Shown here in pieces: positions 1 to 41,996 of a DNA stretch of 41,996 bases. The notes beneath the pieces were generated by a model. The model did no database searches and was not told where the DNA came from. It worked only from the letters and a program-made list of their open reading frames with translations. Within the stretch, counting starts at the first letter, position 1, and each line of letters begins with the position of its first letter. This DNA is from Hyphococcus sp. GTDB taxonomy: Bacteria > Pseudomonadota > Alphaproteobacteria > Caulobacterales > Parvularculaceae. Position numbers and translations under genes: made by a program. The stretch spans positions 1 to 41,996 of the forward strand of contig JAJFGE010000172.1 of the NCBI GenBank assembly GCA_021776295.1, in the 5' to 3' direction.

Positions 1-26
1 GTCGAAACGATAACGGCTTGTCTCAT
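1..26 (-). CDS. Thiolase / acetyl-CoA acetyltransferase, N-terminal fragment (cut by window edge)
   Basis: Only the first nine residues are inside the window, MRQAVIVST, read leftwards from an ATG at 24-26. This matches the usual opening of thiolases (M-R/E-x-A-V-I-V-S-T-A-R-T-P-I-G). A GAGGAT ribosome binding site lies just upstream on the minus strand. It is the next gene of the minus-strand acyl-CoA degradation cluster, 22 bases after the SDR stop codon, and a thiolase is the missing last step of that pathway. The identification rests on nine residues plus context, so it is likely but not certain. Confidence 0.7.
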
Positions 27-48
27 GGGGATATCCTCTGTTCGGCGT

Positions 49-969
49 TTATTTTGCGCTTGCGTGGGCCTGCGCCTTGGCCAGGAAATTCATGTTTGGA
101 CCGGCGCTATTGTCGTAAAATTTGAGGTTGTCTTTCGACGAAATCTCCTGCCAATGCGCGGCGATGTTTTCAGGCGTTTGGCTCTCAGGCGGCAGATAGA
201 CGCCTTCGGTCTCGACAATATAGGCGCGCGCATAACCGCCGGCGGCGCATGAGATTATGGATTGCGACGGTGCGTCGTCGCTGACCAGATACAACATCGC
301 CGCAGTAATCGCCTCCGGCGTCATCTGATCGAGAATGGCTTCGGGAATGCCGATATCTTCGGTCATCCGGGTCTTCGCCGATGGCGACAGGAGATTGGTC
401 CTGATGTTGTATTTGGCGCCTTCCAGATGCAGCGCGTTCATAAAGCCGATCATCCCGGCTTTGGCGGCGCCGTAATTGGCCTGGCCGAAAATCCCGTGCA
501 GGCCCGACGGGCTGGAGGTGCAGATGATACGCCCATAAGCCTGCTCGCGCATGATCGGCCAGACTGTGTGGGTGCACAAAGCCGTACCGATAAGGTGGAC
601 GTCGATGACAGTTCGAAAATCCGTCATCTCCATCTTGTGAAAAGTCTTATCGCGCAAAATACCGGCATTGTTGACCAGAATATCAACCCGGCCCCATTGG
701 TCCATCGCCGCTTTGACCATCGCGGCAACCTCATCGTCCTTGGTGACATTAGCGCCATCGGCGATTGCCTCGCCGCCGGCAGCACTGATGTGGTTTGCCA
801 CCTCTTCGGCAGCCGAGAGCGATCCGCCCGAACCATCGCGCGCGCCGCCAAGATCATTAACCACCACCTTCGCGCCGCGCGCGGCCAGCGCCAGAGCGTG
901 GCTCTTGCCAAGCCCGTTGCCGGCGCCGGTGACGATGGCGACTTTTCCGTCATAACGAATGTCAGACAC
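49..969 (-). CDS. SDR family 3-hydroxyacyl-CoA dehydrogenase-like oxidoreductase
   Basis: 306 residues with a classical short-chain dehydrogenase fold: cofactor motif TGAGNGLG at residues 14-21, NNAG at 100-103, catalytic Ser near 152 and YGAAK at 166-170. The NDLGG segment after beta-2, followed by a DGSGG insert, and the C-terminal extension past residue 250 resemble the dehydrogenase domain of 17-beta-HSD type 4 (multifunctional enzyme 2), which oxidises 3-hydroxyacyl-CoA with NAD. The start is GTG at 967-969, preceded by an AGGAGAG binding site. It lies between a MaoC hydratase and a thiolase, which fits the second oxidation step of beta-oxidation. The substrate (fatty, branched or steroid-derived acyl-CoA) cannot be read from the sequence. 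Confidence 0.85.
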   Translation of the reverse strand: MSDIRYDGKVAIVTGAGNGLGKSHALALAARGAKVVVNDLGGARDGSGGSLSAAEEVANHISAAGGEAIADGANVTKDDEVAAMVKAAMDQWGRVDILVNNAGILRDKTFHKMEMTDFRTVIDVHLIGTALCTHTVWPIMREQAYGRIICTSSPSGLHGIFGQANYGAAKAGMIGFMNALHLEGAKYNIRTNLLSPSAKTRMTEDIGIPEAILDQMTPEAITAAMLYLVSDDAPSQSIISCAAGGYARAYIVETEGVYLPPESQTPENIAAHWQEISSKDNLKFYDNSAGPNMNFLAKAQAHASAK

Positions 970-1028
970 GATACTCTCCTAAATTCTCAGATACAGATAT
1001 CTTGAGGTATTTTATATTTTATCCACCC

Positions 1029-1050
1029 CCGCTTACCCGAAGGTAAGCGG
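1029..1050 (-). other. UUCG-tetraloop hairpin between maoC-like and SDR genes
   Basis: A perfect 9-bp inverted repeat (CCGCTTACC / GGTAAGCGG). On the minus-strand transcript it is closed by a C(UUCG)G tetraloop, an exceptionally stable loop. No U-run follows, so it is not a standard intrinsic terminator. It sits 13 bases past the stop of the MaoC gene and about 60 bases before the SDR start, so it could trim or stabilise mRNA ends inside the operon. Confidence 0.55.
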
Positions 1051-1063
1051 ATTAGCCGATCGA

Positions 1064-1519
1064 TCAGACAAATTGCATCGACAGCCACTCGGCCACTAGC
1101 GCGGGTTTTTCCTCACCGTCGATTTCAACCTTGACGCCATATTTAAACGCCCATTGTCCCGGCATTTTTTGATCAGCCGACATAAGCGTGAAGTGACCGC
1201 GAATGCGCTGGCCGGATTTGACCGGATTGATGAAGCGGACTTTCTCAAACCCGTAATTGACGCCCATTTTGACCCCGTCAACCACCAGCACATTGCCGGC
1301 GGCGAGCTTGGAGAGCATCGACAGGCTTAAAAACCCGTGTGCAATGGTGCCGCCAAACGGCGTCATCTTTGCGGCCTCCTCATCGACATGGATAAACTGG
1401 TGGTCTTCGGTGACATCGGCGAACTGATTAATCCGCTCCTGATCGATCATCGCCCAATCAGAAGTCCCGGTTGGCTTGCCGACATAATCGGCGATCTCGT
1501 CTTGCGTTGCTGTCGGCAT
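1064..1519 (-). CDS. MaoC family dehydratase (enoyl-CoA hydratase type 2)
   Basis: 151 residues from the ATG at 1517-1519, chosen because AAGGAGAT lies just upstream; a longer frame to 1627 only overlaps the preceding gene. The hot-dog fold signature is clear: FADVTEDHQFIHVD carries the catalytic Asp/His pair of R-hydratases, followed by FGGTIAHGFLSLSML. The length is typical of a single-domain MaoC protein. It would hydrate a trans-2-enoyl-CoA to 3-hydroxyacyl-CoA, between the acyl-CoA dehydrogenases upstream and the SDR downstream. Confidence is high for the family and lower for the exact substrate. Confidence 0.88.
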   Translation of the reverse strand: MPTATQDEIADYVGKPTGTSDWAMIDQERINQFADVTEDHQFIHVDEEAAKMTPFGGTIAHGFLSLSMLSKLAAGNVLVVDGVKMGVNYGFEKVRFINPVKSGQRIRGHFTLMSADQKMPGQWAFKYGVKVEIDGEEKPALVAEWLSMQFV

Positions 1520-1559
1520 TTTTATCTCCTTAATATCCGCGCCTTCGCGCGGGGGGGCA

Positions 1560-2699
1560 TTAATATCCGCGCATTGCCGCGAGGCGATCAGCATGGAAAG
1601 CCGCATCGCCAAACATTTCCTGCGCAACGCGGATGCGCTTCATGTAAAATCCAATATCAAATTCGTCGGTCATGCCGATGCCGCCATGCATTTGCACCGC
1701 TTCTTGGGCAGCAAGCTTTGCAACCTCGCCAGCTTTGGCTTTGGCGAGCGAGCAAATTATCCCCGCCATCCCATAATGTTCGTCCAGATCCTGCAAGGCC
1801 TTCAGCGTCACTGACTTCATCAGTTCAATTTCGGAATATAGATGCGCGGCGCGATGCTGCAATGCCTGAAACGAGCCGATTTCGGTCCCGAACTGTTTGC
1901 GCTCTTTCAGATAATCCATGGTCATGGTGAAGGCCGCTTGCGCCGCGCCCGACATTTCCGCGGCGAGCCCGGCGCGGCCTGCATTCAAGACGCCCTCAAG
2001 CGCTGCAAGGCCGCCATCGACCTCGCCAAGGACATCATCGCCAGTGGCCTCAACGCCATCGAATTTAAGCCGTGCGGCGCCGCGGCTGTCGACCATTACG
2101 GTGCGCTCGCGCGAAACGCCCTTGGCTGCCGCATCAACCAGAAACAGCGTTATCCCTTCCGCATCGCCGGGCGCGCCGGCAGTGCGTGCGGCAACGATGA
2201 TGTTGTCGGCGACCTGACCGTCGGCGACGAATGTTTTGTCGCCGGAAAGTTTAAAGCCGTTGCCGTGTTTTTCCGCTTTCATCGCGGTCTTTTGCGGCCC
2301 GTGCTTGCGGGCCTCATCGACGCCAAGCGCAAACACCGCCTCACCTATCGAAATTTTCGGCAGGTGCTCCTGGCGCTGTGCATCACCGCCAAGCTTTTGC
2401 AAAGCGGTTGCGGCGAGGATTGAGGTTGATAGAAAAGGCGAGGCCGTCAGCGTACGGCCCATCTCCTCTGCGAGGACGCCGGCGCCGACAAAACCAAAAT
2501 CAGCGCCGCCATAGTCTTCGCCGACCAAAATCCCGGCCCAGCCCATCTCCGCCATCTCCTTCCAGAGATCGCGGCTAAAGCCGGTTTCGTCATTCGCATC
2601 GCGGAGCTTGCGCAGCGCACTCACCGGCGCTTTTTCATCGAGAAAGCCGCGCGCAGAATCGCGCAGCATTTGTTGTTCTTCGGTTAATACGAGAGCCAT
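1560..2699 (-). CDS. Acyl-CoA dehydrogenase, subunit lacking the usual C-terminal Glu motif
   Basis: 379 residues from the ATG at 2697-2699; a longer frame to 2846 runs into the neighbouring gene. N-terminal helices (LTEEQQMLRDSARGFL), the central beta domain and a C-terminal helical domain ending LHGGIGMTDEFDIGFYMKRI mark it as an FAD-dependent acyl-CoA dehydrogenase. The usual Y/I-E-G-T-x-x-I/V-Q segment that supplies the catalytic base in many family members is not visible here, whereas the upstream paralog has it. Nine bases separate the two genes. By analogy with the two-gene FadE pairs of steroid side-chain degradation, the two may form a heteromer; that is inference. Confidence 0.85.
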   Translation of the reverse strand: MALVLTEEQQMLRDSARGFLDEKAPVSALRKLRDANDETGFSRDLWKEMAEMGWAGILVGEDYGGADFGFVGAGVLAEEMGRTLTASPFLSTSILAATALQKLGGDAQRQEHLPKISIGEAVFALGVDEARKHGPQKTAMKAEKHGNGFKLSGDKTFVADGQVADNIIVAARTAGAPGDAEGITLFLVDAAAKGVSRERTVMVDSRGAARLKFDGVEATGDDVLGEVDGGLAALEGVLNAGRAGLAAEMSGAAQAAFTMTMDYLKERKQFGTEIGSFQALQHRAAHLYSEIELMKSVTLKALQDLDEHYGMAGIICSLAKAKAGEVAKLAAQEAVQMHGGIGMTDEFDIGFYMKRIRVAQEMFGDAAFHADRLAAMRGY

Positions 2700-2707
2700 G
2701 TTTTTCC

Positions 2708-3925
2708 TTACGCTCCCGGCAATTGGAGGATGCGTTTTGCAATAATATTGAGCTGCACTTCCGACGTGCCGCCTTCGATTGAGTTTGCTTTGGTTCTGAG
2801 CCATGAGCGCGCAAGCTTGCCGCCTTGCGTGCGCTCGCCTTCCCATTCCAACGCTTCCGAGCCGCCCGAATCCATCAGCAATTCAAACCGGCGCTTGTTG
2901 AACTCGGTGCCATAATATTTCAGCATTGACGAATTGGCGCCAACGCCTTGGCCGGCCTTGGCCTCATCTTTCATCCGCTCCAGTGTCAACAGGAACGCCC
3001 AACCGTCAATTTCGGCCTGGGCGATTTTTCCGCGCAACATCGGATCGGCGAGCCTGCCATCTTCAAGGCCGATTTCACTGGCGGCAATCTCGCCCATCCC
3101 ACGCCCGCCAAAAAGACCGCCGCCGCCGGCGGAAATCATTTCGCGCTCATGGGTGAGGAGATATTTCGCAACATCCCAGCCGCGATTGAGATCGCCGACA
3201 ATCGACCCGATACCGCTTGCATGTTCCTTGGGAACTTTAACATCGTCAAAAAATGTCTCGCAAAACGGCGACTTGCCGGAGATCAGTTTGATCGGTTTGG
3301 TTGAAACGCCCTCAGCGGCCATGTCGATCAGTAGAAAACTGATGCCATTATGCTTCGTCGCTTTCAGGTCAGTCCGTACAAGGCAGAAAATCCAGTCAGC
3401 TTCATCGGCGTAGGAAGTCCAGACTTTCTGGCCGTTGACCAGCCAATGACCGCCCCCTCTTTCACCACCAATGTCTTCACATTTGCATTGCAACGACGCC
3501 AGATCCGAGCCGGCGTTTGGTTCGGAATAGCCCTGGCACCAGCGAATTTCGCCGCGCGTGATGGCCGGCAAGAAATGCAGCTTTTGCTCATGGGTTCCGT
3601 ATTTTAACAGCGCCGGGCCGAGCATCCAGATGCCGAAACTTTCCAGCGGCGAGCGCGCCTTGATATCGCGCATTTCGCTTTTTAAAATTTTGACTTCTTC
3701 TTTGGTGAGCCCGCCGCCGCCATATTCTTTTGGCCAGGCCGGCACGGTCCAGCCCTTTTCGGCCATACGGTTGAGCCAGGTCTTTTGCGCCTCGGATTGA
3801 AATTTCCAATTGCGCCCGCCCCAGCAAATATTGTCCTCGCCGCCGGCGCCGTCGCGCATTTCCGCCGGACAGTTTTCTTCAAGCCAGGCCCGCGCATCTT
3901 TGCGGAAGGTTTCAAGATCGCTCAT
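2708..3925 (-). CDS. Acyl-CoA dehydrogenase, subunit with catalytic EGGTSE motif
   Basis: 405 residues. The N-terminal helical domain (FRKDARAWLEENCP) is followed by the flavin-contacting region CQGYSEPNAGSDLAS and KVWTSYADEADW, and the C-terminus has IEGGTSEVQ at about 383-391, where Glu is the expected proton-abstracting base. It oxidises an acyl-CoA to the enoyl-CoA and passes electrons to ETF; an ETF-ubiquinone oxidoreductase is encoded at the other end of the window. Its relatives include FadE-type enzymes for long or polycyclic acyl chains. The start ATG is at 3923-3925 with only a weak ribosome binding site. Confidence 0.88.
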   Translation of the reverse strand: MSDLETFRKDARAWLEENCPAEMRDGAGGEDNICWGGRNWKFQSEAQKTWLNRMAEKGWTVPAWPKEYGGGGLTKEEVKILKSEMRDIKARSPLESFGIWMLGPALLKYGTHEQKLHFLPAITRGEIRWCQGYSEPNAGSDLASLQCKCEDIGGERGGGHWLVNGQKVWTSYADEADWIFCLVRTDLKATKHNGISFLLIDMAAEGVSTKPIKLISGKSPFCETFFDDVKVPKEHASGIGSIVGDLNRGWDVAKYLLTHEREMISAGGGGLFGGRGMGEIAASEIGLEDGRLADPMLRGKIAQAEIDGWAFLLTLERMKDEAKAGQGVGANSSMLKYYGTEFNKRRFELLMDSGGSEALEWEGERTQGGKLARSWLRTKANSIEGGTSEVQLNIIAKRILQLPGA

Positions 3926-3961
3926 GGTTTTGTTCCATTATTAAACTTCATGACAAGGCGG

Positions 3962-4270
3962 TTATCTATCTTGCGGCGCGACATCGCGCGTTGTGGCGGC
4001 GAATGCGGTAATCTCTTCACGGCTATACTTGGTGTGAACGCGCGCGCCCGATGGCGGTTGATGCGCGAGACTGACCCCTTCACGCCGTGCTGTCGATGGC
4101 CTGATTGGCCGCGCGACAAAACCGCCGCCGCAATGGGGACAAACATTGCCGAGCACAGTCTCAACGCAATCCGCGCAGAAGGTGCATTCATAAGAGCAGA
4201 TGCGCGCAAGCGCAGACCCAGGCGCCAGATCGACGTCGCAGAGTTCGCAATTGGGCCTGAGTTGCAGCAT
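3962..4270 (-). CDS. DUF1272 domain protein, small Cys-rich putative zinc-binding protein
   Basis: 102 residues. The N-terminal part carries paired cysteines (NCELCDVDL, CSYECTFCADC, CPHCGG) in the arrangement of DUF1272, a short family expected to bind zinc. The last 45 residues are basic, proline-rich and poorly conserved in appearance. It sits inside the acyl-CoA cluster, 36 bases upstream of an acyl-CoA dehydrogenase gene and on the same strand, so it is probably co-transcribed. No function is established for the family. A link to acyl-CoA metabolism is only suggested by position. Confidence 0.8.
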   Translation of the reverse strand: MLQLRPNCELCDVDLAPGSALARICSYECTFCADCVETVLGNVCPHCGGGFVARPIRPSTARREGVSLAHQPPSGARVHTKYSREEITAFAATTRDVAPQDR

Positions 4271-4303
4271 GCTTTCACCTGACAGCGGGGCGCCTGAGGC
4301 TGA

Positions 4304-4324
4304 GGCGCTCTAAACCGGAGCGCC
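4304..4324. other. Perfect 7-bp inverted repeat in the gap before the DUF1272 gene
   Basis: GGCGCTC and GAGCGCC flank a 7-base loop in the 130-bp gap between the acyl-CoA synthetase stop and the DUF1272 start. No U-run follows on either strand, so it is a weak candidate for a terminator; it may be a processing hairpin or a protein site. Confidence 0.3.
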
Positions 4325-4400
4325 GTTCTCCCACGGCTTATGATTCTCACGCAAGCCCTTCATGCAGCAGCATGGCCGTCGTCGCTGTTATTTGTCGTTT

Positions 4401-6107
4401 TCAAACAGAAAATGCCGGTGGCTGGCTTAGGGCAATTTTTTTCACGGTTAATTTATCAAACTTCGCCGTCCCCAGGCGCGGCAGAGGCGATGGCGAAATC
4501 CAGATGCGCTCCGGCGCCTTGTAGGCAGCCAGGCCCGCGGCGATAAAATCGCGCAGTTCCACAACGTCAAGCGCGGCGCCGTCCATCGGATAGACCACCA
4601 GCCCCACGCGCTCGCCTAAAACATCGTCGGGCACGGAAAACACCGCCGCCTCAGCAACGCCCGCATGCTGATAGACCCGGTTTTCAACCTCGAGCGAGGA
4701 AATGTTCTCACCAGCGCGAATGATCAATTCCTTCATCCTGTCGACGATGAAGATGAAGTCTTCTTCGTCCATTCGGGCAAGATCGCCGGTTTTGAACCAG
4801 CCATCAGAGGTCAGCGCCTTATCGGTGTCTTCCGGCAGGTTGAGATAACAGCGGAAATTGGCCGGCGAGCGGATCCAGATCTCTCCCACTTCGCCGCGCG
4901 CAACTTCCTCGCCATCCTTGACGATTTTAATATCGGTCAACGGCGGCACCGTGCGGCCTGTCGAATCGGGGCGTTTTTGATAATCATCGAGTGAGATAAC
5001 GCAGCCCAGCGCATTGGTTTCAGACAGTCCGTAGCCGGATGAAGGCTTTGCCTGCTTAAACGTCTTGGCTAGTTTTTTGACGTGTTCGGCCGGGCGTTTG
5101 GCGCCGCCGGCGCCAATATCGATAAGGCTCGGCAGGCCGTCCGCACCCGCCGCATCCATCAGCTCAAAGGACTGGCTCGGCACGCCGACAAAATTGGTGA
5201 GGCGTTCTTCATTGATAATTTTTGCCGCGTCTTTTGCATCCCAACGATACATCATCGCCACCCGGCGACCGACCAGATAGGACAATAGGAATATCGAATG
5301 CGTACCGGTGACGTGGAACAGCGGCACCGCCAGCAAGATACCGGGATTGTCGCCAAATAGGCTGGCGCCGCCGCGCGCCTCTTTCAGCGCCGTTGCGGTA
5401 AACGCCCATGAAAACAGCGTCGAAATGCAGCCGCGATGAGTGAGGACAACCCCCTTGGGCTTGCCGGTGGAGCCGGAGGTATAGACGATGCAGAAATCAT
5501 CGTCCGGATGAATTTCAACGCCTGACGGGGTTGCATCCTGCGCGCCTTCCAGCAGCTCTTCATAGCGATAGTCGGCGCCCTTGCCGTCTTCTCTGGCGAG
5601 GATAAGCGTCAGGCCAAGCGCTTCCTTGAACGGTTTCAAATATTCGAGGCGCCGTTTGTCAACGACAACGATTTTGGCGCCGCTGTCTTCCAGGCCGTAT
5701 TTTAACTCGTCAGCCTTCCACCAGGCGTTTAACGGCACCACCACCGCCCCGGTCGAGATAATCGCCATATAAGCGATGCACCATTCGGGGAAATTGCGCA
5801 TCGCAACCGCCACATGATCGCCTGGTTTGACGCCGAGTTCATCTTGCAGGGCGTGGGCAAAACGACACGCCAGGGCCCAGCTTTGCGCAAAACTCAGCCG
5901 CTCGCCTTCGAAAATTAAAAACTCTTTATCGCCATGGCTCGCACCATACGCGAACAGGGCGGGCATGCTCTGCGGGGCGTTTTCAAAGACACGATAGGTA
6001 TTGCCGCGAATTTCCGTCTCCCCAACTTTGAAAAGCGGGTTTTCCGCCAGAATTTTCATCGCGGCGGCGACAAGTTTTTGCTGATCGAGCGGGGCTGATT
6101 CGCCCAT
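4401..6107 (-). CDS. Acyl-CoA synthetase (AMP-binding, class I adenylate-forming)
   Basis: 568 residues from the ATG at 6105-6107, which has GGGAG upstream; the frame extends further to 6164 without a better site. Core motifs are all present: YTSGSTGKPKG (P-loop-like A3), GYGLSET (A5), GWFKTGDLARMDE (A7/A8), then DRMKELIIRAGENISSLEVE, the hinge that starts the mobile C-terminal domain. It activates a carboxylic acid to its acyl-CoA with ATP. As the first gene of the minus-strand cluster it fits entry of a fatty or related acid into the pathway that follows. Its chain-length preference cannot be seen. Confidence 0.9.
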   Translation of the reverse strand: MGESAPLDQQKLVAAAMKILAENPLFKVGETEIRGNTYRVFENAPQSMPALFAYGASHGDKEFLIFEGERLSFAQSWALACRFAHALQDELGVKPGDHVAVAMRNFPEWCIAYMAIISTGAVVVPLNAWWKADELKYGLEDSGAKIVVVDKRRLEYLKPFKEALGLTLILAREDGKGADYRYEELLEGAQDATPSGVEIHPDDDFCIVYTSGSTGKPKGVVLTHRGCISTLFSWAFTATALKEARGGASLFGDNPGILLAVPLFHVTGTHSIFLLSYLVGRRVAMMYRWDAKDAAKIINEERLTNFVGVPSQSFELMDAAGADGLPSLIDIGAGGAKRPAEHVKKLAKTFKQAKPSSGYGLSETNALGCVISLDDYQKRPDSTGRTVPPLTDIKIVKDGEEVARGEVGEIWIRSPANFRCYLNLPEDTDKALTSDGWFKTGDLARMDEEDFIFIVDRMKELIIRAGENISSLEVENRVYQHAGVAEAAVFSVPDDVLGERVGLVVYPMDGAALDVVELRDFIAAGLAAYKAPERIWISPSPLPRLGTAKFDKLTVKKIALSQPPAFSV

Positions 6108-6192
6108 AATTACTCCCTGTATATTTGCGACCCTTCCACACTTCATAGCTGAGCGCGCGTACAAGGCAAACCGCCGCCGGCTCTCTGGCTGA

Positions 6193-7698
6193 TTAATTTT
6201 GAAAGCGGCGTTTCATCTCGCCTGCAATATCGCGCTCAACACCATCGGGGCGCCCTTGCGCCAGCCACATCGCGGCGTGAGCGCCAATATAAACGCCCGC
6301 CCCGACGATGATATCGGCAGCCAGGCGCAGCGCCGGCGCCATATCCGCAAGCCCAGCAAGAGACGGGCGCAGGCTGAGAAAATAGAGCGCCATCACCGCG
6401 ACAGCCGCGAGCGAGCGATGGGCGCTGGCCAAGGGTTGCCAGAAGCCGCGCCCGCTGGCGCGCGCATAAAGCACAAGATTAAGCCCGACATGAAACACGC
6501 CAAGCCCCGCCCCCGCCCACACCGCGCCGGGCAAGCCATAGACCATCGTCGCCCAGACGAAGGCCGGCAGGCGGACCACCAGATAAATCAGCTCACGGAA
6601 AAATATCAGCCGCGTCAGGCCGAGCGCCATGGCGTAGGACTGGGTGGCGTAAAATAGCGATTGCAGGCCGATCACCGGCGCCAATATCCCGATCACCATC
6701 GCCGCGCCCAGCCACTTCTCGCCAAGCAGCAATAACACCAGATCATTAGCGACAAATGCAACACCGAACGCCGCCGGCATCGCCACAGCGCCGAGCGCGC
6801 CAACGCCGCGCAGATAGGCCCGGCGCATGCGTTCTGGCTCGTCTTGCAATGTCGACAAGCCCGGATAGAGCGCCCGCGTCAGTGGCCGGGCGATCTGTCC
6901 GGCGGCCATTTCCGAAAGCTGCAGCCCCATGAAAAACACCCCCGCACCGCCGCCGCCAACAAGCCGCGCCAGGATGAGCACATCGAGCTTATTGTTGAGC
7001 GCCGCCAGAAAACTGACGCCGGCAAGCCAGCCGGAAAACCCGAAGACTTTCCTCAAAGATTGCAAACCGATCCGCGGCGCATAGGGCCGCATCGCATAGG
7101 ACAATATCAACTGCACGACACTGCCGGCGATCAGCCCCAGAATGATCGCCCAATAGGTGCGAAAAATGACGGCGATGCTTATCGACACGATGACGCCGGC
7201 AAGCTTGTTGGCGACGGTTGCGATAAATTCGCGCGAGAAATTGAGATCGCGTTCAAACTCATAAAATCGCGGATTCATCAGGCCGCTGAAAACCGGGAAC
7301 GCCGCGACACCAACAAACACCCCGAACATGCGCGGGTCGTTATAAACCGCCGCCATCACCGGCGCGGCCGCCGCGAGGATGAGGCCGATCGCCACCCCCC
7401 GTAACGCCGAAAGCGTGAACAGCGTGTCGAGGTCGGCGCGGTCAGCATCGCGAAACCGCACCACCGTCTGCGCGACGCCAATATCGGTAACACCCTGCAA
7501 CAGCTGCATCGAAACAATCGCCACCGCGACCAGGCCGATATCATCGGGAACCAGGAGGCGAGCGACGATGATGGTGTTGATTGCGCCGAGCAGCCGCGCG
7601 AACACGCCGCCGCCAAAAACCCACGCAGCGCCGCGCGCCACCCGCCCGGTCAGGGCGGCTTCCTCGGCAATGGGCGGCAATGGCGGCAAATCGGACAT
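6193..7698 (-). CDS. Polysaccharide flippase (Wzx-like, lipopolysaccharide biosynthesis protein)
   Basis: 501 residues from the ATG at 7696-7698; a TTG one codon earlier is also possible. The protein is a string of roughly 12-14 hydrophobic segments, starting after the RVARGAAWVFGGG segment that is typical of the oligosaccharide flippase / polysaccharide biosynthesis family in the MOP superfamily. Such proteins move lipid-linked oligosaccharides across the inner membrane for O-antigen, capsule or exopolysaccharide. No other polysaccharide genes are adjacent, although a GT4 glycosyltransferase and a WecA-like transferase are in the window. It is divergent from the phosphatase gene at 7881. Confidence 0.85.
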   Translation of the reverse strand: MSDLPPLPPIAEEAALTGRVARGAAWVFGGGVFARLLGAINTIIVARLLVPDDIGLVAVAIVSMQLLQGVTDIGVAQTVVRFRDADRADLDTLFTLSALRGVAIGLILAAAAPVMAAVYNDPRMFGVFVGVAAFPVFSGLMNPRFYEFERDLNFSREFIATVANKLAGVIVSISIAVIFRTYWAIILGLIAGSVVQLILSYAMRPYAPRIGLQSLRKVFGFSGWLAGVSFLAALNNKLDVLILARLVGGGGAGVFFMGLQLSEMAAGQIARPLTRALYPGLSTLQDEPERMRRAYLRGVGALGAVAMPAAFGVAFVANDLVLLLLGEKWLGAAMVIGILAPVIGLQSLFYATQSYAMALGLTRLIFFRELIYLVVRLPAFVWATMVYGLPGAVWAGAGLGVFHVGLNLVLYARASGRGFWQPLASAHRSLAAVAVMALYFLSLRPSLAGLADMAPALRLAADIIVGAGVYIGAHAAMWLAQGRPDGVERDIAGEMKRRFQN

Positions 7699-7792
7699 CA
7701 AACCGGCGAGCTTTGCATAGCTCCCGCTTAACGCAATTCGGTATAGGAAGCGATAATCCGGGATTGGCCAGAACCTGGGGCGCGAAAATCTC

Positions 7793-7817
7793 GCGGGCGC
7801 CCTTGCACAGCGCCCGC
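7793..7817. other. GC-rich hairpin in the divergent promoter region
   Basis: GCGGGCGC and GCGCCCGC form a perfect 8-bp inverted repeat around a 9-base loop, 64 bases upstream of the phosphatase start. A second small palindrome (CGCGA / TCGCG, 7781-7795) overlaps its left arm. It may be a leader hairpin or a regulator site. Confidence 0.3.
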
Positions 7818-7880
7818 GCCCGCGTATGGTGCGCCGCCTCGTCGGCCCTATGGCTTAGCCACATTCGAAAGACGCATGCG

Positions 7881-8672
7881 ATGTCTCACGCTTCCGCCCT
7901 TATCACCATCATGACCAAAGCCGCCAGGAAGGCGGCGCGCGGACTGGTGCGCGATTTCGGCGAGGTGCAAGAGCTGCAGGTCTCCAAAAAGGGCGTTGCG
8001 GACTTCGTCTCGCTGGCCGACCACCGGGCCGAACAGGTTATCTATGAGGAGCTCTCAGTGGCGCGGCCGAAATATGGCTTCGTCATGGAAGAGCGCGGTG
8101 AGATTGAAGGCGTTGATAATTCCAATCGCTGGATTGTCGACCCACTCGACGGCACCACCAATTTTCTTCACGGGCTGCCGCAATTTGCGATCTCGATTGC
8201 GCTTGAGCGCGACCGCCAGCCGTTTGCCGGCGTGGTTTATAATCCCGTTACGGATGAATTGTTCTGGGCCGAAAAAGGCGCCGGCGCGTTCCTCAACGAC
8301 CGCCGCATCCGGGTGTCAGAACGCAGCGATCTTAGTGAGTGCGTGTTCGCCTGCGGTCTGCCTTTCGCTGGACGCCCCGGACGCGAACGCGCTTTGAAAG
8401 AGGCTGAACGGGTGCTGGAGCAAACCGCGGGCGTGCGCCGTTTTGGCTCCGCGGCTCTCGACCTCGCTTTTGTCGCCGCCGGACGCTTCGATGCGTTCTG
8501 GGAGCGCGATCTCAATATCTGGGATGTCGCGGCAGGCGCGCTTATCGTGCGCGAGGCCGGCGGCATGGTCAGCGACATTGAAGGCGGCGCAAAATTCCTC
8601 ACCGAAGGCTCAATCCTCGCCGCCAACGCAAACCTCCACACAAGCGCCAAGGCGCTGCTGTCTGACGGCTGA
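7881..8672 (+). CDS. suhB: Inositol monophosphatase family protein (SuhB-like)
   Basis: 263 residues from the ATG at 7881, where the conserved N-terminus begins (MSHASALITIMTKAARKAAR). The metal-binding motifs of the Mg-dependent phosphatase family are present: EERG in the loop before the first strand, WIVDPLDGTTNF in the centre, and IWDVAAGALIVREAGG near the C-terminus. It hydrolyses inositol-1-phosphate or a related phosphomonoester; bacterial SuhB also acts with Nus factors in rRNA transcription. Length and motifs are normal. It ends 6 bases before the convergent lipoprotein gene. A second member of the superfamily, hisN, is at 12988. Confidence 0.85.
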   Translation: MSHASALITIMTKAARKAARGLVRDFGEVQELQVSKKGVADFVSLADHRAEQVIYEELSVARPKYGFVMEERGEIEGVDNSNRWIVDPLDGTTNFLHGLPQFAISIALERDRQPFAGVVYNPVTDELFWAEKGAGAFLNDRRIRVSERSDLSECVFACGLPFAGRPGRERALKEAERVLEQTAGVRRFGSAALDLAFVAAGRFDAFWERDLNIWDVAAGALIVREAGGMVSDIEGGAKFLTEGSILAANANLHTSAKALLSDG

Positions 8673-8678
8673 GTGCGC

Positions 8679-8933
8679 CTATACGCAGCGATAGTGACGA
8701 TAGCGCCAGCGCACCGATTGCGGATCGACGGTCTCGTCTTCATAAACCGCGCGCAGGCCATAGGCCTGGCAATGCGCCTGCGCCTCGGCAAGCAGGTCCT
8801 TGGGGTCGAAATCATACGGGTCATAGGGGATCGAGATCGCCTCTGCGCCGGCATAATTTGTGTCATTGCTGACACAGGCCGACAGCGCAAACCCAACCAA
8901 AACGACGGCGATGGCCTTGATTATCCCACCCAT
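8679..8933 (-). CDS. Small lipoprotein, unknown function
   Basis: 84 residues. The start has a short signal peptide with lipobox LSAC (lipidated Cys at 20): MGGIIKAIAVVLVGFALSAC. The mature part of about 64 residues is acidic in the middle (PYDPYDFDPKDLLAEAQAHC) and ends WRYRHYRCV, with two further cysteines that could form a disulfide. It is not recognised as a named family. It is convergent with the phosphatase gene and separate from hsp20, whose terminator lies upstream. Confidence 0.65.
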   Translation of the reverse strand: MGGIIKAIAVVLVGFALSACVSNDTNYAGAEAISIPYDPYDFDPKDLLAEAQAHCQAYGLRAVYEDETVDPQSVRWRYRHYRCV

Positions 8934-9006
8934 GATGACGCCTTACCGGGGCACAACAGCGCCGCACCCACTTTACTGAAAGGCTATGGTAGCAAGTTGG
9001 GCGCAA

Positions 9007-9037
9007 TTAAAAAAGGGCGCGGAATGCCCGCGCCCTT
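9007..9037 (-). terminator. Intrinsic terminator of hsp20
   Basis: On the minus strand a perfect 10-bp GC-rich stem (AAGGGCGCGG / CCGCGCCCTT) with a 5-base loop is followed by TTTTTTAATT. It lies about 37 bases past the hsp20 stop codon, a textbook rho-independent terminator. Confidence 0.85.
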
Positions 9038-9039
9038 AC

Positions 9040-9060
9040 AAGTATAGAGGGAATATACTT
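9040..9060. other. Perfect 7-bp inverted repeat between hsp20 stop and terminator
   Basis: AAGTATA and TATACTT flank a 7-base spacer. It is AT-rich, unlike the terminator stem beside it, and stands in the 3' untranslated region of hsp20. Its role is unknown. Confidence 0.35.
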
Positions 9061-9073
9061 GGGTCCAGTCGCC

Positions 9074-9535
9074 TTATGCGGCGTCTTGATCCTTCAGAAC
9101 TTTGATATTGGTCGCCTCGCCGCCATTGATCGCGAACTTTCGCGGCTTCATGGCTTCAGGGATCTCGCGTTTTAAATCAATATTAAGCAAGCCATTGACC
9201 AATGAGGCGCCGGCGACCTTGACGTGCTCGGCGAGCTGGAAGCGGCGCTCAAACGAGCGGCCGGCAATGCCCTGATAAAGGAATTCCTGACCGTCATCGC
9301 CATCCTTGCGGGCGCCGGTGATGGTCAATGTGTTTTCACGAATCTCAAGGTCGAGATCGGCTTCGCCGAAGCCAGCGACCGCGAGCGTGATGCGGTAATC
9401 ATTGTCGTCGAGCCGCTCGATATTATAGGGCGGATAGCCGGTGGATTCTGCTTTGCCGACGCTGTCGAGCAAATCAAAAACCCGGTCAAAACCGACCGTC
9501 GAGCGATAAAGGGGGGTTAAGTCAAATGTACGCAT
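9074..9535 (-). CDS. Hsp20 / alpha-crystallin small heat-shock protein
   Basis: 153 residues starting MRTFDLTPLYRSTVGFDRVFDLLD, the usual opening of IbpA-type proteins of alphaproteobacteria. The alpha-crystallin domain spans about residues 35-130 and ends in the conserved A-x-x-x-N-G-L-L strand (ASLVNGLLNIDL). These proteins bind unfolding clients and hold them for DnaK/ClpB. The ATG at 9533-9535 is chosen because AAGGAGG stands 8 bases upstream; an in-frame ATG at 9539-9541 is only two bases from that site. An RpoH-like promoter and a ROSE-like thermometer precede it and a strong terminator follows, so it is a single-gene heat-shock unit. Confidence 0.92.
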   Translation of the reverse strand: MRTFDLTPLYRSTVGFDRVFDLLDSVGKAESTGYPPYNIERLDDNDYRITLAVAGFGEADLDLEIRENTLTITGARKDGDDGQEFLYQGIAGRSFERRFQLAEHVKVAGASLVNGLLNIDLKREIPEAMKPRKFAINGGEATNIKVLKDQDAA

Positions 9536-9624
9536 AGTCATATCCTCCTTGGATAAGCGAGGTTTCACACATGTTTCCGCCAAATGGCCGGGAACACGCA
9601 AACAGAGCCAACTGGCCTCCGTCC
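9536..9624 (-). promoter_or_regulatory. ROSE-like RNA thermometer in the hsp20 5' leader
   Basis: The predicted leader is about 89 nt. Its last hairpin (9544-9562, read on the minus strand) pairs CCUC-G-CUU with AAG-GAGG around a 4-base loop, so the whole Shine-Dalgarno is sequestered and one G is bulged opposite it. The pairing strand contains UCGCU, the U-Y-G-C-U signature of ROSE elements. Upstream, GCC-AUUU-GGC extended by CC/GG and GUU/AAC, and GCC-AGUU-GGC, can form further stem-loops, as in known ROSE leaders. ROSE elements melt at heat-shock temperature and release translation of small heat-shock genes. The pairing is seen in the sequence; the thermometer function is inferred. Confidence 0.78.
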
Positions 9625-9630
9625 TATTTG

Positions 9631-9658
9631 AGATAGGCGCCGCATTTTGGGTTTCAAC
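9631..9658 (-). promoter_or_regulatory. RpoH (sigma-32)-type promoter of hsp20
   Basis: Read on the minus strand: GTTGAA, then CCTATCT, with 17 bases between TTG and CCTATCT. This fits the alphaproteobacterial heat-shock pattern CTTG-N16-18-CYTATNT with one change at the first base. The position predicts a start about 89 nt before the hsp20 ATG, which gives the leader described for the thermometer. Confidence 0.72.
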
Positions 9659-9737
9659 CCCGCGTGAGAGTGTGCAGATGCGCGTGGACCGTGGGCAAAA
9701 GCATGGTAAATGGAGGCCGTTATATGGGAGCGATGAA

Positions 9738-10628
9738 ATGAGACGAGTTCAGTATTTGTTTTTGGCGGTTGGCGTGGCGGTGCTTGCGGCTTGCGGCGGA
9801 GAGCCGGAAGGCGCAGCGCCGCAAGAACAGGCGGCGCCCGACAATGGCGCGGTTTTGGCGACCGTTCTTGCAGGCGGCCACCGCACCGACGAGGAGCGCG
9901 CCCGCGACGCCTTTCGCCACCCTTCGCAAACGCTCGCCTTCTTCGAGGTTGAGCCCGGCATGACGGTGGTCGAGGCCTGGCCCGGCGGCGGCTGGTATAC
10001 GCAAATCATCGCCCCCTATCTGAAGGCCGGCGGCGGCATATATTATGGTGCAAGTTTCTCACCCGAGGGCGCCAGCCAATACGCGCAGACCTCGCTCAAC
10101 GCGTTTAATAAAACCTATCTCGACAAGCCCGACCTTTATGGCGATGTGCGGCTCACCATCCTTGGCAAGGGCGGCGATATGGCGCCGGCAGGCGTTGCGG
10201 ATGTGGTTTTAACCTTCCGCAATGTTCACAACTGGCAATCAAGCGGCGTCACTGAGGCTTATTTCAAAGAATTCTACGATGCGCTGAAACCAGGCGGCGT
10301 GCTTGGCGTGGTTGAGCATCGCGCCGACGGCGCCGAATTGCCGCGCGACGGAAGCAGTGGTTATGCGTATACGGATGATGTGATTGCGCTGGCTAAAGGA
10401 GCCGGATTCAACCTTGAAGGCGCTTCAGAAATAAACGCCAATCCGAAAGACGCCAAAGACCACCCGTTTGGGGTGTGGACCTTGCCGCCGGTTCGGCGCT
10501 CGGCGGCGATGCGCGGCCAGGAAGACCCCGACTTTGACCAAACGGTCTATAATGCGATTGGCGAGAGCGATCGCATGACGCTAAAATTTCGCAAGCCCAT
10601 TGCCGCTGACGGCGCGTTGCTGGAATAG
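9738..10628 (+). CDS. Lipoprotein with predicted class I SAM-methyltransferase fold (COG4798-like)
   Basis: 296 residues from the ATG at 9738, which has GGGAG 7 bases upstream. The N-terminus is a signal peptide with lipobox LAAC (VGVAVLAACGG), followed by an Ala/Pro/Gln-rich linker. From about residue 50 the protein matches the predicted methyltransferase family that opens LAGGHRTDEERARDAFRHP and carries VVEAWPGGGWYT as its modified motif I; DVVLTFRNVHNW and LGVVEHR follow. Such an enzyme would sit outside the cytoplasm, where SAM is not expected, so it may bind another ligand. It is the first gene of an operon with an SCP2-like protein and a hydrolase. Confidence 0.8.
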   Translation: MRRVQYLFLAVGVAVLAACGGEPEGAAPQEQAAPDNGAVLATVLAGGHRTDEERARDAFRHPSQTLAFFEVEPGMTVVEAWPGGGWYTQIIAPYLKAGGGIYYGASFSPEGASQYAQTSLNAFNKTYLDKPDLYGDVRLTILGKGGDMAPAGVADVVLTFRNVHNWQSSGVTEAYFKEFYDALKPGGVLGVVEHRADGAELPRDGSSGYAYTDDVIALAKGAGFNLEGASEINANPKDAKDHPFGVWTLPPVRRSAAMRGQEDPDFDQTVYNAIGESDRMTLKFRKPIAADGALLE

Positions 10629-10634
10629 GGCCGG

Positions 10635-10955
10635 ATGTCAGACGCAAACATCCCCAATCCGCTCATCGCGGCGGCGCGGAAGACATTTACCGAACCCTTC
10701 GGCGCCGTCATTACGCTGTTGGTCGAAGGCGACGACAACAAGACCATCCGCATCGACGGGCGCCAAACCCCGCCGGTCGTCAGCGCCGCAAAATCTGCCG
10801 GCAAGGCTGATTGCGTCTGGCGTGCGGCGCCGGATATTCTGCTGCGCGCAATATCCGGCGAGCGCGGCTTTGAAAGCGTCTATGTCTCTGGCCGGCTCTC
10901 AATTTCCGGTGATATGAGCGTGATGGCGCGGCTTAACCTGAAGCAGGCAAAATGA
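10635..10955 (+). CDS. SCP2-like sterol/lipid carrier domain protein
   Basis: 106 residues, a single small domain. The central part (ADCVWRAAPDILLRAISGE) and C-terminal strand-turn (VSGRLSISGDMSVMARL) look like the SCP2 sterol-transfer fold, where a G-D-x-x-x-x-x-x-L segment forms the end of the lipid cavity. It starts 6 bases after the methyltransferase stop and overlaps the next gene by ATGA, so the three are translated as a unit. It could carry a lipid or acyl-CoA to the partner hydrolase. Family assignment is by pattern only. Confidence 0.65.
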   Translation: MSDANIPNPLIAAARKTFTEPFGAVITLLVEGDDNKTIRIDGRQTPPVVSAAKSAGKADCVWRAAPDILLRAISGERGFESVYVSGRLSISGDMSVMARLNLKQAK

Positions 10956-11875
10956 CAGATTTTATTCGTATACCGTCCAATCCGGTCCCGGACGGCGCAG
11001 AGACATTTATGTTCGCCGCACCCGACGGCGCTCAACTGCGCGGCGCCTTCTTCCCCGTAGACGATGCGCGCGGCACGATTATTCTGGAGCCTGGCTGGGC
11101 GGAATTTATCGAGAAATATTTCGAGACCATTGGCCGGCTTCACGCCCGCAAATTCAATGTTGCGATGATGGACTGGCGCGGACAGGGTCTGTCCGACCGG
11201 GACAGCGCCCCCAAAGCGAAATGGAAAAACTATTTCCATATCCTCCGCGAGGATTTGCGCCATTTCACTGAGGCGCATGTCAAACCGCGCTTCGATGCGC
11301 CGATGATGTTGATGACCCATTCGATGGGCGGCATGCCGGCGCTGATGCTGCTGGCGGACGGTTATGGCGGGTTTGAGCGCGCGGTCCTGTGCGCGCCGAT
11401 GACCCGGCTTTTCGCCGGGCCAGCCAATGCGGTATTCACCATCGTCAGCACGCTCGCTAGCGCCGCCGGGCTTGGCGCCGCGCCGGTGACCAAACAAGAC
11501 GACGCCCCTGAAGCGTTTGAGGGCAACATCCTCACCTCCGACCCGGCGCGTCATGAACGCTTCCGGCAGCTGCAACTGGCCGAGCCGAGCGCGGCCAACG
11601 CCGCGCCAACCTTTGGCTGGGTCCATGTCGCCACCAAGACCAGCAAAGAAATGCATCAGCAAGGGTTTTTTGACAATCTACAAATCCCGATACGGATTAT
11701 TACCGCCGGCGAAGAAAAACTGATTGATGGCTCGGACCACGAGACCATCGCCGCACAAAGCGATCGCATTGAACGGGTCATCATTCCCGGCGCGCTGCAC
11801 GAAATCATGATGGAGCGCGACGGTTTGCAGGAGCTTTACTGGAAATCGGTAGATGAATTTGTCGCGGTGCATTAG
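10952..11875 (+). CDS. Alpha/beta hydrolase, monoacylglycerol lipase/lysophospholipase type
   Basis: 307 residues. The fold is shown by the oxyanion region (EPGWAEFIEKYFE), the strand MDWRGQGLSDR and the nucleophile elbow THSMGGMPA with catalytic Ser. The acid is probably in AGEEKLIDGSDHE and the base is His in IPGALHEIMMERD. It would cleave ester bonds of lipids such as lysophospholipids or monoglycerides. No signal peptide is visible, so it acts in the cytoplasm or at the inner face of the membrane. It is the last gene of the methyltransferase/SCP2 operon, and its stop codon is 3 bases before a dispersed palindromic repeat that may end transcription. Confidence 0.87.
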   Translation: MTDFIRIPSNPVPDGAETFMFAAPDGAQLRGAFFPVDDARGTIILEPGWAEFIEKYFETIGRLHARKFNVAMMDWRGQGLSDRDSAPKAKWKNYFHILREDLRHFTEAHVKPRFDAPMMLMTHSMGGMPALMLLADGYGGFERAVLCAPMTRLFAGPANAVFTIVSTLASAAGLGAAPVTKQDDAPEAFEGNILTSDPARHERFRQLQLAEPSAANAAPTFGWVHVATKTSKEMHQQGFFDNLQIPIRIITAGEEKLIDGSDHETIAAQSDRIERVIIPGALHEIMMERDGLQELYWKSVDEFVAVH

Positions 11876-11878
11876 CGC

Positions 11879-11985
11879 CTAGAGCAAAATGCGTTAAATG
11901 TGAATCGTGCATTTTACTCTAGATTCTTTCGTAGTCGCATCGCGCGACGCGAAAGCCGTTGCACACTTTTCGCTCGATGCTCTAA
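11879..11985 (-). repeat. Bipartite palindromic repeat, copy A
   Basis: About 107 bp between convergent genes. The left arm is a 14-bp inverted repeat (CTAGAGCAAAATGC / GCATTTTACTCTAG, one G-T pair) with a 16-base loop. The right arm ends GATGCTCTAA and has an inner CTTTCG / CGAAAG stem. In reverse complement it aligns end to end with copy B at 32903-33006, sharing AGAGCAT, AAGTGTG, ATGCGACTA, ATCTAGAG and TTGCTCTAG in the same order. The first base triplet of its right end (TAG of TTAGAGC) is the stop codon of the SDR gene. The form resembles palindromic intergenic elements common in alphaproteobacterial genomes. Confidence 0.8.
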
Positions 11986-12920
11986 GGGCGCGACCACTGA
12001 AATCCGACAAGCTTTTCGCTTTCTTGCCACAGACGCGCAGCGGTTTTTTTGTTGCGCGCGCGCAGCGCCACGCTCGCGTCGCCCACGGGCCCGCGCGCAT
12101 CGGCAAAACCTGTCGGCCCGTAATAGGCGCCGGCAAGCGCCTCCTCGCCCGCCGCCGCCAAAACCGTTGGAATGGCGCCCTTTTTGGCGGATTGCGCCAT
12201 CAGCCGGTTGGTAATTTTGTACAACCCGTTCAAAAATCCTGCGGGACCGGTGCTTTGCAATTGCGTATCGGAGTAGCCCGGATGACAGGCGATACAGGAA
12301 ACCGAACTACCGGCCGCGGTTAATTTCCGGTCGAGCTCAAACGCGAACAAAATATTGGCGAGCTTGCTTTGGGTATAGGCGGTTGTCGGATCATATCGCT
12401 TGGTCAGCATTAAATCGTCAAACTGGATCTTGCCATATTTGTGCGCGATGCTGGACAGAACGACAATGCGCCCTTGCGCCACCTCAACGCGGTCAAACAA
12501 CAGTCCCGCCAACAAAAAATGCCCGAGATGGTTGGTGCCGATTTGCATTTCAAACCCGTCCGCGGTCTTTAATTGCGGCGTCTGCATGATGCCGGCATTG
12601 TTGACCAGCGCATCGAGTTTGCCAAAGCGGTTTTTAATTTCCTCCGCCGCCTGACGAACCGAGGTGAGGCTGGCGAGATCGAGGGTTACATCCTCAACTA
12701 TGCCTTTTGCGACCGCGGCAATTTCATCAATCGCAGCGGCGGCTTTTTGTGGGTTGCGACAGGCGATGACGATATCCCCGCCAGCCGCGCCAAGCATCTT
12801 CGCCGCCTCCAGCCCGATGCCGGAATTGCCGCCAGTGATCAGATAGGTTTTGCCCGCAAGATCGCCGAGCCGGTCCGGCGTCCAGTTGGAAAAACCGCTA
12901 TGTTTAATTTTCCTGCTCAT
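11982..12920 (-). CDS. SDR family oxidoreductase (retinol-dehydrogenase-like)
   Basis: 312 residues. TGGNSGIG near residue 30, NNAG near 110 and YTQSKLAN (catalytic Tyr and Lys) near 190 define a classical SDR. The sequence after LAGKTYLITGG and the long tail past residue 230 (GFLNGLYKITNRLMAQSAKKGAIPTVLAA) match the retinol-dehydrogenase / WW-domain-oxidoreductase-like branch, often annotated simply as oxidoreductase. The substrate is unknown. The start ATG is at 12918-12920. The last codon pair, CCT TAG, lies at the edge of repeat copy A, so the repeat supplies the stop. Confidence 0.85.
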   Translation of the reverse strand: MSRKIKHSGFSNWTPDRLGDLAGKTYLITGGNSGIGLEAAKMLGAAGGDIVIACRNPQKAAAAIDEIAAVAKGIVEDVTLDLASLTSVRQAAEEIKNRFGKLDALVNNAGIMQTPQLKTADGFEMQIGTNHLGHFLLAGLLFDRVEVAQGRIVVLSSIAHKYGKIQFDDLMLTKRYDPTTAYTQSKLANILFAFELDRKLTAAGSSVSCIACHPGYSDTQLQSTGPAGFLNGLYKITNRLMAQSAKKGAIPTVLAAAGEEALAGAYYGPTGFADARGPVGDASVALRARNKKTAARLWQESEKLVGFQWSRP

Positions 12921-12987
12921 CTGCGCGTCTCCATCGGTGGCTGGGTTTCAGTCGATACAAAATCCGTAGACGTTGCAAGGCCCGCCT

Positions 12988-13803
12988 TCACCCGGCCAGC
13001 ACCTTCAACGCCGCCGCATGCAGCGCCGGCGTCGCGGCGGCGACGGTCTCACCGCGCGCATCACTACCCACCGGCGCGCCAGACCAGTTGGTGATCACCC
13101 CGCCAGCGCCTTCAACCACAGGCGCAAGGGCGGCATAGTCGTGATGACTAAGCCCTGCCTCGACAACGAGATCAAGCTCGCCATGCGCCAGAAGAGCGTA
13201 TGCATAAGCGTCCATGCTGAACCGCGCGAGACGCGTCTCGTCCGCCAGACGCGCAAAGGCCGCCGCTTCCTCATCATAGATATACCCGGCTGGGCGTGGG
13301 CGTGGATCGGTTGTCGAAATCCGCGCCGTGGACAAATCTTCAACGCCGCTGGTCCGGCAGTCTTTTTCGATCGCGTTATGGCGAAACCACGTTGCGCCAT
13401 TCGCGGCGATCCAGCGCTCATCCGTATAGGCTTGATCTATCAACCCAAGCACCGGGCGCCCTTCATATTCAAGCGCAATAAGCGTGGTCCAACCTGGAAC
13501 CCCGCACACGAAAGCGCGGGTTCCATCAATCGGGTCCAGCACCCAGCGCCATGGGCCTTCACCTTGCGTCTCGCCAAATTCTTCGCCGATAATTCCATGG
13601 GCGCGATAGGTTTTGGAAATCATCTCGCGCATGACGCGTTCGCCCTCGCGGTCAGCGTCGGTCACCGGATCGAAATTGGCGCCCGCCTTATTGGAGACCT
13701 CTAAGCCGCTGCGAAAACGCGGCAGGGTTTGCGCCCGCGCCGCCTCGGCGAGACGGGTCGCGAAATCAACATATTGGGTTATTTCTGATGTTGAAAAAGA
13801 CAT
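12988..13803 (-). CDS. hisN: Histidinol-phosphatase, inositol-monophosphatase family (HisN)
   Basis: 271 residues. GEEFGE, WVLDPIDGTRAF and the C-terminal SHHDYAALAPVVEGAGG carry the metal ligands of the Mg-dependent phosphatase superfamily. The wording DPIDGTRAFVCGVPGW and the HDYAAL variant of the usual WDxAA motif fit HisN, the histidinol-phosphate phosphatase of histidine biosynthesis in actinobacteria and alphaproteobacteria. The ATG at 13801-13803 has no Shine-Dalgarno: the base before it is the last base of a perfect 12-bp hairpin. No later start would keep the conserved N-terminal helix. Confidence 0.85.
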   Translation of the reverse strand: MSFSTSEITQYVDFATRLAEAARAQTLPRFRSGLEVSNKAGANFDPVTDADREGERVMREMISKTYRAHGIIGEEFGETQGEGPWRWVLDPIDGTRAFVCGVPGWTTLIALEYEGRPVLGLIDQAYTDERWIAANGATWFRHNAIEKDCRTSGVEDLSTARISTTDPRPRPAGYIYDEEAAAFARLADETRLARFSMDAYAYALLAHGELDLVVEAGLSHHDYAALAPVVEGAGGVITNWSGAPVGSDARGETVAAATPALHAAALKVLAG

Positions 13804-13832
13804 GCCGCAGCGATCATGACGATCGCTGCGGC
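13804..13832 (-). promoter_or_regulatory. Perfect 12-bp hairpin abutting the hisN start codon
   Basis: GCCGCAGCGATC and GATCGCTGCGGC flank a 5-base loop. On the minus-strand transcript the stem ends directly at the hisN ATG and is followed by ATGTCTTTTT, so stem plus U-run look like an intrinsic terminator whose tail is the hisN coding start. It could end the HTH transcript, or control hisN by masking the initiation region. No separate promoter for hisN is recognised. Confidence 0.6.
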
Positions 13833-13881
13833 GCTGTGCAAGTCAGCCAGTGCAGGCAGGGTAGGCAAAGTTAGCGGAGCC

Positions 13882-14277
13882 TCAGTGCTCCATCGACATC
13901 GCCTTGGCGAGATCGAGCAGCCGCCGGCGCGGCTCTTTATTGAGCTGATAGTAATACCGCACCAGATCGATAGTCTCTTTATCATCCAGCAGTTCCGCAG
14001 CCGGCGCTTCGGCAAAACCATATTCGCCGTTCAGATCGTATTCGACTTCGGGCTCATGCCCGTTCATGCCGTCAAAGAAAAACGACACCGGCACATCCAG
14101 CGCCCTGGCCAGCGACCAAAGCCTGGAAGCCGACACGCGGTTAGCGCCGCTTTCATATTTCTGGATCTGCTGAAACCGGATATCGACCGCTTTGGCCAAT
14201 AATTCCTGCGTCAGCCCGAGAAGACGCCGGCGCGCGCGAAGCCGCCGGCCCACATGAACGTCTACTGGATGCACCAT
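13882..14277 (-). CDS. XRE/HTH transcriptional regulator
   Basis: 131 residues. The N-terminal 70 residues form a Cro/C1-type HTH: VGRRLRARRRLLGLTQELLAKAVDIRFQQIQKYE, then SASRLWSLARALDVPVSFFF. The C-terminal 60 residues are acidic, then helical (ETIDLVRYYYQLNKEPRRRLLDLAKAM), and probably mediate dimerisation. Proteins of this layout are frequent in alphaproteobacterial core genomes; their targets are mostly unknown. GGAG stands 7 bases before the ATG at 14275-14277. It is upstream of hisN on the same strand, 78 bases apart, with a terminator-like hairpin between them. Confidence 0.85.
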   Translation of the reverse strand: MVHPVDVHVGRRLRARRRLLGLTQELLAKAVDIRFQQIQKYESGANRVSASRLWSLARALDVPVSFFFDGMNGHEPEVEYDLNGEYGFAEAPAAELLDDKETIDLVRYYYQLNKEPRRRLLDLAKAMSMEH

Positions 14278-14553
14278 ATTACCACTCCACTTATCGCCGA
14301 GCCGGAGCGCTATCGTCGCGCCGTCGGCTATTCGAGCGGTTAATCAGCAAAGCGCGTGCCGCACTGGGGTGTTTTCCTGCGCTGCTCGCCCTATGCGGGT
14401 TAAAACCCTTGAAAACCAAGGTGGTAATGATGCGGAGATATGGTTAATGCCGCGCCGGAGATTTGCTGGCGGCGTGCGTTGTTGTCTCGTTCTGCGGGCA
14501 GTGTTTAGGTTTGATACAAGTTACGGTTGAAGCGCCAATAAAGCGCCGCCGCG
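14278..14553. other. Gene-free interval upstream of the HTH regulator
   Basis: 276 bases with no credible ORF. It holds a short inverted repeat, CCTTG-aaaac-CAAGG at 14407-14421, without a U-run. It must contain the promoter of the HTH gene and the 3' end of the glycosyltransferase transcript, but no clear promoter consensus was recognised. Confidence 0.4.
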
Positions 14554-15732
14554 TCAATCGATCATCTTGGCTGAGCGCAGCCAGAACTGTTCATCGAACC
14601 CTGGAATTTCAAGATTTGCGATAAACTGGCGCGAGGCGGCTTCCCATGAAAACCTCTCGGCCCATTTGCGGCAATCTTCAGGACCCCGATATTCATAAGC
14701 GTCGAGACAGGCCTGGCGCAGATCTTCGTTCATCGCACCGCAGCCAGGCGGCGCGCCATCGAGAATTTCAAGCGGGCCGCGCACCGGATAGGACGCCACC
14801 GGCACGCCGCAGGCAAGCGCTTCGACATTGACCAGGCCAAATGTGTCGGTGCGCGAGGGAAACACGAAAACATCCGCAGCCTGATAATGTCGGGTGAGGT
14901 CATCTTCATATTTCGGCCCGGTAAAGATCGCGTCTTTGTATTTGGCTTCCAGCTCTTCGCGTTGCGGGCCTTCGCCGACAATCACCTTGGTGCCGGGCAA
15001 ATCCAGCTCGATAAAGTCTTCGATGCTTTTTTCCACCGCCAGCCGGCCGACATAGAGATAGACCGGGCGTTCATATTGGTCGAATAGCGAGCGGTCGCCG
15101 GGCGTGAATTTTTTCAGATCAACGCCGCGGGTCCAAAGCTTCATATCTGAAAACCCACGCTCTTCCAGCTCCTCCCGGAGCCCCGGCGTCGCCACCATCA
15201 TGGTCTCGCCGGCATTGTGGAAATCTTTCAAAATCGCGTAGCCCCACTGGATCGGCACATTCCAGCGCTCATTGGCATATTCGGCAAAGCGGGTGTGAAA
15301 GCTGGTGGTAAACGGATAGCCGCGGCGTTTGCAAAACCGCCGCGCCGCGCGCCCAATTGGCCCTTCGGTAGCGATATGAACCGCGTCGGGCTGAAATTCG
15401 TTAATCATTTTCGCCACTTTGCGGTTCGGCAATAGCGACAGGCGGATTTCCGGATAAGACGGCAGCGGGATCGATTTAAAATCGTTCGGCGTCACATAAA
15501 GCACTTCATTACCAAAGCCCCGGAGGATTTCGCCGAGCGTATCCAGCGTCCGGACGACGCCGTTGAGCTGCGGCTTCCACGCATCCGTGGCGATCACCAC
15601 CCTCAACCCGCCCTCCACTGTCGGCATCACGAAGCGGGGCTTGGCGCGGGTCAGCCGGCCGACGCCGGAGCCGAGCCGACGTAGGGCGCTTTTTTTGCGT
15701 TTCGGCGTTTCATCGCGCGGTGTCTCGGTCAT
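14554..15732 (-). CDS. GT4-family glycosyltransferase (GDP-mannose/UDP-sugar alpha-transferase type)
   Basis: 392 residues. After a basic N-terminal stretch of about 40 residues, the Rossmann N-domain starts RVVIATDAWKPQLNGVVRTL, the donor-independent loop of MgtA/PimB-like enzymes. The C-domain shows GRLAVEKSIEDFIEL, VGEGPQREEL and SRTDTFGLVNVEALACG with the E-x7-E-like donor site. Relatives transfer mannose, glucuronate or sulfoquinovose to diacylglycerol or to lipid carriers, so a glycolipid role is likely. It stands alone between an N-formylglutamate amidohydrolase gene and an HTH gene, all on the minus strand. Confidence 0.85.
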   Translation of the reverse strand: MTETPRDETPKRKKSALRRLGSGVGRLTRAKPRFVMPTVEGGLRVVIATDAWKPQLNGVVRTLDTLGEILRGFGNEVLYVTPNDFKSIPLPSYPEIRLSLLPNRKVAKMINEFQPDAVHIATEGPIGRAARRFCKRRGYPFTTSFHTRFAEYANERWNVPIQWGYAILKDFHNAGETMMVATPGLREELEERGFSDMKLWTRGVDLKKFTPGDRSLFDQYERPVYLYVGRLAVEKSIEDFIELDLPGTKVIVGEGPQREELEAKYKDAIFTGPKYEDDLTRHYQAADVFVFPSRTDTFGLVNVEALACGVPVASYPVRGPLEILDGAPPGCGAMNEDLRQACLDAYEYRGPEDCRKWAERFSWEAASRQFIANLEIPGFDEQFWLRSAKMID

Positions 15733-15858
15733 AGGGGCTTTCTAAGCGCTGATTTTAGAGCGGCGCTTGGAGTAGTCCACGCGCGGCGGATTGGCAATCC
15801 ACATGCACGAAATGTCCCGCACCATGCTGCGCCGCAATATTATGCTTGGTTTTCGCTT

Positions 15859-16764
15859 CTATTCCGCCGCCTGGGCCATCCATAGATCGTCGGGGCGCAA
15901 TTTGGTGATCCGCTCTATCAACGCGGTCATGGCTTTGCGCAAGTCGCCAAACCCGGCGGTGCGGGTGATGCGCTGCTCATCGAGATACAGCGTGCGGTTC
16001 ATTTCCACCTGGAGAATATGCACGCCCTTGGCCGGGCGGCCATAGGAGACGGCGACATAACCGCCCGCATAGGGCGCATTGCGCGTAACTTCATAGCCGA
16101 GGCCCGCGAGCGTTTCTTCCGCGAGCGCTGTTACTACGGGCGCGCAGGACGAGCCAAACCGGTCGCCCAGCACAAAATCAATTGGCGCTTCGCCGCTTCT
16201 GAACGGCGCACCGCCAGCTGACGGCATCGAATGACAATCGATCACCACCGCGCAACCAAACTGCGCGCGCGCCTCTTCGATAAGCCGCTCCAGCGCTACA
16301 TGATAGGGATCGTAACACTCCGCCAGGCGGCGGCCGGCGTCGGCAAAGTGCAGCTTGCGGTCATAGATATCCTCACCGTCAGCGACAATGCGCGGGACCA
16401 CGCCAAGTCCTGCAATCACCCGGCTGGAGCGGGTGTCGGCGCCCGGCGGCAGGCGGTCAGCGAACATTCGCGGGTCGAGCTCGTCGCGGGCGCGGTTAAC
16501 ATCGACATAGGCGCGCGGGAACAAAGCGCGCAACAATGGCGCGCCATGGCGCGGCGCATCGTCAAATATCAAATCGACATAAGAGTCTTCCGACTGGCGC
16601 AGCTGGTGCCGGTCGAGGCGGCTTTTGCGCAGCAAATCCTCTGGATAATCGCGGCCCGAATGCGGCGAGGCGAAAATCACTGGCGAGGCCAGCGTCTCGG
16701 GCGTTAATATCTCCACCGCATCACGCCCGTGATAGGGGCCACGCTGTTTGTGAGTTTCGGTCAT
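15859..16764 (-). CDS. N-formylglutamate amidohydrolase family protein
   Basis: 301 residues. SPVIFASPHSGRDYPEDLL near the N-terminus and VNRARDELDPRMF carry His and Asp/Glu residues expected for metal binding, followed by CAVVIDCHSMPS and LQVEMNRTLYLDE. These are the landmarks of the family that hydrolyses N-formyl-L-glutamate in histidine degradation; many alphaproteobacterial members away from hut genes have unknown substrates. It is divergent from cpdR, an arrangement I believe recurs in alphaproteobacteria. The ATG is at 16762-16764. Confidence 0.85.
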   Translation of the reverse strand: MTETHKQRGPYHGRDAVEILTPETLASPVIFASPHSGRDYPEDLLRKSRLDRHQLRQSEDSYVDLIFDDAPRHGAPLLRALFPRAYVDVNRARDELDPRMFADRLPPGADTRSSRVIAGLGVVPRIVADGEDIYDRKLHFADAGRRLAECYDPYHVALERLIEEARAQFGCAVVIDCHSMPSAGGAPFRSGEAPIDFVLGDRFGSSCAPVVTALAEETLAGLGYEVTRNAPYAGGYVAVSYGRPAKGVHILQVEMNRTLYLDEQRITRTAGFGDLRKAMTALIERITKLRPDDLWMAQAAE

Positions 16765-16953
16765 GACCTATCCAGGCTTGAAAATGATGCGACTTGGGGC
16801 ATGTTAGCGCGAGTTTGCAGGATTCGTTAAGACCCGATGGCATATTAGGGTCCGGCGGAGCGGTTTTTGCATTTCGCTTCTCACAGTCGAGCGAAGGGGG
16901 TTAACAGTCCCGATCTCGAACAGAGCGATAACGGAACATAGAGGCGGTACGCG

Positions 16954-17313
16954 ATGGCGGCGATTCTTTTGGCGGAAGACGATGATTCAATGCGGCGGTT
17001 TTTGAAAAAAGCGCTGGAGCGGGCTGGCCATGCGGTGGTTGACGCCTCTCAAGGCGATGAAGCGCTGACCGAATTACAGCTGCGCGAATTTGACCTCCTG
17101 CTCACTGATATCGTCATGCCGGTGATGGACGGCATTGAGCTGGCCCGCCGCGCCGCCGAAATCGACCCGGAAATGGCGATAATGTTCATTACCGGCTTTG
17201 CCGCCGTCGCCCTCAACGCCGCCAACCAGGCGCCGGAAGACGCCAAGGTCCTGTCTAAGCCGTTTCACCTTAAAGACCTGGTGCGCGAAGTCGACCGCGT
17301 GGTCGCCGCCTGA
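16954..17313 (+). CDS. cpdR: CpdR response regulator (ClpXP adaptor of the CtrA circuit)
   Basis: 119 residues, a lone receiver domain. The acidic pocket EDDD is at residues 8-11, the phospho-acceptor Asp is 52 in LLLTDIVMPVMDG, and Thr in MFITGFAAVA and Lys in VLSKPFH are conserved. The sequence follows Caulobacter CpdR closely (ILLAEDDDSMRRFL; PEDAKVLSKP) and ends in two alanines, as CpdR does. Unphosphorylated CpdR goes to the pole and primes ClpXP for CtrA, PopA-related and other substrates; CckA-ChpT phosphate switches it off. GAGG lies 9 bases before the ATG. Confidence 0.95.
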   Translation: MAAILLAEDDDSMRRFLKKALERAGHAVVDASQGDEALTELQLREFDLLLTDIVMPVMDGIELARRAAEIDPEMAIMFITGFAAVALNAANQAPEDAKVLSKPFHLKDLVREVDRVVAA

Positions 17314-17389
17314 GCACGCCTCAAGGCTTGCCACCCTCAAAAATTGCCGCTAGAGACCGGCCCCTCGAAAGCGGCCGCCAGCCGCCGCC

Positions 17390-17464
17390 GGGCGCATAGC
17401 TCAGGGGTAGAGCGCTACCTTGACATGGTAGAGGTCCCAGGTTCGAAACCCGGTGCGCCCACCA
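17390..17464 (+). tRNA. tRNA-Val, anticodon GAC
   Basis: A full cloverleaf of 75 nt with encoded CCA. The acceptor stem is GGGCGCA / TGCGCCC with discriminator A. The D stem is GCTC / GAGC, the anticodon stem CTACC / GGTAG holds TTGACAT (anticodon GAC), and the T arm is CCAGG-TTCGAAA-CCCGG. The middle T-stem pair is A-C rather than Watson-Crick. It lies 76 bases after cpdR and upstream of a toxin-antitoxin pair. Confidence 0.96.
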
Positions 17465-17609
17465 TTATTTATCTCGCGGCAATTCGCTACGCGAATGCCT
17501 CCGATGGGGCGGCCTGACCGGCCGACGCGCCGTCGCGCGTTTGCATCACCGAGTTCGAGTTCTCTTCACTCGCCTCCACCAGCCTTCGCCACTCACAGCA
17601 ATGACCATC

Positions 17610-17638
17610 TTGACAATTTGTATCCTATGGGATACATT
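17610..17638 (+). promoter_or_regulatory. Promoter with embedded operator for the toxin-antitoxin pair
   Basis: TTGACA (17610-17615) and TACATT (17633-17638) are 17 bases apart. Between and overlapping them lies GTATCC-TATG-GGATAC (17620-17635), a perfect 6-bp inverted repeat placed where an antitoxin repressor would block polymerase. The expected transcript start falls at or next to the toxin ATG at 17646, so the first gene may be leaderless. Confidence 0.65.
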
Positions 17639-17645
17639 CACGTCC

Positions 17646-17947
17646 ATGGAAGTACTGGAAACAGAGAATTTTTCCAAATGGCTCGTCAAACTGAAAGACA
17701 CCCAGGCACGCGCCAGAATTTTGGTTCGGATCGACCGGCTGTTACTCGGCAACCCAGGAGATGTGGCGCCTGTGGGCGACGGCGTATCGGAGATGCGCAT
17801 CCATTACGGCTCCGGTTTCGGGTATATTTCGTTCAACGCGGCGACACATTGATCGTCCTGTTGGCCGGAGGCGACAAAAGCACGCAAGGATCAGACATTA
17901 AAACGGCGTTGGCCCTCGCCGAAGAGACTAAAAAAACGGGCGCATAA
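17646..17947 (+). pseudogene. RelE/HigB-like toxin gene, frameshifted
   Basis: Two frames join into one 100-residue toxin. Frame one gives MEVLETENFSKWLVKLKD to SEMRIHYGSGF (58 residues); the next 42 residues, RVYFVQRGDTLIVLLAGGDK to the end, are in the -1 frame from 17819. The joint matches the family text exactly (GPGYRVYFVQRGD), so one base is missing at 17817-17822, or the ribosome slips back on TTC to TTT. Without a slip, frame one stops at 17850-17852 after 10 foreign residues. The family is the addiction-module killer group related to HigB (RelE fold), an mRNA-cleaving toxin. The antitoxin gene follows 18 bases later and is intact. Confidence 0.8.
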
Positions 17948-17965
17948 CAGACCAAGGAGCACGCC

Positions 17966-18256
17966 ATGCCAACCAAAACTACTCGCTGGGATTCTGCCAA
18001 ATATCTCGAAACGAAAGAGGATATCGCCGCTTATCTTGAAGCTGCGTTCGAGGATGGCGATCTCGCTCTCATCACCCAGGCGCTCGGCGCAGTGGCCCGT
18101 GCAAAAGGCATGAGTGAAATCGCGGAAAAAACCGGCCTCACCCGACCGAGCCTTTACAAAGCGCTTTGCGAAGACGGCAATCCAGAATTTGCGACCGTCA
18201 TGAAAGTGATGAAGGCGCTGGGGCTCGACATGAAGATTGTTGCGGCGGCGGCATAA
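17966..18256 (+). CDS. HigA-like antitoxin, HTH addiction-module antidote
   Basis: 96 residues with AAGGAG 8 bases before the ATG. The N-terminal third (TTRWDSAKYLETKEDIAAYLEAAFEDGD) is the toxin-binding part of the addiction-module antidote family. The middle carries a Cro/C1-like HTH (AKGMSEIAEKTGLTRPSLYKALCEDGNPEFATVMKVMKALGL). It would neutralise the upstream RelE/HigB-like toxin and repress the promoter at 17610. It remains intact although the toxin frame is broken, as expected if the antitoxin is still needed or if the toxin is made by frameshifting. Confidence 0.88.
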   Translation: MPTKTTRWDSAKYLETKEDIAAYLEAAFEDGDLALITQALGAVARAKGMSEIAEKTGLTRPSLYKALCEDGNPEFATVMKVMKALGLDMKIVAAAA

Positions 18257-18347
18257 ACGCGCCTCACGTAACAAAAACCATCTGCTCACGTTCTATGCCA
18301 GCAGTCTCGCTAATTTTTGCTCCCCGGCCCTGACTAACTGGCAAGAC

Positions 18348-18378
18348 GAAAAGCACCCTCAGACGGGCGCTTTCCTTT
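18348..18378. terminator. Bidirectional terminator between the antitoxin and YbjN genes
   Basis: GAAAAGC-A-CCC and GGG-C-GCTTTC form a stem with one A-C mismatch and a 6-base loop, followed by CTTTAA on the plus strand and by TTTTCGTC on the minus strand. It stands between two convergent genes and can serve both. Confidence 0.6.
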
Positions 18379-18400
18379 AATTCATCGGACTACGAATTTC

Positions 18401-19138
18401 CTACTTAAAATTCTTAATCTTGTTGCGCGGCAGGTCTTCAAGCTCGATTAGCCGCAAAATGTCGTCGGTGGCTTCGTCGAAGCTTTTATTGTGTCGCTCG
18501 GACATTGCCGGCGCATCCTCGATGGCGCCGGTCAGATGGACTAATCCCTTACGATTAAGAGACGCGGCGGCAAGGTCTCCGCTATAACCCTCAAGAGACA
18601 CCGTGCGCCCGGCGCTTGCCAGCTCGGCGTGGAACCGGCCCGCCAGAGTGAAAAAGTTAAGCAGCGAGGCGGCGACATTGCCGCGGGGAATGCCGAAGTC
18701 GGCGATTTCATAGCGGGTGATAAAAGCGCCGCTGGACTTGTCCAGCGCCGTTCTGGTGAACGGGTAGCGGTCATTAAACGCTCTGACGGTTTGCGAATTT
18801 GCATTGCCCTCATAGGGAGAGAATATCAATACGCCGATGCATTTTGAGGTTCCGTTCACGCGGCAGGCGGAGGGCTGCATGTAAAAGTTCAACGCCCCGC
18901 CGGCATTGGCGACAATCGCCGAGCTGCCGCCATCGACCGCAACCGCGCGCCACACGACACCAAGCTCGTCGAGAATGGGCCCGACCGACTGGACATCAAA
19001 ATCTGAGATGAGTGTTGTCGGATTGGCGACAACCGGTTGGTTATTCGCCGCGCCGGACAAACTGTTTTGCGCAGCTGCTGATGACAGCGCCGCCACAGCA
19101 GCAGCCATCACGCCTAAAAATTTATGCATATGCCCCAT
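18401..19138 (-). CDS. Exported YbjN-domain protein
   Basis: 245 residues from the ATG at 19136-19138, which has GGAAGGG upstream; the longer frame to 19423 overlaps rsmB and is not credible. The first 24 residues are a signal peptide (FLGVMAAAVAALSSAAAQ), probably cut after AAA. The mature part follows the YbjN pattern: ISDFDVQSVGPILDELGV, then SACRVNGTSKCIGVLIFSPYE, FNDRYPFTRTALDKSSGA and RGNVAASLLNFF. YbjN proteins adopt a fold related to type III chaperones and affect motility or surface traits in enterobacteria; the biochemical role is not known. It is convergent with the antitoxin gene and divergent from rsmB. Confidence 0.78.
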   Translation of the reverse strand: MGHMHKFLGVMAAAVAALSSAAAQNSLSGAANNQPVVANPTTLISDFDVQSVGPILDELGVVWRAVAVDGGSSAIVANAGGALNFYMQPSACRVNGTSKCIGVLIFSPYEGNANSQTVRAFNDRYPFTRTALDKSSGAFITRYEIADFGIPRGNVAASLLNFFTLAGRFHAELASAGRTVSLEGYSGDLAAASLNRKGLVHLTGAIEDAPAMSERHNKSFDEATDDILRLIELEDLPRNKIKNFK

Positions 19139-19292
19139 TACCCTTCCCCGGATACGCCCGGCGGACCCGTCCGCCGGAAGCCGGCAGCATAAGCGAAAAA
19201 TGCGCGCCCCGCAAAATATTCGCTCAATTACCCGTTTTTCGTGGCCCCTTTTTCGTGACATTGCGGGCGGGGCGTGGTTTACGCGGGGCCTT

Positions 19293-20621
19293 ATGACCCA
19301 ACCCCTCGAGCCCACACCCCAAACCGGCGGCGCCGGGATTGAAGCGCGCCGCGCCGCGCTCGATATCCTTGAACGTGTCGCCAAAGGCGCATCGCTGGAC
19401 GACGCCTTGAAGGACTGCCGCACATTTGACTTGCTGGAGGGGCCTGACCGTGGTTTTGCCCGGGCGCTGGCGAGTTGCGTTTTGCGCCGGCGCGGCTCGC
19501 TCGACCATGTGCTCGGCGCCTATATCGACCGGCCGCTGCCGAAGCGGGCAATCCGGGTGATGGATATTTTACGCCTCGCCAGCGCCCAGACTTTATTCAT
19601 GGGAACCCCCGACCATGCCGCGGTCTCGACTGCAGTATCGCTGGCCGGAGAACGGCGCGAAAATCTCGGCTATGCAAAACTCGTCAACGCGGTGGCCCGC
19701 AAAGTCGCCAAGAACGGGCCGGCGGTGGTGAAAAAACTGCCCGCGCGCGTTGATACGCCGGGCTGGTTGTGGCGCTCATGGGAGCGCGCCTATGGGGCGC
19801 AAACCGCGCGCGCCATCGCCGAAGCCCATCACAATGAACCGCGGCTTGATGTCACCTTGAAGGCGCCGGGCGCCGCAAACGAGTGGACAGACCGTCTTGA
19901 AGCGGAGCTTTTGCCGACCGGGTCTTTGCGCCGCGCCGGCGTCAGCGATGTGACGCAGCTTGCCGGCTTTGAAGAAGGCGCATGGTGGGTGCAGGACGCC
20001 GCCGCCAGCCTGCCGGCGCGGCTCGCCGGAGATGTCAGCGGCAAGACGGTGTTTGACCTTTGCGCCGCACCCGGCGGCAAGACGCTGCAATTTGCGGCCA
20101 TGGGCGCCAATGTCACTGCGGTTGATATTTCCGAGCCGCGGCTGGAGCGGCTGGTCGATAATCTGGCGCGCACCAACCTCACCGCGAGGCTCGTCACCGA
20201 AGATATTTTAAAATGGCGCTCGGAAGAAAAAGCCGACATCGTGCTTCTCGATGCGCCCTGTTCGGCAACCGGCACCATCCGCCGCCATCCGGATATTCCA
20301 TGGACCAAGTCTGAAACCGACATCGCCGCGCTGACATCGCTACAGGCGCGGATGCTCGATCACGCCATCGGTTTTGTAAAACCCGGCGGCATGGTGATCT
20401 ATTGCGTTTGCTCGCTGCAGCCGGAAGAGGGGGAAAAACAGGCCGAGGCGGCGCTGGCGCGCCATAAACATCTCGCCCGCAAACCGGTCCTGCCGGAAGA
20501 GATCGGCGGGCTTGCCGGCGGCGTTAACCGTTATGGCGATCTGCGCACCACGCCGGCAATGCTGGCCGAGGCCGGCGCCATGGACGGGTTCTTCGCCGCC
20601 CGCTTTATTGTTAACGATTAG
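19293..20621 (+). CDS. rsmB: 16S rRNA m5C967 methyltransferase family (RsmB)
   Basis: 442 residues from the ATG at 19293. The N-terminal 130 residues form the NusB-like RNA-binding domain (ARRAALDILERVAKGASLDDAL). The catalytic half has the SAM site FDLCAAPGGKTLQ, motif IV LLDAPCSATGTIRRHPD with one catalytic Cys, and motif VI YCVCSLQPEEGE with the second. These are diagnostic for the RsmB/NOP family, which methylates cytosine 967 of 16S rRNA in E. coli. Length and domain order are normal. The ribosome binding site is weak. It stands alone, divergent from the YbjN gene. Confidence 0.92.
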   Translation: MTQPLEPTPQTGGAGIEARRAALDILERVAKGASLDDALKDCRTFDLLEGPDRGFARALASCVLRRRGSLDHVLGAYIDRPLPKRAIRVMDILRLASAQTLFMGTPDHAAVSTAVSLAGERRENLGYAKLVNAVARKVAKNGPAVVKKLPARVDTPGWLWRSWERAYGAQTARAIAEAHHNEPRLDVTLKAPGAANEWTDRLEAELLPTGSLRRAGVSDVTQLAGFEEGAWWVQDAAASLPARLAGDVSGKTVFDLCAAPGGKTLQFAAMGANVTAVDISEPRLERLVDNLARTNLTARLVTEDILKWRSEEKADIVLLDAPCSATGTIRRHPDIPWTKSETDIAALTSLQARMLDHAIGFVKPGGMVIYCVCSLQPEEGEKQAEAALARHKHLARKPVLPEEIGGLAGGVNRYGDLRTTPAMLAEAGAMDGFFAARFIVND

Positions 20622-20770
20622 GCCTCTTTGACGGGCCCAAATCGGCTTATTTACGGGCCCCGCCCCTTGATCGGCGGGTCGCAACCCCCGATATTACCCA
20701 AAGAATTTATGACGCTAGGCGTTTGCCGGGCCTTGTGGCCCGGGCAACGTATGGAAAAGGACCAATGCCC

Positions 20771-21502
20771 ATGAACGACCCGCAACGACAGTTTGGCGGC
20801 GCTGCCGCCGGCGCCCGCACCGGCGCCGTCATTGACGAGGGCCTGCGCCAATACATGCTCGGCGTTTACAACTATATGGCGCTCGCCGTCGCCGGCACCG
20901 GGCTGATCTCGATGCTGATGGCCGGCAATGAGGCGCTGATGTTTCAGATCGCAACCACGCCGCTGAAATGGGTCGGCTTTGCCGGCATCCTTGGCATCGG
21001 GTTTCTGGCTCCGAAGATTATTTTCTCCGGCTCCAAAATTGCTGCGCACGGGATGTTCTGGCTTTATGCAGCGTTGTGGGGCGCGATGATTGCGCCAATG
21101 CTGTACGCCTTTCAGCAAGCCGGCGCTGCACAGGATATCTATCGCGCGTTCTTTATCACCGCCTCGGTGTTTGGCGCGGTGAGCCTTTATGGCTACACCA
21201 CCAAGCGCAACCTTTCCGCCATGGCGAGTTTTCTGTTCATGGCCACAGTCGGCCTCCTGATCGCGATCGTTGTCAATGCGCTTATTTTTCAGAGCGGCAT
21301 GATGAGCCTGATTACGTCGTCTCTTGTTGTTCTGGTTTTCTCCGCGATCACCGCTTACGAAACCCAGATGATCAAATCGATGTATCAGGAAGGCAGCGCC
21401 ACAAATGAACGCGCGGCGATCTTTGGCGCGTTTGCGCTTTACGGATCGTTTGTCACACTGTTTGTGCATATCCTCAATATTCTCGGGATTATGCGCGACT
21501 GA
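20771..21502 (+). CDS. Bax inhibitor-1 / YccA family membrane protein
   Basis: 243 residues from the ATG at 20771, 9 bases after AAGGA; an ATG two codons earlier is possible. The N-terminus is polar (PQRQFGGAAAGARTG), then seven hydrophobic segments follow from about residue 35. The family landmarks VFGAVSLYGYTTKRNLS and TAYETQMIKSMY, with the conserved Asp/Glu near the end, are present. BI-1 members are pH-sensitive calcium leak channels in some bacteria and interact with FtsH in others. It is a single gene with its own strong terminator. Confidence 0.9.
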   Translation: MNDPQRQFGGAAAGARTGAVIDEGLRQYMLGVYNYMALAVAGTGLISMLMAGNEALMFQIATTPLKWVGFAGILGIGFLAPKIIFSGSKIAAHGMFWLYAALWGAMIAPMLYAFQQAGAAQDIYRAFFITASVFGAVSLYGYTTKRNLSAMASFLFMATVGLLIAIVVNALIFQSGMMSLITSSLVVLVFSAITAYETQMIKSMYQEGSATNERAAIFGAFALYGSFVTLFVHILNILGIMRD

Positions 21503-21527
21503 CGCGTACTCCAACCCCAGGCCTCAC

Positions 21528-21556
21528 AACCCCCGCTTGCGAGAGCGGGGGTTTTT
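21528..21556 (+). terminator. Intrinsic terminator after the BI-1 gene
   Basis: AACCCCCGCT and AGCGGGGGTT pair perfectly over 10 bp around a 6-base loop and run into TTTTT. It begins 26 bases past the stop codon. Confidence 0.92.
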
Positions 21557-21627
21557 ATGACCGAGCTGTGACCTTACGTCATCAATTGCGATTTGCCCCC
21601 TCTCACCCCGGCGCATAAGGTTCGCCC

Positions 21628-22866
21628 ATGAGTGAAAGAGATTGTTACGGATTGCCGATCACCGGCGCGGGCGGCGATGCGGCGCGCGGCTATGACCATT
21701 ATGTGCGTGAATTTTTAAGTTATGGCGCAGAACTGCGCGCATTGTTTGAGGTGGCGGACGCTAATCCCGGCGCGCCGCTGCTCAATGCCCATGCCGCCGC
21801 GCTGCACATGGCGTTTGAAGGCGCTGAGGGTTGGGACTATGCAGCGCCCTATCTCGCCCGCATGCGCCAGACCCTCCGCGCGGGAAGCGAGCGCGAACGT
21901 CTGTTCTGCACAGCCGTTGAGGCATGGTCGCTGCTCGACTTTACCAGTGCGCTGACCGCGCTTGACGAGGTGACAGTGCGCTGGCCGGCTGATCTTTGCG
22001 CCATCAAATGGGGCCAGTATCACGCGTTTAATCTCGGCGACAGTCCGGCCTTGCTGCGGCTTGGCCGGCGCGCGGCGATCGCTCATGAACACGGGCCTTA
22101 TGTCCATGGCATGATCGCTTTTGCGCTTGAGCAAAACCACCAGCTCGAAGCGGCCGAAGAAGAGGGTTTGCGCGCGGTTGAGATTTCGATTGACGATGCT
22201 TGGGCGCATCATGCGGTCGCCCATGTCATGGAAACTCAAGGCCGCCCGAGGGAAGGCGCGCGCTGGCTAGACCATTGCGCCCATACCTGGGAGAAAAAAG
22301 GCGTCTTCATCCGCGATCATAATTGGTGGCATGCTGCGCTGTTTCGCCTGTCGCTCGGGCGCTATGACGAAGCGTTAGAGATTTTCGATGCGCGCCTATG
22401 GGGCGAATGGCCTGAATTCCCGCAGGAACAAATCGGCGCCGCCTCGATGTTGTGGCGGCTGGAACTGCGCGGCGGCGACGTTGGCGCGCGCTGGGCGCCA
22501 GTGGTTGAACAGGCCCGCACTAGAGCCGGCGAGCACCTGTTTCCGTTTCACGACCTCCACTATCTTTACGCGCTCGCCAGAGCCGGAACGGGGGGAGAAG
22601 CAGAAAAGTTTCTCGCCTCGATGCAACACAAAGCCGACGCTGCGCCGGGCGACGCCGGATTGGTCTGGAAAGAAATCGCCGTCCCCGCTGGCGCCGCGCT
22701 GATCGACTTCACAAAAGGGCGGCGCGGTGAAGCCGCGACGAAGCTCCAACCATTGCTCCGTGAGCTGCATAAAATCGGCGGCAGCCATGCACAACGTCAC
22801 ATCTTCGTGGAAACGATAGAGGCCTGCGCTGAAAATGCTGCCGATGCATCAACCATCGCGCATTAA
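21628..22866 (+). CDS. TTC38-like tetratricopeptide repeat protein
   Basis: 412 residues, no signal peptide. The protein is alpha-helical throughout, with degenerate TPR-like repeats. Landmarks of the TTC38 family are HAAALHMAFEGAEGW, IAFALEQNHQLEAAEEEGLRAVEI, DAWAHHAVAHVMETQGR and the very conserved IRDHNWWHAALFRLSLGRYDEALEIFD. The family is found in animals and in many alphaproteobacteria, and its function is unknown. It is a single gene between the BI-1 terminator and the convergent DUF2794 gene. The ATG at 21628 has AAGG upstream. Confidence 0.85.
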   Translation: MSERDCYGLPITGAGGDAARGYDHYVREFLSYGAELRALFEVADANPGAPLLNAHAAALHMAFEGAEGWDYAAPYLARMRQTLRAGSERERLFCTAVEAWSLLDFTSALTALDEVTVRWPADLCAIKWGQYHAFNLGDSPALLRLGRRAAIAHEHGPYVHGMIAFALEQNHQLEAAEEEGLRAVEISIDDAWAHHAVAHVMETQGRPREGARWLDHCAHTWEKKGVFIRDHNWWHAALFRLSLGRYDEALEIFDARLWGEWPEFPQEQIGAASMLWRLELRGGDVGARWAPVVEQARTRAGEHLFPFHDLHYLYALARAGTGGEAEKFLASMQHKADAAPGDAGLVWKEIAVPAGAALIDFTKGRRGEAATKLQPLLRELHKIGGSHAQRHIFVETIEACAENAADASTIAH

Positions 22867-22875
22867 TATCAGGGC

Positions 22876-23217
22876 TCAGGTAGCTAACCTTAACTTCTGA
22901 CGGTCAAAAATTCGCAACACCTGGCCGAGATCAGACCCGCGCTTCAGCACCGCGCCGGTCATCGACACCACCAGATAGGCGCCCTGTTTACGCGCCAGGC
23001 GCGGGCGCTTTTCAATCCGGTAAAGCGGGACTTCCGAGGCCTTGCGGAAAATTGAAAACACCGCCGCGTCCTCCAGATAATCAATCGCATAATCGCGCCA
23101 TTCCCCGGCGGCGACGAAATGGCCGTAAACGCCAAGGATACGCGTCAGCTCCGAACGGTTAAACGCCACCGGCTCGGTGCGGCGGCGCGGCGGGGAAACG
23201 GGAGAAATGGAGTGCAT
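22876..23217 (-). CDS. DUF2794 domain protein
   Basis: 113 residues from the ATG at 23215-23217; a GTG directly before it is also possible. The text YAIDYLEDAAVFSIFRKASEVPLYRIEKRPRLARKQGAYLV and VLKRGSDLGQVLRIFDRQKLRL is the DUF2794 signature, a family almost confined to alphaproteobacteria and without known function. The N-terminal 20 residues are basic and probably disordered. A perfect CtrA-type box lies about 85-100 bases upstream, which suggests cell-cycle control. It converges with the TTC38-like gene, 9 bases apart. Confidence 0.88.
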   Translation of the reverse strand: MHSISPVSPPRRRTEPVAFNRSELTRILGVYGHFVAAGEWRDYAIDYLEDAAVFSIFRKASEVPLYRIEKRPRLARKQGAYLVVSMTGAVLKRGSDLGQVLRIFDRQKLRLAT

Positions 23218-23275
23218 CACCGGAGATTTTCACCCCTCAGCCGGCAAACGGCAAGCCTAGAAAGGAAGTTTTTAC

Positions 23276-23353
23276 ATGGGCCCCGCCGCGCAAATCGTCC
23301 TTAATATCGCCTTAATTGACCCCAATCTGCGCCCCATTCAGCCGTCATATTAG
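23276..23353 (+). CDS. Possible 25-residue small ORF (weak)
   Basis: ATG GGC CCC to TAG encodes 25 residues (MGPAAQIVLNIALIDPNLRP and five more). It has a good AAGGAAG site 6 bases before the ATG, which is why it is listed. It overlaps the CtrA-type box used to read the divergent DUF2794 promoter, no family is recognised, and so short an ORF can occur by chance. Confidence 0.2.
   Translation: MGPAAQIVLNIALIDPNLRPIQPSY
23301..23315. promoter_or_regulatory. CtrA-type binding box
   Basis: TTAA-TATCGCC-TTAA matches the CtrA consensus TTAA-N7-TTAA perfectly. It is the only such match I found when scanning TTAA occurrences in the window. It lies 84-98 bases upstream of the DUF2794 start and 215 bases before the AEC transporter. 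The GC-rich background makes a chance match unlikely but not excluded. Confidence 0.6.
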
Positions 23354-23358
23354 CTGGG

Positions 23359-23440
23359 CCGGGCGGGCGCTATGGCTAGAGTTTCCGGTTTTAACCATCG
23401 CCCCCAGCCCCCGGGAGATCGCGCTTACTCACCCGCCCGG
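23359..23440. other. Long-range inverted repeat upstream of the AEC transporter gene
   Basis: CCGGGCGGG (23359-23367) and CCCGCCCGG (23432-23440) are perfect complements 64 bases apart. They could close a structured leader before the transporter gene. The gene-free interval 23221-23529 also holds the CtrA-type box and the weak small ORF; nothing else is recognised there. Confidence 0.3.
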
Positions 23441-23529
23441 CGTCCCTTTTCCCATCCATCCGCCCTAACGCAGCTTGACCGGCGCGCCCAACCGCATGAC
23501 AGACAGCGCCAGCCAATGTGGGAATGATC

Positions 23530-24459
23530 ATGAACGCGGTCTTTGCCGTCGCCCTGCCGGTCTTCGGCATTATCGCTGCCGGCCTCCTTGCCGGCCGGCT
23601 GAAGTTGATGAATGCAGATGACAGCGCCGCACTCAACAAGTTCGTCTTTCGCTTTGCGATGCCGGCGGCATTGTTTGGCCTGACCGCAACCACGCCGCCA
23701 CCGGGCGCGGAAGACGCCGCCATCGCGATCTCTTACGCCGTTGCGGCTTTCGCGGTTATTTTTGGCGGCTACTTTGTCTCGCAGAAGCTGTTCGATTTGC
23801 ACAAACCCGAAGCCGGGGCCCATGGCTTCGCCTCGGTGCTTGGCAATGCAGTGTTTCTTGGGCTGCCGATTGCGTTGAATATCGAAGGCTGGGGCCGGCC
23901 GTTTGTAACGCTGATGCTGGTCGAGGGCATATTCGTCATCGCCATTGGCGCTGCGTTAATGGCGCCGCGCCGCGACGGCGGCGGCCTTGCCCGGCTTGCC
24001 GGTTACTTCGCCGGGCCGCTGCGCAACCCTTTGGTCGTCGCCATGGCGGCAGGGTTTTTATTCTCCGCCCTCGGATTTTCCCTGACCGGTCCGCTTGAGA
24101 CATTTTTCTCGCTGTTCGGGCGGGCAGCGGGGCCAACGGCGCTGTTTTCCATGGGGCTCTTCCTCGCCACCAACCCATTCCCGGATATGCAGAAAATCCA
24201 GGGACGGATCGCCGCTATATCGGTGGCGAAAATGGTTATCCTGCCGGCGATAGCGCTCGGCGCTGCTTTTCTTCTCGGCGTTAGCAATCCGCACTATCTC
24301 GGCGCGTTGGCGCTGTTTGTGCTGGTGCCGTGCGGGGTCGGCTCGTTCATCATCGCCAGCCAATACGGCGTCTACCAAACCGAGACTGCCGCGGCGGTGA
24401 GCTTTACGACCATCGTATCGGTTGTGACGATATCGGCAGTGTTGATTGTGTTTATCTGA
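23530..24459 (+). CDS. AEC family transporter (auxin efflux carrier type)
   Basis: 309 residues from the ATG at 23530, preceded by GGGA; ATG 23524 and GTG 23518 are alternatives. About ten membrane segments in two halves, with the family N-terminus NAVFAVALPVFGIIAAGLLAGR, a mid-protein GNAVFLGLPIALN and SMGLFLATNPF. AEC transporters export or import small organic anions such as malate and related carboxylates; the substrate here is not visible. Its end converges with hisS across an inverted repeat pair. A short hairpin (CGCAAGCC / GGCTTGCG, 24462-24489) follows the stop. Confidence 0.9.
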   Translation: MNAVFAVALPVFGIIAAGLLAGRLKLMNADDSAALNKFVFRFAMPAALFGLTATTPPPGAEDAAIAISYAVAAFAVIFGGYFVSQKLFDLHKPEAGAHGFASVLGNAVFLGLPIALNIEGWGRPFVTLMLVEGIFVIAIGAALMAPRRDGGGLARLAGYFAGPLRNPLVVAMAAGFLFSALGFSLTGPLETFFSLFGRAAGPTALFSMGLFLATNPFPDMQKIQGRIAAISVAKMVILPAIALGAAFLLGVSNPHYLGALALFVLVPCGVGSFIIASQYGVYQTETAAAVSFTTIVSVVTISAVLIVFI

Positions 24460-24461
24460 GG

Positions 24462-24489
24462 CGCAAGCCTGCCGCGCGTCGGGCTTGCG
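24462..24489 (+). terminator. Hairpin after the AEC gene, weak terminator
   Basis: CGCAAGCC and GGCTTGCG form a perfect 8-bp stem directly after the transporter stop codon. No U-run follows, so termination may depend on Rho or on the larger inverted repeat pair downstream. Confidence 0.4.
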
Positions 24490-24522
24490 GGAAACTGTGC
24501 GAATTCGGCGCTTCTAATTTAA

Positions 24523-24573
24523 CCCAGCCCCCTCCGTCGGCTTTGCCGACACCTCCCCCGTAAACGGGGGAGG
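24523..24573 (+). repeat. REP-like palindromic repeat, copy 1 of an inverted pair
   Basis: Two hairpins in tandem: GTCGGC-TTT-GCCGAC (24536-24550) and CCTCCCCCG-TAAA-CGGGGGAGG (24552-24573). The text C-C-C-T-C-C-G-T-C-G-G-C-T-T-x-G-C-C-G-A-C is a dispersed repeat type often seen between genes of alphaproteobacteria. Copy 2 faces it in reverse orientation. Confidence 0.75.
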
Positions 24574-24601
24574 AACAGGTAAAGTTTGAAACAAGCTCCC
24601 T

Positions 24602-24648
24602 CTTCCCCCGTTTACGGGGGAAGTACCGGCGAAGCCGGGGATGGGGGC
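24602..24648 (-). repeat. REP-like palindromic repeat, copy 2 of an inverted pair
   Basis: CTTCCCCCG-TTTA-CGGGGGAAG (24602-24623) and CCGGC-GAA-GCCGG (24626-24638), the same two hairpins as copy 1 in reverse order. The two copies are tail to tail, 28 bases apart, and can fold on each other into one long stem. The pair sits between the convergent ends of the AEC gene and hisS. Confidence 0.75.
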
Positions 24649-24663
24649 CTTTGCTACGGTTTG

Positions 24664-26145
24664 CTACTGCGAGGTCCGAGACACTGTCTGTTTCACCGCC
24701 TCAACAAGTTCCGCGCGTTCCACTGTAAACTGCGCCGGTTGGCCCTCGCGCCATTGCTTGTTGTCTGCGATATTTTTCGACAGTTCCGCGCCGAGAACCA
24801 GGTCCTTTATGGTGACCTCACCCATCGCGCGTTCATCTTCACCCTGAATAATCGCCACCGGAGCGCCGCGCTTGTCGGCGTATTTCAGTTGCTTGGCGAA
24901 ATTCGAGCCGCCAAGATAAACCTCGGCGCGAAGCCCCGCATCACGAAGCTCCGCCGCCATCTGCTGATAGGCAGCCATCTGGTCTTTTTCGAGCGCCAGC
25001 ACGACTACCGGCCCGGCCGGACGAGGAAAGGCATCTGTCGTAAACTCTAGCGCTGCGAGCAGCCGCGAGACGCCGACGGAAATACCGACCGCTGGAACCT
25101 CAACGCCCTTGAAACGCTTGACCAGCCCATCATAGCGCCCGCCGCCACCGACTGAACCAAACCGCACCGGCCGGCCCTTGTCGTCCGTGGCGCCAAAAGT
25201 CAGTCCGGCTTCGAAGACCGGGCCGGTGTAATATTCCAACCCGCGAATAACCGAACAATCAAACAAGATCGGGCGCTCGGCAAAATCTGGGATCGATGAT
25301 TTGATTGCATTTAGTTCGCGCAAGCCTTCTTCACCGTTTTTGGTGTCGCCAAGGATAGCCCCGATCACCCCAAGCGGATCATCGCTATGTTCTGGGCCTG
25401 AATTTAAAAACGAGAGCACGGTTTCGATCTTTGCATCATTCAGGGCCGCGCCATCGGTAAAATCACCTGACTCATCCTTGCGGCCAGACCCCAGCAACAT
25501 CGTCACACCATCCGCTCCAAAACGATCAAACTTGTCCATCGAGCGCATCACCGTCAGTCGCGTTTGCGCCGCTTCATCGCCCTCAAGATTGAGCTTTTCA
25601 AATAACCCATCGACAATCTTTCGATTGCTGACACGAATGACAAAATTATGTTTGTCAATGCCCGCCGCCTCAATGACGTCAGCAAACAGCGCGCACATTT
25701 CCGCGTCCGCATGGGGCGCCGGTGCGCCGACCGTATCGGCGTCGCATTGGGTAAACTGGCGGAAGCGCCCCGGCCCCGGCTTTTCATTGCGCCAGACGGG
25801 GCCGACCTGATAGCGCCGGAAGGGTTTGGGCAGGCCATCATAGTTTTCTGCAACGAAGCGGGCGAGCGGCGCGGTTAAATCATAACGCAGGCTCATCCAT
25901 TGATCGTCATCGTCCTGCAAGGAGAACACGCCGGCGTTTGGCCGGTCAACATCGGGGAGGAACTTGCCGAGCGCATCGGTGTATTCAAATGCCGGCGTTT
26001 CCAGCGCGTCAAAACCATGCGCCTCATAGACCGCGCTAATCCGCGCCAGCATATCACGCTCAGCCGTCAGCTCAGGCCCAAGCCGGTCATGAAACCCGCG
26101 CGGGACCCGCGCCTTGGGCCGGAATGTTTTTTGTTTCTTGGCCAT
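24664..26145 (-). CDS. hisS: Histidine-tRNA ligase
   Basis: 493 residues from the ATG at 26143-26145; the frame upstream of it opens with TTG and has no homologous text. Class II motifs are clear: FEYTDALGKFLPD (motif 1 region), RYQVGPVWRNEKPGPGRFRQFTQCDAD (motif 2), and the histidine-specific RGLEYYTGPVFE, with VGGGGRYDGL and GISVGVSRL (motif 3). The C-terminal anticodon-binding domain is present (PVVVLALEKDQ to DLVLGAELSKN). The size is that of the longer alphaproteobacterial and eukaryotic-like HisS. No strong ribosome binding site is seen. The cyclophilin gene ends 45 bases upstream on the same strand. Confidence 0.95.
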   Translation of the reverse strand: MAKKQKTFRPKARVPRGFHDRLGPELTAERDMLARISAVYEAHGFDALETPAFEYTDALGKFLPDVDRPNAGVFSLQDDDDQWMSLRYDLTAPLARFVAENYDGLPKPFRRYQVGPVWRNEKPGPGRFRQFTQCDADTVGAPAPHADAEMCALFADVIEAAGIDKHNFVIRVSNRKIVDGLFEKLNLEGDEAAQTRLTVMRSMDKFDRFGADGVTMLLGSGRKDESGDFTDGAALNDAKIETVLSFLNSGPEHSDDPLGVIGAILGDTKNGEEGLRELNAIKSSIPDFAERPILFDCSVIRGLEYYTGPVFEAGLTFGATDDKGRPVRFGSVGGGGRYDGLVKRFKGVEVPAVGISVGVSRLLAALEFTTDAFPRPAGPVVVLALEKDQMAAYQQMAAELRDAGLRAEVYLGGSNFAKQLKYADKRGAPVAIIQGEDERAMGEVTIKDLVLGAELSKNIADNKQWREGQPAQFTVERAELVEAVKQTVSRTSQ

Positions 26146-26190
26146 ATAGCGGGGGATAGCCGAAGCGGAGCGAAGGAGCAATGCGCGCGG

Positions 26191-26778
26191 TTATTCACCC
26201 GGCGGACGCTCCGTCGCATCAACACGGATAATCACAACCGGCTCCACCGGAACCTCGGCGTCAAACGGCCCGCCTTCGCTGGTCGCCACCGCGCCAATCG
26301 CATCGGCGACATCCATGCCCTCAACCACCCGGCCGAACACGACATAGCCATAAATAGTCCCGAGATCGGTGACCCGGTGGTCGAGCTTCGGGTTGTCGCG
26401 CAGATTGATAAACCATTGCGCCTGGGCGCTGCCCGGTTTGTCACCGCGCGCCATGGCGAGCGTTCCGCGGATGTTTTTCAACCCGTTATCGCCCTCATAC
26501 GCAATCGGCTCGTGAGGGCTGCGCTGGTTGAAATACTTTGAGAACCCGCCACCCTGAATGACATAGCCTTTGACCACGCGATGAAAAATCGTCCGGTCGT
26601 AATGCCCGCTCTTGGCGTATTGCAAAAAGTTTGCAGCGCTCGCCGGAGCCTTGTCGGCATAGAGCTTAACCACGATGTCGCCCATGGAAGTTTGAATTTT
26701 TGTGTGGGTGGCGTCCGCCGCAAAGGCGGGCGTCATGACAAGAAAGAAGGAAATGATGGCGCCGGCATGTTTTGGCAT
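26191..26778 (-). CDS. Periplasmic peptidyl-prolyl cis-trans isomerase, cyclophilin type
   Basis: 195 residues from the ATG at 26776-26778, with AGGAAA upstream. A signal peptide (FFLVMTPAFAA) precedes a single cyclophilin domain: IQTSMGDIVVKLYADKAPASAANFLQY, the catalytic FHRVVKGYVIQGGG with Arg, and AQWFINLRDNPKLDHR. It speeds proline isomerisation during folding of exported proteins. It is 60 bases downstream of pgi and upstream of hisS, all minus strand, so it may be part of the same transcript. Confidence 0.92.
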   Translation of the reverse strand: MPKHAGAIISFFLVMTPAFAADATHTKIQTSMGDIVVKLYADKAPASAANFLQYAKSGHYDRTIFHRVVKGYVIQGGGFSKYFNQRSPHEPIAYEGDNGLKNIRGTLAMARGDKPGSAQAQWFINLRDNPKLDHRVTDLGTIYGYVVFGRVVEGMDVADAIGAVATSEGGPFDAEVPVEPVVIIRVDATERPPGE

Positions 26779-26838
26779 TTCAATTTCCTGTTTGGCGCGG
26801 CTTCCATAAACCATCACTTGACCATAGTACGTAGACGA

Positions 26839-28503
26839 TCACCCGCCTTTACCGCGCATGGCATTGATTTTGTTTATCAGGCCGTTGGTAGACGCATCAT
26901 GCGCCCTGGCTTGAGGTTTCACTTCATCGACGGCGGCGATTTCCGGGAGGATTTCTCTCGCCAGAACCTTGCCCAGCTCAACCCCCCACTGGTCGAAGGA
27001 ATTTATCCCCCAGATGACGCCCTCGACAAATATCTTGTGCTCGTAAAGCGCGATCAGGCTCCCTAGTGTTTCCGGCTCAAGTCTTTCCATTAATATTGAA
27101 TTGGTCGGGCGGTCGCCGGGAAAAACCTTATGCGGGCTGAGCGCATCAATCTCAGCATCGGTCTTGTCTTCGCCGCGCAGCTCATCGCGGACTTCCGTTT
27201 CGGTTTTGCCGCGCATCAGCGCCTCGGTCTGCGCCAGGAAATTCGACAGCAGAATTTGGTGATGATCGCCAAGTTCGCGCTGGCTAAATGCCGGCGCGAT
27301 AAAGTCGGCTGAAATGATATCGGTTCCCTGATGCAAGAGCTGATAGAACGCATGCTGACCGTTTGTGCCGGGCTCGCCAAACAGGACAGGCCCGGTGGCG
27401 TGGGCGACAACAGCGCCATCTCGCGCCACGCGCTTGCCGTTTGATTCCATATCCGCCTGTTGCAAATATGCCGGCAGCCGCACCAGATGCTGGTCATAGG
27501 GGAGAATGGCGTGGGCGCTAGCGCCCATAAAATTACGGTTCCAGACGCCGGCCAGCGCCAGCATCACCGGCATGTTTTGGGCTAGTGGCGCGGTTTTGAA
27601 ATGTTCATCCATGCGCCGCGCGCCGGCGAGCAGTTTTTCGAAATTCTCGAAACCGACCTGTAAGGCGATGGAAAGACCGATCGCCGACCACAACGAATAG
27701 CGCCCGCCGACCCAGTCCCAGAACTGGAACATATTGTCCTTATCGATCCCGAATGCAGCGACGGCCTCGGCATTGGTCGACAGGGCGATAAAATGCTTTG
27801 CGATATCGCCTTCACCGGCGCCATTTTCCAAAAACCACGCCCGCGCACTATTGGCGTTGGTCATGGTTTCCTGAGTGGTGAAGGTTTTCGATGCGATAAT
27901 GAACAGCGTGCGCTCGGGATCGACCTCACCCAAAGTGTCAGCGAGGTGTTGGCCGTCGACATTGGAGACAAAAAATGTTCGCCGGCCGCCAATCCAAAAT
28001 GGCTGCAACGCCGCGACCGCCATTTGCGGGCCGAGGTCCGAGCCGCCAATGCCGATATTGACGACGGTGTCGAGCGCCTTGCCGCTATAGCCTTTGAACG
28101 CACCTTGGTGGACGCGCGCACAAAAGCCTTTCATCTTGTTCAGCTCAGCGCGCACCGCCGCCGAGACATCCTCGCCCGCGATGCTATAGGCGTCCGCCGC
28201 GCCCGCGCGCAGCGCCATATGCAGCACCGCGCGGTCCTCCGTTGTATTAATCGCCTCGCCGGCGAACATCGCCGCACGGCGGGCCTCAACATCCGCCGCC
28301 GACGCGAGCGCCAGCAAATGCTCGACGACCTCGTCGGTGAGCTTGTTTTTAGAGTAATCGAGAAACAGCCCCGCCGCATCGATGAAATAGCGCGCAAAGC
28401 GATCCGCATCGCCTTCAAACAACGCCCGCATCGGAACCCGCGCGAGGCCTGCGGCGTCAGCTTCCAGCTTCTTCCATTGCGGTGTTGAGGATATTGCGGT
28501 CAT
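26839..28503 (-). CDS. pgi: Glucose-6-phosphate isomerase
   Basis: 554 residues from the ATG at 28501-28503. The sugar-isomerase core is clear: VNIGIGGSDLGPQM, FFVSNVDGQHLADTL, FIIASKTFTTQETMTNA, FWDWVGGRYSLWSAIG, the catalytic Glu region GEPGTNGQHAFYQLLHQGT and the C-terminal VWGINSFDQWGVELGK with the active-site Lys. It interconverts glucose-6-phosphate and fructose-6-phosphate. Length is normal for the long bacterial form. An AAAGG-like site precedes the start. Confidence 0.96.
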   Translation of the reverse strand: MTAISSTPQWKKLEADAAGLARVPMRALFEGDADRFARYFIDAAGLFLDYSKNKLTDEVVEHLLALASAADVEARRAAMFAGEAINTTEDRAVLHMALRAGAADAYSIAGEDVSAAVRAELNKMKGFCARVHQGAFKGYSGKALDTVVNIGIGGSDLGPQMAVAALQPFWIGGRRTFFVSNVDGQHLADTLGEVDPERTLFIIASKTFTTQETMTNANSARAWFLENGAGEGDIAKHFIALSTNAEAVAAFGIDKDNMFQFWDWVGGRYSLWSAIGLSIALQVGFENFEKLLAGARRMDEHFKTAPLAQNMPVMLALAGVWNRNFMGASAHAILPYDQHLVRLPAYLQQADMESNGKRVARDGAVVAHATGPVLFGEPGTNGQHAFYQLLHQGTDIISADFIAPAFSQRELGDHHQILLSNFLAQTEALMRGKTETEVRDELRGEDKTDAEIDALSPHKVFPGDRPTNSILMERLEPETLGSLIALYEHKIFVEGVIWGINSFDQWGVELGKVLAREILPEIAAVDEVKPQARAHDASTNGLINKINAMRGKGG

Positions 28504-28593
28504 CGGCGCGCCTTTATAGATTGTCGGCATTTGATAGAGATTTTACGCACCGCCCTCAATGCGTTTTAACGATGAACGTATATTCACTCTATT

Positions 28594-28785
28594 ATGAGCT
28601 CCAAAACCCCGTCTATGAAACTCGCCAAACGCATCATCTCAAGCGTTGCCGCGATTGCCGCTGTTTGCGTCATTTTCGGCGCGAAAGCGATGGAGGCGGA
28701 GCGCCGGGCGGAGGCGTCAGCGATGGCCGTGTCGGCTGAGCCACTGCCGCCAGCGCATGCCGGCCTCGCTAATCCGCGCCGTTAA
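28594..28785 (+). CDS. Small membrane-anchored hypothetical protein
   Basis: 63 residues, with an internal Met at residue 8 as an alternative start. One hydrophobic segment (RIISSVAAIAAVCVIFGAKAM) forms a signal anchor, followed by a 35-residue Ala- and Glu-rich tail. It is divergent from pgi and overlaps the 3' end of the convergent dsbD-like gene by 17 bases. No clear ribosome binding site is present and no family is recognised. The signal-anchor pattern argues for a real gene; the overlap argues against. Confidence 0.4.
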   Translation: MSSKTPSMKLAKRIISSVAAIAAVCVIFGAKAMEAERRAEASAMAVSAEPLPPAHAGLANPRR

Positions 28786-30862
28786 GCGTATCCACGACAA
28801 TCTTGCGGGACAGGGTCTGAGGCAAAATTTGCGCCTCGCCGCCGGGCGGGTAGTAAACATAAAGCGGCACGCCGCTGGCCCCATAACTTTGCAGCGCCCT
28901 GGTGATTACCGGATCGCGCACCGTCCAGTCGGCGACCAGAAACACCGTACCGGTCTGCTTGAATGCATTGGCAACGTCTTTGTTTTTAAACACCGTCAGT
29001 TTGTTGAACTGACAGGTGACGCACCATGCTGCGGTAAAATCGATAAATACCGGCGCGCCGGAGGCGCGATAGCTTGCCAGCGCCTCGTCGCTATAAGGCT
29101 CGGTTTCAATCGCCCCATAAGCGCCGCTTGCTTGCGCAGCGGTCCCGAAGGCGGTCTCGATCCGGGTGAGGGGCGCAATCGCCGCAACCGCCGCCACGGC
29201 CGATGCGGCGCGCAGCAACATCGCCCGGCGGCCATCACCCTTGCTGATTTCAAACAGCCACGCCGCCAGCGCCAGAAGGATGCCGCCAAACAGCAGCGTC
29301 GCCAACCCGCCATCGCTGGTCTGGCGCGCGAACACCCAAAGGAAATAGGCCGCCGCCGCAAATACCGGAAATGACAGCGCTTGTTTTAACACCACCATCC
29401 ACGCGCCGGGCCGCGGCAGATACCGCCCAAGCGCCGGCGACAAAGACAGCGCGAGATAGGGTGCGGCAAGCCCCAGCCCCATCAGGATAAAAATCGCCAT
29501 GCCGACCGCTGGCGGTTGGACGAGCGCCGCCCCCAAAGGCGCGCTCAAAAGCGGGCCGATGCAAGGCGCAGCGACCACCACCGCCAGTGCGCCGGTGAAA
29601 ACCGCCCCTGTCGCGCCGGGTTTTGCCGCCAGGCCTTGGCCGGCCCCGGCGATGTTCTCGCCAACCGTGAAAAGCCCAGCCAGATTAAGGCCAACCAGGA
29701 AAAGCACGTAGGCGGAAAGCCCAACAACCAGCGGAGATTGGAGATGAAAGCCCCAACCAAGCTCCTCGCCGCCGGCGCGCAAGGTGAGCAGGAGGCCGCC
29801 CATGAAGATGAATGTTGCCAGCACGCCAGCGGTAAACAGGAGCCCATGGCTGCGCAATGTCGCGCGGTCTTCCTTGGCGCTTTGCATCAGCGCGGCGGCC
29901 TTGATGAAGATGATCGGGAAGACGCATGGCATGGCGTTCAAAATCAACCCGCCGAAAAACGCCATCACCAGCAACAGGGCGACATTGGTGTTGGCGTTCT
30001 GTACAAGGGGCTCCAGCGGCGGCGCCAGCGAGCCGGTGACTGCCGCAGAAAGTTGATAGCCCGCCCGCACGCCATCGGCGCGGTTGTAGGCGAGGACGCC
30101 ATCCACTGTCTCAACGTCGCCCGCATCGGTCCAGCCTGGCTCCATCGACACCGTCAGGGCGCCATCCGCCAGGCTTACGGTTTGCGCGGCGGCGGGCGTG
30201 GTCAGCCCGTCCAGCCTTGGAAAGAAGAACGCGTCCGCGGGCGGCGCGCCATCCCAATTGTCGATGGTCAGCACATAGGCGCCGCCACGCCGCTCAAAAC
30301 GGGCGGGATTATCCAAGGCGACCGGCAACGCTGCGCGGGCGCGGGCGAATAACAGCGCTGTCTCGGCGCGAATTTCAGCACTCGCCAGGACCGGCACAGA
30401 AAACTCAAACCGGCCTTCTTCCGGAACACAGATTTCCTCGCACGCCTGCCACAAGGCGTCGATAATGATATTGACGCTGTCGCCGGGAACAGCGTCCGCG
30501 GGCGCAGCAATGCTGACCAGGAAGACTGGCTCGCCCTCATGGGCGTAACTCGCAAGCGGGCCGACGGGAATAAACTGCGGGACCGGGAAAAGGATTTCAC
30601 CGACGGTGAAACCAGCCGGCAAGGCCCAGCCTAAATCCAGCGGCAGGCCGGCATCGCCCGGATTTTTCCAGAACACATGCCAGCTATCAATGACCTTTTG
30701 ATCGACCGCAAACCAGGTCGTCTCGCCGGGAACAAACCCCTCGCGCTCGGCGATGAGCCGGGTTTGCGTATATTCGGTTTGAACCTCAGCGTCGCCCCAT
30801 GCCGGGCTGCCCGCAACGAACACGGCGGTAACAAATAATATCTGAAACAAGCGCAACATCAT
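28769..30862 (-). CDS. dsbD: Thiol:disulfide interchange protein, DsbD/ScsB type
   Basis: 697 residues from the ATG at 30860-30862, which starts a signal peptide (LRLFQILFVTAVFVAGSPAWG); a GTG ten codons upstream is also open. The N-terminal 270 residues are a ScsB-like periplasmic domain with CEEICVPEEGRF. Eight or so membrane segments follow, with the paired redox cysteines in NAMPCVFPI and VVAAPCIGPLL. The C-terminal thioredoxin domain has AAWCVTCQFNK. It moves electrons from cytoplasmic thioredoxin across the inner membrane to periplasmic partners. Length and domain order fit the ScsB branch. Confidence 0.92.
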   Translation of the reverse strand: MMLRLFQILFVTAVFVAGSPAWGDAEVQTEYTQTRLIAEREGFVPGETTWFAVDQKVIDSWHVFWKNPGDAGLPLDLGWALPAGFTVGEILFPVPQFIPVGPLASYAHEGEPVFLVSIAAPADAVPGDSVNIIIDALWQACEEICVPEEGRFEFSVPVLASAEIRAETALLFARARAALPVALDNPARFERRGGAYVLTIDNWDGAPPADAFFFPRLDGLTTPAAAQTVSLADGALTVSMEPGWTDAGDVETVDGVLAYNRADGVRAGYQLSAAVTGSLAPPLEPLVQNANTNVALLLVMAFFGGLILNAMPCVFPIIFIKAAALMQSAKEDRATLRSHGLLFTAGVLATFIFMGGLLLTLRAGGEELGWGFHLQSPLVVGLSAYVLFLVGLNLAGLFTVGENIAGAGQGLAAKPGATGAVFTGALAVVVAAPCIGPLLSAPLGAALVQPPAVGMAIFILMGLGLAAPYLALSLSPALGRYLPRPGAWMVVLKQALSFPVFAAAAYFLWVFARQTSDGGLATLLFGGILLALAAWLFEISKGDGRRAMLLRAASAVAAVAAIAPLTRIETAFGTAAQASGAYGAIETEPYSDEALASYRASGAPVFIDFTAAWCVTCQFNKLTVFKNKDVANAFKQTGTVFLVADWTVRDPVITRALQSYGASGVPLYVYYPPGGEAQILPQTLSRKIVVDTLNGAD

Positions 30863-30940
30863 GCCGCCTAAGTAGCGGCGCAATCGTTTCACGCCAATGA
30901 ATATTCACGCTGGAAGGCGCCAGCTCTAGCAATTGTGACC

Positions 30941-30979
30941 AAAAAACAGGCCCGGCGCGCCCTTATCGGCGGCCGGCCT
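30941..30979 (-). terminator. Intrinsic terminator after sapC
   Basis: On the minus strand AGGCCGGC and GCCGGGCCT pair with one bulge, an inner CGCC / GGCG extends the stem, and TGTTTTTTGG follows. It lies about 30 bases past the SapC stop codon. Confidence 0.75.
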
Positions 30980-31008
30980 CTCAACTCATGCCTATCTGGC
31001 ATCCCAAC

Positions 31009-31800
31009 TTAGTTAAGGGCGCGGTTTAATATCTCTGCTTCGCTCATGTTAAACCGGCGCGCCCGGCGCTGCAGAAGCAACCGCCAATTGCTCATCGACA
31101 TCAACATCGCATAGATCAGCGGCAAAACCCCGGCCTTGCGCAACTCAAGAAACTGCTCGTCGCTAAGCTCCTGAAGTTTCTTTTCGTCGACGCCAAAATA
31201 TTCGGCGAATGTTTTCGGCTCGCTGGCGCCTTGCGGCGTAAACTGTGCAGATTGGCCCTGGATCAAATCAAACTGATTAAGCCGCTCGCCAAAGCCGTTG
31301 GTGACCACACGGTCTTGTTCGAAGGCTTTACAAAATTCTATCGCCTGTTGGGTCGATGCGCTCGGCTCGCCATTTTCAAACAACGGGAAGTCGCCGCCTT
31401 TCTTCAAGCCTTCATAAGCGGTGTCGATGACAATCGCGAGGCGCTCGCCGCTATCTTCCGAAGCCACGCCAAACGGATAACGGCGCACATAACCGGGGAT
31501 ATATGCATCCGTCTCCCAGTTGCCTTTTTCATCGACAAAAAGATTGACGTCATCGACCATGCCGGTGACCACCAGCGGCGCTGGGTTTTCGCGGTTCAGA
31601 AAAATAACCGGATAATCTTTCATCGCCGGTATAATTTCCGAAACCGTAATCGGAATGGCGCGTGCTTTTGCACAAAAGGAGAAATTTTTCTCCGTTGGAT
31701 GAAACCCAAGCGCGCCGTGCGATTCTTTATTCATCAGCTCGGGGCTATCAAACAGGAACATATTTCCTGTCAGTTTCGGCGATTCGACCGTCTCAGCCAT
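31009..31800 (-). CDS. SapC family protein
   Basis: 263 residues without a signal peptide. The text ALGFHPTEKNFSFCAKARAIPITVSEIIPAMKDYPVIF is the SapC opening, followed by WETDAYIPGYVRRYPFG and, near the end, LPLIYAMLMSMSNWRLLLQRR. The name comes from a Campylobacter S-layer-associated gene; in proteobacteria these soluble proteins often lie beside TonB-dependent receptor or carbohydrate genes and have no proven function. Here it stands alone between a DsbD-type gene and a hydrolase gene, with its own terminator. The start ATG is at 31798-31800. Confidence 0.88.
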   Translation of the reverse strand: MAETVESPKLTGNMFLFDSPELMNKESHGALGFHPTEKNFSFCAKARAIPITVSEIIPAMKDYPVIFLNRENPAPLVVTGMVDDVNLFVDEKGNWETDAYIPGYVRRYPFGVASEDSGERLAIVIDTAYEGLKKGGDFPLFENGEPSASTQQAIEFCKAFEQDRVVTNGFGERLNQFDLIQGQSAQFTPQGASEPKTFAEYFGVDEKKLQELSDEQFLELRKAGVLPLIYAMLMSMSNWRLLLQRRARRFNMSEAEILNRALN

Positions 31801-31880
31801 GGTAAACCTTTCTGTCTTTCTACATCGACGGCGTCTGTCGTCCCTAACCGACCGTCATGAAATTTAGCGGCACGCTTAGC

Positions 31881-31906
31881 AAAAAGGCTTGCCGGCTCCA
31901 AGCCTT
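31881..31906 (-). terminator. Intrinsic terminator after the alpha/beta hydrolase gene
   Basis: On the minus strand AAGGCTTG and CAAGCCTT pair perfectly over 8 bp with a 7-base loop and are followed by TTT, so the U-run totals five. It starts 33 bases past the hydrolase stop. Confidence 0.75.
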
Positions 31907-31938
31907 CAATCGCCAAAGGCCGAGATTTTAGCCTTGTG

Positions 31939-32832
31939 TTACTCGCCTGCGACGAATTGAGCCGCTAAATCAGGCCTTTCCATCGCAATCAGGTGCGAAA
32001 CGCCAGCCTGGCGCGTCACTAATACGCCGATGCGTTCAAAGCGCCGCCGGGCGTGCCGCCAAACGGTGGATGATTTATGGTCAGCGGCAAGCACGCGAAC
32101 CCGCGCCGGGGCATCGCGCAGCGCTCCCCAGAAATCATTGTCATGGGCCTGGAACGTCGCCGCCTCCCAGTCCGGCGCGCAAGCCAGGCGCACGCCCCCA
32201 TCATCCTCCGCCAGACCGTCTTCAAGGTAATCATCCAGCACCCCCGGGGCCCAGTTTCGAAACACCGGCTTGCGCCCATAGGCCGCCGCGACATCTGTGC
32301 GCGCCGGCCATTGCGACCGCCGGCGCCGCGCTAACCGGGCTAGCGAAAAGCGCCGCGCCACGAATGGCCAAATCGGCGTACGCGCAACCAGCCTCATAGC
32401 CTGCGGCATCGCCACCGGCTCCATCAGCGCGATTGTGGCAACATCATCGCGGCCGCGCGCCGCCATAGCGACAACCACGCCGCCCATAGAGTGACCGGCG
32501 AGCGTCCAACTGGTGCGGGCCTCATGGTTTAAAAATTCTGCGATATCATCGGCGTAGATATTCCACGAGCGCAAACCCTCCGGGTCGGCTGCAAGGCTGG
32601 TTCTGCCATGGCCGCGCATATCAAGCGCAAAAATCTCGAACCGGTCGCTTAAATGCTGTAACATTTGTTTGTATACGGAGGCGCAAAAACCGGTCGCATG
32701 GCAGAACAACAAGGGCGGCGCGCCTTCATTCGGCCAACGCCATCCGGCCAGCACACCGTCAGCGCATGTCATCTGGAACCGAACCGGCCCAGGGGCGCTT
32801 GTATTCGCTTTGGTTATGTTTTCGCTAGCCAC
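31939..32832 (-). CDS. Alpha/beta hydrolase
   Basis: 297 residues from a GTG at 32830-32832; an ATG at residue 21 (MTCADGV) is a plausible later start because no strong ribosome binding site favours the GTG. The fold is shown by PPLLFCHATGFCASVY (oxyanion loop), FALDMRGHGRTS and the nucleophile elbow LAGHSMGGVVV. The likely catalytic acid is Asp in VLAADHKSS and the base His in AGVSHLIAMERPD. The substrate is not evident. The gene is flanked by its own terminator and, upstream, by repeat copy B. Confidence 0.85.
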   Translation of the reverse strand: MASENITKANTSAPGPVRFQMTCADGVLAGWRWPNEGAPPLLFCHATGFCASVYKQMLQHLSDRFEIFALDMRGHGRTSLAADPEGLRSWNIYADDIAEFLNHEARTSWTLAGHSMGGVVVAMAARGRDDVATIALMEPVAMPQAMRLVARTPIWPFVARRFSLARLARRRRSQWPARTDVAAAYGRKPVFRNWAPGVLDDYLEDGLAEDDGGVRLACAPDWEAATFQAHDNDFWGALRDAPARVRVLAADHKSSTVWRHARRRFERIGVLVTRQAGVSHLIAMERPDLAAQFVAGE

Positions 32833-32902
32833 AGATTTTTTGCACTCGTTGCGTTAGGCTCAAATGCGCCGCCGTTTCGGAAATATCAATTTCGTTCAGC
32901 AG

Positions 32903-33006
32903 CTAGAGCATTTCCGGATAAGTGTGACGCGGTTATCCGATAGAAATGCGACTAACAAAAAATCTAGAGCAAATCCATGATTCAATTTAACTCGGATTTG
33001 CTCTAG
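32903..33006 (+). repeat. Bipartite palindromic repeat, copy B
   Basis: 104 bp with two stem regions. The left part holds CGGATAA / TTATCCG and CATTT / AAATG arms; the right part is a perfect 13-bp inverted repeat, CTAGAGCAAATCC (32964-32976) and GGATTTGCTCTAG (32994-33006). It aligns over its full length with the reverse complement of copy A at 11879-11985. Its right end lies inside the exonuclease reading frame and encodes that protein's last residues and stop codon. Confidence 0.82.
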
Positions 33007-33487
33007 CTGTCGCCAGCTCAAAGATTTTTTTCATGTGAAGCACATCCTCGCGGGCGCGGTGGCGATGCGGGGTTGAGATTTTCGCCGCCGCCACCGCCGC
33101 GGCAACGCTTTGCGGCGCCAGCCCCGAAAGAAGGTCGCCAAAATCGCAAAGCGAAAAGCGCTGACGCGCGCCGGCCGCGGCAAACAGCCGATAGAGCCAG
33201 AAACCGTCCCAGTCCGGCGCATCTGAATAAACCGCCGCGCCCTCAAGCGCCTGATTGAGACGCGCGCACACCTCGCCAACCGGCAAGCCGGAGGCCTCCA
33301 GCACATCATAGGCCAGCCCATGAAGGCTCGCCGCGTGATCGTCCCAAGCCTCATGCGGCCACTCCTCTGCCGGGCGGATGAGCATGGTTTCCGGCGCGTC
33401 GCCATCAAAACACCAACCGACCTCAATCGGCCACGAGGCGGAGCCGAGCCCTGAGGCTTCAAGATCGAGAAAGGCAATTTTTTCCAC
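32987..33487 (-). CDS. 3'-5' exonuclease family protein (DEDD/RNase T-like)
   Basis: 166 residues from a GTG at 33485-33487, with GGAG 6 bases upstream; the frame is open further to 33547 but the fold begins at VEKIAFLDLEASGLG. Exo I holds D-x-E in FLDLEASG, the middle has FGDLLSGLAP, and Exo III holds HRHRAREDVLHM with the conserved His and Asp. It probably trims single-stranded DNA or RNA 3' ends. The last six residues (ARANPS) and the TAA stop come from repeat copy B, so the original end was probably different. Not resolved to a named member. Confidence 0.78.
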   Translation of the reverse strand: MEKIAFLDLEASGLGSASWPIEVGWCFDGDAPETMLIRPAEEWPHEAWDDHAASLHGLAYDVLEASGLPVGEVCARLNQALEGAAVYSDAPDWDGFWLYRLFAAAGARQRFSLCDFGDLLSGLAPQSVAAAVAAAKISTPHRHRAREDVLHMKKIFELATARANPS

Positions 33488-33685
33488 ACGGGTCTCCGAG
33501 GCGGCGTCCCGGCGGCATCGGCGGCAGGGGAAGGCTCTTGTTAGCACAGTTCCAGCCCGGTCGCGCCCAAGCCTGCAAAATCTGCCCGTAAGGCGCTTAG
33601 TTTATGAGGTCTGAGGGAGGCCCGTTAACTGAATTGAATACAGCAGCGCTGTGTCCGCAATATTCGTGCACGAAGCGTCACGACG

Positions 33686-33886
33686 TCAGGATTTCGGCTT
33701 ATAAACGCCGCTGGCCGGATCGCGTTCATAATCGATCACTTTGCCGTCCCGGGGACCTCTGGCGCGGGCCTTGGCCTGGTTGAAAATTTCCGCAAATTCG
33801 CGTCGCTGACGGTTCACAAAACGATATAGCGCGACGCCGCCGGCAGCGGCTGCAATCGTCACCGCCAAAGTGGTTACTGCGCCCAT
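33686..33886 (-). CDS. Small single-pass membrane protein, unknown function
   Basis: 66 residues with a strong AAGGAGAG ribosome binding site. One N-terminal membrane segment (TTLAVTIAAAAGGVALYRFV) is followed by a basic juxtamembrane stretch and a cytoplasmic tail that ends VIDYERDPASGVYKPKS. Short proteins with this D-x-E-x-D-P-x-x-G-x-Y-x-P tail recur in alphaproteobacteria; no function is known to me. It lies 37 bases downstream of the S49 peptidase gene on the same strand and is probably co-transcribed with it. Confidence 0.72.
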   Translation of the reverse strand: MGAVTTLAVTIAAAAGGVALYRFVNRQRREFAEIFNQAKARARGPRDGKVIDYERDPASGVYKPKS

Positions 33887-33923
33887 AGATCACTCTCCTT
33901 GCCGCCAGCCCAAAAGTTGCCGC

Positions 33924-34811
33924 CTAAAGACCGAAGCGCGCCCAAACCGACCGGCGCTCTACGGCGTCCAATAGCGCATCCGCATCGATCAGTGGCTGGC
34001 CGATACCCAAATCGCCCATCTCGCTCTGGGCGCCGCCAGACAGGAGCTTTTTCAAAAGCCCGCCGCTATCGGGCGAAATCCGCTTGATCTTAACATCTTT
34101 TCCGTAACGCGCGCGTAAAAAATCGCCGAGTTGAGCAGTTCCGTCGATGAGCCCCAGCGCTTTGGCCCTTGGCGCGGTCCAGAACGCGCCGGAAAAAATC
34201 TCCTCGTCCGCCGCCAGCTTGTCAGTGCGGCGCGATTGCACCAGTTCGATAAATTGCGCGTGCATGTCGTTAAGGATGTTTTTCAACCGCGCCACGTCTT
34301 CCGGATCCTCCGGCTTGAACGGGTCGAGCGTTGATTTGCTTTTCCCGGCAGTGTGCACGCGGCGCTCAACGCCAAGCTTTTCAATCGCATGCTGAAAGCC
34401 GAAACCACTGGCGATCACCCCGATGGAGCCGACAATCGAGCTTTCGTCGGCGTAGATCTCATCCCCGGCAATCGCCAGAATATAACCACCCGAGGCGCCC
34501 ACATCCTCGATGAAGGCGAGCACCGGAACCGCCTTTTCCTGCGCCAGCCGGCGGATCATGCTAAAGATAAGCCGCGATTGCACCGGCGAGCCGCCCGGCG
34601 AATTGATCGCCAGCGCCACCGCGCTAAGCTTGCCGGGCTTGAACGCCGCCTCAATCGATTTTTCAAGGCGCTGCAGGGAAAGGCCCTTGCGGCCCGGCCC
34701 GGCAGCGCCAATGACGCCGCCAAGCTCAATCACAGTTACGAGAGGCGCGCCATCGCCGATAAACGGGAGCGCGCGCCATAATTTCATCAGGGGGTTTTGG
34801 TTTTCAGACAT
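33924..34811 (-). CDS. S49 family signal peptide peptidase (SppA/SohB-like)
   Basis: 295 residues. The N-terminal strand VTVIELGGVIG is followed by ALAINSPGGSPVQS, then DVGASGGYILAIAGDEIYADESSIVGSIGVIA with the nucleophile Ser in the SGG segment and the Lys of the Ser-Lys dyad in HTAGKSKSTLDPF. It has no hydrophobic N-terminal anchor, unlike many SppA proteins, so it resembles the short cytoplasmic S49 forms. The family cleaves remnant signal peptides or membrane-bound substrates. It is followed by a small membrane protein gene that may be its partner. Confidence 0.9.
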   Translation of the reverse strand: MSENQNPLMKLWRALPFIGDGAPLVTVIELGGVIGAAGPGRKGLSLQRLEKSIEAAFKPGKLSAVALAINSPGGSPVQSRLIFSMIRRLAQEKAVPVLAFIEDVGASGGYILAIAGDEIYADESSIVGSIGVIASGFGFQHAIEKLGVERRVHTAGKSKSTLDPFKPEDPEDVARLKNILNDMHAQFIELVQSRRTDKLAADEEIFSGAFWTAPRAKALGLIDGTAQLGDFLRARYGKDVKIKRISPDSGGLLKKLLSGGAQSEMGDLGIGQPLIDADALLDAVERRSVWARFGL

Positions 34812-34974
34812 CTGGTGGAGTTAAGCGCCCAACGCCCCGGCTTCAATCAGAAATCTTACCATTTAAGCATATTCCGGCGCTAAAAAGCCGCTGCCCGGTT
34901 GCGCCTGTCAAGCTTGACCGGCAGACGCAGCGCCTCCAAGTTGTGGGGAACCTGAATTTCAAGCGCGAGGACGC

Positions 34975-34998
34975 ACTTTGTCTGTCACTTTGTCTGTC
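34975..34998 (+). repeat. 12-bp tandem duplication at the polyprenyl synthase start
   Basis: ACTTTGTCTGTC is present twice head to tail (34975-34986 and 34987-34998). It duplicates the TTG start codon in frame and adds four residues (SVTL) at the N-terminus. Confidence 0.85.
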
Positions 34999-36030
34999 AC
35001 GCTGGCGGCTACCGCAGACCCCAGGACAACGCCGGACAGCCCCTCGACCTTTAAGGCGGCGGTGGCGTCTTTGCGCACGCTCCTGGCTGACGATCTGGAG
35101 GCGGTGAACCGGCAAATTCTTGAGCGTATGGACTCGCCCGTTGACCTCATCCCCGACCTCGCCGGGCATCTGATCAATTCCGGCGGCAAACGCATCCGCC
35201 CGATGCTGACACTCGCCACCGCGCGCCTGTTTGGTTTTGACGGCGATGAACACATCAAGCTCGCCGCCGCCGTCGAACTTATTCATGGCGCAACGCTGTT
35301 GCATGACGACGTGGTCGATGCGTCCTCGCTGCGCCGCGGCGCGGAAACCGCAAACACCATCTGGGGCAATAAGGAAAGCGTGCTTGTCGGCGACTTTATT
35401 TTTTCGCGCGCTTTCGAGTTGATGGTCGCGGCCAAAAATCTCGGCGTGTTGCAGGTTCTGTCGCGCGCCTCGGGGATTATCGCCGAAGGCGAAGTCTTGC
35501 AGCTGGCGACGCAAAAAAATATTGGCGCCACCTTCGAGATGTATCTCGCGGTGGTCGAGGCGAAAACCGCAGCGCTGTTTGCGGGCGCGACGCAATCGGG
35601 CGCATTGATCGCCGGCGCGCACGAAGACACCGAGGCCGCGCTCAAAAGCTATGGTCGCAATCTTGGTATCGCCTATCAGCTGATCGATGACGCGCTCGAC
35701 TATGCAGGCTTTGAAGCCGATCTTGGCAAGACCATTGGCGATGATTTCCGCGAAGGCAAAATGACGCTGCCGGTGGTCTATGCGGTGGCGCGCGCCAAAC
35801 CGAATGAGCAGAGTTTCTGGCGCCGGGTGATTGCCGAAGGCCGCCAGGAGGCGGGAGATTTCGAGCGTGCTTGTGAATTGATGCTGCGCGATAACGCCAT
35901 CGCCGATACCGTTGTCTGCGCCCGGCGCTTTGCCGATCACGCGATGGTCGATCTCCTCAAAGCGCCGGAAAACCAGTATTCAGCCGCACTTGCTGAGCTA
36001 GTCATAACTTCTGTGTCGCGCGCGTCTTAA
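34978..36030 (+). CDS. ispB: Polyprenyl diphosphate synthase (octaprenyl/decaprenyl type)
   Basis: 350 residues from a TTG at 34978, preceded 7 bases earlier by GAGG; GTG at residue 29 is a later alternative. The first Asp-rich motif is LLHDDVVDAS and the second is YQLIDDALDY, with GGKRIRPML upstream and GKTIGDDFREGKMTLP downstream. These define a trans-prenyltransferase that extends farnesyl diphosphate with isopentenyl units to make the ubiquinone side chain. The start region carries a 12-bp tandem duplication. It is divergent from the S49 gene and convergent with the WecA-like gene, 6 bases apart. Confidence 0.9.
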   Translation: MSVTLSVTLAATADPRTTPDSPSTFKAAVASLRTLLADDLEAVNRQILERMDSPVDLIPDLAGHLINSGGKRIRPMLTLATARLFGFDGDEHIKLAAAVELIHGATLLHDDVVDASSLRRGAETANTIWGNKESVLVGDFIFSRAFELMVAAKNLGVLQVLSRASGIIAEGEVLQLATQKNIGATFEMYLAVVEAKTAALFAGATQSGALIAGAHEDTEAALKSYGRNLGIAYQLIDDALDYAGFEADLGKTIGDDFREGKMTLPVVYAVARAKPNEQSFWRRVIAEGRQEAGDFERACELMLRDNAIADTVVCARRFADHAMVDLLKAPENQYSAALAELVITSVSRAS

Positions 36031-36036
36031 ATCAGT

Positions 36037-37152
36037 TTATTCAGCCGCATGACGCATGGCGGCGCCATTATGGGCCGCGACAGACTCACGCTCGCCCGTC
36101 GTCAGCAAACCCGCCCTCTGCGCTGATATATGAATATAGGCCGCGCCCATCAAAAACAGCGCGCACAATAAGGCGACCGCTAGCCATTGCCCGCCTGGCG
36201 ACAGTGTCAGCATGAATATGGCGACCGCTGTGCTGAACGCTATCAGCGACATATAGAGGACGGCGATTTTGGTGTGTGAAAAACCCTGCCGCAACAGCAA
36301 CTGATAGAGATGCTCGCGGTGTCCGGAGAGAATATTCTGCCCACGAACCAAACGGTGCGTTAACGTCCAGCCGACATCGAATATAAACGGTAAAAAAATC
36401 ACCGGCATAAGCATGGCGCTAGCGCGTCCGGCGGTTGCATTGGCCGCATATATGCCAAGCGCGGCGATGAGGAAACTTAGCGCCTGGCTGCCGCTGTCGC
36501 CCATAAACAAACGCCCCTTGCCGAGATTGGCCGGCAGAAATGCAAAACACGCAATCGCCAGCAAAATCGCCAGCACCGCTGCGACAGGCGCGCCGGTCAA
36601 TAGCACAATGACGGAAAAGGCGACGAGGCCGGTCAGGGCGCCGCCGGCGGCGATACCATTGACGCCGTCCATAAAGTTGAACGCATTCATGAACCCGACG
36701 ATCCAAATGATGGTCAGCCAATCGCCCCAAAACCCAAGCGGGAGCTCGCCGACAAAAGGTATTGGCGCGACCTGTAAAGGCCCTAAAAGCCAGGTAAAAA
36801 GCCCCGCGACGACAACTTGTCCGCAAAATTTAACCAGCGGCGACAGCGCCCATTTATCGTCGGCCAATCCGATACAAAACGCCAGCGCTGAAATCCCCGC
36901 CAGCTTAATCGCAACGAAAGTCGCCTCACCCGACCCTGAAAATGCCGCAAGAATAAAAATACCCGCGAACCAACCGCCAAAAATACCGATGCCGCCGGCG
37001 CGCGAGGTAACGCGTACATGGCTGGAACGGCCGTTTGGGTTGTCGGGCAAAAATTTCGCGTACATCGAAATACGGCTCGCCGCCAGCGTGGTGAGATAAA
37101 CCACCAGCGCTGCAATGGTAATCACCAGCGGACTGTCGGTGAAACTCGCCAT
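36037..37152 (-). CDS. MraY/WecA-like phospho-sugar transferase to polyprenyl phosphate
   Basis: 371 residues from the ATG at 37150-37152. About eleven membrane segments. The cytoplasmic loops carry SSHVRVTSRAGG, the metal site ADDKWALSP, NAFNFMDGVNGIAAG and MGDSGSQAL, and HREHLYQLLLRQG near the C-terminus. This pattern fits the WecA/WbpL type, which moves a HexNAc-1-phosphate from UDP-sugar onto undecaprenyl phosphate for O-antigen or exopolysaccharide, rather than MraY of peptidoglycan. Ends 6 bases from the convergent polyprenyl synthase gene. It probably shares a transcript with ispE upstream. Confidence 0.88.
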   Translation of the reverse strand: MASFTDSPLVITIAALVVYLTTLAASRISMYAKFLPDNPNGRSSHVRVTSRAGGIGIFGGWFAGIFILAAFSGSGEATFVAIKLAGISALAFCIGLADDKWALSPLVKFCGQVVVAGLFTWLLGPLQVAPIPFVGELPLGFWGDWLTIIWIVGFMNAFNFMDGVNGIAAGGALTGLVAFSVIVLLTGAPVAAVLAILLAIACFAFLPANLGKGRLFMGDSGSQALSFLIAALGIYAANATAGRASAMLMPVIFLPFIFDVGWTLTHRLVRGQNILSGHREHLYQLLLRQGFSHTKIAVLYMSLIAFSTAVAIFMLTLSPGGQWLAVALLCALFLMGAAYIHISAQRAGLLTTGERESVAAHNGAAMRHAAE

Positions 37153-37212
37153 TGTTTTCTTCTCGCACCCATATTGCTCACGACACGCGGAGGTTGCCGC
37201 GCCCACGCCACC

Positions 37213-38079
37213 CTAGCGGAGGATAAGCGGCGAGGCCATCGCCCACCAGCCCTCATCATGCGCCTCGGCCCGAGCGCGCTCAGCATCGGCGGCTGTGGAA
37301 AAAAGTGCAAAGCACGTCGCCCCCGAGCCCGACATCCGCGCGTCAAGCGCGCCGCGACACTGCCCCAGCCGCTTGATGATGTCGGCAATTTCAGGCGCGC
37401 GCGCAATCGCCGCCGGCTGCAGGTCGTTGCGCGTTGCGTCCATCAATTGTGTGAGCGCGTCATAGGACGCCTCAGCCAGCGCTGGCGCCGTCGGAGCTGC
37501 GGGCGCCGGATTGGCCGCATCGAAGGCCTGAAACACCGGGCCGGTGGGGATTTCAACGCCCGGATTAACCAGGCACGCCCACAGCGGCGGCAAGGCCGGG
37601 CCGGGCGACACATCTTCGCCGGCGCCAGAAACCAGCACTGGCGCGCCCGCAAGACAGGCCGGAACATCCGCCCCCAGACGAAACGCCAGTGGCGCCAGCG
37701 CCGCATCGGCAATCTCAATATTCCAGAGTTTAATCAGCGCGTGCAACGCAGCCGCCGCGTCTGCGGAGCCGCCGCCAATCCCGGCGGCCGTGGGGAGGTT
37801 TTTTTCAAGCCGGATCGCCGCGCCCTGGCTCACGCCGCAAGTCTCGCGCAATAGCTCAGCGGCCTTCCAGACTAAATTGTCCCGGGGCGCCAGATCGGCG
37901 AGCGCGCCCGCGGCCGGGCCAGAAATCGTTAAAGAAATATCGCCCGCGGCTTCAACCGTGATCGTGTCGCCGTCTTCGGTGAACACAAAAAGGCTGGCAA
38001 GCGCGTGACGGCCATCGCGCCGGAGCGGGCCGACATGGAGATAGAGATTAAGCTTTGCCGGCGCCGTCTCGCGGATCAT
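37213..38079 (-). CDS. ispE: 4-diphosphocytidyl-2-C-methyl-D-erythritol kinase
   Basis: 288 residues of the GHMP kinase fold. The start ETAPAKLNLYLHVG is typical, the ATP loop is LPTAAGIGGGSADAAA, and the third GHMP motif is ARMSGSGATCFALF. It phosphorylates CDP-methylerythritol in the non-mevalonate isoprenoid pathway. Its ATG overlaps the stop of the upstream TPR gene by four bases (ATGA), so translation is coupled. The product pathway feeds the polyprenyl synthase at 34978. Confidence 0.93.
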   Translation of the reverse strand: MIRETAPAKLNLYLHVGPLRRDGRHALASLFVFTEDGDTITVEAAGDISLTISGPAAGALADLAPRDNLVWKAAELLRETCGVSQGAAIRLEKNLPTAAGIGGGSADAAAALHALIKLWNIEIADAALAPLAFRLGADVPACLAGAPVLVSGAGEDVSPGPALPPLWACLVNPGVEIPTGPVFQAFDAANPAPAAPTAPALAEASYDALTQLMDATRNDLQPAAIARAPEIADIIKRLGQCRGALDARMSGSGATCFALFSTAADAERARAEAHDEGWWAMASPLILR

Positions 38080-39806
38080 TCGCCGCCGCCATCAAGGCCG
38101 GTTTTGAGCTTTTCCTCAACTGACGCCCTTAACGCATCATCCGGCTCCAGCTCCAGCACGCGCCGCCACTGATAGCCCGCCTCTATCTTTCGCCCGAGGC
38201 GCCAGTAAACATCACCGAGATGATCGGTTACGGTTGGATCGCCAGGCTCCAGCGAGGCGGCCTGTTCGAGATGGCCCACCGCCACTTCATAGTGGCCGCG
38301 CTGGTAATTGGCCCAGCCGAGGCTGTCGATAATAGCCCCGGAATTAGGATCCAGCACGACAGCTTTTTCAATTAAATCAAAGGCTTCATCAAGATTCTCA
38401 CCGCGCTCGGCCCATGAATAGCCAAGATAGTTGAGCGCGATCGCCTCCTCCGGCGCCAGCGCAACCGCGCGCTTCAAATCCGCTTCCGCCCGCGGCCAGT
38501 CATCAATCGCCATGAGCGATACGGCGCGCGAAAGATATAATCGCCAGGCGTCGCTTTGCGGCTCTGCGGGAAGCTCCGCCAACACAGCATCAAGAATTTT
38601 CACCGCATCACGATGCTCGCCCTTCGCCGCCAACAAGCCTGACAGCGCAAGGCGCACATCATAAGAGTTTTTCTCGCGCCGCGCTGCCTTACGCAACATC
38701 GATACCGCCTCATTGCCCCGGTCCAACGCATTCAAGGCGCCGGCAATTTCAATGCGTGTCTGCTGGTAATAGGGCGAGGACGGACTAATTTGCGATAACA
38801 TCGCAATAGCTTTTTCATTCTCGCCATAAACATTCAAAATCGAGCCGGCAAGTCGGCGGGCGCCATCAAAAGCGGGGTCAAGATACAAAGCCAGCTGCGC
38901 AAAAGCGAGCGGCATGTTGTAATTGGCGTCGCCAACATTATAGCCTGCCTCTTGCGCCGCTGCGCGCTGCGAAACGGTCTGCTGAAGGATGCCGTTGGCG
39001 AGCGCATAAAACGCAACCGCCACGCCTTGCGCCGGCGACGCAGCGGCAATGGGCGGCGGGGGTTTGCCGGCGTCAAGGCGGGCAAGGCCGGCGCGCGCCG
39101 GAATACGCGCCAGTCCCGGCGTTTCCGCCATCAATTCGTAAAATTCGCGCGCCGCTGCTGCTTTATCATCGACCCGCTCCAGGAAACCGCCATAGGCAGC
39201 GACCTCAACCGGGCCGCCAAAGCTCATCACTGACAGCTGATAAGCCGCTCGCGCCGCTTCCATCTGCCCGGCCTCTTCCGAAAGGAACGCCTGTTGCAGC
39301 GGATAAAAGCCCTTAAATTCACCGCCGGCATTTTCCCGCAGCGACGCCAGCGCCGCTTCCGCTCCGCCCGACGGCGCCGCCAGCCAGGCGCGAATGATAT
39401 TGACGGTTGGGACCATATAGCCAGCGACATCCTCATCAAGAAACGCCGCGCGCGCTTTTATGTATTCCTTGTGTTTGATTGCATGGGCGGCAAGCACCAT
39501 TGCCGCAAGACCATCATCGCCGGCGTCTTCAAGCGCGGCTAGCCGCACCGCCAGGGGTTTGGCGGCGTCGATATTGCCAGCCGCCAATTGAAAAAAGAAC
39601 GCATCGCGCAAAATCTGCGGCGCGCCCGGCGCTTCGGCTTGCGCGGAAGCAAAGGCTTGCGCTGCTGCGCCAACATCATTGGTTCGCGCCGCCAGCCTGG
39701 CTGAGAGATAATCCCCGACCGTTGATTCCTGACGCGGCGCGGTGGCGCATCCGGTCATAAAAATCACTGCGGAAAGGGCGAACAATCTATGCAATTTAAT
39801 ACGCAA
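38076..39806 (-). CDS. TPR-repeat lipoprotein
   Basis: 576 residues from a TTG at 39804-39806. The signal peptide ends in lipobox MTGC (FALSAVIFMTGCAT), so it is an envelope lipoprotein. The rest is helical with many TPR units, clearest in the last 150 residues: AIALNYLGYSWAERGENLDEAFDLI, GAIIDSLGWANYQRGHYEVAV and PTVTDHLGDVYWRLGRKIEA. The TTG has AAGGA 8 bases upstream, and that site overlaps the ETF-QO stop codon. This gene before ispE is a common alphaproteobacterial order. Its partner proteins are not known. Confidence 0.85.
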   Translation of the reverse strand: MRIKLHRLFALSAVIFMTGCATAPRQESTVGDYLSARLAARTNDVGAAAQAFASAQAEAPGAPQILRDAFFFQLAAGNIDAAKPLAVRLAALEDAGDDGLAAMVLAAHAIKHKEYIKARAAFLDEDVAGYMVPTVNIIRAWLAAPSGGAEAALASLRENAGGEFKGFYPLQQAFLSEEAGQMEAARAAYQLSVMSFGGPVEVAAYGGFLERVDDKAAAAREFYELMAETPGLARIPARAGLARLDAGKPPPPIAAASPAQGVAVAFYALANGILQQTVSQRAAAQEAGYNVGDANYNMPLAFAQLALYLDPAFDGARRLAGSILNVYGENEKAIAMLSQISPSSPYYQQTRIEIAGALNALDRGNEAVSMLRKAARREKNSYDVRLALSGLLAAKGEHRDAVKILDAVLAELPAEPQSDAWRLYLSRAVSLMAIDDWPRAEADLKRAVALAPEEAIALNYLGYSWAERGENLDEAFDLIEKAVVLDPNSGAIIDSLGWANYQRGHYEVAVGHLEQAASLEPGDPTVTDHLGDVYWRLGRKIEAGYQWRRVLELEPDDALRASVEEKLKTGLDGGGE

Positions 39807-39817
39807 ACGGATAATCC

Positions 39818-41497
39818 TTACATGTTTGGATAGTTAGGACCGCCGCCGCCTTCCGGCGTTGTCCAGACGATATTCTGCGACGGGTCTTTAATGTCACAGG
39901 TTTTGCAATGGACGCAATTCTGGGCGTTAATCTGAAATTTCGGATCGCCGCCGCCATCTTCAATAACCACCTCATAAACGCCCGCCGGACAGTAGCGCTG
40001 TGCGGGCTCAGCATAGACCGGCAGATTAACGTCGATTGGGATTGACGGATCCTTAAGCTTGAGGTGCACGGGCTGGTCTTCTTCGTGATTTGTCGCAGAA
40101 AACGCCACATTTGTGAGCCGGTCGAAGGTAATCTTGCCGTCGGGCTTTGGATAGTCTATCGGCGCATGCTTTGCCGCCGGTTCGGTCGCTTGCGCATCGG
40201 TTTTGCCGTGGCCCAGCGTGCCGAAGATGGAAAACCCGGGAATGATCGTATTGCTCCATAAATCAAAGCCGGCAAGGCCGATGCCGCCTATGAGGGTGCC
40301 AAATCGCGACCAGAGCGGCTTGGCGTTGCGCGCCTTTTTCAGCTCCGCCTTAACGTCTGACGCGTCATAAGCGTCGGTATAGGCCGTTAGTTCGTCGCCC
40401 TCGCGGCCCTCGCTGACAGCGGCAAAAGCGGCCTCCGCCGCCATCATGCCGGTCAGCATCGCGTTATGATTGCCCTTGATGCGCGGTAAGTTAACAAACC
40501 CGGCCGAACAGCCGATCAGCGCGCCGCCGGGGAATATCAATTTAGGAACCGACTGATAGCCGCCTTCGGTAATCGCGCGCGCGCCATAGGCGATGCGCTT
40601 GCCGCCTTCGAGCAGCTGGGTGAGTTCCGGGTGAGTTTTTAATTTTTGAAATTCCCCATACGGATTAAGGTATGGGTTTTTGTAATTCAAATGCACCACA
40701 AAGCCGAGCGCGATGGTGTTGTCGCTATAGTGGTAACAGAACGAACCGCCGCCAACATCGTTTTTAAGCGGCCACCCAAATGTGTGCTGGACATGGCCGG
40801 GGCGTGATTTTCCCGGCGCAATCTCCCACAGCTCTTTCAGGCCGATGCCGTATTTCTGCGGTTCACTATCCGCATCGAGATTAAATTTAGCAATCAGCTG
40901 CTTGGCGAGCGATCCGCGCACGCCCTCGCCGATCAGGACATATTTGCCGACCAGCTCCATGCCGGGCTCATAGCTGTCTTTTTTCTCACCGTCCTTGCCG
41001 ATCCCCATTTCGCCGACTACAACGCCGCGCACCGAACCGTCCTCACGATAGAGCAGTTGCGAGGCGGCCATGCCGGGATAGATTTCAACCCCCAGCTGTT
41101 CGGCCTGTTCAGCCAGCCAGCGGCAGACATTGCCCATCGAGACAATGTGGCAGCCATGATTTTTGACCATCGGCGGCATTGCAAACACTGGCAGCGGCAG
41201 CGAACCTGACGGGCCCAGCACTTTGAAACTTTCCGACGTCACCGGCGTGTCAATCGGCGCTCCCATATTGCGCCAGTCGGGCAACAGCCGGTCGAGCCCC
41301 GACGGGTCGAGCACCGCGCCGGAGAGGATATGGGCGCCGACCTCAGAACCCTTTTCAACCACAACAACATTGATATCGCCGCCGGTTTCCGACGCCAGCT
41401 GTTTCAGGCGGATCGCCGCGGACAGACCCGCAGGACCCGCGCCGACAATCACAATATCGAATTCCATAGCTTCGCGCGTCACAGCTTCTCTATCCAT
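39818..41497 (-). CDS. Electron transfer flavoprotein-ubiquinone oxidoreductase
   Basis: 559 residues from the ATG at 41495-41497, with AGGAAG upstream; an ATG eleven codons later (MEFDIVIVGAG) is possible. The FAD-binding GAGPAGLSAAI is near residue 18, then GSEVGAHILSGAVLDP, the ubiquinone-site region GVRGSLAKQL and NLPRIKGNHNAMLTGMMAAEAAF. The C-terminus binds a 4Fe-4S cluster with CPAGVYEV, and CVHCKTCDIKDPSQNIVW. It passes electrons from reduced ETF to ubiquinone, which links the acyl-CoA dehydrogenases at 1560-3925 to respiration. It is transcribed with the TPR gene, 11 bases downstream. Confidence 0.96.
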   Translation of the reverse strand: MDREAVTREAMEFDIVIVGAGPAGLSAAIRLKQLASETGGDINVVVVEKGSEVGAHILSGAVLDPSGLDRLLPDWRNMGAPIDTPVTSESFKVLGPSGSLPLPVFAMPPMVKNHGCHIVSMGNVCRWLAEQAEQLGVEIYPGMAASQLLYREDGSVRGVVVGEMGIGKDGEKKDSYEPGMELVGKYVLIGEGVRGSLAKQLIAKFNLDADSEPQKYGIGLKELWEIAPGKSRPGHVQHTFGWPLKNDVGGGSFCYHYSDNTIALGFVVHLNYKNPYLNPYGEFQKLKTHPELTQLLEGGKRIAYGARAITEGGYQSVPKLIFPGGALIGCSAGFVNLPRIKGNHNAMLTGMMAAEAAFAAVSEGREGDELTAYTDAYDASDVKAELKKARNAKPLWSRFGTLIGGIGLAGFDLWSNTIIPGFSIFGTLGHGKTDAQATEPAAKHAPIDYPKPDGKITFDRLTNVAFSATNHEEDQPVHLKLKDPSIPIDVNLPVYAEPAQRYCPAGVYEVVIEDGGGDPKFQINAQNCVHCKTCDIKDPSQNIVWTTPEGGGGPNYPNM

Positions 41498-41625
41498 CTG
41501 GCGTCGTCTTCCTTTTGGGCGGCTAGTTTAGAGAAACGTTTTGGCAAATACCGTGGAAAAAAGCCATGATAAGCGGCGCCGCCCATAGACGCGGCATCGT
41601 ATGGGACTTGGGAATTGACGTTTTT

Positions 41626-41996
41626 ATGACAAGCGGCTTGATCATCAGCTTTGGCGCGGCTTGCGTCGCGGCCCTGTTATTTGCTGAATATCACACAAAA
41701 GATTGGCTTCGATGGCTCGCCAAGCCTGCCGCCTCGGCGGCTTTTGTGGCGCTGGCGCTCGCCAGCGGCGGGCTGGGGGGCGTCTATGGCCAGCTGATTT
41801 TGGCGGGCCTCGCCTTTTGCATGCTCGGCGATATTTTGCTGATCGCCAGGGGCCGGCGATTGTTCCTGGCCGGCATGGGCGCTTTCGCCCTTGGCCATCT
41901 GGCTTATGCTTGCGCCTTCGCGGTAATCTGGGCCGGGTTTGGCGCCCTGGCGATCATCGCGGGTTTTGCGACAGCGCTGGCGATTGGCGCCGCGTT
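41626..41996 (+). CDS. Lysoplasmalogenase-type membrane protein (YhhN family), cut by window edge
   Basis: About 123 residues are in the window, from the ATG at 41626, and the gene continues past the end. It opens MTSGLIISFGAACVAALLFAE, then KDWLRWLAKPAASAAFVAL, LAGLAFCMLGDILLIARGRRLFLAGMGAFALGHLAYACAFA. The K-P and G-D-x-L-L motifs, followed by a G-x-x-x-F-x-x-G-H-x-x-Y segment, are the hallmark of the YhhN/TMEM86 family, which includes eukaryotic lysoplasmalogenase. In bacteria its substrate is mostly unproven. It is divergent from the ETF-QO gene with a 128-base gap that must hold both promoters. Confidence 0.85.
   Translation, partial: MTSGLIISFGAACVAALLFAEYHTKDWLRWLAKPAASAAFVALALASGGLGGVYGQLILAGLAFCMLGDILLIARGRRLFLAGMGAFALGHLAYACAFAVIWAGFGALAIIAGFATALAIGAA

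Follow-up and report, generated by a model that had tools for sequence, protein, structure and literature searches.

The window analysed here is a stretch of 41,996 nucleotides whose nearest database contigs are Marinicaulis, placed in taxonomy under Hyphococcus (Parvularculaceae). It carries on its minus strand a gene for a small heat-shock protein, hsp20. The product matches PF00011 (2.9e-17), is of the HSP20/IbpA type, and was the single match when the 3.08-Mb genome, which is 85.5% complete, was searched for HSP20. The features of the locus, from promoter to terminator, are as follows.

9652..9657, minus strand: -35 box TTGAAA of an RpoH-like promoter (strict pattern in 24/31 leaders)
9631..9637, minus strand: -10 box CCTATCT, with a transcription start expected near 9624
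9536..9624, minus strand: ROSE-like leader of 89 nt with three hairpins (sub-threshold matches to RF00435, RF01832 and RF02523; 89.8 bits with our own model R1)
9600..9624, minus strand: hairpin 1, bulged G at 9616 (98.4% of cells paired in 21 leaders; 3 pairs changed on both sides; predicted fold)
9569..9599, minus strand: hairpin 2, bulged G at 9588 (93.2% of cells paired in the upper stem, which has 5 pairs with changes in both partners, and 85.7% in the lower stem; predicted fold)
9544..9562, minus strand: hairpin 3, putative thermosensor, bulged G at 9558 (95.9% of cells paired, mostly invariant)
9544..9550, minus strand: Shine-Dalgarno (SD) sequence AAGGAGG, from the sequence
9074..9535, minus strand: hsp20/ibpA-type gene, 153 amino acids, start codon at 9535
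9009..9037, minus strand: intrinsic-terminator-like hairpin and T run 3' of hsp20, from sequence and fold

An additional in-frame ATG is found at 9539-9541 (minus strand), two codons 5' of the hsp20 start (ATG-ACT-ATG), and is absent from most relatives. On the other side of the gene, the region at 8999-9073 (minus strand) has a UUCCCUC loop and the terminator; it is similar to the 3' portion of the suhB/mmgR sRNA and scores 22.4 bits with RF00519 against a cut-off of 41. A comparable CCCUC motif close to a terminator is seen again in many relatives. Judged by its sequence, this region could be a 3'-UTR-derived sRNA or merely a terminator. RF00519 matches over the cut-off are present in 31/40 genomes, and in many of the genus they lie ~5-20 kb from hsp20; none was found in this genome (G000) or in its closest relatives (G006, G007 and G019). 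An mmgR sRNA gene within the window was likewise discarded as a candidate, there being none at 11000-24000.

The RpoH-like promoter described in the earlier note, TTG-N17-CCTATCT, is present exactly: on the minus strand TTG (9657-9655) is followed after 17 nucleotides by CCTATCT (9637-9631), i.e. TTGAAA-N14-CCTATCT. Transcription starting 6-7 nt past the -10 box, at about 9624, would give a leader of 89 nt (9536-9624), in agreement with the length of about 89 nt that had been predicted. A strict pattern, TTGAA-N14-17-C(C/T)(T/C/A)AnnT, was found at 24 of 31 Parvularculaceae leaders, compared with 0.1 (maximum 2) in dinucleotide shuffles, and the spacer is 15 in all but one of these 24. The other seven leaders keep TTGAA and have, by eye, a looser -10-like sequence, and a slightly looser pattern is located 5' of 52 of the 62 leaders outside Parvularculaceae. 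The RpoH1 consensus of S. meliloti is CTTGAA-N15-16-CCTATAT (PMC4843759). The hsp20 boxes (gTTGAA-N15-CCTATCT) fit this consensus, taken here as typical of alphaproteobacterial RpoH (sigma-32) promoters, and are conserved in relatives, so that assignment of the promoter to the RpoH type is supported at the level of sequence.

No rpoH gene was found in this incomplete genome, in which RpoD was the sole match. Since a search of 36 genomes for relatives gave an rpoH match above the cut-off in 32, incompleteness of the genome is the simplest reason for its absence. The exact promoter pattern occurs at two sites in the genome (hsp20, and 5' of a patatin-like gene) and before none of the other heat-shock genes; a second CTTGAA-N-CCTATNT was rejected as intragenic. 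One-mismatch matches numbered 16, versus 22 for the reversed pattern, which is chance level, and for this reason no RpoH regulon was built.

Within hairpin 3, the strand CCUC-G-CUU (9562-9555) is complementary to the whole SD sequence AAGGAGG (9550-9544), the two being separated by a 4-nt loop. The ROSE motif UCGCU (9560-9556, minus strand) is located on the strand facing the SD and contains the single bulged G (9558). When hairpin 3 is folded in isolation, RNAfold returns exactly the SD hairpin, at -6.1 kcal/mol and 37 C; sequence and fold thus confirm the earlier proposal that the last hairpin sequesters the full AAGGAGG with one bulged G and UCGCU on the pairing strand. UCGCU or UUGCU is present in 21/21 aligned leaders, and TCGCTT-N3-9-AAGGAG has a single occurrence in the 3.08-Mb genome, in the hsp20 leader. 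As far as can be read from the sequence, the SD is very probably sequestered below heat-shock temperature. Removing the bulged G in silico makes the SD hairpin more stable (-9.9 instead of -6.1 kcal/mol; RNAfold, 37 C), in agreement with other ROSE-like elements, whose heat response is weakened or abolished by the same deletion (PMC11342760; PMC3669281).

When the whole leader is folded, the pair probabilities of hairpin 3 are ~0.4-0.6, and the competitor is a UAUCC/GGAUA helix, a sequence pair that is limited to the window and its close relative L044. Nearest-neighbour folding of the whole leader predicts no thermal switch, with a mean unpaired fraction of the SD of 0.34-0.37 from 20 to 55 C. 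Because the standard energy rules omit the non-canonical pairs reported for ROSE, this result was treated as uninformative rather than as refuting a thermometer, yet it leaves a genuine weak point in the case.

The three-hairpin structure was evaluated in an alignment (A2) of 21 Parvularculaceae hsp20 leaders that includes the window. Standard pairs make up 94.5% of its paired cells, compared with 43-54% when the partners are slid. Ten pairs change on both sides, versus 4.2 in shuffles (0/500 shuffles as high), and the covariation score is 0.231 versus 0.137. Hairpins 1 and 2 account for most of the covariation. The SD helix varies little, as would be anticipated with the SD itself as one of its strands, and the loop of the SD hairpin is variable.

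A covariance model, R1, was built from A2, and its training sequences, including the window leader with its 89.8 bits, match by construction. Of the 36 genomes of the family, 29, including this one, have an R1 match at the start of hsp20 (28 with E < 1e-5), and a smaller locus search added two further genomes, G028 and G029 (leaders L031 and L027). Of the remaining five, three have no hsp20 match, one has the gene start at a contig end, and G030 has hsp20 with no R1 match. Matches independent of A2 include L025, L028, L030, L040, L041, L045 and L048. R1 also matches, again independently of A2, at the hsp20 starts of five genomes of a second family (four with E < 0.003, one with 0.28) and detects L096 (E = 0.097) and L102 (E = 0.0015), both of which exceed the RF00435 cut-off, thus tying the Parvularculaceae leader to classical ROSE. 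Weak additional matches (L132, L133, L134, L136 and L137; 19-29 bits) were dismissed as chance, since most are without an intact SD hairpin and that of L132 is antisense within a gene.

At Rfam gathering scores the window yields a single tRNA and no ROSE match. With E-value thresholds, the interval 9400-9800 gives matches to three ROSE models on the leader strand, with ends at or just beyond the start codon: RF00435 with 23.7 bits (cut-off 45), RF01832 with 23.6 (65) and RF02523 with 12.4 (43). The search with Rfam ROSE models, which the earlier note had put forward as a check, therefore came out in part: all three models match the leader strand, and all remain under their gathering cut-offs. 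In the whole genome, up to E = 10, the hsp20 leader is the single RF00435 match. By the features used in the literature, the leader very probably belongs with ROSE elements, as it directly precedes a small heat-shock gene (PF00011), has U(U/C)GCU paired with the SD in a 3'-proximal hairpin with a bulged G, and places three covariation-supported hairpins in 89 nt, where 2-4 hairpins in 60-100+ nt are usual. Since it falls short of the 45-bit gathering score, the leader is described here as ROSE-like and is not assigned to RF00435.

Taken together, the UCGCU/SD hairpin and the G bulged out of it, the three covarying hairpins, the sub-threshold but well-placed matches to three Rfam models and the R1 matches to the RF00435-positive leaders L096 and L102 support the ROSE-like identity given in the earlier note, thermal opening being attributed to the leader from the behaviour of the family. 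This would extend ROSE-type control to Parvularculaceae, where the Rfam cut-off misses the leader; a full-text search for Parvularcula returned no paper on RNA thermometers in the family. RF00435 exceeds its cut-off in 1/60 genomes, from another family of the order, and since the cut-off misses Parvularculaceae, ROSE thermometers are probably under-annotated in Alphaproteobacteria. Several ROSE elements occur in genome G053, from another family of the same order: on G053:C24 and G053:C44 (L112), RF00435 exceeds its cut-off twice, with two weaker matches close by, and nothing else in that group exceeds it.

In each of the three leader hairpins, a single G is bulged out of the 5' strand below the loop (9616, 9588 and 9558, minus strand). 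In predicted folds, we counted one kind of module, a hairpin whose 5' strand has a bulge of one nucleotide, 2-4 bp from a loop of 3-8 nt. The 31 Parvularculaceae leaders contain 75 modules (2.42 per leader versus 0.019 in shuffles; two or more in 27/31), and the bulged base is G in 75/75. A further 52 leaders contain 85 (1.63 per leader versus 0.010 in shuffles), of which 38 precede the SD hairpin, and here the bulged base is G in 85/85. Overall, G accounts for 160/160 single 5' bulges in 83 alphaproteobacterial hsp20 leaders, counts that refer to a module defined post hoc, after the folds had been seen, and that are not independent events, given the relatedness of many of the leaders (Reyranella or similar make up a large part). 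As a control, 3989 windows of 100 nt were drawn at random from the same loci; in these, G occupied 94/484 bulges, or 0.024 per window. The G is constant while the flanking pairs vary, as in cccgGcc/ggcgga, cgtcGtcc/ggaggcg, catcGcc/gggatg and cgagGccc/gggctcg, and in Rfam the consensus folds of ROSE, ROSE_2 and ROSE_3 likewise have an unpaired G in the 5' hairpin.

What the 5' hairpins of ROSE do is, according to PMC3669281, not fully understood, and the repeated bulged-G architecture offers a concrete handle on this question. The regularity in upstream hairpins was not reported in the literature searched, which did not extend to the founding B. japonicum ROSE paper. A speculative and rather doubtful proposal is that ROSE leaders are arrays of the bulged-G module, whose upstream copies are kept since IbpA-type small heat-shock protein oligomers recognise it via R93/Y34 for self-repression, so that thermometer and feedback would read the same RNA shape. 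The bulged G common to all the hairpins may in part account for the role of the extra ones.

The best explanation of the locus, and one that we hold with high confidence, is that hsp20 is under two layers of heat control, an RpoH-type promoter and, downstream of it, a ROSE-like RNA thermometer. On heating, RpoH activity would rise and hsp20 would be transcribed from about 9624. Sequence and comparison show three hairpins in the leader, the third of which pairs the whole SD with CCUC-G-CUU at low temperature. The bulged G would keep this hairpin weak, such that it opens at heat-shock temperature and allows ribosome binding, by analogy with tested ROSE elements. The conserved hairpins 1 and 2 most likely set hairpin 3 apart and ensure that it folds properly, or else protect the mRNA. 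Double control by RpoH and ROSE has been published for Pseudomonas ibpA (PMC3669281), and rhizobial small heat-shock genes have a ROSE element and are rpoH-dependent (PMC3989490); such control of hsp20 is thus expected and not new. Counting against this explanation are the absence of an Rfam match at gathering score, the lack of a predicted switch together with the competing helix, the failure to find rpoH, and the absence of the exact promoter from other heat-shock genes.

In Hsp20, the positions that we take to be equivalent to R93, Y34, R97 and K98 of E. coli IbpA are R, Y, R and R. R93, R97, K98 and Y34 are the residues that E. coli IbpA needs for self-repression (PMC10474464), and with the needed residues present, binding of Hsp20 to its own leader, as a third layer of control, is possible. 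It might be argued that the conserved leader is mainly a target of such feedback, or stabilises the mRNA at its 5' end, and that the SD hairpin plays only a minor part in sensing temperature. The equivalents of these four residues (PMC10474464), conservation of hairpins 1 and 2 beyond what masking of the SD requires, and the absence of a predicted thermal switch would all be consistent with this. However, the SD hairpin bears the full ROSE signature, tested members of which are heat-responsive (PMC3669281; PMC11342760), and feedback and sensing are compatible with each other, so that a leader of this kind with only a minor thermal role seems improbable.

The similar weights that RNAfold gives to the two helices in the window raise the question of whether the thermometer switches between hairpin 3 and the UAUCC/GGAUA helix instead of melting hairpin 3. 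This is very improbable, given that the alternative sequences are confined to the window and L044 while other relatives keep hairpin 3 without the alternative. Finally, a strong SD might have paired by chance with an upstream C/U-rich stretch behind an ordinary sigma-70 promoter, in line with the unmet Rfam cut-offs and the missing rpoH. Such a fortuitous hairpin is scarcely credible and already strongly disfavoured, since it would leave unexplained the family-wide covariation and near-invariance, the one R1 match per genome at the hsp20 start, and the strict promoter at 24/31 leaders where 0.1 are expected.

Among comparable systems, self-repression of IbpA via the 5' UTR is known from E. coli, C. 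neteri and V. harveyi (PMC10474464); the locus shares with these an IbpA-type protein with R93/Y34 equivalents and a ROSE-type leader, but that study tested gammaproteobacteria and included alphaproteobacteria by conservation alone. With ROSE_2 (RF01832) and ROSE_3 (RF02523), the gammaproteobacterial and Pseudomonas ibpA thermometers, the leader has in common a CUCGCU-type anti-SD strand and a bulged G. As is predicted for this locus, ibpA is controlled by RpoH and a thermometer (PMC3669281). These models differ in having fewer hairpins, and they match the leader below threshold (23.6 of 65 and 12.4 of 43 bits). The rhizobial ROSE family (RF00435, B. japonicum hspA ROSE1) differs in that the leader scores 23.7 bits against 45, in that the bulged G of hairpin 2 is absent from the Rfam consensus, and in that the SD helix here is fully paired save for the bulge. 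It shares with the leader the position before a small heat-shock gene and the arrangement of upstream hairpins followed by a 3' hairpin in which the SD lies opposite U(U/C)GCU and one G is bulged, and the RF00435-type hairpin 1 of Methylobacterium L102 (cgagGccc-GAAA-gggctcg) is like hairpin 1 of the window (ggagGcc-AGTT-ggctct).
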